Positions 1 to 64,000 of a stretch of 64,000 nt of DNA are shown here, one piece after another. The first letter of the stretch is position 1. Every line of letters begins with the position of its first letter. Below the pieces are notes generated by a model, which saw only the letters and a program-made list of their open reading frames with translations, ran no database searches and had not been told where the DNA came from. The stretch comes from Nemopilema nomurai (lineage: Eukaryota; Cnidaria; Scyphozoa; Rhizostomeae; Rhizostomatidae): NCBI GenBank assembly GCA_003864495.1, contig ML133420.1:3992340-4056339 (forward strand). Reading direction: 5' to 3'. Made by a program: the position numbers and the translations under genes.

Positions 1-173
1 CTCTCGAGGCCGCCAAGTGCAGTGTGAACAGAAAGTCAGGCCAAGCCTTGTTTATTTTGAAATCGCGCATGCATGCAGCTACAAAAGTTGGCGCCAACAG
101 GCGAATTTTTCTTTGTTGATAACCTGGGCCTAAATGCTTATGAGTTAATTTTGATAAAAGTTGAATACTGAAA

Positions 174-302
174 ATGAGCGCTGCTACTGAGCGAGGATCA
201 ACGTGGAGTGCAGAGGAGACAAAAACATTAATTCGTCTTTGGGCTGATGAAAAAGTACAACATCAGTTGGACAATTCCACGCTTCCATGCTCCCTTCTCT
301 GA
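174..302 (+). pseudogene. Myb/SANT-like DNA-binding domain, N-terminal fragment
   Basis: A short open frame of 42 codons starts at ATG 174 and ends at 302. After about ten residues it reads STWSAEETKTLIRLWADEKV, the first helix region of a trihelix/MADF-type Myb/SANT-like domain, with the usual tryptophans and an acidic run. Such domains occur in Harbinger-type transposon DNA-binding proteins and in host MSANTD proteins. Homology stops near residue 33 (QLD), where the next helices should follow; unrelated sequence and then LINE A take over. No splice donor is obvious at the break, so truncation by rearrangement is likelier than an exon end. The parent gene cannot be named. The call rests on the motif alone. 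Confidence 0.5.
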
Positions 303-354
303 AAAATAGTACTTATTAGAAATGCAATACATTTTAAGAAAAAAACTGCTTGCA

Positions 355-1547
355 AGTAATCAACTTTTATACGCTTTGTCAAAACGCTATACAACTGTGT
401 TTCGTGCCAAATCTCTAATAATGGATTTCTTTCCTGGCGCATCCACCTCAAACGGGGTGTTCGCCATAGATGCACTCTCTCTCCCTCCTCTACTGTATTG
501 TAGCAGAATCCCTAGGAAATATCGTAAAACAAAACAAAACAAAACTATTGATGGTCTAAGGCTCCCAAGTTGTAGCACCGAAGTTAAAATTTCCCAGTAT
601 GCTGACGATACAACCCTGTTCCTTTGCAATAGCTTCTCCGTTGATGAGGCTCTATCCACCATAAAGAATTATGAACTTGGATCTGGTTACAAAGTTAACT
701 ATAATATTGGCAAGTCCTGTGCAAAATGGTACAATAGGCCTTCCTTTCTACCTGCACCTTCGTCCTCCCTGTCTACCCTCCAATGGACCAGCGGCCCCTT
801 GGAGGTTTGAGGTCTACAGTTTGGCCCAAACACCACAGTTGAAAGCTGCTGGATAAAACGGATCGCAAAACTCACCAATAGGCTAGATTCATGGAAACAC
901 CGGCCCTTTTCCCTCCAAAGCAAGTCATTAGTCCTCAACACCGTTGCTCTTTCTGGCCTGGTTTTTTTTGGCACATTTTTTCATCTTCCAGAAACCATAA
1001 AAAACAAGTCAGCAGACTAATCTTTGACTTCGTATGGGCTGGCAAAAACGAACTCGTTGCTCGGAAAGTAACGCAACAGGCCTATGACAGAGGTGAACAA
1101 AACATTGTCGATATTTCTCTCAAAACAGAAGTCTTACATCTGAAATTTCTACAATCTATTGCTGATACTAACTACTCCTCTCCTTGGGTCTACTTTGCCC
1201 GCTATAACATCAGTCTACATCTTAAGAAATATCTTCTATCTGCCAACTTTCTCCATTCAAACACAGTTCCACATGCCTTATCGCCCTACCACAGCGTTCT
1301 TAAAACGGCTAGCTACCTGTAGTCGTGGTCAAAGCGTCGAAGACATCAAAAACGTGTCCATTAGTTGCCCAATGGCTGTAACAGTTTTCTAATCTTTGCT
1401 TTATTTATTCCAACTGTTACTCCCTGACTAGGTCTTCCCCGCTCGCATTGATATTCTGTTTGATCTCCTGCCTTCTACTAGAAAACAAATTAAGCTCCTC
1501 TTTCTATCCGTTTTAAAGATTACTTCTTACCTGCTAGTAATGTATGG
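355..1547 (+). pseudogene. LINE A: reverse transcriptase fragment of a U2-targeted Tx1/L1-like LINE (part 1)
   Basis: This is an ORF2 fragment of a non-LTR retrotransposon that begins inside the reverse transcriptase. A degraded motif B region (about 440-530) precedes an intact motif C, QYADDTTLFL (about 595-630), which holds the catalytic aspartate pair. The thumb and connection follow (WIKRI, RLDSWKH, SLVLNT), then the C-terminal stretch with SPWVYFARYN and HLKKYLL (about 1180-1230). The frame changes near 350-470, 810-860 and 1000-1100, so nothing functional is made. The protein is closely similar to LINE D on the minus strand at 60515-63559, for example IDGxRLP...TEVKIS, IVNYDIG-like and HLKFLQxIAD segments. 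The fragment is interrupted at 1547 by a P-like transposon and resumes at 3107 as its 3' end. Confidence 0.85.
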
Positions 1548-1611
1548 CATAGTCAATAGAAAAACACTGGTCTGGAAAGACGGGAAATATCAAAAGAATA
1601 TCTTTTTTTAG

Positions 1612-2235
1612 GATCTAAAAAGTGAAAAATGACAGAGTTTTTATATGCGAAAAACATTTCCTACCAGAGCAAATAAAAATTTGTAAGTATCTAGCATTCG
1701 ATTTGATGCTAATAGCCTATTTAAATTTGTGATTTTCCTATTATCAGGCCCCAAACAATTTTAACTGTAACCCAGCCCTTTCAAAATGAATTTCGTTCTG
1801 ACGACTCTGCATGTTTGCGAAAACGATATTTTCTTATCCTGAGAATACTTTCTCAGAACAGGATTGGGTATATTGGCCTGTCTAAAAGACTATCAAATTT
1901 TATCTAATTTTTTTCCCTTTATAGTTCATTCAAAGATGAAAGGGCTGAAGCCTGGGGCTCTACCAAGTATCAATATGCCAATAAAAAGCTTCCAGAAAGA
2001 GAAAAAAGAACGAAGGCACATTCCTATGGGGAGAGATTTGTTACCGGAAGAGGAATCCAAAAATATGATTCATAAATCTTTTGATGAGTTATGCCAGAGG
2101 GTGAAGGCACAAAGATTTTATGGAATTTGGTCCCCTGATATCTCCTCTTTAATCCTGCTTTGCTCTTGCACACTTTTTCACAATTTGTACACTTGTAATC
2201 ATCAATTTCAGCCTTTAAATAAATATATGCAATAA
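1612..2235 (+). pseudogene. THAP-domain transposase remnant in two exons
   Basis: The first exon (1612-1682) follows a T-rich tract ending in AG. It encodes DRVFICEKHFLPEQIKI, the Cys-x2-His half of a THAP zinc finger. It ends at a consensus donor GTAAGT (1683). A pyrimidine-rich acceptor (TTTCCCTTTATAG, ending 1924) opens the second exon at 1925. Joined in phase, it continues HSKMKGLKPGALPSINMP, the THAP C-terminal LKPGAxPSI motif. A basic, lysine-rich stretch follows (QKEKKERR) before a stop at 2235. The N-terminal C-x2-4-C exon was not found upstream, and no RNase H-like catalytic core follows. The splice sites are predicted by eye. The gene is a fragment of a P-like transposase. Confidence 0.6.
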
Positions 2236-3076
2236 GAAACTCAAAAATCTTCTCACAGTATGTTAAAGAATATTTATCATATGCAATTTCAAAATTGCAA
2301 TTTTGTTAATGATACAAATAATTCAATGTAAATGCCTAACCGATTTCATTACAGCGAACAAAACAAAGCAAAGGTAACTCTGGGGGCCTAAGATCGATTC
2401 TGAGAAAGCTACTCAAGCTAATTGAAAGGTTTGATTTATTGAATATGTGAAACTAGTACAGCGTTGGAAACTGAATTGGTTGTCGCTGAAACCTTGGGTA
2501 TCAAGGATTTAATTTTTCTCAAGTGTACATTTACTTTGATCTTACAGAATCTATTGTATACCGATGTTGATGTCTCCATGCAGAAAACATACCAACAATC
2601 AGGGTCCAAAATTTGGCCGATAAGAAAAAAGAAAGCTGAACAGCATTGCCGACTTAATGGAATCTATTTTCTAATCTTTCAGGAAAAAATTAAAAAACGG
2701 AAGTATGTGGTCAGTGGTAAATTTTGTTGAGAGACCAAGCAAGATGGAAAGAAACAACCAGTAGTTGTTAGAAATACGTATGTGACCCTTATCAGTCCTT
2801 GATTGGTTTAAATCTTCTATTTAGGCTTACCTCGTCGTCAAACTCATGTTGCAAACTCTCTCTAACTCGAGAGCCTCAAGGATTGCGCCCAAATTTTCAT
2901 CTGATACCTCTGAATTTTTATTATGTTGGGAAATTCTATGAGAAGATCTGCGACGTTCGTTGTTTTCGGCCATTATATAACACTTCCGTGCAAGGCTGTG
3001 CACGGATATTGTCATGTGACTAGGGAATTCAACATGCTTTCAAATGATGCGAAAAGCCATTTGATGTTTTCCGGCC
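2236..3076. other. Non-coding interior of the P-like element
   Basis: This AT-rich sequence lies between the THAP remnant and the right terminal repeat. Short open frames (2464-2730 plus, 2827-3015 minus) show no recognisable motif. It may hold decayed 3' exons of the transposase, but nothing supports a specific call. Confidence 0.4.
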
Positions 3077-3106
3077 TTCCAGACCAGTGTTTTTCTATTG
3101 ACTATG

Positions 3107-3378
3107 TGTATGGTAACTGTTGTACTGATTTTTCGCTTTGCTTGTCCTGTTAACGTTTTTTTGTCATAACGTAGATTTGGTACTCCGTAAATCATTAAAC
3201 TGTAATTTTTGTCTATGTAATTCGCGTCATTGTCAATAGTCATTAGTTTTGTATTGCAAGGGGGACCTCTGCACAAAAGGGGCAGTTGTCCCTCTTTACA
3301 TTGCCAATATCATGTAATTTTTCATGAATGATTGTCCCTGTCCCTACTGTTTATCAGAGGGCAGGAATGGGGATAAAA
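3107..3378 (+). mobile_element. LINE A 3' end and 3' UTR, abutting U2 snRNA
   Basis: The sequence resumes LINE A after the P-like insertion and runs to a short A-rich end (GGATAAAAA). It then joins nucleotide 35 or 36 of U2 snRNA. A likely stem-loop occupies about 3261-3293 (GGGGACCTCTGC pairing imperfectly with GCAGTTGTCCC), followed by a second small CCCT/AGGG pairing near 3329-3363. LINE reverse transcriptases of several clades recognise structured 3' UTRs, so these hairpins are candidate recognition elements. The final A could belong to the tail or to U2 position 35. No 3' part of this family is present elsewhere in the window for comparison. Confidence 0.6.
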
Positions 3379-3515
3379 AGTATCTGTTCTTATCAGCTTA
3401 ATATCTGATATGTGCCCAAAGGCACTCAAATATTAAACTGATTTTTGGAACTAGCTTGTCGCCACAAGGCTTGCCTCACCACGAGCACGGGTTGCCCTGG
3501 CATTGCAGTACAGCC
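3379..3515 (+). ncRNA. U2: U2 snRNA 3' portion (nucleotides about 35-171), interrupted gene
   Basis: The sequence from GTATCTGTTCTTATCAGC reproduces U2 snRNA downstream of its first 34 nucleotides. It covers the second half of the branch-site recognition element, stem-loop IIa (ATCAGCTTAATATCTGAT), stem IIb (GTGCCCAAAGGCAC), the Sm site (GATTTTTGGA) and the stem III/IV region ending GCATTGCAGTACAGCC. Homology stops at 3515; the usual GGGAACGG-like 3' end is missing, and unrelated sequence begins AAACAGATAA. The 5' 34 nucleotides are absent here because LINE A occupies that side. This is a disrupted gene copy that cannot give functional U2. It is the 3' target flank of LINE A. Confidence 0.92.
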
Positions 3516-3892
3516 AAACAGATAAACACAGACAGACATTAGTGGGTGGGTCATTCTTTCGTTCGCTCTTGTCATTTTCAATGTCATTGCCATTGCAAGA
3601 TTGTGCGTATTGTAGGATTATATTTGTAGCGTAGCATTTTTGTAGCATGGATTATTGTGGTGTGGATAAATTGCTTGCATTATATTTTGTAGTTGTTGTT
3701 TTCTGTTCCTTTTCTCTTGTCTCTCACTCTCATACATCTAATTATACCGCAAACAATTGTGTTTCAGTTGTGTTACGGTCAGTTTTAGCGAAACAATTCA
3801 CTGGTCTTAAATTTACCATGGCTCCAGTCCAGGCGCTGCTTGGATTCAGACCTAATCCGTAGTAGTAGTAGTAGCAGCAGCAGCGCAGAAAC
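3516..3892. other. Unassigned spacer between U2 fragment and LINE B
   Basis: No gene is recognised. It contains a short trinucleotide run (GTA then GCA units, about 3859-3885) just before LINE B ORF1. It could be U2 3' flank, LINE B 5' UTR or both. Confidence 0.4.
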
Positions 3893-4825
3893 ATGAGCAT
3901 CCTTCAGATGACTACAAGCGCTAACAAAGTCTCATCCCACCTCAGCCAGACAGTCACGACACAGTTGACTTTAAAGAGATAATTGGCTACTTCCACTCCG
4001 AATTTAAAGATTCAACTTGCATTCAACAACTAATGTCACTTGCCGCCCTGCTAGGTAGGCGCAAATAAAACATCATTTTCTCCAAACCCTCTATGGTGGA
4101 CAGACTTATAGAGTCTTTGATCAAACAACCATCACTGCCTGCTGACAACCCAGGTAATAACCATACCCGATGGAACACCAGACATCTCTGATAATGAAAT
4201 TGGTAATGCTTTATCAAGATACGGAACGGTGACACGAGTTTGGAAACAAACATGGAAATGATTCCCGAATATTTTCAATGGTAAACGGCTTGTGACCATC
4301 TTTCCTTCAGGAGGTACGAAAGTACCACCTTTTATCATTTTGCAGGACAAAAAAATATCGATTTCATACAGGGGTAAGCCTGTGTTCTGCAATATCTGTA
4401 TGTCAGATACCCACAGATCTTCTGACTACCCCTCAAGACACATTAGCCATTGCTACCTTAGTGGCTCGACAGAACACAGTAAGAAGGATTGTGGACAGTC
4501 TGTTCCCCCAAGACGAAGTAGAGGCAGGCTCTTCAGCGGCGAAATCGAAGCTGTTGATTCGCCAGCAGCGGAGAGTACCGAGAAAACCGAAGAAATAACA
4601 GACCTGGAAGACATCAGACCTCCCGCTCTTATAAATGAACAAGAAGACATACCCCAACCATACCACCAACCCCAAACGATTCTACCGAAGCTCTTCCGAA
4701 ACCCATTCTTGAGGACCAACAGAAAAATTTGCACACCCTAAACCGAAGCCACAAAGACCACAAAACCCTCTGCCACAGCCGGGACCAAAACACCAAAAGA
4801 CTATCCCCCCTTCGCTAATAATTTA
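3893..4825 (+). pseudogene. LINE B ORF1: gag-like RNA-binding protein with zinc knuckles
   Basis: An ORF1-like frame begins near ATG 3893 and is broken by stops and frameshifts near 3930, 4066, 4190 and 4262. The clearest part (4292-4741) carries two cysteine-rich knuckles: CNICMSDTHRSSDYPSRHIS leading into HCYLSGSTEHSKKDC. An acidic, proline-rich tail follows (about 4540-4740). This layout fits the nucleic-acid-binding ORF1 protein of L1/Tx1-type LINEs. The first knuckle is degenerate, with histidine and cysteine spacing altered and tyrosine where cysteine is expected (DYPS). It belongs to a different family from LINEs A, C and D: its knuckle and RT sequences do not align closely. ORF2 follows after a large loss of the endonuclease domain. 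Confidence 0.7.
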
Positions 4826-4887
4826 AAAGCAGTTCTGTCTTCTTATGCCCTAGAAGATATCTGGCGTGTTCAAAAACCCTTTCTGTA
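4826..4887 (+). pseudogene. LINE B ORF2: remnant of endonuclease domain
   Basis: The frame reads AVLSSYALEDIWRVQKPF up to the SINE-like insertion. It resembles the C-terminal part of an apurinic-type endonuclease (the DxWR segment upstream of the TWxxxxxxSRID motif). After the SINE the frame resumes (FTFSSSPVH, about 5633). The N-terminal two-thirds of the endonuclease is missing between ORF1 and this point, so this copy is internally deleted. Confidence 0.55.
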
Positions 4888-5608
4888 TTTTACTTTGTCA
4901 GCTGGGTCTCCTGTGACTCCTACTGGTAACCATGTAGCCCAGTACTAGCTGTTCATGGTCGGGTTGTCGGCGACTAAACCGGCTCCCCCACTTTGCCCAT
5001 GCATTGTGAGGAGGGTGACGGGGACACCCAGCAGGATAAAATACAAAACCTGACAAAGGGCGGATGAACCCTGCGAGGGTGAACGGCCATCCCCTGCAGC
5101 CAACGCTGGTGCCAACTAATTGACCTTGTCTTTCCTTGGATTTCATCAGCTGCGATCAAGGGTGGCTCCGATAGCTTGGGCAACTTTGGAGCCCTCACTC
5201 GTGCCTGGGGTAGTAGAAGAGGAAATGGAGAGGACATTTCATCTCGGCGATCATCGTTGGTACACGGCAGGAGGCAGTCTACGGGTGATAAGCTCTAGCC
5301 AAATTGGCGTACAGGCTGATTGCCACGGATCTTCTGCGTCGGTGGGAGGGGTCCTCTCGCCCCAATGCGAGGATGGCTCAGTGGTTAGAGGCGCTGACTA
5401 CGGACCCAAGGGTGTCCTCAAACTACCTTCGGATGCAAGGTAGAAACAAATCAAATCAAATCACAAATCAAATCAAATGGTCAGCTATCGCCCGCCTCAA
5501 GCCGGGCAGCCCTCGGTCAATAAGGTGCCAACCCGTCACGTCTCCCGCTACGACTGGGTGGTCGGAGTGACTCGTGACGTTAATCTATCACCTGCTACAC
5601 AAATAAAT
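4888..5608 (+). mobile_element. SINE-like non-autonomous retroposon with 16-bp target-site duplication
   Basis: The insert is bracketed by a perfect 16-bp direct repeat AAAAACCCTTTCTGTA (4872-4887 and 5609-5624) and ends in an AAATAAAT-type tail. Both features are typical of LINE-mobilised retroposons. It lies in the ORF2 of LINE B on the + strand. It is more GC-rich than its surroundings and has no coding frame of note. An internal match to the tRNA box A consensus, TGGCTCAGTGG (5374-5384), is followed by GGTTAGAG-like tRNA sequence, but no clear box B was found. An AAATC-repeat tract lies at about 5446-5477. A short inverted pair (CGTCACG near 5537, CGTGACG near 5572) may form a 3' hairpin. 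The unusual internal position of the A box suggests a composite element. Confidence 0.8.
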
Positions 5609-5624
5609 AAAAACCCTTTCTGTA

Positions 5625-7405
5625 AGGAATTTACATTCTCTAGTTCTCCAGTTCATTTAGCTGAATTGATAAATTTTACATTTCTTGGAATTTTGGCGAC
5701 ATTTTTAATATACCTCGAATCGACCCATTCCCCCACTCTGATCATGATATAATTTCCCTTGCCCTCAATTTCTCAGCCCTTTAACATGGCCCGGTATATG
5801 GAAATTAAATACTTCTATTTTGAAAGAGCAAGAATTCATCAGCTCTATTAATAAATTTATCACATATGGGAACAAGTCTCTCTCTCCCTCACTTATCGAG
5901 TGGTGGGAACACGGCAAAAAATTTTTTGTTGACATTGCAAAAACATATTCAAGAAACCGAAAGAAACAATTTCTCCGTAAAAAATCTAAGTTATTCAAAC
6001 AACTCAGAACTGGACAAAAAAGGCAGAGAGTTCAGGGGACCCCCCGATACCTGAAGCTTTACAAACACGTAAGCCACAAAGTTAAATTCCTGGAAGCCTC
6101 CGAAGCATAAATTAGATCAAAAGCTAAATGGTCCGAACAAAGTGAACAAGTTACAAGATATTTTTGCTCCCTTGAAAAGAAACGACAAAGCGACCGCGTC
6201 ATGAAATCAATAAAAGATCAGTATAATAAATCTCCCTGACCCAACCGAAATAGTCAATGCTGTCAAAGAGTTTTATGCTTCTCTATATAAAGAAGAGCCG
6301 GTTGACTCTAGCCTTCAAGACGCTCTTTTGCAAAAAGTAACAACGCAGCTCTCAGAAACGAAAGAGAACATTTGCGAAAGCCCCCTCACCCTTCAAGAAG
6401 TAAACGTTGCCTTATCAACTATGATAAATGGAAAATCTCCTGGAATGGACGGATTACCGTGCGAATTCTATAAAAAAATTTGGAAATCTCTTGGAAAACA
6501 TATCCTTCTTGTTATCAACCATTGCTTTAATACTGAAACTCTTACCTGCATTGATATGTTGCCTTATTAAAAAAGGAGAACGAGAAGACATCCAAAACTG
6601 GCGCCCCCTAAGCCTCTTAAATTGTGATTAAAAAATAATAGCCAAAGTTCTAGCAAATCGCCTTTTGTAGGTCCTAACTAGCATTATAGCAGAAGACCAA
6701 ACTTGCTCTGCTCCTGGTGGCTCAATTTTAGGCAATTGCCATGCTTTACGTGATATTACTCAATTCTCTGAAGATGAAAATACAGTTAAGTTAAATGTAA
6801 CGAGTTTATCTCCGATTCCTTCGCCCCAAGCAGAGGTGTCAGACAAGGTTGCCCTCTCTGCCCTTCTTTATGTTCTCATTACTGAGGCTTTTGCAGCTAA
6901 TGTCCGCAGTGACCCCGCAATTAAAGGTGTAACTGTTAACCAAACTGAATTCAAAATAATACAATACGCAGACGATACTACCCTTCTCCTTCAAGATAAC
7001 CAATCCCTACTTGCAACTGCAAAGCATATAAATAATTTCGAAAAAGCCTCTGGAGCTAAAATTAACAATGTTAAAAGTGAAGGCTTGGTAGCTTTAAAAA
7101 GCGTTTCGACTCCCCTCTAGGTTTTAACTGGAAAAAGAAGTCACTCAAAATCCTCGGCCTTTTTATTAACCAACTTGTAAGCTCTGCACTTTGTTATACG
7201 GCTTTGGTTTTCCCCATACCCCAATGGGCCGTCAAACAACTTGATGAAAAACTTTGGTATTTCTTTTTTAACGGCAAATGACCCCTGATCCCTAGATCAC
7301 AAGCTAAACTTCCTTATCAAGAAGGTGGCCTCAATGTTCTAGATATAGAGAAGAAATGTAACAGCCTCCTTTTATCATGGCTACCCAAACTCTTTGCCCC
7401 CGAAC
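5625..7405 (+). pseudogene. LINE B ORF2: endonuclease end, linker and reverse transcriptase, broken
   Basis: The endonuclease end (to about 5760) is followed by the charged linker (KEQEFISSINKF, EWWEHGKKFF, about 5820-6110). The N-terminal RT blocks come next: LTLQEVNVALSTMINGKSPG with MDGLPCEFYKKIW (6370-6480) and NWRPLSLLNCD (6597-6630). Motif A (the first catalytic aspartate) is missing, lost in a deletion near 6790. The frame restarts at motif B (GVRQGCPL-like, in a shifted frame, about 6830-6860) and then carries IIQYADDTTLLLQ (about 6955-6990), motif C. The thumb continues to 7405. Multiple stops and shifts show long inactivity. A MULE-like transposon interrupts it at 7406. Confidence 0.85.
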
Positions 7406-7453
7406 GGTCAACAAGGAATGCAACCCCTCAGGTTGCGATGCGTGACGTCATGC

Positions 7454-9012
7454 CGCTGAAGTTGGACACGCGTCCTTCGCGCGATAGAACTTTCCAGCGT
7501 ACGAAGGAATGGTCTTACATTGCACAACCTCTCAAATTTATTCTACTTCAGTCATTGTGCTAGCCACGATTGTTTACTACTGCGTTATCAAAACGTACTT
7601 AGGCCTTATTACAGTAAAAATCTGCATAAAAGAACTATTCTTATGTAGACTTATTTAATGTTCATATTCAAAAAATGTAAACAAAAAACCTGGTTCTTAA
7701 AACCTCGTTTTAGCCAATGAGTTCTTATGTTGCCCTTGTAATTTTAATTAAAATTTGATGAGTTGGTAAGTAGGTATACTTCAGACATAGTAAACCTACG
7801 TAAAGTGCAGATATAGCTCAGTTCTTGTCTTGCTCTGATTAATGTCATTTAAAGTTTAAATATGATTAAAATGATCTTCCATGAGAAGAAGTGTGAAATC
7901 TTTGTTATTTCAATATTGGGGTTATTTTCTGGCAAACAAGTGACCAGTACAATGCAAACGGATCAAAAGGTGAAAATAATTCGATAATCTCTTAACTAAG
8001 TACTCTTCTTGCATAAAATAAGGAAATCAAAAGATTTACACCAATATACACTTTTTGGAAGAATTATTGATAATTGGAAATAACAAAAAAATCCATTTTT
8101 AATTTTGAAAGTTACAAGAAACCTCACAAGCTCACTTTATTTTATCTTGTTTATACTCATTTTCTCCAATTTTTAGCAAGCTTTGAACAATGGTGTATTT
8201 ATCTTGAAAGAAAACACCGGCGTCTTTGCTGAACTATTCAGATTAATATGAAAGCTTAGAATTTTTGTGGGTAATCTGTAACATGCAATTTGTTATTAAA
8301 ATGATCAGAAACATGTATTTTTTAGGGTAAAGGTTTTCAAAACTGGTGGCTGTTTTTTGTGGGTTGTTACTGTAATGGTAACTTTAAGGAATCCCACCCC
8401 CAGCTCAGATATTCACTGCAATCAGTAAACAAAACAACTTTACACTTAGTCATTGCATGCCAAGATATGTTGTCAGAATATATTACGGTAGGAAGTTCTC
8501 GTGTGCTGGGTTCTGACAGTGAATAAAAAATTTAATCGCATTTAATTAAGTGCTCGCTGTCATTGCTTATTTTTACCAATTATGTAACTTGATTACGTCT
8601 AAGTTATTTTGGAATGCTCTGACCATTTGTTTGCTGTTTGTTGTCAGGGTAATCGATGATGTAATAGAACAACATGTAGGTAGAGACATGTTTTGTTACC
8701 ACGTAACATAGATTTGTATTCGTCGAATGATGTAATTACAAATGACGTTATGAAGCCAAATATATCCATCAATAAGTATAAATTAGACTCTAGAATAGCT
8801 AGGGTCACACAAGGTTGACTCTAGAATAGCGATGTTTAATTGTTTACTCCAGGGTGAATCCTGAGGTAAATCTATGTCACTAAGACCTAGGATATACTGG
8901 AATATTTCTCGAGTTTTCAAGCTAGAAATAAGAGTTTCCAATTGTTTCTTGTTACGGAGATATAAGTCTGAAGGCGTCAATCGCCGTCTTTTTGTGAGAG
9001 ATCAGCGCCTGG
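7454..9012. other. Non-coding left interior of the MULE-like element
   Basis: This AT-rich stretch holds no supported gene. A local duplication of GACTCTAGAATAGC occurs at about 8787 and 8817. It may include promoter and 5' untranslated sequence for the exon at 9059. Confidence 0.4.
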
Positions 9013-9020
9013 TATAAATA
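9013..9020 (+). promoter_or_regulatory. Candidate TATA box
   Basis: TATAAATA lies about 40 bp before the ATG at 9059 and ahead of an exon with a consensus-like donor. It is a plausible core promoter for the MULE gene, by position only. Confidence 0.4.
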
Positions 9021-9058
9021 AGCAAGTTTTACAAGACGGCAGTTGGAACACAAAAAAG

Positions 9059-9229
9059 ATGGATGTTGAGGAGAAGCCATGGGTAAAATACTTCAAACAT
9101 AGTTTTTCCGATTACGAAGGATACGTAGCAACGTCGCAAGATGTCGAATGCTTGATTCGTGCCTTCGAAATTGACACTACTACCACGTTCGCGTGTACAA
9201 GTCGAAAACAAAAAACTTCGGAGCTACAG
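9059..9229 (+). CDS. First coding exon of the MULE gene (zinc-finger-like N-terminus)
   Basis: ATG 9059 opens a 57-residue exon. It includes KYFKHSFSDYEGYVATSQDV, then a run of acidic, threonine-rich residues and FACTSRKQK. It ends at CTACAG followed by GTAATA, a good splice donor. The pattern (aromatic Y/F residues, a CTSRK-like cysteine) resembles the N-terminal FAR1/FLYWCH-like segments of animal MULE-related proteins, but the match is weak and only one cysteine is seen. A TATA-like box lies just upstream. The next exon was not identified; 9230-10437 is AT-rich and probably intronic or deleted. The exon has no stop or frameshift, unlike the downstream Ulp1 gene. Function is unproven. Confidence 0.45.
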
Positions 9230-10437
9230 GTAATATACTAGATTGTATTTTATTATTCAAGACAAGTGTTTTTATCCAAGTAGAAATCCAATAGCTAGAC
9301 CACCAGTGACAAAAAAATTACTAGACGAAGACTTTGTTGGAAACGCCTTGATTCATTTGCACAATTTTCTTGTTTATACGTCATAGCCAGTTTCGGCAGT
9401 GGCAACGACTGATAAAGAAACAGCATTTGAAAAAAAATTGATTGGTTTGTGTCAAAGTCTCCCTCATAAAAACCAGTCTCAACCAAGCTTTTGCCAAAAG
9501 TTCCAAATAACATTACGCAAATTTTAATAGCAATAATTTGAAAAACTTCTTTTTGTGAGAACTGGCCTCCAAGATCTCTAAAATTCAAGGGTCTGCATTT
9601 CTGAAAAAAACAGAGAGTGTATAACTTATATATGCTTTTCTCTATATTGAATTTAAAACCTTGCTCACGCACTCTTTTTCTAATATGGAAATTAATGAGT
9701 CCATAAATAAATACATTTTTAAACAGCATGTGTGTAAGATTTGTGTAAGAAGTGTTTGCATTCAAAAAACAAATAAAAAACACCTTTGAAACATCCAGTT
9801 TTCATGCAGCAACTCATTGATTTTCAGAATTGAACAAAGAACAGAAGCACAAAACTATGTGGATGGCCCAAACACCATATATTTTGCTGAACTCTAAAAT
9901 TTAGGAGTTATAACTCTAGCTGAGCTATTTTCTCCAGACTTCAGAAGCAAGGCTGTAATCAAGAAATCAATGAGGATTAAACAAGAATATCAGGTAGAGC
10001 ATGTGACATATCATGTGATAAAATTCATTGATATACTCGCATATTTCTTATATATATAAACAATAAAAGCAAAAAATATCCATACCATCCATTGTACAAA
10101 AACCCTACTTTCTTAAATATATATATATATATATGTTAGCACGTAGGGCGTGATATATCATAAAATAAGACTACATAAAATATATATATATATATTTTGC
10201 TTTTGTGGCATCAATTTTTTTTGTATTTAATAACATTGCATTCAATTGAGTAAAATTTGATGAAAATGAACCTTGGAGTATACTGAAAATGTCCATAATT
10301 TTCATATTTAATAATTTACTTAGCATTTCTATCCAGGCATCAATGAAGTTTTGAAGGTAATTAGGGAAAACATTGCCTGTTGTTGCTCTTACCCTCTATA
10401 GTCAATGTCAAGGACCAACTGAACAAACTTCCATTTA
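9230..10437. other. Putative intron or deleted interior of the MULE gene
   Basis: AT-rich sequence without a recognisable + strand exon. A 162-codon open frame on the minus strand (9295-9783) has no recognised motif. Two TA-dinucleotide runs lie at about 10116-10135 and 10180-10196. Confidence 0.4.
10116..10196. repeat. Paired TA microsatellites
   Basis: Two (TA)n tracts of about 18 and 16 bp are separated by about 45 bp inside the MULE interior. Confidence 0.8.
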
Positions 10438-11410
10438 ACAGGAGCACCTTGAATCTGAAGTTTATACTGGTGACATTGAAGATGGCATGCCGAATGATAC
10501 ATACCAGCCTGCACAGAGGTGCTCTCCATATTCTGTTCCTGACAGTCCTGAAAACTTCCATGATGATGTGGAGTCTAGCAGCACATCATATGCAGCAGAC
10601 AGTAAATGGAAGACAATTGGCAGAGTCGAATTACTCAAAATGACAAGGATATCCTAAAATCTTCAGACAGATGGATAACAGATACTATCATAAATGCATC
10701 CCAGCATCTCTTGAAGGAACAGTTCCTGCTTTGTCTGGATTCCAGGACACAATAGCAATGGAAAACAAACTAGTGGCATTATCCAATGGAGAGTTCGTAC
10801 AGGTTCTTTTAAAGGGAGACTCTCATTGGATAACAATATCAAATATTGCTACTTTGGATACTGGGGCAGTCAAGATTTATGACAGCATGAATGATTACAT
10901 GGTCCCAGGCTCTATCAAGAAGATTATAGCAAGACTCCTGATGTCCAAGAAACCTTATATTCTTCTTAGACATGAGGATGTGCAACCCCAAGGTGATTTC
11001 ACAAGCTGTGGCCTTTTTGCTCTTGCATTTGCAACATCCCTCTGTTTTGGACAAGACCCACGACTTGCAATCTACACAAGAAGTTTAATGCGCAGCATCT
11101 TCTTGAATGCCTTGAGAATTCGAATATGAAGCCATTTCCTGTGGAAGGACAAAGGTCATATGTGATGGGAAGACTGGAATCATTCCCTATTTCCTGCAGA
11201 TGTCGCATGCCAGATGATTTTGGCAATATTGAAGATCTGCTTTGTTGCCATATTTGCAGTGAGAATTATCATCCAAGCTGTGATGAAGATTCAGCAATGC
11301 ACTGGAAGCAATCAGATGATGTACAATACTGGCTTTGTTCTGAATGCTGGCCACTTCAAGAAAGAGAAGGGTACATCTGTACATCAGCTAAAGATAAACA
11401 AATTGTATGA
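10438..11410 (+). pseudogene. Ulp1-like (C48) cysteine protease fused to a PHD-type zinc finger
   Basis: The gene would cleave SUMO/ubiquitin-like substrates if active. Three shifting frames together give an N-terminal linker (EHLESEV, about 10440), then DRWITDTIINASQHLLKEQF (about 10670-10725). The protease core is SHWITISNIA (catalytic His) with IYDSMNDY (Asp) at 10820-10895, and QPQGDFTSCGLFALAFAT (oxyanion Gln and nucleophile Cys) near 10985-11035. The C-terminus (11190-11355) carries CRCRM, CCHICSENYHPSC and WLCSECW, a PHD-like zinc finger. Frameshifts occur near 10650, 10720 and 11085, so it is broken, though the catalytic residues remain. A similar Ulp1 gene is known as MULE cargo in plants, and Ulp1 proteins of this type are common in invertebrate transposons. 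The start is uncertain and may lie in an upstream exon. Confidence 0.75.
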
Positions 11411-12273
11411 CCAATAGTCCCTTTATTTTTCATTAATTAATGACAAAAGAGACACTAGATCACTGAAATTAATGGAGAATTGATTATTCAATAAAGAACA
11501 AAATATTTACTGTGAAATTATTCTACAAGATAAATCAAGGAGCTTTCTCAGTAGCAACTTCCACCAACTTAGGATCTTTCTCATTTTTGCCATGATCTGC
11601 TTTATGCTAACATTATTATTATTTCAAAAATTGAGTTATGAGTTTCAAAACTTAGTTATGCTATGTTGGAAGTTTAATCAGTAGCAATTCACAAAATCTT
11701 ACTGCAAAAATGCTAAAACTGAAGGTGTTTCAAAAATTGCATTATGAATTCTTATAATTTGTTATGTTATGTTGGAAGTTTAACCAGTAGTGATTCATAC
11801 AGTAAGATTTATATGAACAAGAATACTTGCAGTTTCTTGAAAAATTTCTTAGATCTAGGGGTAGGCAAGATTTTGAAAAAGCACAGAAAATTAATTGCAG
11901 TGCAATTTGTTGCATAAAGATAGCCTAAAAATGATTGGTGGCACTTTTTCTTCTCTCAAATATTTGTAAGATGAACTGTGTCTTCTAATTTCAAAAAGCA
12001 AATACTCAGTGTTTTTTACTGCGTCTCTTTAGGCCTTAGAAAAGCGAGCGTAATTATTATATTTATGTGATTCAATAAAAAATATAGCTGTAATAAAGAA
12101 ATGGAGTGCGCATAAAAAATACACTGTACAACACATACTTCTTGAGATTTTATTCATTGTTCCTTTGACCACCTGTTGTTCTACCCGAAGCTGCAAGAAC
12201 TCGGCCGCCATTGCATTGCAACTTCAATCTAAGCCGCTAAACGCGAATTCGGTGCCGCACGAAAAGGCGATTG
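11411..12273. other. Non-coding right interior of the MULE-like element
   Basis: No gene is seen. An imperfect direct repeat of about 70 bp with a period near 106 bp (about 11622-11695 and 11728-11800; shared TATGTTGGAAGTTTAA) is the only structure. The last part before the terminal repeat is more GC-rich. Confidence 0.5.
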
Positions 12274-12329
12274 TATGACGTTACGCTTCGCAACCTGAGG
12301 GGTTGCATTTCTTGTTGACCCCCCCGAAC

Positions 12330-13247
12330 AAACAGGCAAATGGATAGTCCTTTTCGACCATTTCTTAGGAAAATACAAAAATCTAAAAATCGGAAAAAAT
12401 ATCCTTAAATGCTATTTACAGTCCCACTAAATAAACAAACTACCTTATTTCTATAAACACACCCTCCGTGCACATCTCGATATTACTAACGTTTATAATA
12501 GATCACTAGATAACATGTTTGAAATATTTAACGAACCTCTCTTTCTGAATGATAAAATCGCAAAAGATCTACCTCTCAACCTCTACTGAGTGGATGCAGG
12601 AATTACCTTAGTAAGGGATATTACCTACGAGTTTTCCCCTGGTTTTCTCCCCGAACCCGCTATTAATGAGTTAGTTGGTAGTAAATTTAAGCCTGAAGAC
12701 CTTTCATTTGATCTTGCCTTCCCCTTGAATGGAAAAACTTCATTTGTTCCAATCCTGCACCAAAAGATCGCTTTTCTACTAATTTCACTCCGCCTATTAA
12801 AGACATTGAAAAGCCGCTTTGCAAATTATCTTTTAATGACTTTTATCTCGCATCTGTTATGCCCTCTATTGCTGTTTCTTCCCAAAAGTTTTGTGTCCAT
12901 TGGGAAAAGAAATTCTCAAATCTTGACTGGAAATTTATATTCAATTCAATATTTACTAAAGATTCCGACCAAAAATCTTGCGACCTGCAATGGAAAATAA
13001 TCCAACTCGCTATCCCCACTGCCAATCGTTTAGCTAGGCACAAAATTATTGAAAATCCTTCTTGCCCCCCTGTATTAACCATAATAAAACTACGCTACAT
13101 CTTTTTATGCATTGCCGTCTAGTTTCGCTCCTGTGGGACACGGTTCTTTCTCATATTAAAAATCTTGCTTTAGACTTCAATTTAATTTCTTTAGAACGAT
13201 TTATTGTCATCGGTTTTACTAGCATGAAAATTTTACTTATATACTCG
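12330..13247 (+). pseudogene. LINE B ORF2, C-terminal region (between two transposons)
   Basis: LINE B resumes after the MULE-like element. Recognisable blocks are GKWIVLFDHFLGKYKN (12338), FEIFNEPLFLNDKI (12520), VDAGITLVRDI (12592), then WKFIFNSIF, LQWKIIQLAIPTANRLARHK (about 12925-13040). A C-terminal cysteine/histidine motif follows (PSCPP, then INHNKTTLHLFMHCRL, about 13055-13125), typical of the L1/Tx1 ORF2 C-terminus. Stops and frameshifts at about 12408, 12588, 12800 and 13070 break it. It is interrupted at 13248-13250 by the THAP-DDE/YqaJ transposon. Confidence 0.8.
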
Positions 13248-13427
13248 CCTGCAATAGACCCTTTTCACAATCCCTTTTTTGGCCGTTTGACAACGAGGGT
13301 GTTTAATGAAATCGAGACAGTTGTTGTTTGGCATAAATCTTGTACGGCGCTTCTACGTAAAATATCTACTATTCTTTAGCGTTTAAACCAAGACAAGTTT
13401 TTGGAAATGTAGAATAAAGACGTTGAA

Positions 13428-15066
13428 ATGGTAGAAGGTGTTTCAAAGACGAAGAAAAGATCACTCGGTAGGCAATGCGCTGGATGGATCGCCATCCGGC
13501 CTACATTTCTTCAGATTCCCACAAAAGAACCCCAAGAAGCTTCGTTGGTGTAACCTCATCAAACGTGCAGATGGACGTGACGGTCTTAATGTTACACTGT
13601 CTACATTCCTTTGTGAAGACCATTTTACTGATGCGGATATTAGCAGGTATCCAAATCAGTGGCGTCTGAAGACTGGAGCTGTCCCTTCTTTGAATCTGTT
13701 CAGTAGCGTAGATCGGTTGCCAAGAGTATCCCGCAAAGCGCCAGCTGAACGTACGTTTTCTTCCTCTGCATCAGCGACTACAATCTTCGATGATGATGTT
13801 TCTCCCTTGGCTTCTAATGTAATGGAATCCTCGCTACAATTATCAACTGATGATTCGCCAACAACTTCAGTTTCTACGCAAACTGAATTTTCTTTTGTCA
13901 GTTCTCCAATTTACATTCCTTCTTCCTTTGACCAAAACAAGGAGTGCGACCATGAATACTCCTCTTATACACCTCACGAGAACGATCTTTTTAATATTTG
14001 TAACCAGCATGACCATCTTTCAACAAAGACCAAGGAACTCTCTTTGCAAGTTGACAAACTATCCAAACAAATTGGTGACTTGGAACAACAAATTTCTCAG
14101 CTGAAAAGCTCTCTCTTCTCAATCGATAAACTGGAAAAAAATGATGCTGCTGTCAGATTTTACACTGGCTTTCAAAATTTTTCTTCTCTTCGTGCCTTGT
14201 TTGAGTATTTCCAGCCAAAGCTTGATCGTATTCTTTATTGGCGTGGGCCTACATCTTCCAAGGTTTCAGATCTTTCCTATCAACAGTCCTCTCAATCTCA
14301 GAAACCTGGTCCAAAATGCAGCCTTTCACAATTAGAAGAATTTATTTTTGTATTAATGAGACTCAAAGTTGGTTTATTTATGAATGATTTATCAGACAGA
14401 TTTGGAATCTCTACTGGACATGCTTCAAAAATTTTTACAAGTTGGATTAACTTTTTATTTCATGAACTTCCTCTTTTGTTTCCGTTTCCATCTCAAGAAA
14501 GAATACGAAAAGATATGCCACAGCAATTCAAAGATTATCCTACTACGAGAATCATTATTGACTGTACCGAAATTTTTACTGAAATACCATCCTCACTTAA
14601 GTCTCAGTCTCAAACTTGGTCCCAATACAAACATCATAACACCTGGAAAGCCCTTGTTGGAATCTCACCAACAGGCTGTATTACTTTTGTTTCAAAGCTT
14701 TGGTCTGGCAGAGTGTCAGATAAAGAAATTACTCAGAAGTGTGGTGTTTTGCAACTTTTAGAGAATGGAGACAATATCATGGCCGATAGAGGATTTGACA
14801 TCTCTAATATTCTTCCTCCTGGTGTATCTCTTAATATTCCTCCTTTCAAAGGCACTAGAAGCCAGCTAACAGCAGAAGAAACAGCCCGAATTGCAGCAGT
14901 ACGCATTCATGTTGAAAGAGCTATTGGTCGTGTAAAGAATTTTCATATCCTGGATGGAGTCATATCTTTAAGTTTACAACCTATTTTGAACCAAATTTTT
15001 TCAGTATGTTGCCTTCTAACTAATTTTCAGCCATTTCTAGTTCAAAATTCTAACAATAAATCTTAA
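13428..15066 (+). CDS. THAP-domain DDE transposase (DDE_Tnp_4 type), N-terminal frameshift
   Basis: The enzyme would excise and insert the element. From ATG 13428 the native frame gives MVEGVSKTKKRSLGRQCA. A shift near 13480 then enters the long frame (to stop 15066), so the N-terminus is damaged. The THAP finger keeps its first Cys (QCA), FRFPQKN, the W of RWCNLI, CEDHFTD and LKTGAVPSL, but its second Cys is lost at the shift. A coiled coil (about 14030-14130, KELSLQVDKLSKQIGDLEQQ) follows. A helix-turn-helix region precedes the catalytic core (LSDRFGISTGHASKIF, 14385-14435). DDE residues: IIIDCTEIF (14555), IMADRGFDI (14780) and VERAIGRVK (14910). The 5' end could be a real mutation or a sequence error; the remainder is open over 520 codons. 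Confidence 0.85.
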
Positions 15067-16111
15067 TAGAGATTAATAAATTTTACTATTGCTCTGATTA
15101 TTAGATTTAATACTTTGTAAGCTTTAATATTGTTGACAAAAATCTTGATCTTTGCTTTCACTTTGCATTTTATACTTTTTAGTATTTATACAATTTTTTT
15201 GTATAAGTCACTCTTTTACATACAATATTTTTACACATACTGGAACAACATATTTTAGATACGACCAATTTCATAAGTATTTCATAAGTAGCTTGGTCGT
15301 CCGGTCCCCCAGGAAAATTCCTGTATTAGCCGTAAGAAACGGGGGTTTTACAGTTACCAGCTGCTCATTGTTGCCGGATTTAGCACACTTGCTAAATGCA
15401 AGTTAGTAAGATATGACAAGTCAATGAAATTTAATGTTCATCTGTCTGTAATATAGTGCATGATGCCATATAGACATTTTCTGATTGGCATATTTCGATC
15501 CACAACTGGGTATATATTTTCCATCGTGTTCTTTCAGCCCCTTATTCTGACATTTTATGCTCTGAGGAATGTCAGACGAAAAAGCTTTAAGTAGTAGTAT
15601 GTTGAGATATGTTTGCTTTTTTCAAAGCCATTTTCAAGTTCTGTACCCCAAAAAATTGTTCAAAGGTAGATTTAAAGAGATTGAGCAGCTGTGCTTATCA
15701 AGCAGTGCCAGATTCTTCCTCTTGATGTGACCACATCTTGTGATTCCTATGCTTGGTAATACAGAGAGCTTGCGACTGTCCTTGCTTCAAGTGATAGTTC
15801 AGTAAATCAGTGACCCAAACCACTGATCCTTGTATCTAAAGGTCTAACCTTAACCGCAGAGCCATATTCAAGGTGTATAAAGGACAGTTATAAGTTGCAA
15901 CTCAACATTTTATGTATGTCCCTTCATCAGGAAATGTTCAATGTTATACTCTCTTCCAAGTAAATATTGTTTTTGCACTTGAACAAACTTTGTTAGCATA
16001 TATCTGTAATGTTGAAAGTGTTTGGAGCTCCATGTGCTCTTGATGCAAAATAACTTTGTTAAAGGACTTTGTAAGCCAAGAATATTAAACTTCAAACTTC
16101 AAAATAAATGT
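15067..16111. other. Spacer between convergent transposon genes
   Basis: The sequence holds the 3' ends of both genes and no further coding motif. AATAAA-like signals occur near both stop codons, including AATAAA overlapping the stop at 15054-15075 and AATAAA on the + strand near 16100. Confidence 0.45.
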
Positions 16112-17985
16112 TTATTTCTTTGCCTTTTTCTTCTCATAACTTTCCCAGCCATCTTTCAAGTAAAGCTTCATTCCACGCTGAACTCTCCTTGTAAAGAACT
16201 CTGGGAGAACAGCTCTACAGTAAAAGAACTTCAGCCTGGGTAAAATAAAATTTAAAACAAAGTCTTCATCATAGAAGATACTTTCAATAAATAGTGGTTT
16301 GTTGTCACCAAACCATACCACAAAATCAACTCTTCTCAGGTTAGCACAAAACATCTCTCCTTGTACTTGAAAATAATATTTATGTCTCCTCTTTAATTTC
16401 ACTCCTTCTGAAGTTTGTTTTAAAAAGAAATTTCTGTCCTTGATTGCATCATCCAAAGAAGAATTATATTTAGAAAATGGGCCTTTTATTTCTAAGCCCC
16501 ATTTTTCACTTCTACAAGATATAATACCATCCAAGGAAGCAGCAAGATAAGGTTGTGTATGTGAGACTTTTAAACCAACTTCAGCAACATTAATTGGAAA
16601 ACCTTGATCAATCATGGTCTTTTTATAAAGATCTCTCACATCACATGGCTTTCAAATCTGTTTCCATGATTAGTACTTGCAGAAGTAAATGTGGCATAAA
16701 ACATAGATTTCAATTTAGAAGATGGCTCCACAGTGTTCACAGCAGCAGAATAAAAATTGGATGCAGTAATTCTGTACTTTCTTTGCTGTTTCCATTCTTC
16801 ATTAGAACTTTGACCACCAGTAGATTTCTCAATAGCATCAACTTCATCTTTGGTTAAATTGAAATTATCACAAAAAATATCCATCATTTCTTTGAAAGGA
16901 TTACATGATATATCATATATATCACTAAAAGGGGAAGAGTCAGAAAATTCAAGTAATTCAACATCTGCAGATTCATATGGCGCATCCAAAGAGCTCACAA
17001 TTTCAAGAGATAATTGTTCATTCGGTGAAGATAGTTCATTTTGTCCAGCTTGTTCATGTGTAGCTTTGTCATGGAAACCAAAAAAACAACTGTTAGGAAT
17101 CAAAGAAGAGAGTTTTGATTTCAAAATTTCAAGATTACTTTCGTCTAGTTGCCTATCAGAAGATGATCTTGGGTCATAGAGATTATATCTAGGCGCATCA
17201 GATTTAGCATTGTCTTCCTAAACTTGATCTTTTGAATCACAACCTTGTCTATAGGCTCTGGGTTAAGATTTTGTGTTGAAGCACTTGGAACATTCCAGGC
17301 AGACAATTTCGAAGTGCAAGAGACAGGATCTGGATACTGTTGTAAGCCCTTGCGGTTAAAATCTTCAAGAGCAAATAAAACCCCACCAATGTGATTACAA
17401 TTACCAAAACCCCCCAACCCAATACCAGCAGGACATGTGCAAGCTGCGGAACAAACATCACCAGAAGAATTTGAAACTTGAACAATGGTCTTATACAGAG
17501 TTCTTTTCATTGAAGCCTTTATACGCACATCAAAAAAAGTGAACTTCTCATCCTGGCAATTTAATATTTTATAGAGCCTTCATAAAAAAATTGAAGGCTT
17601 TAAGCTTCTTATAGGATGTGCTCTTTAACAAAAATAGACGAATAACAAGGTAATCGTACAGCTGAATAAAAACTAAATGGTGGCGTTTCACGAAGGTCGG
17701 ATGTCCAAGGCAAATGCTTGCAATTTCTACTGAAAATGGCATCATATGTCCAAGCCCCTGATGAATTACTTGCCAAGGATTCAGTGGCGTTGGATGATGA
17801 AGAAATATTCTCTTTCAAGCGGCAAAAGATGGCATAAACCCGAAGAACCAAATCGGCTTTTACCCCGGAAGTCTTCTCGTTGTAGCGCCGCAATACTTGC
17901 TTGAGCTGTTTTAAGGAAAAGGTGCCAAGATCTTCCAAACAAGTGACTGCCTTGCCTTCTGGAAGGATCGCAACGAACTGCTCCA
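16112..17985 (-). pseudogene. SAP-SWIM-YqaJ nuclease-like protein of the THAP-DDE transposon
   Basis: The gene reads right to left from a likely ATG at 17985. An N-terminal SAP-like helix pair (LGTFSLKQLKQVLRRYNEKT, then KADLVLRVY) suggests DNA binding. A SWIM zinc finger follows (CTCPAG, FGNCNHIGGVLFAL, about 17460-17370). The C-terminus is a lambda-exonuclease/YqaJ-type domain: WKQQRKYRITASNF (16800), GNRFESHV (16645), ASLDG (16535) and LEIKGPF (16475), the D-ExK catalytic residues, then YYFQVQGEMF (16375). Frameshifts or stops near 17610, 17550, 17180 and 16635 break it into four pieces. It is convergent with the transposase. YqaJ proteins in such elements are thought to process DNA ends, by analogy with phage exonucleases. 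Confidence 0.75.
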
Positions 17986-18155
17986 TGATATAAATCTTAA
18001 TATATTCTGAAAATTTCCGAAATCCGAAAGAAAACTTTTCACGATCGCGTCTCAAAGTAAATTTCTGATGAGAGAGTGATGTTGGAACAACAACTGTCTC
18101 GTTTCCGTTCTTCGTCCTCGTTGTCAAATAGATTGTGAAAAGGGTCTATTGCCCT

Positions 18156-18382
18156 CCGTCATATAGCTCTCCTAGCAATCTGGTCTTCTATAAACAAACT
18201 TGTTTTTGATAATGAATCTATCGACCCCTCTAAGATTTTTACTGCTAAACTCCGCTTGAAATTAAAAAGGGAGTTTTTTCTCGCTAAATCCTCGTTCGCT
18301 GGTCTCTTTAATTTTAAAACCACTTGGTGCCGTAACAACGTTTTAGCTTCGGTTGTTGATGATAAACTTTTTATCCATTGCT
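18156..18382 (+). pseudogene. LINE B ORF2, final C-terminal fragment
   Basis: The last part of LINE B ORF2 reads IALLAIWSSINKLVFDNESI, then SKIFTAKLRLKLKREFFLAK and WCRNNVLASVV, ending at a stop near 18382. It joins cleanly to the 12330-13247 piece when the THAP-DDE element and one CCT are removed. One frame change is needed relative to the upstream piece. Confidence 0.75.
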
Positions 18383-18802
18383 AACCCCCTGACAGCAAAA
18401 CGTGATCACCCTCCCTGATGTCAGGCAATATTGCGTTCAGTGTTTTCGTGACACTAAAGATTAACACCACGATTAGATGACACTTGAACATGATAATCTT
18501 CTCCACTGTATATCTAGATCTAGGTGCGTGCCGTCGTTTCTGTCATCGTCTCATCGTCGTTGCAATCATCGTTAGTGTTGTCGTCCTGCCTCCAGCTATT
18601 GACTTCTGCTGTGACTAGCAGGCTGGGTTACCTGCAAGCCACAAATACAGGCGCACTTGCACTGTCCGTACGTGGGTAGAAAATTCTTCGTCTGCAACTG
18701 CTGTTTATCTTTCTTTCATTTGTGGGTGTTTATTACCACCGCTCAGCTCAGTAAACCAAGTGTCTATGTTCTCTACAGCCATAATTGTGCAGCCTTGGTC
18801 TG
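18383..18802. other. LINE B 3' UTR and unassigned spacer
   Basis: No coding sequence is seen. It is GC-richer than the surroundings and contains TCATCGTC-type repeats (about 18540-18580). No U2 3' portion is present here, so LINE B gives no sign of U2 targeting. Confidence 0.4.
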
Positions 18803-19026
18803 TCATTGCCAACCAACGAGAAAAGCCTACTTGTAGGTAGGTAAGTGGCCGCTCTATTGGTTGTTGATTTATTTACTGATTGATGTTTTGATGATTTGAT
18901 TACTGATTACTGATTTGTTGCTGATTGAAAAAGAACAATGAGACAAGAGCAAAGGAACCAGTCGTAGCCCTGCAAGCAACGAAGGAAGGTGGTGGAGAGT
19001 CTCAACTGCTTAAGGGATATTCGGTA
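18803..19026 (+). promoter_or_regulatory. U2 snRNA 5' flank (promoter-bearing), upstream of LINE C
   Basis: This 224-bp segment closely matches the reverse complement of 63758-64000 and ends at U2 nucleotide 1. Shared landmarks are CTACTTGTAGGTAGG-type repeats, ATTACTGATTACTGATT, GCAAGCAACGAAGGAAGGTG and CTTAAGGGATATTCGGT just before the U2 start. snRNA proximal elements usually lie about 40-65 bp upstream, here within about 18960-18990. The exact element cannot be assigned by eye. Conservation beside two separate LINE copies shows it is U2 gene flank rather than LINE sequence. Confidence 0.65.
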
Positions 19027-19060
19027 TCGCTTCTCTGCCTTTTGGCTAAGATCAAGTGTG
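19027..19060 (+). ncRNA. U2: U2 snRNA nucleotides 1-34 (5' fragment, target flank of LINE C)
   Basis: ATCGCTTCTC then a T for the usual G, then GCCTTTTGGCTAAGATCAAG and TGT: 33 of 34 bases match U2 snRNA 1-34, including stem-loop I and the start of the branch-site recognition element. The U2 sequence stops here and LINE C begins at 19061. The rest of this U2 copy is absent. Confidence 0.92.
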
Positions 19061-19245
19061 GTCTAGCTGAGAGCCAAGAAGCCCACACAGCCTCCAACAA
19101 GTGGTGGACGAATGCTCAGCCGTTCTTCTTAGGAAGGCGGCTGTAACACCATTGAGGAGGCATCAATGGCCGAGAAGTGTGCCGCTGGGGATAATTCGCC
19201 CTCATGCGGCGAAGATCGAGTAATTAATGAGTTGCCGATTCGGAC

Positions 19246-20470
19246 ATGAGTTCCGCCACTGAGCGTCGTCGCTTGAGGGACGATAGGTCGAAAATGACAA
19301 AGCCCTGCGATGAGCGGATTATAGATCGCCGCCCCTTTCGTGTTGGGGAGAAGGCCATCATGCCCACACAAACCATGCCAGCGCCGACAAAGCCTGAAGC
19401 ACCGCCTGCCTCAAGTCGCTAGCCGCAGAGAATCTATACTGCTGCTGCTGGAACAGTCTGTGAGTTGTTTCTGGGCCTCTCTCTGGGACTTTGTCAAGAC
19501 CCCTCGGCAGAATTGGGAGCCTGGAATGGCTAACCCTCTTCCCGTATGGGTGAGGGTGTTCCACAAGCCGACAGAGCTTCGCTCGGAGGTCCTCAAGAGG
19601 AGGTTTGCAGCCTTTGGTGAGGTGCTGTTCCTCAGGGAGAACACGTACCCTGGAACATGCATCAAAAATGGCGTCGTCACCATGAAAATGGTGATGACAG
19701 AAGCCATCCCTAGCTTTGTCCATATTGGGCCACATTGTCTAGTGCTTTGCCATGACAACCAACCGCAGACATGTCGTAAATGCGACAGTGTGGCCCATGT
19801 GGCAGCAAATTGTTGCATTCAATGTTGCTTCAACTGCGGAGCCGGGGGTCACATAAATGCCAAGTGTCCATAGAAAAGTAATTGCCAGGGCTGCGGATCA
19901 GTCGAGCACCATCTTGCTCAGTGTGTGACCATGTGGGACCCTGATACAGGCAGCACTGCTGAAACCTCCCCTCTGAGGACGAGTATGGCCCAGATGAGAC
20001 CACTGTTGCACGGGTACAGTCGACCCAGGAAAACCCTGAAGACCGTCTGCTAGCACCAACAGCAGCACCGGCGCCAGCACCAACAGCAGCACCGACAACA
20101 GTTCCAGGACCTGCACCAGGACCTTCACCAGCACCAGTCAGGGAATCACCTGCCGACTTTATGCCAGCTCCTACGGACCCGATGCCGGCAACCACCACCA
20201 TTGGGCCAGGTACAGAAGACCAACCTCAAACTGGTATGAACTCTCCCGGCACCTGTATTCTTCTCCCGCTGCTTGCTCTCCCTCTATCCTTTCTCAAAAC
20301 TCTACCCCGGCAGTGGACCAGGGTGTGCCAACGGCTTCTAAGAGGGCCCTCCAGGATAACAACCTCTCTGAGGTGTCTGTCGTAAGGAGGCCCTCTACTA
20401 AAAAGAGGTCAAAAGCATGCTGTCCCTCCTCAAATATCCTGTTGGAGCCCGATAACATTGGATTCCCCCA
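19246..20470 (+). pseudogene. LINE C ORF1: gag-like protein with CCHC zinc knuckles
   Basis: ATG 19246 begins MSSATERRRLRDD, matching the ORF1 start of LINE D. After a frame change near 19300-19420, the RNA-binding region reads NWEPGMANPLPVWVRVFHKP (19510) and GEVLFLRENTYPGTC (19617). Then come knuckles CRKCDSVAHVAANC (about 19772) and CFNCGAGGHINAKC (about 19825), both with correct C-x2-C-x4-H-x4-C spacing. A third, CQGC...EHHLAQC-like, lies at 19885-19925 after an in-frame stop. A Pro/Ala-rich repeat tract (GCACCAACAGCAGCACC units, 20050-20140) forms the C-terminal part. Such proteins bind LINE RNA. Stops at about 19420 and 19874 inactivate it. Confidence 0.8.
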
Positions 20471-20482
20471 ACCGTGTGAGTC

Positions 20483-21126
20483 ATGACAACAGTTAAAATA
20501 CTATCAATAAACACGCATGGCCTACATGACTCCTCTAAGTGTGCTGCTATAGTGGACTGGCTTGCTAACCGAAATGTAAGCATAATTTTCCTTCAAGAAA
20601 CCTATTTTGCTAGCTATCTCGGCCACTTGAAATCCATCTAGAATGGCGCCATCTTCTCATACTTTGGTAGCAACCATAGCAGAGGCTTTGTCATCCTCAC
20701 TAAAAAGTACCCCACTTTTCGCTTTTCAAAAGTCACCAAGGACAGTAATGGATGGTGGCTCAACCTGGAGCATTATGTCAGTGACTTCAAACTTCAACTG
20801 ATTAACGTCTATGCTCCTGCCCTCAAATCCCTTAATCACCTGCTGCAAACTTACAAACTTACCAACGCTTTTCGTTCCATGCACTCTTCAGCACGTACCT
20901 TTAGTTGGACCAACTCGAAGGTTTCTTCCCGACTTGACAAATTCTACGTATCACAGGACATTTTATCCCGTACATCTCACTGCCCTATTACAGTTTTACC
21001 TTTTTGTGATCACGATGCCCCTACACTTACTTTCAAACAACCCCACTCCCCCTCATAAGGTCGAGGAACATGGAAACTGAACACCAGTCTTCTCTCTAAC
21101 ACGCTTTTTACGTCCAAGCTTAAGGG
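20483..21126 (+). pseudogene. LINE C ORF2: apurinic-type endonuclease domain, internally deleted
   Basis: ATG 20483 opens MTTVKILSINTHGL, followed by IIFLQETYFAS (catalytic Glu in LQET), with a stop near 20641. Next are GFVILTKKYPT and LQLINVYAPA. The frame is then cut, rejoining at LLQTYKLTNAF near 20840: the segment with the Asp-x-Asn motif is missing. The C-terminal motifs are RTFSWTNSKVSSRLDKFYVS (about 20895-20955) and FCDHDAPTLTF (the SDH-like His, 21003). The fold nicks target DNA; in U2-specific elements it would set the cleavage site. This copy is dead. Confidence 0.8.
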
Positions 21127-21480
21127 TTTCCTTGTGTTAGAATCTTTTGTTTTTGTTGTTACAGTAACGTAATGGACGCTCGTTCCAGTCCCCTTTGTTA
21201 TTATAAACGCGTGTAATTGTTTTTGTTATGACTAATCTTATCTTATCAACTAATGAGTGGCTCGTTCTAGCGGTAATTATAATGTAGTTGCCTAGAAGTG
21301 TAACGGCATTTGCTTATGGCTACCATGATGAGTAGTAGTTGGTTGGTTGTATATTGTATATATCTATATTCAAGTTGGTTGTAAATAGAGTGGATTTGGT
21401 TTTAGGTACATATTTCGTGGATATCTCAGTCTCTTATATTTCGTCCAACCCTACTGTTATAAACTCTCCACAACACCTTG
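21127..21480. other. Unexplained insert in LINE C ORF2
   Basis: About 350 bp without LINE homology or coding motif separates the endonuclease end (SKLKGF) from the linker/RT start (LAREKCCERTF). It is AT-rich with TATA-like repeats (about 21350-21370). No target-site duplication or terminal repeat was found. Confidence 0.4.
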
Positions 21481-22059
21481 CATTTTGGGTCACTGCGTCC
21501 ATTTATCCAAAAAATTGGCTAGAGAAAAATGCTGCGAAAGAACTTTCTTGGAACAAGAACTTCAGCTCGCTACAGTTTACACAGACATTGTAGTACAAGA
21601 CAGCAGAGCGAGAATTCGCGCTAAAGCTCTTGAATACGAACAAAACGAGAAACCCTTGTGGTACTTTTTCGGTCAAGAGAATTGCAGACAGTCCAAAAAA
21701 GTCATTAGGCAGTTAACAACCCCAGATTGAACACAATTTGAAGGTAATCAGGAACTGCTTGGCTGCATCACCTCATTCTACGAATCTTTGTATTCCTCGC
21801 ATTCTGTGAACCCTAATAGCCAATCCATTCTTTTAAATAGTATAAACCGTTTCCTGATAACCTTAGAATGGTACTTGATGAACCACTTTCCGAAAACGAA
21901 TGCCTTAAGGCCCTTTTCCTGATGAAACCCGATAAATCCCCAGGCTCTGATGGCCTGCCGGCTGAGTTTTACGAGCACTTTTGGGATACTATTGGCGAAG
22001 CTCTTGTCTGTGTCCTCAATTTCTGTTTTTCTTCCAGTCTTCTAACGGAAACCATTTAG
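21481..22059 (+). pseudogene. LINE C ORF2: linker and N-terminal reverse transcriptase
   Basis: The linker reads LAREKCCERTFLEQELQLAT and RAKALEYEQNEKPLWYFFGQ (to about 21690). RT entry blocks follow: CITSFYESLYSSHSVN (21765), LSENECLKALFLMKPDKSPG, SDGLPAEFYEHFWDTIG (21895-21990). The sequence is cut at the satellite boundary (about 22059) before RT motif A. One frame change occurs near 21850. The block matches LINE D at about 61960-62060 (minus strand) nearly base for base. Confidence 0.82.
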
Positions 22060-25000
22060 TTGGTAATGTAGTTAGTAAAATTTTGCATCATATAAGTTCA
22101 ACTATAAATTTTTAGCTTCTAGTTGATATTGTATATCAAAAAAGGTTGTGGAGTGACAAATAAATCTCGTTCAAGAGGGTCTCATAAACGAAATGATAAT
22201 CCGGTGAATATCTAGTGAATGCAGTTAATAATCCTTTGCCTCTGATAAGTTCAACTATAAATTGTTAGCTTCTAGTTGAACATTGTTTATTTAAATGTTT
22301 GTGAAATGATAAATAACGCTAGTTTGACCGTGCCTCATAATAAAATAAATGACTTTGGTTCTATAGCTGATAATTATCTGGTGAATGCAGTTAGTAATAT
22401 TTTGCATCAGATAAGTTCAACTTTAAATTTTTAGCTTCTAGTTGAACATTGTATATTAAATAAGGTTGTGAAGCGATAAATTACTCTGATTCAACAGTGC
22501 CTCGTTATAAAATATGTGACTTTGCTTCTCTAGCTGATAATTATCTGGTGAATGCAGTTAGTAATATTTTGCATCATATAAGTTCAACTATAAATTTTTA
22601 GCTTCTAATTGATATTGTATATCAAAAAAAGGTTGTGAAGTGATAAATAACTCTGATTCAACAGTGCCTCGTTATAAAATAAATGACTTTGGTTCTCTCT
22701 AGCTGATAATTATCTCGTGAATGCAGTTAGTAATATTTTGCATCAGATAAGTTCAACTATAAATTGTTAGCTTCTAGTTGAACATTGTATATAAAATATG
22801 GATGTGGAGTGATAAAAAACTCTGGTTCAAGAGGGTCTCATAAACGAAATGATGATCTGGTGAATATCTGGTGAATGCAGTTAATAATCCTTTGCCTCTG
22901 ATAAGTTCAACTTTAAATTATTAGCATCTAATTAAAGATTGTTGATTAAAATGTTTGTGGAATGATAAATAACTCTAGTTTGACAGTGCCTCAAAATAAA
23001 ATAACTGACTTTGCTTCTCTAGTTGATAATTATCTTGTGAATGCAGTTAGTAAAATTTTGCATCATATAAGTTCAACTATAAATTTTTAGCTTCTAGTTG
23101 ATATTGTATATCAAAAAAGGTTGTGGAGTGACAAATAAATCTCGTTCAAGAGGGTCTCATAAACGAAATGATAATCCGGTGAATATCTGGTGAATGCAGT
23201 TAATAATCCTTTGCCTCTGATAAGTTCAACTATAAATTGTTAGCTTCTAGTTGAACATTGTTTATTTAAATGTTTCTGAAATGATAAATAACGCTAGTTT
23301 GACCGTGCCTCATAATAAAATAAATGACTTTGGTTCTATAGCTGATAATTATCTGGTGAATGCAGTTAGTAATATTTTGCATCAGATAAGTTCAACTTTA
23401 AATTTTTAGCTTCTAGTTGAACATTGTATATTAAATAAGGTTGTGAAGCGATAAATTACTCTGATTCAACAGTGCCTCGTTATAAAAGATGTGACTTTGC
23501 TTCTCTAGCTGATAATTATCTGGTGAATGCAGTTAGTAATATTTTGCATCAGATAAATTCAACTATAAATTGTTAGCTTCTAGTTGAACATTGTATATTA
23601 CATAAGGTTGTGAAGCGATAAATTACTCTGATTCAACAGTGCCTCGTAATAAAATATGTGACTTTGCTTCTCTAGCTGATAATTATCTTGTGAATGCAGT
23701 TAGTAAAATTTTGCATCATATAAGTTCAACTATAAATTTTTAGCTTCTAGTTGATATTGTATATCAAAAAAGGTTGTGGAGTGACAAATAAATCTCGTTC
23801 AAGAGGGTCTCATAAACGAAATGATAATCCGGTGAATATCTGGTGAATGCAGTTAATAATCCTTTGCCTCTGATAAGTTCAACTATAAATTGTTAGCTTC
23901 TAGTTGAACATTGTTTATTTAAATGTTTGTGAAATGATAAATAACGCTAGTTTGACCGTGCCTCATAATAAAATAAATGACTTTGCTTCTTTAGCTGATA
24001 ATTATCTGGTGAATGCAGTTAGTAATATTTTGCATCAGATAAGTTCAACTTTAAATTATTAGCTTCTAGTTGAACATTGTATATTAAATATGGATGTGGA
24101 GTGATAAAAAACTCTGGTTCAAGAGGGTCTCATAAACGAAATGATGATCTGGTGAATATCTGGTGAATGCAGTTAATAATCCTTTGCCTCTGATAAGTTC
24201 AACTTTAAATTATTAGCATCTAATTCAAGATTGTTGATTAAAATGTTTGTGGAATGATAAATAACTCTAGTTTGACAGTGCCTCATAATAAAATAACTGA
24301 CTTTGCTTCTCTAGCTGATAATTATCTGATGAATGCAGTTAGTAATATTTTGCATCAGATAAGTTCAACTATAAATTGTTAGCTTCTAGTTGAACATTGT
24401 ATATTACATAAGGTTGTGAAGCGATAAATTACTCTGATTCAACAGTGCCTCGTAATAAAATATGTGACTTTGCTTCTCTAGCTGATAATTATCTTGTGAA
24501 TGCAGTTAGTAAAATTTTGCATCATATAAGTTCAACTATAAATTTTTAGCTTCTAGTTGATATTGTATATCAAAAAAGGTTGTGGAGTGACAAATAAATC
24601 TCGTTCAAGAGGGTCTCATAAACGAAATGATAATCCGGTGAATATCTGGTGAATGCAGTTAATAATCCTTTGCCTCTGATAAGTTCAACTATAAATTGTT
24701 AGCTTCTAGTTGAACATTGTTTATTTAAATGTTTGTGAAATGATAAATAACGCTAGTTTGACCGTGCCTCATAATAAAATAAATGACTTTGCTTCTCTAG
24801 CTGATAATTATCTGGTGAATGCAGTTAGTAATATTTTGCATCAGATAAGTTCAACTTTAAATTATTAGCTCCTAGTTGAACATTGTATATTAAATATGGA
24901 TGTGGAGTGATAAAAAACTCTGGTTCAAGAGGGTCTCATAAACGAAATGATAATCTGGTGAATATCTGGTGAATGCAGTTAATAATCCTTTGCCTCTGAT

Positions 25001-28000
25001 AAGTTCAACTTTAAATTATTAGCATCTAATTCAAGATTGTTGATTAAAATGTTTGTGGAATGATAAATAACTCTAGTTTGACAGTGCCTCATAATAAATA
25101 ACTGACTTTGCTTCTCTAGCTGATAATTATCTGATGAATGCAGTTAGTAATATTTTGCATCAGATAAGTTCAACTATAAATTGTTAGCTTCTAGTTCAAC
25201 ATTGTATATTAAATAAGGTTGTGAAATGATAAATAACGCTAGTTTGACCGTGCCTCATAAAAAATAAATGACTTTGCCTTCTCTAGCTGATAATTATCTG
25301 GTGAATGCAGTTAGTAATATTTTGCATCGGATAGTTCAACTTTAAATTATTAGCTTCTAGTTGAACATTGATATTAAATATGGATGTGGAGTGATAAAAA
25401 ACTCTGGTTCAAGAGGGTCTCATAACGAAATTGATAATCTGGTGAATATCGGTGAATGCAGTTAATAATCCTTTGCCTCTGATAAGTTCAACTTTAAATT
25501 ATTAGCATCTAATTCAATTGTTGATTAAAATGTTTGTGGAATGATAAATAACTCTAGTTTGACAGTGCCTCATAATAAAATAACTGACTTTGCTTCTCTA
25601 GCTGATAATATCTGATGAATGCAGTTAGTAATATTTTGCATCAGATAAGTTCAACTATAAATTGTTAGCTTCTAGTTCAACATTGTATATTAAATAAGGT
25701 TGTGAAATGATAAATAACGCTAGTTTGACCGTGCCTCATAATAAAATGACTTTGCTTCTCTAGCTGATAATTATCTGGTGAATGCAGTTAGTAATATTTT
25801 GCATCAGATAAGTTCAACTTTAAATTATTAGCTTCTAGTTGAACATTGTATATTAAATATGGATGTGGAGTGATAAAAAACTCTAATTCAACAGTGCCTC
25901 GTAATAAAATATGTGACTTTGCTTCTCTAGCTGATAATTATCTTGTGAATGCAGTTAGTAAAATTTTGCATCATATAAGTTCAACTATAAATTTTTAGCT
26001 TCTAGTTGATATTGTATATCAAAAAAAGTTGTGGAGTGACAAATAAATCTCGTTCAAGAGGGTCTCATAAACGAAATGATAATCTGGTGAATATCTGGTG
26101 AATGCAGTTAATAATCCTTTGCCTCTGATAAGTTCAACTTTAAATTATTAGCATCTAATTCAAGATTGTTGATTAAAATGTTTGTGGAATGATAAATAAC
26201 TCTAGTTTGACAGTGCCTCATAATAAAATAACTGACTTTGCTTCTCTAGCTGATAAATATCTGATGAATGCAGTTAGTAATATTTTGCATCAGATAAGTT
26301 CAACTATAAATTGTTAGCTTCTAGTTGAACATTGTATATTAAATAAGGTTGTGAAGCGATAAATTACTCTATTCAACAGTGCCTCGTAATAAAATATGTG
26401 ACTTTGCTTCTCTAGCTGATAATTATCTGTGAATGCAGTTAGTAATATTTTGCATCAGATAAGTTCAACTATAAATTTTAGCTTCTAGTTGATATTGTAT
26501 ATCAAAAAAAGTTGTGGAGTGACAAATAAACTCTGTTCAAGAGGGTCTCATAAACGAAATGATAATCTGGTGAATATCTGGTGAATGCAGTTAATAATCC
26601 TTTGCCTCTGATAAGTTCAACTTTAAATTATTAGCATCTAATTCAAGATTGTTGATTAAAATGTTTGTGGAATGATAAATAACTCTAGTTTGACAGTGCC
26701 TCATAATAAATAACTGACTTTGCTTCTCTAGCTGATAATTATCTGATGAATGCAGTTAGTAATATTTTGCATCAGATAAGTTCAACTATAAATTGTTAGC
26801 TTCTAGTTGAACATTGTATATTAAATAAGGTTGTGAAGCGATAAATTACTCTAATTCAACAGTGCCTCGTAATAAAATATGCGACTTTGCTTCTCTAGCT
26901 GATAATTATCTTGTGAATGCAGTTAGTAAAATTTTGCATCATATAAGTTCAACTATAAATTTTAGCTTCTAGTTGATATTGTATATCAAAAAAAGTTGTG
27001 GAGTGACAAATAAATCTCGTTCAAGAGGGTCTCATAAACGAAATGATAATCTGGTGAATATCTGGTGAATGCAGTTAATAATCCTTTGCCTCTGATAAGT
27101 TCAACTTTAAATTATTAGCATCTAGTTGAACATTGTTGATTAAAATGTTTGTGGAATGATAAATAACTCTAGTTTGACCGTGCCTCATAATAAAATAAAT
27201 GACTTTGCTTCTTTAGCTGATAATTATCTGGTGAATGCAGTTAGTAATATTTTGCATCAGATAAGTTCAACTTTAAATTATTAGCTTCTAGTTGAACATT
27301 GTATATTAAATATGGATGTGGAGTGATAAAAAACTCTGGTTCAAGAGGGTCTCATAAACGAAATGATGATCTGGTGAATATCTGGTGAATGCAGTTAATA
27401 ATCCTTTGCCTCTGATAAGTTCAACTTTAAATTATTAGCATCTAATTCAAGATTGTTGATTAAAATGTTTGTGGAATGATAAATAACTCTAGTTTGACAG
27501 TGCCTCATAATAAAATAACTGACTTTGCTTCTCTAGCTGATAATTATCTGATGAATGCAGTTAGTAATATTTTGCATCAGATAAGTTCAACTATAAATTG
27601 TTAGCTTCTAGTTGAACATTGTATATTACATAAGGTTGTGAAGCGATAAATTACTCTGATTCAACAGTGCCTCGTAATAAAATATGTGACTTTGCTTCTC
27701 TAGCTGATAATTATCTTGTGAATGCAGTTAGTAAAATTTGCATCATATAAGTTCAACTATAAATTTTAGCTTCTAGTTGATATTGTATATCAAAAAAGGT
27801 TGTGGAGTGACAAATAAATCTCGTTCAAGAGGGTCTCATAAACGAAATGATAATCCGGTGAATATCTGGTGAATGCAGTTAATAATCCTTTGCCTATGAT
27901 AAGTTCAACTTTAAATTATTAGCATCTAGTTGAACATTGTTGATTAAAATGTTGTGGAATGATAAAACACTAGTTTGACCGTGCCTCATAATAAAATAAA

Positions 28001-31000
28001 TGACTTTGGTTCTATAGCTGATAATCTGGTGAATGCAGTTAGTAATATTTTGCATCAGATAAGTTCAACTTAAATTTTTAGCTTCTAGTTGAACATTGTA
28101 TATTAAATAAGGTTGTGAAGCGATAAATTACTCTGATTCAACAGTGCCTCGTTATAAAAGATGTGACTTTGCTTCTCTAGCTGATAATTATCTGGTGAAT
28201 GCAGTTAGTAAATTTTGCATCAGATAAGTTAAACTTTAAATTATTAGCTTCTAGTTGAACATTGTATATTAAATATGGATGTGGAGTGATAAAAAACTCA
28301 AGAGGGTCTCATAAACGAAATGATAATCTGGTGAATATCTGGTGAATGCAGTTAATAATCCTTTGCCTCTGATAAGTTCAACTTTAAATTATTAGCATCT
28401 AATTCAAGATTGTTGATTAAAATGTTTGTGGAATGATAAATAACTCTAGTTTGACAGTGCCTCATAATAAAATAACTGACTTTGCTTCTCTAGCTGATAA
28501 TTATCTGATGAATGCAGTTAGTAATATTTTGCATCAGATAAGTTCAACTATAAATTGTTAGCTTCTAGTTCAACATTGTATATTAAATAAGGTTGTGAAG
28601 CGATAAATTACTCTGATTCAACAGTGCCTCGTAATAAAATATGTGACTTTGCTTCTCTAGCTTATAATTATCTTGTGAATGCAGTTAGTAAAATTTTGCA
28701 TCATATAAGTTCAACTTTAAATTATTAGCTTCTAGTTGAACATTGTATATCAAAAAAGGTTGTGGAGTGACAAATAAATCTCGTTCAAGAGGGTCTCATA
28801 AACGAAATGATAATCCGGTGAATATCTGGTGAATGCAGTTAATAATCCTTTGCCTCTGATAAGTTCAACTATAAATTGTTAGCTTCTAGTTGAACATTGT
28901 TTATTTAAATGTTTGTGAAATGATAAATAACGCTAGTTTGACCGTGCCTCATAATAAAATAAATGACTTTGGTTCTATAGCTGATAATTATCTGGTGAAT
29001 GCAGTTAGTAATATTTTGCATCAGATAAGTTCAACTTCAAATTTTAGCTTCTAGTTGAACATTGTATATTAAATATGGTTGTGAAGCGATAAATTACTCT
29101 GATTCAACAGTGCCTCGTTATAAAATATGTGACTTTGCTTCTCTAGCTGATAATTATCTGGTGAATGCAGTTAGTAATATTTTGCATCAGATAAGTTCAA
29201 CTTTAAATTATTAGCTTCTAGTTGAACATTGTATATTAAATATGGATGTGGAGTGATAAAAAACTCTGGTTCAAGAGGGTCTCATAAACGAAATGATAAT
29301 CTGGTGAATATCTGGTGAATGCAGTTAATAATCCTTTGCCTCTGATAAGTTCAACTTCAAATTATTAGCATCTAATTAAAGATTGTTGATTAAAATGTTG
29401 TGGAATGATAAATAACTCTAGTTTGACAGTGCCTCATAATAAAATAACTGACTTTGCTTCTCTAGCTGATAATTATCTGATGAATGCAGTTAGTATTATT
29501 TTGCATCAGATAAGTTCAACTATAAATTGTTAGCTTCTAGTTCAACATTGTATATTAAATAAGGTTGTGAAGCGATAAATTACTCTGATTCAACAGTGCC
29601 TCGTAATAAAATATGTGACTTTGCTTCTGTAGCTGAAATTATCTGGTGAATGCAGTTAGTAATATTTTGCATCAGATAAGTTCAACTTTAAATTATTAGC
29701 TTCTAGTTGAACATTGTATATAAATATGGATGTGGAGTGATAAAAAACTCTGGTTCAAGAGGGTCTCATAAACGAAATGATAATCTGGTGAATATCTGGT
29801 GAATGCAGTTAATAATCCTTTGCCTCTGATAAGTTCAACTTCAAATTATTAGCATCTAATTAAAGATTGTTGATTAAAATGTTTGTGGAATGATAAATAA
29901 CTCTAGTTTGACAGTGCCTCATAATAAAATAACTGACTTTGCTTCTCTAGCTGATAATTATCTGATGAATGCAGTTAGTAATATTTTGCATCAGATAAGT
30001 TCAACTATAAATTGTTAGCTTCTAGTTCAACATTGTATAATAAATAAGGTTGTGAAGCGATAAATTACTCTGATTCAACAGTGCCTCGTAATAAAATATG
30101 TGACTTTGCTTCTGTAGCTGATAATTATCTGGTGAATGCAGTTAGTAATATTTTGCATCAGATAAGTTCAACTTTAAATTATTAGCTTCTAGTTGAACAT
30201 TGTATATTAAATTTGGATGTGGAGTGATAAATTACTCTGATTCAACAGTGCCTCGTAATCAAATATGTGACTTTGCTTCTCTAGCTGATAATTATCTGGT
30301 GAATGCAGTTAGTAATATTTTGCATCAGATAAGTTAGACTATAAATTTTTAGCTTCTAGTTGAACATTGTATATTAAATAAGGTTGTGAAGCGATAAATT
30401 ACTCTGATTCAACAGTGCCTCGTAATAAAATATGTGACTTTGCTTCTCTAGCTGATAATATCTGGTGAATGCAGTTAGTAATATTTTGCATCAGATAAGT
30501 TCAACTTTAAATTATTAGCTTCTAGTTGAACATTGTATATTAAATATGGATGTGGAGTGATAAAAAACTCTGGTTCAAGAGGGTCTCATAAACGAAATGA
30601 TAATCTGGTGAATATCTGGTGAATGCAGTTAATAATCCTTTGCCTCTGATAAGTTCAACTTTAAATTATTAGCATCTAATTCAAGATTGTTGATTAAAAT
30701 GTTTGTGGAATGATAAATTACTCTGATTCAACAGTGCCTCGTAATAAAATATGTGACTTTGCTTCTCTAGCTGATAATTATCTGGTGAATGCAGTTAGTA
30801 ATATTTTGCATCAGATAAGTTCAACTTTAAATTATTAGCTTCTAGTTGAACATTGTATATTAAATATGGATCTGGAGTGATAAAAAACTCTGGTTCAAGA
30901 GGGTCTCATAAACGAAATGATAATCTGGTGAATATCTGGTGAATGCAGTTAATAATCCTTTGCCTCTGATAAGTTCAACTTTAAATTATTAGCATCTAAT

Positions 31001-34000
31001 TCAAGATTGTTGATTAAAATGTTTGTGGAATGATAAATAACTCTAGTTTGACAGTGCCTCATAATAAAATAACTGACTTTGCTTCTCTAGCTGATAATTA
31101 TCTGATGAATGCAGTTAGTAATATTTTGCATCAGATAAGTTCAACTTTAAATTTTAGCTTCTAGTTGATATTGTATATCAAAAAAGGTTGTGGAGTGACA
31201 AATAAATCTCGTTCAAGAGGGTCTCATAAACAAAATGATATCCGGTGAATATCTGGTGAATGCAGTTAATAATCCTTTGCCTCTGATAAGTTCAACTATA
31301 AATTGTTAGCTTCTAGTTGAACATTGTTTATTTAAATGTTTCTGAAATGATAAATAACGCTAGTTTGACCGTGCCTCATAAAAAATAAATGACTTTGGTT
31401 CTATAGCTGATAATACCTGGTGAATGCAGTTAGTAATATTTTGCATCAGATAAGTTCAACTTTAAATTTTTAGCTTCTAGTTGAACATTGTATATTAAAT
31501 AAGGTTGTGAAGCGATAAATTACTCTGATTCAACAGTGCCTCGTTATAAAAGATGTGACTTTGCTTCTCTAGCTGATAATTATCTGGTGAATGCAGTTAG
31601 TAATATTTTGCATCAGATAAGTTCAACTTTAAATTATTAGCTTCTAGTTGAACATTGTATATTAAATATGGATGTGGAGTGATAAAAAACTCTGGTTCAA
31701 GAGGTCTCATAAACGAAATGATGATCTGGTGAATATCTGGTGAATGCAGTTAATAATCCTTTGCCTCTGATAAGTTCAACTTTAAATTATTAGCATCTAA
31801 TTCAAGATTGTTGATTAAATGTTTGTGGAATGATAAATAACTCTAGTTTGACAGTGCCTCATAATAAAACTGACTTTGCTTCTCTAGCTGATAATTATCT
31901 GATGAATGCAGTTAGTAATATTTTGCATCAGATAAGTTCAACTATAAATTGTTAGCTCTAGTTCAACATTGTATATTAAATAAGGTTGTGAAATGATAAA
32001 TAACGCTAGTTTGACCGTGCCTCATAATAAAATAAATGACTTTGCTTCTCTAGCTGATAATTATCTGGTGAATGCAGTTAGTAATATTTTGCATCAGATA
32101 AGTTCAACTTTAAATTATTAGCTTCTAGTTGAACATTGTATATTAAATATGGATGTGGAGTGATAAAAAACTCTGGTTCAAGAGGGTCTCATAAACGAAA
32201 TGATAATCTGGTGAATATCTGGTGAATGCAGTTAATAATCCTTTGCCTCTGATAAGTTCAACTTTAAATTATTAGCATCTAATTCAAGATTGTTGATTAA
32301 ATGTTTGTGAATGATAAATAACTCTAGTTTGACAGTGCCTCATAATAAAATAACTGACTTTGCTTCTAGCTGATAATTATCTGATGAATGCAGTTTGTAA
32401 TATTTTGCATCAGATAAGTTCAACTATAAATTGTTAGCTTCTAGTTGAACATTGTATATTAAATAAGGTTGTGAAGCGATAAATTACTCTAATTCAACAG
32501 TGCCTCGTAATAAAATATGTGACTTTGCTTCTCTAGCTGATAATTATCTGGTGAATGCAGTTAGTAATATTTTGCATCAGATAAGTTCAACTTTAAATTA
32601 TTAGCTTCTAGTTGAACATTGTATATTAAATATGGATGTGGAGTGATAAAAAACTCTGGTTCAAGGGTCTCATAAACGAAATGATGATCTGGTGAATATC
32701 TGGTGAATGCAGTTAATAATCCTTTGCCTCTGATAAGTTCAACTTTAAATTATTAGCATCTAATTGACATGTTGATTAAAATGTTTGTGGAATGATAAAT
32801 AACTCTAGTTTGACAGTGCGTCATAATAAAATAACTGACTTTGCTTCTCTAGCTGATAATTATCTGATGAATGCAGTTAGTAATATTTTGCATCAGATAA
32901 GTTCAACTATAAATTGTTAGCTTCTAGTTGAACATTGTATATTAAATAAGGTTGTGAAGCGATAAATTACTCTAATTCAACAGTGCCTCGTAATAAATAT
33001 GTGACTTTGCTTCTCTAGCTGATAATTATCTTGTGAATGCAGTTAGTAAATTTGCATCATATAAGTTCAACTATAAATTTTTAGCTTCTAGTTGATATTG
33101 TATATCAAAAAAGTTGTGGAGTGACAAATAAATCTCGTTCAAGAGGGTCTCATAAACGAAATGATAATCTGGTGAAATCTGGTGAATGCAGTTAATAATC
33201 CTTTGCCTCTGATAAGTTCAACTTTAAATTATTAGCATCTAGTTGAACATTGTTGATTAAAATGTTTGTGGAATGATAAATAACTCTAGTTTGACCGTGC
33301 CTCATAATAAAATAAATGACTTTGGTTCTATAGCTGATAATTATCTGGTGAATGTAGTTAGTAATATTTTGCATCAGATAAGTTCAACTTTAAATTTTTA
33401 GCTTCTAGTTGAACATTGTATATTAAATAAGGTTGTGAAGCGATAAATTACTCTGATTCAACAGTGCCTCGTTATAAAAGATGTGACTTTGCTTCTCTAG
33501 CTGATAATTATCTGGTGAATGCAGTTAGTAATATTTTGCATCAGATAAGTTAAACTTTAAATTATTAGCTTCTAGTTGATATTGTATATCAAAAAAGGTT
33601 GTGGAGTGACAAATTAAATCTCGTTCAAGAGGGTCTCATAAACGAAATGATAATCTGGTGAATATTGGTGAATGCAGTTAATAATCCTTTGCTCTGATAA
33701 GTTCAACTTTAAATTATTAGCATCTAGTTGAACATTGTTGATTAAAATGTTGTGTGGAATGATAAATAACTCTAGTTTGACCGTGCCTCATAATAAAATA
33801 AATGACTTGGTGCTATAGCTGATAATTATCTGGTGAATGCAGTTAGTAATATTTTGCATCAGATAAGTTCAACTTAAATTGTTAGCTTCTAGTTGAACAT
33901 TGTATATTAAATAAGGTTGTGAAGCGATAAATTACTCTGATTCAACAGTGCCTCGTTAATAAAGATGTGACTTTGCTTCTCTAGCTGATAATTATCTGGT

Positions 34001-34636
34001 GAATGCAGTTAGTAATATTTTGCATCAGATAAGTTAAACTTTAAATTATTAGCTTCTAGTTGAACATTGTATATTAAATATGGATTGATGATAAATTAAA
34101 CTCTAGATTCACAGTGCCTCAATAAATAAATATGACTTTGCTTCTCTAGCTGATAATTATCTGTGGAATGCAGTTAGTAATATTTTGCATCAGATAAGTT
34201 CAACTTTTAATTATTAGCTTCTAGTTGAACATTGTATATTAAATATGGATGTGGAGTGATAAAAAACTCTGGTTCAAGAGGGTCTCATAAACGAAATGAT
34301 AATCTGGTGAATATCTGGTGAATGCAGTTAATAATCCTTTGCCTCTGATAAGTTCAACTTTAAATTATTAGCATCTAATTCAAGATTGTTGATTAAAATG
34401 TTTGTGGAATGATAAATAACTCTAGTTTGACAGTGCCTCATAATAAAATAACTGACTTTGCTTCTCTAGCTGATAATTATCTGATGAATGCAGTTAGTAA
34501 TATTTTGCATCAGATAAGTTCAACTATAAATTGTTAGCTTCTAGTTCAACATTGTATATTAAATAAGGTTGTGAAGCGATAAATTACTCTGATTCAACAG
34601 TGCCTCGTAATAAAATATGTGACTTTGCTTCTCTAG
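22060..34636 (+). repeat. Satellite block I, left part (486-bp higher-order repeat)
   Basis: Tandem monomers each contain GATAAGTTCAACT and TGAATGCAGTTA. Successive GTTCAACT sites from 22094 are spaced about 153, 165 and 168 bp, repeating as a trimer of about 486 bp. Three monomer types can be told apart: one with AACAGTGCCTCGT, one with GAGGGTCTCATAAACGAAAT, and one with CTAGTTTGAC and GTGCCTCATAAT. Types are not always in the same order, and dimers or extra copies occur (e.g. 30200-30720). The DNA is about 70% AT. There is no conserved long open frame beyond repeat-driven ones. Such arrays are typical of pericentromeric or other heterochromatin; the location is inferred only. Confidence 0.95.
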
Positions 34637-35032
34637 CAGGGTTGCCAGACCCTATTGGTCAGCAGTAGCCAAACATGATGCTGAAGGAGGCCAAAATGTA
34701 GCCAAATTTTTTAGCAGAAGAAAACACATTGTTTAACGAAATTGATCAGTTTATATATTCTGAAACGAACTATTTCCATGGATGCATCATTCAGTTAATT
34801 CAGACTTAATTAAATTTTCCACTCGAGAAACAAAACCACAACAACAACAAACGTTGCTAAATTTGAAAAAAAGCAAAACAAATCAATTACTAAAACTACA
34901 TCGCTAGTCATACGGAAATTAGTAGAGTAGAATAGATATTAAAACAAAATTAAATTATTAAAAGCAGTTGAAAAAGTCAAAAGTCAGTTAATCAGAGAAT
35001 TGTTCATCTCCACGTCAGCAATTAAATTTTAT

Positions 35033-35296
35033 AATGACAATGCAACCATGAAATGAAAAATATATGATATATAAACATAATTCATTATAAACAATTACCC
35101 TGTTATAAACTTGGTTACTGCTTTGACTTGATAAAATTAACTTAATTAAATTCAGTTAAAAAATCAAGAACGTGAAGAGAAACAGAACAAACATTTTCCC
35201 AAAGCAGTAACCAAGTTTATAACATTGTTGTAATTGTTTATAATGAATTATGTTTATATATCATATATTTTTCATTTCATGGTTGCATTGTCGTTA
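35033..35296. repeat. Long inverted repeat (hairpin) in the hAT element
   Basis: The left arm 35033-35125 and right arm 35200-35296 are reverse complements over about 93 bp with few differences (AATGACAATGCAACCATG against CATGGTTGCATTGTCGTT). They flank a 74-bp loop. The structure lies just past the 3' end of the transposase frame, whose stop falls at 35306. As RNA it could form a very stable hairpin. Confidence 0.9.
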
Positions 35297-35305
35297 CAAA
35301 ATTTT

Positions 35306-37309
35306 TCACAAGTATGCATTCAAGTTAGCTTCATCTGCATCTGCAGAAGTTTCCCCTTGGTTGTACATGTTTGTAGAATTGAACAACTCAAGCATTTCTG
35401 GTGAAACTCTGAGATCTCGGCAACATTTTTGCCCAAACTTGAAATTAACTCGAATTCTGATTACAGCATCCAGCATATCAAGACGCATTCTGCTTCTTAG
35501 CTTTGTTTTTACATTAGTGACGTGTGAAAACACTCTCTCGCATATGGCATTGCTCACTGGGGTCGCAAGGGCTGTTAAAGCATAAAGAGCCAATCTTTGA
35601 ATGGTTGCTCTCCTGTACTAGATGTGTACTTCAAAATTCCACACCAAAATTCAGCTGAATCTCTTGGGACAAATCCATTAAAAACGCTTTCGCCTGCCCA
35701 GTCGACATGAAGGATCCTGCGATATTCTTCTTCAACTGATGATATATCAGCCATGACGTGAAGCATGGGTAAAGAATAAAACGGCACACGGTCAACCTGA
35801 GAGAGAACTGTCGCTGGGACAGGTAGCTGAGGCCTTTGAAAATAGTTTCATTCCAGGAAGTCTATTTTCAACCTGTGTAAGCGCTTCAACGAGAAAACTC
35901 TGGCATCGGTTATACACTTCCTCTACCTTCACTTTCGCTTCAGCAGAATTTCCGTGATGATTAATATACTTTTGTGATTCCATGACAAATTTCACACCAA
36001 AATCAACACGAGAGTTTGGCAGAACTTCATCGCCTGAGCCATATATTCTGTAGCGTAGAGTGCTGTGGAGCAGGAAGAGCTGTTTGACCATGTCTTCAGG
36101 ATCTGCATTTGTGGCTTGAAATGACGCATTAACTCGTTCAAATTCTGTCACCATTGGAGAGAGAAAATGAAAATAAAGGTGGTTGATGTCATCATTCAAC
36201 ATGCTCAGCAACATTCTTGCTTTGTAGCGAACATCTGATTTACAATTGGGCTCTTCTACCAAAAAATACGCTTTCAGTTCCTCCCAATTGACAAGAATGT
36301 TGAAAAGCACCTTCCCTCTGACAAGCCATCGAGTTGCAGACATTTTCTGGAATGGCATTGGTTTACCTGCGTGCTCATTATTTGGATTCATGACGTCTAT
36401 GAGCTGGTGGAAAGCCTCTCTTCGTAAAATGCTTTTCGAAAACCACTTCGGTATTTCCTTCAGAAGAAAGCCAAGATTCGCTGGCATCTTCTCGAATGCA
36501 TGTTGGACACACAAAGCCAGTGAATGACAAATACATTTCATCCGTATACAATTTGGCGACGATTCCCGAATCCTGGACCATACTGAATTCCATTCCCCCA
36601 CCATTGTAGAAGCACCATCACTTGCAAAGCCAAAGCAGTTGTGCAGATCTAGTCCAACCGTTTGAAGACCAGTTTTCACTGCCTGAAATAAGTTTTCACC
36701 CGTCGCTTCGACAACTTCTATCATTCCAACGAACGCTGTGGCCACTTGCATTTCTTGCTCACTGAAGTATCGATGCATATACAAAGGTTCTTTTTTCGCG
36801 GCAACATCTGTGGACTCATCAATGAGCACTGCAAACCTTTCCCTTCTACATCTTTTGAAGCTCGCGTTTCAAAGATGGTGACACAACATTTTTTATCAAC
36901 TGACTACATTTTGTGCGGTGGAGTTGCATTTCCCCCAAAGCACTTCCTTTGCCATGCTGAACCATTAATTCGCCCAAATGATCAACGGCAAGGATTGCAG
37001 AGTGACAGGCTATGCCAACAGCTATTTGAATTCTGCTTCTTTAACATCCCGTTTGGTTGTCCCTGGTCGAGGGCGTCTTTCTACAGCTAAAGGTCTCATT
37101 TGCTGAGTTTCTTTGATTCTAGTTGAGTGCTCAGAAGAGCTTTCATGCTTGGAGATTGACCAAAGTTTCGCTTGAAGAGATTTGCGACAGAGTTTACAGT
37201 ATGCATTCCCTTTACCATCTGGTGATTCTGACAGCCATACATATTGCTTCTCCCAGCTCTTCTTATACTTTCTTGAACTATCGTAACTTCCTTTCCATTT
37301 TGAAGCCAT
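35306..37309 (-). pseudogene. hAT transposase, frameshifted
   Basis: Reading from 37309: a BED-like/C2H2 segment (YVWLSESPDGKGNAYCKLCR, then SISKHESSSEH) gives DNA binding. A frame break near 36830-37020 precedes the catalytic part starting LIDESTDVAAKKE (36825, first Asp). Next are FGFASDGASTMVG (second conserved Asp, 36630), CICHSLALCVQHAF (36530) and SATRWLVRGKVLF (36340). Another break near 35790 leads to PFYSLPMLHVMADIS and FWCGILKYTSSTGE. The C-terminal dimerisation block is ALTALATPVSNAICERVFSH, then KLRSRMRLDMLDAVIRI (35585-35480), the hAT hallmark SNAxxERxFS. Two or more frameshifts disable it. The full length of about 660 codons fits hAT transposases of the ZMYM/ZBED-like group. Confidence 0.88.
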
Positions 37310-37420
37310 CTTGCAGTTTATTCAAGTGTTTTGCTCAGCTCTTACTATCTGTACTACTTTCGAGAATAATTTTTACATGACTTGGCTTCTGCAATGGAGC
37401 GTATAATGAACTTACAGTCC

Positions 37421-37726
37421 GATGACCCGCACATGATAGCTGGGTCACACAAGCACCTCATCCGGGATTAATAACAATAGATTGTACATTGGCAGAAACA
37501 AAAATCAATTACAAGTAATTTGATGACGAGTTAAATATCTATTTCAAAATCTATTTTGTCAATACATCAATCATGATACTCATAATTCATCTGAACCCAT
37601 CTTGCAGTTTATTCGATGACCCCGCACATGATAGCTGGGTCACACAAGCACCTCATCCGGGATTAATAACAATAGATTGTACATTGGCAGAAACAAAAAT
37701 CAATTACGTAGTAATTTGATGACGAG
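37421..37726. repeat. Direct duplication of about 110 bp in the hAT 5' region
   Basis: Copies at 37421-37530 and 37615-37726 share GATAGCTGGGTCACACAAGC and following sequence almost base for base, upstream of the transposase start. They could be subterminal transposase-binding repeats or a local duplication. Confidence 0.85.
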
Positions 37727-37949
37727 AAATTTTTCATAAATCAATCATAATTCTTAAGCACTTTATACAGATAAAATTAGTAAAACCGAAAAAACACAGA
37801 AATTGTGTAATCAAATGACAATAGGCCAATTTATAGCCAAAATATAGGTGGAGGCCAAATGGAAATGTTCGTAGCAAAAGTCTTTCCAATTAGGCCAGAT
37901 TTCTGGAATCTGGCCTCCCAGTAGGCCAGTTGGCAACCCTGTTCTCTAG

Positions 37950-40900
37950 CTTATAATTATCTTGTGAATGCAGTTAGTAAAATTTTGCATCATATAAGTT
38001 CAACTTTAAATTATTAGCTTCTAGTTGAACATTGTATATCAAAAAAGGTTGTGGAGTGACAAATAAATCTCGTTCAAGAGGGTCTCATAAACGAAATGAT
38101 AATCCGGTGAATATCTGGTGAATGCAGTTAATAATCCTTTGCCTCTGATAAGTTCAACTATAAATTGTTAGCTTCTAGTTGAACATTGTTTATTTAAATG
38201 TTTGTGAAATGATAAATAACGCTAGTTTGACCGTGCCTCATAATAAAATAAATGACTTTGCTTCTCTAGCTGATAATTATCTGATGAATGCAGTTAGTAA
38301 TATTTTGCATCAGATAAGTTCAACTATAAATTGTTAGCTTCTAGTTCAACATTGTATATTAAATAAGGTTGTGAAGCGATAAATTACTCTGATTCAACAG
38401 TGCCTCGTAATAAAATATGTGACTTTGCTTCTCTAGCTTATAATTATCTTGTGAATGCAGTTAGTAAAATTTAGCATCATATAAGTTCAACTTTAAATTA
38501 TTAGCTTCTAGTTGAACATTGTATATAAAAAGGTTGTGGAGTGACAAATAAATCTCGTTCAAGAGGGTCTCATAAACGAAATGATAATCCGGTGAATATC
38601 TGGTGAATGCAGTTAATAATCCTTTGCCTCTGATAAGTTCAACTATAAATTGTTAGCTTCTAGTTGAACATTGTTTATTTATGTTTGTGAAATGATAAAT
38701 AACGCTAGTTTGACCGTGCCTCATAATAAAATAAATGACTTTGGTTCTATAGCTGATAATTATCTGGTGAATGCAGTTAGTAATATTTTGCATCAGAGAA
38801 GTTCAACTTTAAATTTTAGCTTCTAGTTGAACATTGTATATTAAATAAGGTTGTGAAGCGATAAATTACTCTGATTCAACAGTGCCTCGTTATAAATATG
38901 TGACTTTGCTTCTCTAGCTGATAATTATCTGGTGAATGCAGTAGTAATATTTTGCATCAGATAAGTTCAACTTTAAATTTTTAGCTTCTAGTTGATATTG
39001 TATATCAAAAAAGGTTGTGGAGTGACAAATAAATCTCGTTCAAGAGGGTCTCATAAACGAAATGATAATCCGGTGAATATCTGGTGAATGCAGTTAATAA
39101 TCCTTTGCCTCTGATAAGTTCAACTATAAATTGTTAGCTTCTAGTTGAACATTGTTATTTAAATGTTTGTGAAATGATAAATAACGCTAGTTTGACCGTG
39201 CCTCATAATAAAATAAATGACTTTGGTTCTATAGCTGATAATTATCTGGTGAATGCAGTTAGTAATATTTGCATCAGATAAGTTCAACTTTAAATTTTAG
39301 CTTCTAGTTGAACATTGTATATTAAATAAGGTTGTGAAGCGATAAATTACTCTGATTCAACAGTGCCTCGTTATAAAATATGTGACTTTGCTTCTCTAGC
39401 TGATAATTATTGGTGAATGCAGTTAGTAATATTTTGCATCAGATAAGTTCAACTTTAAATTTTAGCTTCTAGTTGATATTGTATATCAAAAAGGTTGTGG
39501 AGTGACAAATAAATCTCGTTCAAGAGGGTCCATAAACGAAATGATAATCCGGTGAATATCTGTGAATGCAGTTAATAATCCTTTGCCTCTGATAAGTTCA
39601 ACTAAAAATTGTTAGCTTCTAGTTGAACATTGTTTATTTAAATGTTTCTGAATGATAAATAACGCTAGTTTGACCGTGCCTCATAATAAAATAAATGACT
39701 TTGGTTCTATAGCTGATAATTATCTGGTGAATGCAGTTAGTAATATTTTGCATCAGATAAGTTCAACTTTAAATTTTTAGCTTCTAGTTGAACATTGTAT
39801 ATTAAATAAGGTTGTGAAGCGATAAATTACTCTGATTCAACAGTGCCTCGTTATAAAAGATGTGACTTTGCTTCTCTAGCTGATAATTATCTGGTGAATG
39901 CAGTTAGTAATATTTGCATCAGATAAGTTCAACTTTAAATTATTAGCTTCTAGTTGAACATTGTATATTAAATATGATGTGGAGTGATAAAAAACTCTGG
40001 TTCAAGAGGGTCTCATAAACGAAATGATGATCTGGTGAATATCTGGTGAATGCAGTTAATAATCCTTTGCCTCTGATAAGTTCAACTTTAAATTATTAGC
40101 ATCTAATTCAAGATTTTGATTAAAATGTTTGTGGAATGATAAATAACTCTAGTTTGACAGTGCCTCATAATAAAATAACTGACTTTGCTTCTCTAGCTGA
40201 TAATTATCTGATAAATGCAGTTAGTAATATTTTGCATCAGATAAGTTCAACTATAAATTGTTAGCTTCTAGTTCAACATTGTATATTAAATAAGGTTGTG
40301 AAATGATAAATAACGCTAGTTTGACCGTGCCTCATAATAAAATAAATGACTTTGCTTCTCTAGCTGATAATTATCTGGTGAATGCAGTTAGTAATATTTT
40401 GCATCAGATAAGTTCAACTTTAAATTATTAGCTTCTAGTTGAACATTGTATATTAAATATGGATGTGGAGTGATAAAAAACTCTGGTTCAAGAGGGTCTC
40501 ATAAACGAAATGATAATCTGGTGAATATCTGGTGAATGCAGTTAATAATCCTTTGCCTCTGATAAGTTCAACTTTAAATTATTAGCATCTAATTCAAGAT
40601 TGTTGATTAAAATGTTTGTGGAATGATAAATAACTCTAGTTTGACAGTGCCTCATAATAAAATAACTGACTTTGCTTCTCTAGCTGATAATTATCTGATG
40701 AATGCAGTTTGTAATATTTTGCATCAGATAAGTTCAACTATAAATTGTTAGCTTCTAGTTGAAACATTGTATATTAAAATAAGGTTGTGAAGCGATAAAT
40801 TACTCTAATTCAACAGTGCCTCGTAATAAAATATGTGACTTTGCTTCTCTAGCTGATAATTATCTGTAATGCAGTTAGTAAAATTTTGCATCATATAAGT

Positions 40901-43900
40901 TCAACTATAAATTTTAGCTTCTAGTTGATATTGTATATCAAAAAAAGTTGTGGAGTGACAATAAATCTCGTTCAAGAGGGCTCATAAACGAAATGATAAT
41001 CTGGTGAATATCTGGTGAATGCAGTTAATAATCCTTTGCCTCTGATAAGTTCAACTTTAAATTATTAGCATCTAGTTGAACATTGTTGATTAAAATGTTT
41101 GTGGAATGATAAATAACTCTAGTTTGACAGTGCCTCATAATAAAATAACTGACTTTGCTTCTCTAGCTGATAATTATCTGATGAATGCAGTTAGTAATAT
41201 TTTGCATCAGATAAGTTCAACTATAAATTGTTTGCTTCTAGTTCAACATTGTATATTAAATAAGGTTGTGAAGCGATAAATTACTCTGATTCAACAGTGC
41301 CTCGTAATAAAATATGTGACTTTGCTTCTCTAGCTTATAATTATCTTGTGAATGCAGTTAGTAAAATTTTGCATCATATAAGTTCAACTTTAAATTATTA
41401 GCTTCTAGTTGAACATTGTATATCAAAAAAGGTTGTGGAGTGAAAAATAAATCTCGTTCAAGAGGGTCTCATAAACGAAATGATAATCCGGTGAATATCT
41501 GGTGAATGCAGTTAATAATCCTTTGCCTCTGATAAGTTCAACTTCAAATTATTAGCATCTAATTAAAGATTGTTGATTAAAATGTTTGTGGAATGATAAA
41601 TAACTCTAGTTTGACAGTGCCTCATAATAAAATAACTGACTTTGCTTCTCTAGCTGATAATTATCTGATGAATGCAGTTAGTAATATTTTGCATCAGATA
41701 AGTTCAACTATAAATTGTTAGCTTCTAGTTCAACATTGTATATTAAATAAGGTTGTGAAGCGATAAATTACTCTGATTCAACAGTGCCTCGTAATAAAAT
41801 ATGTGACTTTGCTTCTGTAGCTGATAATTATCTGGTGAATGCAGTTAGTAATATTTTGCATCAGATAAGTTCAACTTTAAATTATTAGCTTCTAGTTGAA
41901 CATTGTATATTAAATATGGATGTGGAGTGATAAAAACTCTGTTCAAGAGGGTCTCATAAACGAAATGATAATCTGGTGAATATCTGGTGAATGCAGTTAA
42001 TAATCCTTTGCCTCTGATAAGTTCAACTTTAAATTATTAGCATCTAATTCAAGATTGTTGATTAAAATGTTTGTGGAATGATAAATAACTCTAGTTTGAC
42101 AGTGCCTCATAATAAAATAACTGACTTTGCTTCTCTAGCTGATAATTATCTGGTGAATGCAGTTAGTAATATTTTGCATCATATAAGTTCAACTATAATT
42201 TGTTAGCTTCTAATTGAACATTGTATATTAAATAAGGTTGTGAAGCGATAAATTACTCTGATTCAACAGTGCCTCGTAATAAAATATGTGACTTTGCTTC
42301 TCTAGCTGATAATTATCTGGTGAATGAAGTTAGTAATATTTTGCATCAGATAAGTTCAACTATAAATTTTTAGCTTCTAGTTGATTTGTATATCAAAAAA
42401 GGTTGTGGAGTGATAAATAACTCTCGTTCAAGAGGGTCTCATAAACGAAATGATAATCTTGCTATCTGGTGAATATCTGGTGAATGCAGTTAATATCCTT
42501 TGCCTCTGATAAGTTCAACTATAAATTATTAGCTTCTAGTTGAACATTGTTTATTTAAATGTTTGTGAAATGATAAATAACGCTAGTTTGACCGTGCCTC
42601 ATAATAAAATTAATGACTTTGCTTCTATAGCTGATAATTATCTGGTGAATGCAGTTAGTAATATTTTGCATCAGATAAGTTCAACTTTAAATTTTTAGCT
42701 TCTAGTTGAACATTGTATATTAAATAAGGTTGTGAAGCGATAAATTACTCTGATTCAACAGTGCCTCGTATAAAATATGTGACTTTGCTTCTCTAGCTGA
42801 TAATTATCTGGTGAATGCAGTTAGTAATATTTTGCATCAGATAAGTTCAACTATAAATTTTTAGCTTCTAATTGATATTGTATATCAAAAAAGGTTATGA
42901 AGTGACAAATAACTCTGGTTCAAGAGGGTCTCATAAACGAAATGATAATCTGGTGAATATCTGTTGAATGCAGTTAATAATCCTTTGCCTCTGATAAGTT
43001 CAACTTTAAATTATTAGCATCTAGTTGAATATTGTTGATTAAAATGTTTGTGGAATGATAAATAACTCTAGTTTGACAGTGCCTCATAATAAAATAACTG
43101 ACTTTGCTTCTCTAGCTGATAATTATCTGATGAATGCAGTTAGTAATATTTTGCATCAGATAAGTTCAACTATAAATTGTTAGCTTCTAGTTGACATTGT
43201 ATAATAAATAAGGTTGTGAAGCGATAAATTACTCTGATTCAACAGTGCCTCGTAATGAAATATGTGACTTTGCTTCTGTAGCTGATAATTATCTGGTGAA
43301 TGCAGTTAGTAATATTTTGCATCAGATAAGTTCAACTTTAAATTATTAGCTTCTAGTTGAACATTGTATATTAAATTTGGATGTGGAGTGATAAATTACT
43401 CTGATTCAACAGTGCCTCGTAATCAAATATGTGACTTTGCTTCTCTAGCTGATAATTATCTGGTGAATGCAGTTAGTAATATTTTGCATCAGATAAGTTC
43501 AACTATAAATTTTAGCTTCTAGTTGAACATTGTATATTAAATAAGGTTGTGAGATAAATTACTCTGATTCAACAGTGCCTCGTAATAAAATATGTGACTT
43601 TGCTTCTCTAGCTGATAATTATCTGGTGAATGCAGTTAGTAATATTTTGCATCAGATAAGTTCAACTTTAAATTATTAGCTTCTAGTTGAACATTGTATA
43701 TTAAATATGGATGTGAGTGATAAAAACTCTGGTTCAAGAGGGTCTCATAAACGAAATGATAATCTGGTGAATATCTGGTGAATGCAGTTAAATCCTTTGG
43801 CCTCTGATAAGTTCAACTTTAAATTATTAGCATCTAATTCAAGATTGTTGATTAAAATGTTTGTGGAATGATAAATTACTCTGATTCAACAGTGCCTCGT

Positions 43901-46900
43901 AATAAAATATGTGACTTTGCTTCTCTAGCTGATAATTATCTGGTGAATGCAGTTAGTAATATTTTGCATCAGATAAGTTCAACTTTAAATTATAAGCTTC
44001 TAGTTGAACATTGTATATTAAATATGGATCTGGAGTGATAAAAAACTCTGGTTCAAGAGGGTCTCATAAACGAAATGATAATCTGGTGAATATCTGGTGA
44101 ATGCAGTTAATAATCCTTTGCCTCTGATAAGTTCAACTTTAAATTATTAGCATCTAATTCAAGATTGTTGATTAAAATGTTTGTGGAATGATAAATAACT
44201 CTAGTTTGACAGTGCCTCATAACAAAATAACTGACTTTGCTTCTCTAGCTGATAATTATCTGATGAATGCAGTTAGTAATATTTTGCATCAGATAAGTTC
44301 AACTTTAAATTTTTAGCTTCTAGTTGATATTGTATATCAAAAAAGGTTGTGGAGTGACAAATAAATCTCGTTCAAGAGGGTCTCATAAACGAAATGATAA
44401 TCCGGTGAATATCTGGTGAATGCAGTTAATAATCCTTTGCCTCTGATAAGTTCAACTATAAATTGTTAGCTTCTAGTTGAACATTGTTTATTTAAATGTT
44501 TCTGAAATGATAAATAACGCTAGTTTGACCGTGCCTCATAATAAAATAAATGACTTTGGTTCTATAGCTGATAATTATCTGGTGAATGCAGTTAGTAATA
44601 TTTTGCATCAGATAAGTTCAACTTTAAATTTTTAGCTTCTAGTTGAACATTGTATATTAAATAAGGTTGTGAAGCGATAAATTACTCTGATTCAACAGTG
44701 CCTCGTTATAAAAGATGTGACTTTGCTTCTCTAGCTGATAATTATCTGGTGAATGCAGTTAGTAATATTTTGCATCAGATAAGTTCAACTTTAAATTATT
44801 AGCTTCTAGTTGAACATTGTATATTAAATATGGATGTGGAGTGATAAAAAACTCTGGTTCAAGAGGGTCTCATAAACGAAATGATGATCTGGTGAATATC
44901 TGGTGAATGCAGTTAATAATCCTTTGCCTCTGATAAGTTCAACTTTAAATTATTAGCATCTAATTCAAGATTGTTGATTAAAATGTTTGTGGAATGATAA
45001 ATAACTCTAGTTTGACAGTGCCTCATAATAAAATAACTGACTTTGCTTCTCTAGCTGATAATTATCTGATGAATGCAGTTAGTAATATTTTGCATCAGAT
45101 AAGTTCAACTATAAATTGTTAGCTTCTAGTTCAACATTGTATATTAAATAAGGTTGTGAAATGATAAATAACGCTAGTTTGACCGTGCCTCATAATAAAA
45201 TAAATGACTTTGCTTCTCTAGCTGATAATTATCTGGTGAATGCAGTTAGTAATATTTTGCATCAGATAAGTTCAACTTTAAATTATTAGCTTCTAGTTGA
45301 ACATTGTATATTAAATATGGATGTGGAGTGATAAAAAACTCTGGTTCAAGAGGGTCTCATAAACGAAATGATAATCTGGTGAATATCTGGTGAATGCAGT
45401 TAATAATCCTTTGCCTCTGATAAGTTCAACTTTAAATTATTAGCATCTAGTTGAACATTGTTGATTAAAATGTTTGTGGAATGATAAATAACTCTAGTTT
45501 GACCGTGCCTCATAATAAAATAAATGACTTTGGTTCTATAGCTGATAATTATCTGGTGAATGTAGTTAGTAATATTTTGCATCAGATAAGTTCAACTTTA
45601 AATTTTTAGCTTCTAGTTGAACATTGTATATTAAATAAGGTTGTGAAGCGATAAATTACTCTGATTCAACAGTGCCTCGTTATAAAAGATGTGACTTTGC
45701 TTCTCTAGCTGATAATTATCTGGTGAATGCAGTTAGTAATATTTTGCATCAGATAAGTTAAACTTTAAATTATTAGCTTCTAGTTGATATTGTATATCAA
45801 AAAAGGTTGTGGAGTGACAAATAAATCTCGTTCAAGAGGGTCTCATAAACGAAATGATAATCTGGTGAATATCTGGTGAATGCAGTTAATAATCCTTTGC
45901 CTCTGATAAGTTCAACTTTAAATTATTAGCATCTAGTTGACCATTGTTGATTAAAATGTTTGTGGAATGATAAATAACTCTAGTTTGACCGTGCCTCATA
46001 ATAAAATAAATGACTTTGGTTCTATAGCTGATAATTATCTGGTGAATGCAGTTAGTAATATTTTGCATCAGATAAGTTCAACTTTAAATTTTTAGTTCTA
46101 GTTGAACATTGTATATTAAATAAGGTTGTGAAGCGATAAATTACTCTGATTCAACAGTGCCTCGTTATAAAAGATGTGACTTTGCTTCTCTAGCTGATAA
46201 TTATCTGGTGAATGCAGTTAGTAATATTTTGCATCAGATAAGTTTAAATTATTAGCTTCTAGTTGAACATTGTATATTAAATATGGATGTGGAGTGATAA
46301 ATCTTGACAGTGCCTCATAATAAAATAACTGACTTTGCTTCTCTAGCTGATAATTATCTGGTGAATGCAGTTAGTAATATTTTGCATCAGATAAGTTCAA
46401 CTTTTAATTATTAGCTTCTAGTTGAACATTGTATATTAAATATGGATGTGGAGTGATAAAAAACTCTGGTTCAAGAGGGTCTCATAAACGAAATGATAAT
46501 CTGGTGAATATCTGGTGAATGCAGTTAATAATCCTTTGCCTCTGATAAGTTCAACTTTAAAATTAGCATCTAATTCAAGATTGTTGATTAAAATGTTTGT
46601 GGAATGATAAATAACTCTAGTTTGACAGTGCCTCATAATAAAATAACTGACTTTGCTTCTCTAGCTGATAATTATCTGATGAATGCAGTTAGTAATATTT
46701 TGCATCAGATAAGTTCAACTATAAATTGTTAGCTTCTAGTTCAACATTGTATATTAAATAAGGTTGTGAAGCGATAAATTACTCTGATTCAACAGTGCCT
46801 CGTAATAAAATATGTGACTTTGCTTCTCTAGCTTATAATTATCTTGTGAATGCAGTTAGTAAAATTTTGCATCATATAAGTTCAACTTTAAATTATTAGC

Positions 46901-48300
46901 TTCTAGTTGAACATTGTATATCAAAAAAGGTTGTGGAGTGACAAATAAATCTCGTTCAAGAGGGTCTCATAAACGAAATGATAATCCGGTGAATATCTGG
47001 TGAATGCAGTTAATAATCCTTTGCCTCTGATAAGTTCAACTATAAATTGTTAGCTTCTAGTTGAACATTGTTTATTTAAATGTTTGTGAAATGATAAATA
47101 ACGCTAGTTTGACCGTGCCTCATAATAAAATAAATGACTTTGGTTCTATAGCTGATAATTATCTGGTGAATGCAGTTAGTAATATTTTGCATCAGATAAG
47201 TTCAACTTTAAATTTTAGCTTCTAGTTGAACATTGTATATTAAATAAGGTTGTGAAGCGATAAATTACTCTGATTCAACAGTGCCTCGTTATAAAATATG
47301 TGACTTTGCTTCTCTAGCTGATAATTATCTGGTGAATGCAGTTAGTAATATTTTGCATCAGATAAGTTCAACTTTAAATTATTAGCTTCTAATTGATATT
47401 GTATATCAAAAAAGGTTATGAAGTGACAAATAACTCTCGTTCAAGAGGGTCTCATAAACGAAATGATAATCTGGTGAATATCTGTTGAATGCAGTTAATA
47501 ATCCTTTGCCTCTGATAAGTTCAACTTTAAATTATTAGCATCTAGTTGAATATTGTTGATTAAAATGTTTGTGGAATGATAAATAACTCTAGTTTGACAG
47601 TGCCTCATAATAAAATAAATGACTTTGCTCCTCTAGCTGATAATTATCTGGTGAATGCAGTTAGTAATATTTTGCATCATATAAGTTCAACTATAAATTG
47701 TTAGCTTCTAGTTGAACATTGTATATTAAATAAGGTTGTGAAGCGATAAATTACTCTGATTCAACAGTGCCTCGTAATAAAATATGTGACTTTGCTTCTC
47801 TAGCTGATAATTATCTGGTGAATGCAGTTAGTAATATTTTGCATCAGATAAGTTCAACTATAAATTTTTAGCTTCTAGTTGATATTGTATATCAAAAAAG
47901 GTTGTGGAGTGATAAATAACTCTCGTTCAAGAGGGTCTCATAGACGAAATGATAATCTGGTGAATATCTGGTGAATATCTGGTGAATACAGTTAATGATC
48001 CTTTACCTCTGATAATTTCAACTATAAATTGTTAGCTAGTTAGTTGAACATTGTTTATTTAAATGTTTGTGAAATGATAAATAACGCTAGTTTGACCGTG
48101 CCTCGTTATAAAATATGTGACTTTGCTTCTCTAGCTGATAATTATCTGGTGAATGCAGTTAGTAATATTTTGCATCAGATAAGTTCAACTATAAATTTTT
48201 AGCTTCTAATTGATATTGTATATCAAAAAAGGTTGTGAAGTGATAAATAACTCTTGTTCAAGAGGGTCTCATAAACGAAATGATAATCTGGTGAATATCT
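37950..48300 (+). repeat. Satellite block I, right part
   Basis: This continues the 486-bp trimer array from the left of the hAT insertion. Variant markers recur at long range: GGATCTGGAGTG at about 30867 and 44026, and CGTAATCAAATATG at about 30254 and 43415. So segments of several kb were duplicated as blocks. Near 41938-42480 and 47930-48110 monomers are partly rearranged (e.g. a doubled GGTGAATATCT at 47956-47980). The array ends at the junction with block II. Confidence 0.95.
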
Positions 48301-51300
48301 GCAGCCAGATTGACTGAATTAATAACTGAATTTATCAGTCACTGTTCAGGAAGAGCCATTTTATTGAACTTCTTCGGTTAATTTTCACGGTTTAACTAGA
48401 TGCAGTAATGTATTTACTGCATTTATCAGACACTGTTTAACCAGCGAAACAGAATCATTAATATATTTTCTCAATCATTTTGAACTTTTAGTGCGGTTAT
48501 ATTTACCGTTGCAACAAGGCACTGCTCAGTAAGATTAGCTTCTTTACAAACCATTTTCCTCAATTATCACTGTTCATACAGAGGCAGAAGATTATTCGCT
48601 ACATTCACTATATAATTATCAACTTGAGCAGCAAAGTAATTCATTTCGTTTATGAGGGTATTTTTAACCAGAGTTATTTATCATTCAACAACGTTAACAA
48701 ATTTACAATATTAAACTAGAAGCTAGTAATTTTTAATTAAACTTATCAGAGTCTAGACAACCAGAGGCACAGTATTGTCCTTGCTTTTTATCAAGAACTG
48801 TTGAACAAGAGGCACTGAATTATTTCTTCAGCCAGATTGACTGAATTAATAACTGAATTTATCAGTCACTGTTCAGGAAGAGCCATTTTATTGAACTTCT
48901 TTGGTTAATTTTCACGGTTTACTAGATGCAGTAATGTATTTACTGCATTTATCAGACACTGTTTAACCAGCGAAACAGAATCATTAATATATTTTCTCAA
49001 TCATTTTGAACTTTTAGTGCGGTGATATTTACCGTGGCAACAAGGCACTGCTCAGTAAGATTAGCTTCTTTACAAACCATTTTCCTCAATTATCACTGTT
49101 CAGCCAGAGGCAGAAGATTATTCGCTACATTCACTATATAATTATCAACTTGAGCAGCAAAGTAATTCATTTCGTTTATGAGGGTATTTTTAACCAGAGT
49201 TATTTATCATTCAACAACGTTAACAAATTTACAATATTAAACTAGAAGCTAGTAATTTTTAATTAAACGTATCAGAGTCTAGACAACCAGAGGCACAGTA
49301 TTATCCTTGCTTTTTATCAAGAACTGTTGAACAAGAGGCACTGAATTATTTCTTCAGCCAGATTGACTGAATTAATAACTGAATTTATCAGTCACTGTTC
49401 AGGAAGAGCCATTTTATTGAACTTCTTTGGTTAATTTCACGGTTTAACTAGATGCAGTAATGTATTTACTGCATTTATCAGACACTGTGTTAACCAGCGA
49501 AACAGAATCATTAATATATTTTCTCAATCATTTTGAACTTGTAGTGCGGTTATATTTACCGTGGCAACAAGGCACTGCTCAGTAAGATTAGCTTCTTTAC
49601 AAACCATTTCCTCAATTATCACTGTTCAGCAGAGGCAGAAGATTATTCGTTACATTCACTATATAATTATCAACTTGAGCAGCAAAGTAATTCATTTCGT
49701 TTATGAGGGTATTTTTAACCAGAGTTATTTATCATTCAACAACGTTAACAAATTTACAATATTAAACTAGAAGCTAGTAATTTTTAATTAAACTTATCAG
49801 AGTCTAGGCAACCAGAGGCACAGTATTATCCTTGCTTTTTATCAAGAACTGTTGAACAAGAGGCACTGAATTATTTCTTCAGCCAGATTGACTGAATTAA
49901 TAACTGAATTTATCAGTCACTGTTCAGGAAGAGCCATTTTATTGAACTAATTTGGTTAATTTTCACGGTTTAACTAGATGCAGTAATGTATTTACTGCAT
50001 TTATCAGACACTGTTTAACCAGCGAAACAGAATCATTAATATATTTTCTCAATCATTTTGAACTTTTAGTGCGGTGATATTTACCGTGGCAACAAGGCAC
50101 TGCTCAGTAAGATTAGCTTCTTTACAAACCATTTTCCTCAATTATCACTGTTCAGCCAGAGGCAGAAGATTATTCGCTACATTCACTATATAATTATCAA
50201 CTTGAGCAGCAAAGTAATTCATTTCGTTTATGAGGGTATTTTTAACCAGAGTTATTTATCATTCAACAACGTTAACAAATTTACAATATTAAACTAGAAG
50301 CTAGTAATTTTTAATTAAACTTATCAGAGTCTAGACAACCAGAGGCACAGTATTATCTTTGCTTTTTATCAAGAACTGTTGAACAAGAGGCACTGAATTA
50401 TTTCTTCAGCCAGATTGACTGAATTAATAACTGAATATATCAGTCACTGTTCAGGAAGAGCCATTTTATTGAACTTCTTTGGTTAATTTTCACGGTTTAA
50501 CTAGATGTATTTACTGCATTTATCAGACACTGTTTAACCAGCGAAACAGAATCATTAATATATTTTCTCAATCATTTTGAACTTTTAGTGCGGTGATATT
50601 TACCGTGGCAACAAGGCACTGCTCAGTAAGATTAGCTTCTTTACAAACCATTTTCCTTAATTATCACTGTTCAGCCAGAGGCAGAAGATTATTCGCTACA
50701 TTCACTATATAATTATCAACTTGAGCAGCAAAGTAATTCATTTCGTTTATGAGGGTATTTTTAACCAGAGTTATTTATCATTCAACAACGTTAACAAATT
50801 TACAATATTAAACTAGAAGCTAGTAATTTTTAATTAAACTTATCAGAGTCTAGACAACCAGAGGCACAGTATTGTCCTTGCTTTTTATCAAGAACTGTTG
50901 AACAAGAGGCACTGAATTATTTCTTCAGCCAGATTGACTGAATTAATAACTGAATTTATCAGTCACTGTTCAGGAAGATCCATTTTATTGAACTTCTTTG
51001 GTTAATTTTCACGGTTTACTAGATGCAGTAATGTATTTACTGCATTTATCAGACACTGTTTAACCAGCGAAACAGAATCATTAATATATTTTCTCAATCA
51101 TTTTGAACTTGTAGTGCGGTTATATTTACCGTGGCAACAAGGCACTGCTCAGTAAGATTAGCTTCTTTACAAACCATTTTCCTCAATTATCACTGTTCAG
51201 CCAGAGGCAGAAGATTATTCGCTACATTCACTATATAATTATCAACTTGAGCAGCAAAGTAATTCATTTCGTTTATGAGGGTATTTTTAACCAGAGTTAT

Positions 51301-54300
51301 TTATCATTCAACAACGTTAACAAATTTACAATATTAAACTAGAAGCTAGTAATTTTTAATTAAACTTATCAGAGTCTAGACAACCAGAGGCACAGTATTA
51401 TCCTTGCTTTTTATCAAGAACTGTTGAACAAGAGGCACTGAATTATTTCTTCAGCCAGATTGACTGAATTAATAACTGAATTTATCAGTCACTGTTCAGG
51501 AAGAGCCATTTTATTGAACTTCTTTGGTTAATTTTCACGGTTTAACTAGATGCAGTAATGTATTTACTGCATTTATCAGACACTGTTTAACCAGCGAAAC
51601 AGAATCATTAATATATTTTCTCAATCATTTTGAACTTTTAGTGCGGTGATATTTACCGTGGCAACAAGGCACTGCTCAGTAAGATTAGCTTCTTTACAAA
51701 CCATTTTCCTCAATTATCACTGTTCAGCCAGAGGCAGAAGATTATTCGCTACATTCACTATATAATTATCAACTTGAGCAGCAAAGTAATTCATTTCGTT
51801 TATGAGGGTATTTTTAACCAGAGTTATTTATCATTCAACAACGTTAACAAATTTACAATATTAAACTAGAAGCTAGTAATTTTTAATTAAACTTATCAGA
51901 GTCTAGACAACCAGAGGCACAGTATTCCTTGCTTTTTATCAAGAACTGTTGAACAAGAGGCACTGAATTATTTCTTCAGCCAGATTGACTGAATTAATAA
52001 CTGAATTTATCAGTCACTGTTCAGGAAGATCCATTTTATTGAACTTCTTTGGTTAATTTTCACGGTTTACTAGATGCAGTAATGTATTTACTGCATTTAT
52101 CAGACACTGTTTAACCAGCGAAACAGAATCATTAATATATTTTCTCAATCATTTTGAACTTTTAGTGCGGTGATATTTACCGTGGCAACAAGGCACTGCT
52201 CAGTAAGATTAGCTTCTTTACAAACCATTTTCCTCAATTATCACTGTTCAGCCAGAGGCAGAAGATTATTCGCTACATTCACTATATAATTATCAACTTG
52301 AGCAGCAAAGTAATTCATTTCGTTTATGAGGGTATTTTTAACCAGAGTTATTTATCATTCAACAACGTTAACAAATTTACAATATTAAACTAGAAGCTAG
52401 TAATTTTTAATTAAACTTATCAGAGTCTAGACAACCAGAGGCACAGTATTATCCTTGCTTTTTATCAAGAACTGTTGAACAAGAGGCACTGAATTATTTC
52501 TTCAGCCAGATTGACTGAATTAATAACTGAATTTATCAGTCACTGTTCAGGAAGATCCATTTTATTGAACTTCTTTGGTTAATTTTCACGGTTTACTAGA
52601 TGCAGTAATGTATTTACTGCATTTATCAGACACTGTTTAACCAGCGAAACAGAATCATTAATATATTTTCTCAATCATTTTGAACTTGTAGTGCGGTGAT
52701 ATTTACCGTGGCAACAAGGCACTGCTCAGTAAGATTAGCTTCTTTACAAACCATTTTCCTCAATTATCACTGTTCAGCCAGAGGCAGAAGATTATTCGCT
52801 ACATTCACTATATAATTATCAACTTGAGCAGCAAAGTAATTCATTTCGTTTATGAGGGTATTTTTAACCAGAGTTATTTATCATTCAACAACGTTAACAA
52901 ATTTACAATATTAAACTAGAAGCTAGTAATTTTTAATTAAACTTATCAGAGTCTAGACAACCAGAGGCACAGTATTATCCTTGCTTTTTATCAAGAACTG
53001 TTGAACAAGAGGCACTGAATTATTTCTTCAGCCAGATTGACTGAATTAATAACTGAATTTATCAGTCACTGTTCAGGAAGATCCATTTTATTGAACTTCT
53101 TTGGTTAATTTTCACGGTTTACTAGATGCAGTAATGTATTTACTGCATTTATCAGACACTGTTTAACCAGCGAAACAGAATCATTAATATATTTTCTCAA
53201 TCATTTTGAACTTTTAGTGCGGTGATATTTACCGTGGCAACAAGGCACTGCTCAGTAAGATTAGCTTCTTTACAAACCATTTTCCTTAATTATCACTGTT
53301 CAGCCAGAGGCAGAAGATTATTCGCTACATTCACTATATAATTATCAACTTGAGCAGCAAAGTAATTCATTTCGTTTATGAGGGTATTTTTAACCAGAGT
53401 TATTTATCATTCAACAACGTTAACAAATTTACAATATTAAACTAGAAGCTAGTAATTTTTAATTAAACTTATCAGAGTCTAGACAACCAGAGGCACAGTA
53501 TTATCCTTGCTTTTTATCAAGAACTGTTGAACAAGAGGCACTGAATTATTTCTTCAGCCAGATTGACTGAATTAATAACTGAATTTATCAGTCACTGTTC
53601 AGGAAGATCCATTATTGAACTTCTTTGGTTAATTTTCACGGTTTACTAGATGCAGTAATGTATTTACTGCATTTATCAGACACTGTTTAACCAGCGAAAC
53701 AGAATCATTAATATATTTTCTCAATCATTTTGAACTTTAGTGCGGTTATATTTACCGTGGCAACAAGGCACTGCTCAGTAAGATTAGCTTCTTTACAAAC
53801 CATTTTCCTCAATTATCACTGTTCAGCCAGAGGCAGAAGATTATTCGCTACATTCACTATATAATTATCAACTTGAGCAGCAAAGTAATTCATTTCGTTT
53901 ATGAGGGTATTTTTAACCAGAGTTATTTATCATTCAACAACGTTAACAAATTTACAATATTAAACTAGAAGCTAGTAATTTTTAATTAAACTTATCAGAG
54001 TCTAGACAACCAGAGGCACAGTATTATCCTTGCTTTTTATCAAGAACTGTTGAACAAGAGGCACTGAATTATTTCTTCAGCCAGATTGACTGAATTAATA
54101 ACTGAATTTATCAGTCACTGTTCAGGAAGATCCATTTTATTGAACTTCTTTGGTTAATTTTCACGGTTTACTAGATGCAGTAATGTATTTACTGCATTTA
54201 TCAGACACTGTTTAACCAGCGAAACAGAATCATTAATATATTTTCTCAATCATTTTGAACTTTAGTGCGGTGATATTTACCGTGGCAACAAGGCACTGCT

Positions 54301-57300
54301 CAGTAAGATTAGCTTCTTTACAAACCATTTTCCTCAATTATCACTGTTCAGCCAGAGGCAGAAGATTATTCGCTACATTCACTATATAATTATCAACTTG
54401 AGCAGCAAAGTAATTCATTTCGTTTATGAGGGTATTTTTAACCAGAGTTATTTATCATTCAACAACGTTAACAAATTTACAATATTAAACTAGAAGCTAG
54501 TAATTTTTAATTAAACTTATCAGAGTCTAGACAACCAGAGGCACAGTATTATCCTTGCTTTTTATCAAGAACTGTTGAACAAGAGGCACTGAATTATTTC
54601 TTCAGCCAGATTGACTGAATTAATAACTGAATTTATCAGTCACTGTTCAGGAAGATCCATTTTATTGAACTTCTTTGGTTAATTTTCACGGTTTACTAGA
54701 TGCAGTAATGTATTTACTGCATTTATCAGACACTGTTTAACCAGCGAAACAGAATCATTAATATATTTTCTCAATCATTTTGAACTTTTAGTGCGGTGAT
54801 ATTTACCGTGGCAACAAGGCACTGCTCAGTAAGATTAGCTTCTTTACAAACCATTTTCCTCAATTATCACTGTTCAGCCAGAGGCAGAAGATTATTCGCT
54901 ACATTCACTATATAATTATCAACTTGAGCAGCAAAGTAATTCATTTCGTTTATGAGGGTATTTTTAACCAGAGTTATTTATCATTCAACAACGTTAACAA
55001 ATTTACAATATTAAACTAGAAGCTAGTAATTTTTAATTAAACTTATCAGAGTCTAGACAACCAGAGGCACAGTATTATCCTTGCTTTTTATCAAGAACTG
55101 TTGAACAAGAGGCACTGAATTATTTCTTCAGCCAGATTGACTGAATTAATAACTGAATTTATCAGTCACTGTTCAGGAAGATCCATTTTATTGAACTTCT
55201 TTGGTTAATTTTCACGGTTTACTAGATGCAGTAATGTATTTACTGCATTTATCAGACACTGTTTAACCAGCGAAACAGAATCATTAATATATTTTCTCAA
55301 TCATTTTGAACTTTTAGTGCGGTTATATTACCGTGGCAACAAGGCACTGCTCAGTAAGATTAGCTTCTTTACAAACCATTTTCCTCAATTATCACTGTTC
55401 AGCCAGAGGCAGAAGATTATTCGCTACATTCACTATATAATTATCAACTTGAGCAGCAAAGTAATTCATTTCGTTTATGAGGGTATTTTTAACCAGAGTT
55501 ATTTATCATTCAACAACGTTAACAAATTTACAATATTAAACTAGAAGCTAGTAATTTTTAATTAAACTTATCAGAGTCTAGACAACCAGAGGCACAGTAT
55601 TATCCTTGCTTTTTATCAAGAACTGTTGAACAAGAGGCACTGAATTATTTCTTCAGCCAGATTGACTGAATTAATAACTGAATTTATCAGTCACTGTTCA
55701 GGAAGAGCCATTTTATTGAACTTCTTTGGTTAATTTTCACGGTTTACTAGATGCAGTAATGTATTTACTGCATTTATCAGACACTGTTTAACCAGCGAAA
55801 CAGAATCATTAATATATTTTCTCAATCATTTTGAACTTTTAGTGCGGTTATTTTACCGTGGCAACAAGGCACTGCTCAGTAAGATTAGCTTCTTTACAAA
55901 CCATTTTCCTCAATTATCACTGTTCAGCCAGAGGCAGAAGATTATTCGCTACATTCACTATATAATTATCAACTTGAGCAGCAAAGTAATTCATTTCGTT
56001 TATGAGGGTATTTTTAACCAGAGTTATTTATCATTCAACAACGTTAACAAATTTACAATATTAAACTAGAAGCTAGTAATTTTTAATTAAACTTATCAGA
56101 GGTCTAGACAACCAGAGGCACAGTATTATCCTTGCTTTTTATCAAGAACTGTTGAACAAGAGGCACTGAATTATTTCTTCAGCCAGATTGACTGAATTAA
56201 TAACTGAATTTATCAGTCACTGTTCAGGAAGAGCCATTTTATTGAACTTCTTTGGTTAATTTTCACGGTTTACTAGATGCAGTAATGTATTTACTGCATT
56301 TATCAGACACTGTTTAACCAGCGAAACAGAATCATTAATATATTTTCTCAATCATTTTGAACTTTTAGTGCGGTATATTTACCGTGGCAACAAGGCACTG
56401 CTCAGTAAGATTAGCTTCTTTACAAACCATTTTCCTCAATTATCACTGTTCAGCCAGAGGCAGAAGATTATTCGCTACATTCACTATATAATTATCAACT
56501 TGAGCAGCAAAGTAATTCATTTCGTTTATGAGGGTATTTTTAACCAGAGTTATTTATCATTCAACAACGTTAACAAATTTACAATATTAAACTAGAAGCT
56601 AGTAATTTTTAATTAAACTTATCAGAGTCTAGACAACCAGAGGCACAGTATTATCCTTGCTTTTTATCAAGAACTGTTGAACAAGAGGCACTGAATTATT
56701 TCTTCAGCCAGATTGACTGAATTAATAACTGAATTTATCAGTCACTGTTCAGGAAGATCCATTTTATTGAACTTCTTTGGTTAATTTTCACGGTTTACTA
56801 GATGCAGTAATGTATTTACTGCATTTATCAGACACTGTTTAACCAGCGAAACAGAATCATTAATATATTTTCTCAATCATTTTGAACTTTTAGTGCGGTG
56901 ATATTTACCGTGGCAACAAGGCACTGCTCAGTAAGATTAGCTTCTTTACAAACCATTTTCCTCAATTATCACTGTTCAGCCAGAGGCAGAAGATTATTCG
57001 CTACATTCACTATATAATTATCAACTTGAGCAGCAAAGTAATTCATTTCGTTTATGAGGGTATTTTTAACCAGAGTTATTTATCATTCAACAACGTTAAC
57101 AAATTTACAATATTAAACTAGAAGCTAGTAATTTTTAATTAAACTTATCAGAGTCTAGACACCAGAGGCACAGTATTATCCTTGCTTTTTATCAAGAACT
57201 GTTGAACAAGAGGCACTGAATTATTTCTTCAGCCAGATTGACTGAATTAATAACTGAATTTATCAGTCACTGTTCAGGAAGATCCATTTTATTGAACTTC

Positions 57301-60300
57301 TTTGGTTAATTTTCACGGTTTACTAGATGCAGTAATGTATTTACTGCATTTATCAGACACTGTTTAACCAGCGAAACAGAATCATTAATATATTTTCTCA
57401 ATCATTTTGAACTTTTAGTGCGGTGATATTTACCGTGGCAACAAGGCACTGCTCAGTAAGATTAGCTTCTTTACAAACCATTTTCCTCAATTATCACTGT
57501 TCAGCCAGAGGCAGAAGATTATTCGCTACATTCACTATATAATTATCAACTTGAGCAGCAAAGTAATTCATTTCGTTTATGAGGGTATTTTTAACCAGAG
57601 TTATTTATCATTCAACAACGTTAACAAATTTACAATATTAAACTAGAAGCTAGTAATTTTTAATTAAACTTATCAGAGTCTAGACAACCAGAGGCACAGT
57701 ATTATCCTTGCTTTTTATCAAGAACTGTTGAACAAGAGGCACTGAATTATTTCTTCAGCCAGATTGACTGAATTAATAACTGAATTTATCAGTCACTGTT
57801 CAGGAAGATCCATTTTATTGAACTTCTTTGGTTAATTTTCACGGTTTACTAGATGCAGTAATGTATTTACTGCATTTATCAGACACTGTTTAACCAGCGA
57901 AACAGAATCATTAATATATTTTCTCAATCATTTTGAACTTTTAGTGCGGTGATATTTACCGTGGCAACAAGGCACTGCTCAGTAAGATTAGCTTCTTTAC
58001 AAACCATTTTCCTCAATTATCACTGTTCAGCCAGAGGCAGAAGATTATTCGCTACATTCACTATATAATTATCAACTTGAGCAGCAAAGTAATTCATTTC
58101 GTTTATGAGGGTATTTTTAACCAGAGTTATTTATCATTCAACAACGTTAACAAATTTTACAATATTAAACTAGAAGCTAGTAATTTTTAATTAAACTTAT
58201 CAGAGTCTAGACAACCAGAGGCACAGTATTATCCTTGCTTTTTATCAAGAACTGTTGAACAAGAGGCACTGAATTATTTCTTCAGCCAGATTGACTGAAT
58301 TAATAACTGAATTTATCAGTCACTGTTCAGGAAGAGCCATTTTATTGAACTTCTTTGGTTAATTTTCACGGTTTAACTAGATGCAGTAATGTATTACTGC
58401 ATTATCAGACACTGTTTAACCAGCGAAACAGAATCATTAATATATTTTCTCAATCATTTTGAACTTTTAGTGCGGTGATATTTACCGTGGCAACAAGGCA
58501 CTGCTCAGTAAGATTAGCTTCTTTACAAACCATTTTCCTCAATTATCACTGTTCAGCCAGAGGCAGAAGATTATTCGCTACATTACTATAATTATCAACT
58601 TGAGCAGCAAAGTAATTCATTTCGTTTATGAGGGTATTTTTAACCAGAGTTATTTATCATTCAACAACGTTAACAAATTTACAATATTAAACTAGAAGCT
58701 AGTAATTTTTAATTAAACTTATCAGAGTCTAGACAACCAGAGGCACAGTATTATCCTTGCTTTTTATCAAGAACTGTTGAACAAGAGGCACTGAATTATT
58801 TCTTCAGCCAGAATTGACTGAATTAATAACTGAATTTATCAGTCACTGTTCAGGAGAGCCATTTTATTGAACTTCTTTGGTTAATTTTCACGGTTTAACT
58901 AGATGCAGTAATGTATTTACTGCATTTATCAGACACTGTTTAACCAGCGAAACAGAATCATTAATATATTTTCTCAATCATTTTGAACTTTTAGTGCGGT
59001 GATATTTACCGTGGCAACAAGGCACTGCTCAGTAAGATTAGCTTCTTTACAAACCATTTTCCTAATTATCACTGTTCAGCCAGAGGCAGAAGATTATTCG
59101 CTACATTCACTATATAATTATCAACTTGAGCAGCAAAGTAATTCATTTCGTTTATGAGGGTATTTTTTTAACCAGAGTAATTTTTATTTATCAGTTCAAC
59201 ATTTACGCTGAATTATTATTTTTCAGCCAGATTGACTGAATTAATAACTGAATTTATCAGTCACTGTTCAGGAAGAGCCATTTTATTGAACTTCTTTGGT
59301 TAATTTTCACGGTTTACTAGATGCAGTAATGTATTTACTGCATTTATCAGACACTGTTTAACCAGCGAAACAGAATCATTAATATATTTTCTCAATCATT
59401 TTGAACTTTTAGTGCGTGATATTTACCGTGGCACAAGGCATGCTCAGTAGATTAGCTTCTTAAACCATTTTTCCTCATTATCACTGTTCAGCCAGAGGCA
59501 GAAGATTATTCGCTACATTCACTATATAATTATCAACTTGAGCAGCAAAGTAATTCATTTCGTTTATGAGGGTTTTTAACCAGAGTTATTTATCATTCAA
59601 CAACGTTAACAAATTTACAATATTAAACTAGAGCTAGTAATTTTTTAATTAAACTTATCAGAGTCTAGACAACAGAGGCACAGTATTATCCTTGCTTTTT
59701 ATCAAGAACTGTTGAACAAGAGGCACTGAATTATTTCTTCAGCCAGATTGACTGAATTAATAACTGAATTTATCAGTCACTGTTCAGGAAGAGCCATTTT
59801 ATTGAACTTCTTTGGTTAATTTTCACGGTTTACTAGATGCAGTAATGTATTTACTGCATTTATCAGACACTGTTTAACCAGCGAAACAGAATCATTAATA
59901 TTTTCTCAATCATTTTTGAACTTGTAGTGCGGTTATATTTACCGTGGCAACAAGGCACTGCTCAGTAAGATTAGCTTCTTACAAACCATTTTCCTCAATT
60001 ATCACTGTTCAGCCAGAGGCAGAAGATTATTCGCTACATTCACTATATAATTATCAACTTGAGCCGCAAAGTAATTCCTTTCGTTTATGAGGGTATTTTT
60101 AACCAGAGTTATTTATCATTCAACAACGTTAACAAATTTACAATATTAAACTAGAAGCTAGTAATTTTTAATTAAACTTATCAGAGTCTAGACAACCAGA
60201 GGCACAGTATTATCCTTGCTTTTTATCAAGAACTGTTGAACAAGAGGCACTGAATTATTTCTTCAGCCAGATTGACTGAATTAATAACTGAATTTATCAG

Positions 60301-60514
60301 TCACTGTTCAGGAAGAGCCATTTTATTGAACTTCTTTGGTTAATTTTCACGGTTTACTAGATGCAGTAATGTATTTACTGCATTTATCAGACACTGTTTA
60401 ACCAGCGAAACAGAATCATTAATATATTTTCTCAATCATTTTGAACTTTTAGTGCGGTTATATTTACCGTGGCAACAAGGCACTGCTCAGTAAGATTAGC
60501 TTCTTTACAAACAG
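48301..60514 (-). repeat. Satellite block II (525-bp tandem repeat, about 23 copies)
   Basis: Units begin CAGCCAGATTGACTGAATTA at 48302, 48829 and then about every 525 bp to 60263; the last is cut at 60514. Identity between units is very high, mostly single-base changes (e.g. AGAGCC or AGATCC at one site). Within the unit, submotifs such as CACTGTTCAG, AGGCACTG and TTATCAGA recur. Read on the minus strand, the unit shares landmarks with block I: CTAGAAGCTA(G/A), CATTTCGTTTATGAGGG, CAGAGTTATTTATCATT and AACTTATCAGAG. It is thus a diverged member of the same family in reverse orientation. One copy (about 59160-59222) is shortened. Confidence 0.93.
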
Positions 60515-60588
60515 AATGCTAATGTCTGAAAGAGCGGAAAAATCGGGGAGCAGCTGCTGGAATAGAGGCTGTAGAGAAGCAAAGACCG

Positions 60589-62065
60589 TCATTGAAATTG
60601 GGTAGTCAATGAAGATGTGTTTAATGTCCTCAATATGCCCAACATGCTGAAAGAGGTGAATGAGTCTTTGTGCTGATTACAAAGAGAGACAAAACGAGTG
60701 TAGTGAGGAGAAGTTGATAGGGCGTGCAGAGATGAGTTCGAATGAAGGAAGTAGGCGAGTTGGAGATATTTCTTCAAATGTAGGCCTATGTTATATCGGG
60801 CAAAGTATACCCAAGAGGAGAAGTAATAACTGTCGGCAATAGCTTGGAGGAATTTAAGATGCAATGCGTTTGTTTTTAGAGAGACGTCAGCTATGTTTTG
60901 TCCACCTATGTCGTTTGGCTTGAACATTAGCTTTCGGGCAAGGAGGTTGGAAAGTGGAATATAGTGCCCACAAAAACAGGACCAGATAGGGTAACAGTGT
61001 TTAGAATAAGGGCTTTGCCTTGTAGGGAAAGGGATAAATGTTTCCATGCGTTAAGCCTGTTGGATAGTTTTTCGATCCGTTTTATCCAGCAACTTTCAGC
61101 TGCGGACACCGAACCAAATTGGAGACCGAGAATTTCAAATGGACCAGAAGTCCATTGTAGTGATAATAGAGGGGAAGCAGAAAGAAAGGGAGGTTAGCTG
61201 AACCATTTTTCGCAGGACTTGCCGATATCATAATTTACTATAGACCCAGAGCCGAGTTTGTATACTTTGATAGTAGATAAGGCTTTGTCTAACGAAAACT
61301 TGTTGCCAAGGAAAAAGGTTATGTGTCGTCTGTGTACTTGGAGATTTTAACTTCCGTAGCTGTGCCAGGTAACCGAATGCCATCTATGCTTTTGTTTTGC
61401 CTGATGATGTTTCCTAAGGTCTCTGCCACAATACAGTTAAAAAGAGGGGAAAGGGGACAGCCTTGGCGAACACCCTGTTTTAGAGTAATGTGTCGAGAAA
61501 GGTACCCGCTGTTTGAAATTCGACCTGAGACGCTGGTGTATAACGTCTTCACAAAACCAAGGAAAATTGGGCCAAAAGTCATCTTTTCCAAAACTTGGAA
61601 CAGAAAATCCCAATTGACATGGTCGAAAGCTTTCTCTTGGTCAATTTTCAGCAGCGCGAGGGGGAGACTTTTGGCCTGACAATAGTCCCTAGCGTCTCGG
61701 GCAAGCATGAGGTTCTCAAAGATTGATCTCCCTGGAACAGAACATGTTTGGTCCGGGTGAAGGACAAAGGGAAGTGCTTCTTGGAGCCTGTTGGCAAGTG
61801 ATTTGGTTCCGATTTTGTAATCTACGTTTAAAAGGGATAATGGGCGCCATTTTTTTTTAATCTTTGCTGTCGCCTTTCTTAAACAGGAGAGAGATCATTG
61901 CCAACCGCATGGTTTCTGTTAGCAGACCGCAGGAGAATCAGAAATTGAGGACACGGACAAGAGCTTCGCCAATGGTATCCCAAGGTGCTCGTAAAACTCA
62001 GCTGGGAGGCCATCAGAGCCTGGGGACTTATCGGGTTTCATCAGGGAAAGGGCCTTAAGACATTC
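60589..62065 (-). pseudogene. LINE D ORF2: reverse transcriptase and C-terminal region
   Basis: RT start: KPDKSPGSDGLPAEF-like (about 62040-61995). Motif A is ALLKIDQEKAFDHVNWDF (about 61655-61600) with its catalytic Asp, then PIFLGFVKTLYTSVSGRI. Motif B is LKQGVRQGCPLSPLFN (61485-61430). Motif C is ISKYTDDT (about 61345-61325), where Thr replaces the usual Ala of YADD. The thumb (CWIKRIEKLSNRLNAWKHLS, 61090) and C-terminal HLKFLQAIAD and SSWVYFARYN blocks follow. Stops and shifts occur near 61325, 61870 and 60950. The motif C change and the frame breaks show it is inactive. Confidence 0.85.
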
Positions 62066-62290
62066 GTTTGCGGATGTTTATGCCACCAATATAGTTGCCA
62101 CCAGAGAATGAGAAGATGGCGCTATTCCAGATGGATTTCATGTGGCTGAGATCCTGCTCGCTAGCAAAATAGGTTTCTTGAAGGAAAATTATGCTTTCAT
62201 TTCCGTTAGCTAGGCAGTCTACTATAGCGGCAAACTTAGAGGAATTACGTAGGCCATGTGTGTTTATTGATAGTATTTTAACTGTTGCTA
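62066..62290 (-). pseudogene. LINE D ORF2: N-terminal endonuclease remnant
   Basis: The region aligns with the start of LINE C ORF2: TVKILSINTHGLRNSSKF and IIFLQETYFAS, with LQET catalytic Glu. The ATG of LINE C is ATA here, so the start is lost. A deletion at about 62070 removes the rest of the endonuclease and joins directly to the RT entry block. Confidence 0.7.
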
Positions 62291-62374
62291 TGCCTCACAC
62301 GGTTGGGGGAATCCAAAATTATCGGGCTCTAACGTGAAATTGGAGGAAGGACAGAGCATGCTTTCAACCTCTTT

Positions 62375-63559
62375 TTAGTAGAGGGCCACCTTATGGCAGA
62401 ACCTCAAAGATATTGTCTTCCTGGAGGGCCATCTTAGAGGCTGTTGGCACACCCTGGTCCACTGCCGGGGTAGGGTTTTCAGGAAGGATAGAGGGAGAGC
62501 AAAAATCGGGAGAAGAAGACAGGTGCCAGGAAAGATCATACCAGTTCCTTGATCCATCTTCTCTACCCGGCCCACTGGTGGTGGTTGCGGGCGTCGGGTC
62601 CGATGGAGCTGGCATGAGTTCGACAGGTGGTTCCCTGACTGGTGCTGGTTCTGGTGCAGATGGTCTTCAGGGTTTTGCCAAGTTGGCTGTACCCGTGCAA
62701 CAGCCGTCTCCTCTGGGCCGGATTCGTCCTCAGCAGTGCTGCCTGTAACAGGGTCCGACACGGTCACACACTGAGCAAGATGGTGCTCGGTTGATCTGCA
62801 GCCCTGGCAACGACTGTTCTCGGGACACTCAGCATTTATGTGACCCCCTGCTCTGCGATTGAAGCAACGTTGAATGCGACAACTTGCTGCTACATGGGCC
62901 ACACTGTTGCATTTACGACATGTCTGCGGTTGCTTGTCATGGCGAACCGCTATACAATATGGCCCAATATGGACAAAGCTAGGAATGGCTTCTGTCATCA
63001 CCATTTTCATGTTGACGACACCATTTTTGATGCGGGACACCCATACGGGAGGAGGGTTAGCCATTCCAGGCTCCCAATTGCGCCAAGGGGTCTTGACAAT
63101 GTCAAGCCCCAAGAACTTCTCCTTCTCTGCCAGAGGAGGGAAGGTAATTTCCCCGTCTCAATTTGGGAGGGTCTGCAAATGAGTGGGGACAATCCCATGG
63201 TCTGCAAGCTTCCCTATGAGTGCCCGGGCATTAATGCCCTGATGGGAATGAATGCACACAGACCTGGGACGGTCCTGGCACAGCGGCATGTTCACTTGGA
63301 GATTGTCCGAGCGGCCCAGAAATAACTCACTGACTGTTACAGCAGCAGCAGCATAGCTTCTCAGCGGCTGGTGACTTGAGGCAGACGGTGCATCAGGCTT
63401 GGACGGCGTGGGCCTGGTCGGCGCGGGCATGGTTTGTGCGGGCACAACGGCGTTCTTTCCAACACGAAATGGGCCGGAACCCACATTACTACGAATGTGG
63501 GACTTTCTCAAAATGTACTTGTGGTCCCTCAAGCGACGACGCTCAGTTGCGGAACTCAT
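62375..63559 (-). pseudogene. LINE D ORF1: gag-like protein with CCHC zinc knuckles
   Basis: ATG at 63559 begins MSSATERRRLRDHKYILRKS and runs to 63158. It then shifts frame and continues from 63112 with GLDIVKTPWRNWEPGMANPP to 62375. Knuckles: CRKCNSVAHVAASC (about 62930), CFNRRAGGHINAEC (second Cys replaced by Arg) and CQGCRSTEHHLAQC (about 62805). A segment present in LINE C (RVFHKP to YPGTC) is deleted. The C-terminal part is Gln/Pro-rich. As in LINE C, it would coat LINE RNA. Confidence 0.83.
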
Positions 63560-63723
63560 GTCCGAATCGGACGACTCATTTTCAACTCAATCTTTGCACA
63601 CGCGGGCAAGTCGCCGCGAGCGGCACACTCCTCGGCCATCTCGGGAGCCCCTTCAATGGTGTTATAGCCGCCCCTACAAGTAAGGACGACTAAGCATAAA
63701 TCCACCACTTGTTGGAGGCGTTC

Positions 63724-63757
63724 ACACTTGATCTTAGCCAAAAGGCCGAGAAGCGAT
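63724..63757 (-). ncRNA. U2: U2 snRNA nucleotides 1-34 (5' fragment, target flank of LINE D)
   Basis: On the minus strand all 34 bases match U2 snRNA 1-34 (ATCGCTTCTCGGCCTTTTGG, then CTAAGATCAAGTGT). LINE D starts at the next base. The cut is at the same U2 position as in LINE C and complements the U2 3' portion found after LINE A. Confidence 0.95.
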
Positions 63758-64000
63758 ACCGAATATCCCTTAAGCAGTTGAGACTCTCCACCACCTTCCT
63801 TCGTTGCTTGCGGGGCTACGACTGGCTCCTTTGCTCTTGTCTCATTGTTCTTTCTCAATCAGCAACAAATCAGTAATCAGTAATCAGTAATCAAATCATC
63901 AAAACATCAATCAGTAAACAAATCAAAAACCAATAGAGTGGCCACATACCTACCTACCTACCTACCTACGTAGTAGGCCTTTCTCGTCGGTTGGCAATGA
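63758..64000 (-). promoter_or_regulatory. U2 snRNA 5' flank upstream of LINE D
   Basis: Reverse complement of the U2 upstream region seen at 18803-19026, with a longer GTAG-repeat run (about 63950-63975) and an extra ATTACTG unit. Similarity continues to the window edge, so the flank probably extends further. The proximal snRNA promoter element should lie within about 63795-63825. Confidence 0.65.

What the first reader, a model, noticed from the sequence alone, without database searches (positions are those of the whole stretch)
19027..19246. LINE C inserted exactly after U2 snRNA nucleotide 34
U2 nucleotides 1-34 plus a conserved upstream flank lie directly before the LINE 5' end, and the U2 sequence stops at position 34. 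The same boundary recurs at LINE D and, from the other side, at LINE A (U2 from nucleotide 35). Three junctions at one position argue for sequence-specific target use rather than chance. Keno elements of the Tx1 clade are known to use U2 genes as targets. Whether this family is Keno or a new lineage is open.
Basis: partly seen in the sequence, partly recalled or inferred. Interest (0 to 1): 0.85.

Follow-up and report, generated by a model that had tools for sequence, protein, structure and literature searches.

The report
Two LINEs split a spliceosomal-RNA array
The genome around this window holds a long row of repeated genes for two splicing RNAs, U1 and U2, in which one family of jumping elements sits at a single position of U2 and a second, different family sits at a single position of U1, most likely because each element's own cutting enzyme recognises its gene; a U2-seeking element of this type was known, a U1-seeking one appears to be new.

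Summary
U2 nt 1-34 lies at 19026-19059 (one mismatch), directly before LINE C; LINE D shows the same left boundary, LINE A the right one (U2 from nt 35). The window flanks a tandem array whose ~2.04-kb unit carries U2 and also U1. Genome-wide, 40 LINE-C-type 5' ends were scored: 39 abut U2 nt 34; the 40th, a 141-bp match on another contig, follows a U2-like 23-mer. Of 40 3' ends, 39 read as A-rich tail then U2 nt 35/36; one runs into N. The protein has an AP-like endonuclease, as Keno has and Utopia has not; two copies have an open ORF2. The new result is a second LINE, of which broken pieces also lie in this window. All 16 scored 3' ends run into U1 nt 26, all 12 scored 5' ends follow U1, and five copies read at both ends have a 14-bp target duplication (U1 nt 26-39). 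It falls in a separate RT clade. Six literature searches listed no U1-targeting LINE. Some copies are array duplicates or haplotype pairs, so copy numbers are not insertion numbers.

The parts
361..3378 (+). LINE A: broken copy of the U2-specific LINE (pieces 361-1285, 1330-1523, 3107-3367, then A-rich tail)
   Evidence: blastn with element el1, 67-89% identity
3379..3961 (+). U2 from nt 35 onward plus array spacer (unit 35-677), right-hand side of the U2 insertion site
   Evidence: Rfam U2 hit 3334-3531, E 1.1e-16; 76% identity to the array unit
4017..7405 (+). remnants of the second LINE (U1-specific family), pieces 4017-4103, 4155-4416, 4814-4886, 5610-6781, 6784-7162, 7166-7405
   Evidence: blastn with LINE2, 68-90% identity
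12321..13255 (+). further LINE2 remnant (element nt 3870-4812)
   Evidence: 83% identity
18148..18512 (+). further LINE2 remnant (element nt 4811-5175); its U1 junction is lost
   Evidence: 92% identity
18528..19025 (+). array spacer upstream of U2 (unit 1415-1749 and 1840-2039)
   Evidence: 84% and 93-94% identity
19026..19059 (+). U2 snRNA nt 1-34, left-hand target half
   Evidence: Rfam U2, E 0.0018 (below the family's gathering score), plus direct reading
19060..22067 (+). LINE C: 5' part (element nt 1-3232) of the U2-specific LINE, broken
   Evidence: 83-91% identity to el1; junction among the 35 exact junctions
60508..63719 (-). LINE D: U2-specific LINE, broken, first 30 nt missing
   Evidence: 87-93% identity to el1
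63724..63757 (-). U2 snRNA nt 1-34, left-hand target half of LINE D
   Evidence: 34 of 34 identical
63758..64000 (-). array spacer upstream of that U2
   Evidence: 97-98% identity to unit 1705-1761 and 1825-2039

Best explanation
LINE C is a broken member of a LINE family whose copies sit between nucleotides 34 and 35 of U2 snRNA genes, while a second LINE family sits at nucleotides 26-39 of the U1 genes in the same tandem array; each would reach its gene by a site-specific nick from its own AP-like endonuclease followed by target-primed reverse transcription. Shown: the array unit (U2 at unit 1-189, U1 at 796-959), the exact junctions of both families, no target duplication at U2 (A35 cannot be told from the A-rich tail), a 14-bp duplication at U1, AP-like endonuclease + RT + zf-RVT in both ORF2s, copies with open ORF2, and no scored end of either family away from the array contigs except one LINE1 fragment. 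Inferred: that the endonuclease gives the specificity; that at U2 the bottom strand is nicked at 34/35 (or 35/36) with the top strand cut opposite; that at U1 the bottom strand is nicked at 25/26 and the top strand after 39; and that transcripts probably start at the snRNA promoter region that stays upstream of the inserts.
For: U2 side: 81 U2 genes intact across the site against 122 places of U2 1-34 and 120 of U2 35-68. Of 40 scored 5' ends, 34 have the exact U2(25-34)|element junction, 5 more were read from the DNA with one substitution in U2 1-34, and 1 on C76 follows a U2-like 23-mer, 20 of 23 identical. Of 40 scored 3' ends, all 40 flanks were read: 39 are followed by U2 from nt 35/36 and one runs into N. 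U1 side: 12 of 12 scored 5' ends follow U1 (7 cleanly after nt 39, 3 with a tail-only insert after U1 nt 27, 2 old ones after about nt 38), and 16 of 16 scored 3' ends are followed by U1 from nt 26; five copies were read at both ends and have a 14-bp repeat. Domains. Open ORF2 frames. Separate RT clades. Independent arrival: subfamilies 88-91% alike over 201 bp at the same base, and two LINE2 5' modules (65% alike in the first kb, 75% in the second) at the same U1 junction.
Against: Many copies are near-identical, and some look like duplicates of an interrupted unit (LINE2 at C53:3795812 and 3811598, no substitution in the aligned blocks) or haplotype pairs (C53/C87 with equal 6,400-bp spacing), so the number of independent insertions is lower than the number of places and was not counted. 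The three tail-only inserts may be one event. One search scored 40 of 44 candidates and only 40 of 474, and all these searches give lower bounds. No activity was measured. One LINE1 fragment lies outside the array (C76).
Confidence: 0.88

Rival explanations
1. Passive spread: each LINE inserted once (or a few times) in a U2 or U1 gene by chance, and unequal exchange or gene conversion then copied the interrupted unit through the array; there is no target specificity.
For: Several interrupted units are 99.5-100% identical and evenly spaced (LINE2); 13 of 40 LINE1 5' ends are 100% identical over 201 bp without gaps.
Against: Subfamilies only 88-91% alike occupy the same base; two LINE2 5' modules, 65-75% alike over the first two kb, share one U1 junction; a tail-only insertion hit U1 a second time 12 nt away (seen at three places, perhaps one event); A-tail lengths vary; and no scored end of either family lies outside the two array contigs except one LINE1 fragment.
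Confidence: 0.07
2. Survivor bias: the LINEs insert widely, but only copies in the redundant array are tolerated and kept.
For: General plausibility only; multicopy genes tolerate inserts.
Against: Survival cannot select one nucleotide position within U2 or U1. In the 200 kb read, no copy of either family was found with its 3' end in the spacer; two 5'-shortened LINE2 copies (from C53:3734568 and 3832044) begin in spacer but end in U1 like the rest.
Confidence: 0.03
3. The U2-specific LINE is Utopia, the restriction-like-endonuclease lineage that uses U2.
For: Utopia and Keno are reported to have identical 3' U2 flanks (PMC4640811, passages and section 6).
Against: ORF2 begins with an AP-like endonuclease (PF03372, E 1.1e-12 on an open frame), and the best solved relatives are L1 ORF2p, with R2 far weaker.
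Confidence: 0.01
4. U2 1-34 is part of the LINE's own 5' UTR.
For: Every scored LINE1 5' end carries it or something like it, even the C76 fragment.
Against: 81 genes have these 34 nt continuing as U2 without a LINE; upstream lies the array's spacer; U2 35+ lies on the other side. Transduction of a short U2 piece remains possible for C76 alone.
Confidence: 0.01

Closest known systems
Keno (U2-targeting LINE with AP-like endonuclease; Tx1 clade by recall; frogs, fish, lancelet, hydra)
   Same: AP-like endonuclease, insertion inside U2, U2 continuing after the 3' end; the 2015 paper describes Keno in these terms (PMC4640811 passages and section 6)
   Different: RT relationship to named Keno sequences not tested; host unnamed; here the array is shared with a second LINE. 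The exact Keno cut position is not in the text I read (the paper counts nt 39 for Phytophthora Utopia, against nt 35 here)
Utopia (U2-targeting, restriction-like endonuclease)
   Same: target gene U2; 3' flank said to be identical to Keno's
   Different: endonuclease type; Utopia generally encodes one protein, whereas here there are two ORFs
Dada-U1 (DNA transposon in zebrafish U1 genes)
   Same: target gene U1
   Different: DDE transposase, proposed 6-bp duplication GCGAAT/C of U1 (PMC3706591 passages); the present U1 element is a LINE with a 14-bp duplication at nt 26-39
Mutsu (5S rRNA), Dewa (tRNA-Leu spacer)
   Same: LINEs aimed at multicopy small-RNA genes (targets as named in a PMC3706591 passage; Tx1 membership recalled)
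   Different: other targets; sequences not available for comparison
R1/R2 in 28S rDNA
   Same: several site-specific LINE families sharing one tandem gene array at different sites
   Different: the host genes here are spliceosomal snRNA genes; R2 has a different endonuclease

Membership tests
Keno | non-LTR element with AP-like endonuclease and RT | tested here: met
   PF03372 + PF00078 + PF13966 in an open 1,164-aa frame
Keno | insertion inside U2 with U2 continuing at the 3' junction | tested here: met
   39 of 40 3' ends, the other unreadable
Keno | exact same cut position as named Keno copies | tested here: inconclusive
   the junction TGT|AGTATCTG fits short motifs quoted for Utopia junctions, whose 3' flank the paper equates with Keno's; figures and Keno sequences not held
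Keno | groups with named Keno elements in an RT tree inside the Tx1 clade | not testable with these tools
   no labelled references; closest full-length unnamed relative P0002 is 66% identical over ORF2; one clade member bears the name 'Transposon TX1 putative 149 kDa'
Utopia | restriction-like endonuclease at the C-terminus | tested here: not met
   AP-like endonuclease at the N-terminus, no restriction-like domain reported by Pfam
Dada-U1 | DDE transposase | tested here: not met
   the U1 element encodes AP-like endonuclease + RT in an open 1,271-aa frame
Dada-U1 | 6-7 bp duplication at GCGAAT/C of U1 | tested here: not met
   14-bp duplication GTGATCATGAAGGC, U1 nt 26-39
Site-specific LINE (works like) | copies found only at one nucleotide of a multicopy gene | tested here: met
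   all but one fragment of the scored ends; the searches are lower bounds
Site-specific LINE (works like) | endonuclease cuts that bond in vitro | not testable with these tools
   needs a bench assay

The most novel reading that the evidence does not exclude
Two separate LINE lineages have divided one spliceosomal gene array between them: a Keno-like family that cuts only U2 and a previously undescribed family that cuts only U1, the first LINE aimed at U1 snRNA genes. Both keep copies with open ORF2, and one array-bearing contig (C87) shows no U2 gene intact across the insertion site.
Probability: 0.75. Interest if true: 0.75.

Novelty: new variant of a known kind. Interest (0 to 1): 0.66.

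Why it matters
Site-specific LINEs show how an endonuclease learns one address in a genome, and they are candidates for gene insertion tools. A LINE family for U1 adds a new address. Two families of the same general protein design, living in the same repeat unit but in different genes, give a natural comparison of what sets specificity. Splicing depends on U1 and U2, so heavy occupancy of this array (122 U2 5' halves found, 81 of them in genes intact across the site) also makes testable how a host tolerates and repairs damage to its spliceosomal RNA genes.

Tried and rejected
Utopia: rejected by endonuclease type. U2 piece as LINE 5' UTR: rejected. A hairpin between U2 nt 4-29 and LINE1's first 23 nt looked striking (z -5.0), but other stretches of the element align to U2 equally well (score 25 against 24), 5 of 5000 shuffles fold as well, and LINE2/U1 shows nothing of the kind (2029 of 5000) (an earlier duplex test gave LINE2 134 of 5000); kept as an unexplained observation only. 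Self-cleaving ribozymes at the element 5' ends: Rfam gave only U1/U2 and weak hits below the cut-offs. IMG/VR viral contigs for other U1/U2-inserted LINEs: three DNA patterns had no match, and in one protein search 21 stretches matched a pattern but none encoded a relative. Host identification by mitochondrial COX1 did not complete. A whole-genome protein search with the LINE2 relative P0122 did not complete, so confinement of LINE2 rests on its two end searches.

Full report
What is in the window. Window 19026-19059 is U2 snRNA nt 1-34 with one mismatch; it follows array spacer (18833-19025, 93% identical) and precedes LINE C at 19060. LINE D has the same left boundary on the minus strand (63757-63724, 34 of 34 identical), but its first 30 element nt are missing. 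LINE A ends in an A-rich tail followed by U2 from nt 35 at 3379.

The setting. The window is C53:3992340-4056339 of an unnamed 213-Mb, 226-contig assembly. It lies beside a tandem array at about C53:3.64-3.96 Mb with a unit of about 2.04 kb. Rfam finds both U2 (unit 1-189) and U1 (unit 796-959) in the unit (two loci scanned). U2 is intact across the site at 81 places, all on C53 plus strand, with up to 3 mismatches over 49 nt. U2 1-34 alone occurs at 122 places (95 forward, 27 reverse, 100 listed) and U2 35-68 at 120 (93 and 27, 100 listed), each with up to 2 mismatches; so roughly 41 left halves and 39 right halves stand without their partner. On contig C87 (1.06 Mb, with stretches of N) no U2 intact across the site was found. 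C87 mirrors part of C53: the insertions at C53:3953493/3959893 and at C87:701758/695358 are both 6,400 bp apart. C87 is therefore probably the other haplotype, and some copies are counted twice.

The U2-specific LINE (LINE1). Copy C53:3760426-3766038 is 5,613 bp with its A tail. A 201-bp query of its 5' end gave 40 scored matches of 44 first-look candidates: 24 on C87, 15 on C53 and one partial on C76. Of these 40, 34 appear among the 35 exact U2(25-34)|element junctions (the 35th is LINE D; tally); 5 more, read from the DNA, have U2 1-34 with one substitution. The last, C76, is a 141-bp match behind a U2-like 23-mer, 20 of 23 identical. A 306-bp query of the 3' end gave 40 matches of 40 candidates, all on C53 and C87. 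All 40 flanks were read: 20 of 21 and 19 of 19 show an A-rich tail followed by U2 from nt 35/36 (one with a 5-nt deletion in U2, six with one or two substitutions), and one runs into N. There is no target duplication; A35 could belong to the tail or to U2.

Protein of LINE1. ORF2 has an AP-like endonuclease, RT and zf-RVT. The residues recalled as catalytic for the L1 endonuclease are visible in the alignment to L1. The best solved relatives are L1 ORF2p, with R2 far weaker. ORF1 has a weak CCHC match below the Pfam cut-off. Two copies have an open ORF2 of 1,165 aa stop to stop, one of them re-read as 1,164 aa from its ATG; the other copies I translated are broken. With P0002 as query, all 47 matches reported are on C53 or C87, two of them LINE2 copies, but only 40 of 474 candidates were scored.

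The U1-specific LINE (LINE2). The 7.9-kb spacings in the array led to a second LINE. Copy C53:3795812-3801579 is 5,768 bp; U1 nt 1-39 precedes it and a run of A plus U1 from nt 26 follows, a 14-bp duplication GTGATCATGAAGGC. Its 5' end has 12 matches of 12 candidates and its 3' end 16 of 16, all on C53 and C87 in the array region. All were read, in array DNA (4 of the 12, 5 of the 16) or small fetched flanks (8 and 11): U1 adjoins all 12 and all 16. Of the 12, seven are clean after nt 39, three have U1 1-39 split after nt 27 by a tail-only insert (CCAACG plus A's; perhaps one event, since two of the three are a C53/C87 pair), and two old copies lack about the first 21 element nt. A thirteenth 5' end, C53:3766846, not scored, has a 5' part only 65% alike in the first kb and 75% in the second, but the same first 28 nt and the same U1 junction. 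Five copies were read at both ends; one downstream duplication has one mismatch. One copy has an open ORF2 of 1,271 aa with the same domains. In the 200 kb read, 57 U1 genes are whole across the site, with 4 left and 5 right halves detected at up to 4 substitutions; 15 kb of that stretch is N. In the window LINE2 survives only as fragments without its U1 junctions, so nothing in the window itself shows the U1 target.

Relation of the two. Their ORF2 proteins are 36% identical over 896 aa. In a 181-tip RT tree LINE1 falls with P0002, P0006 to P0009 and P0011 to P0014 (support 0.999) and LINE2 with P0122, P0124, P0125 (1.0), far apart. A 72-tip IQ-TREE gives UFboot 100 for both groups. These trees use homologues of 1,050 aa or more among the listed 120 hits each, so they sample only the best of 3,785 and 2,564 hits. 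LINE1's best relatives (P0002, P0006 and others) and LINE2's best relative (P0122, 85% over full length) share a longest-contig length of 1,619,861, which suggests, but does not prove, one contig of another genome with both families.

How it probably works. Inferred: each endonuclease nicks the bottom strand at its site, the poly(A) RNA is reverse transcribed from the nick, and the top strand is cut opposite (U2) or 14 nt downstream (U1). The spacer upstream of the snRNA gene stays in place before the inserts read, and LINE1's ORF1 begins near element nt 107, so co-transcription from the snRNA promoter is likely but untested. Array exchange would then duplicate and remove interrupted units.

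Compared with what is known. Passages of PMC4640811 say that only Keno and Utopia (U2), Dada-U1 and Dada-U6 had been reported for snRNA genes, that Keno has an AP-like endonuclease, and that Keno occurs in frogs, fish, lancelet and hydra (passages and section 6 read). PMC3706591 passages give Dada-U1 a different U1 duplication; the passages of PMC8869645 and PMC5035012 that I saw mention no U1 LINE. Searches listed no paper on a U1-targeting LINE; I saw listings only, and only 25 of 96, 20 of 35 and 15 of 67 papers. Kojima and Fujiwara 2004 and Repbase were not read, so this absence is not proof. LINE1 is therefore best called Keno-like, and LINE2 a new target variant of site-specific LINEs.

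Noticed in passing
C53:3.64-3.96 Mb, unit in L003 and L010: U1 and U2 genes share one ~2.04-kb tandem unit in the same orientation.
   Followed up: yes
window 19026-19082; L021:5392-5450: The first 23 nt of LINE1 are largely complementary to U2 nt 4-29, so U2 1-34 plus the element end folds into a hairpin at the junction; 5 of 5000 shuffles do as well, and other parts of the element align equally well.
   Followed up: partly
C53:3766846-3772685 against C53:3795812-3801579: LINE2 has two 5' modules, 65% alike in the first kb and 75% in the second, on a 3' part 98-99.7% alike, sharing the first 28 nt; looks like module exchange.
   Followed up: partly
C87:605-956 kb: No U2 gene intact across the site was found on contig C87, while C53 has 81; C87 contains stretches of N.
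   Followed up: partly
C53:3780244, C53:3959893, C87:695358: A tail-only insertion (CCAACG plus A's) after U1 nt 27, just upstream of a LINE2 copy: a U1 gene hit twice, perhaps one event seen three times.
   Followed up: partly
C76:2734273-2734413: Only scored trace of LINE1 outside the array contigs, behind a U2-like 23-mer.
   Followed up: partly
window 13435-15066: Open 543-aa frame with THAP, HTH_Tnp_4 and DDE_Tnp_4 domains: a DNA transposon lying between LINE2 remnants.
   Followed up: no
window 35792-36868: 358-aa frame (minus) with a DUF4371 match just below the cut-off.
   Followed up: no
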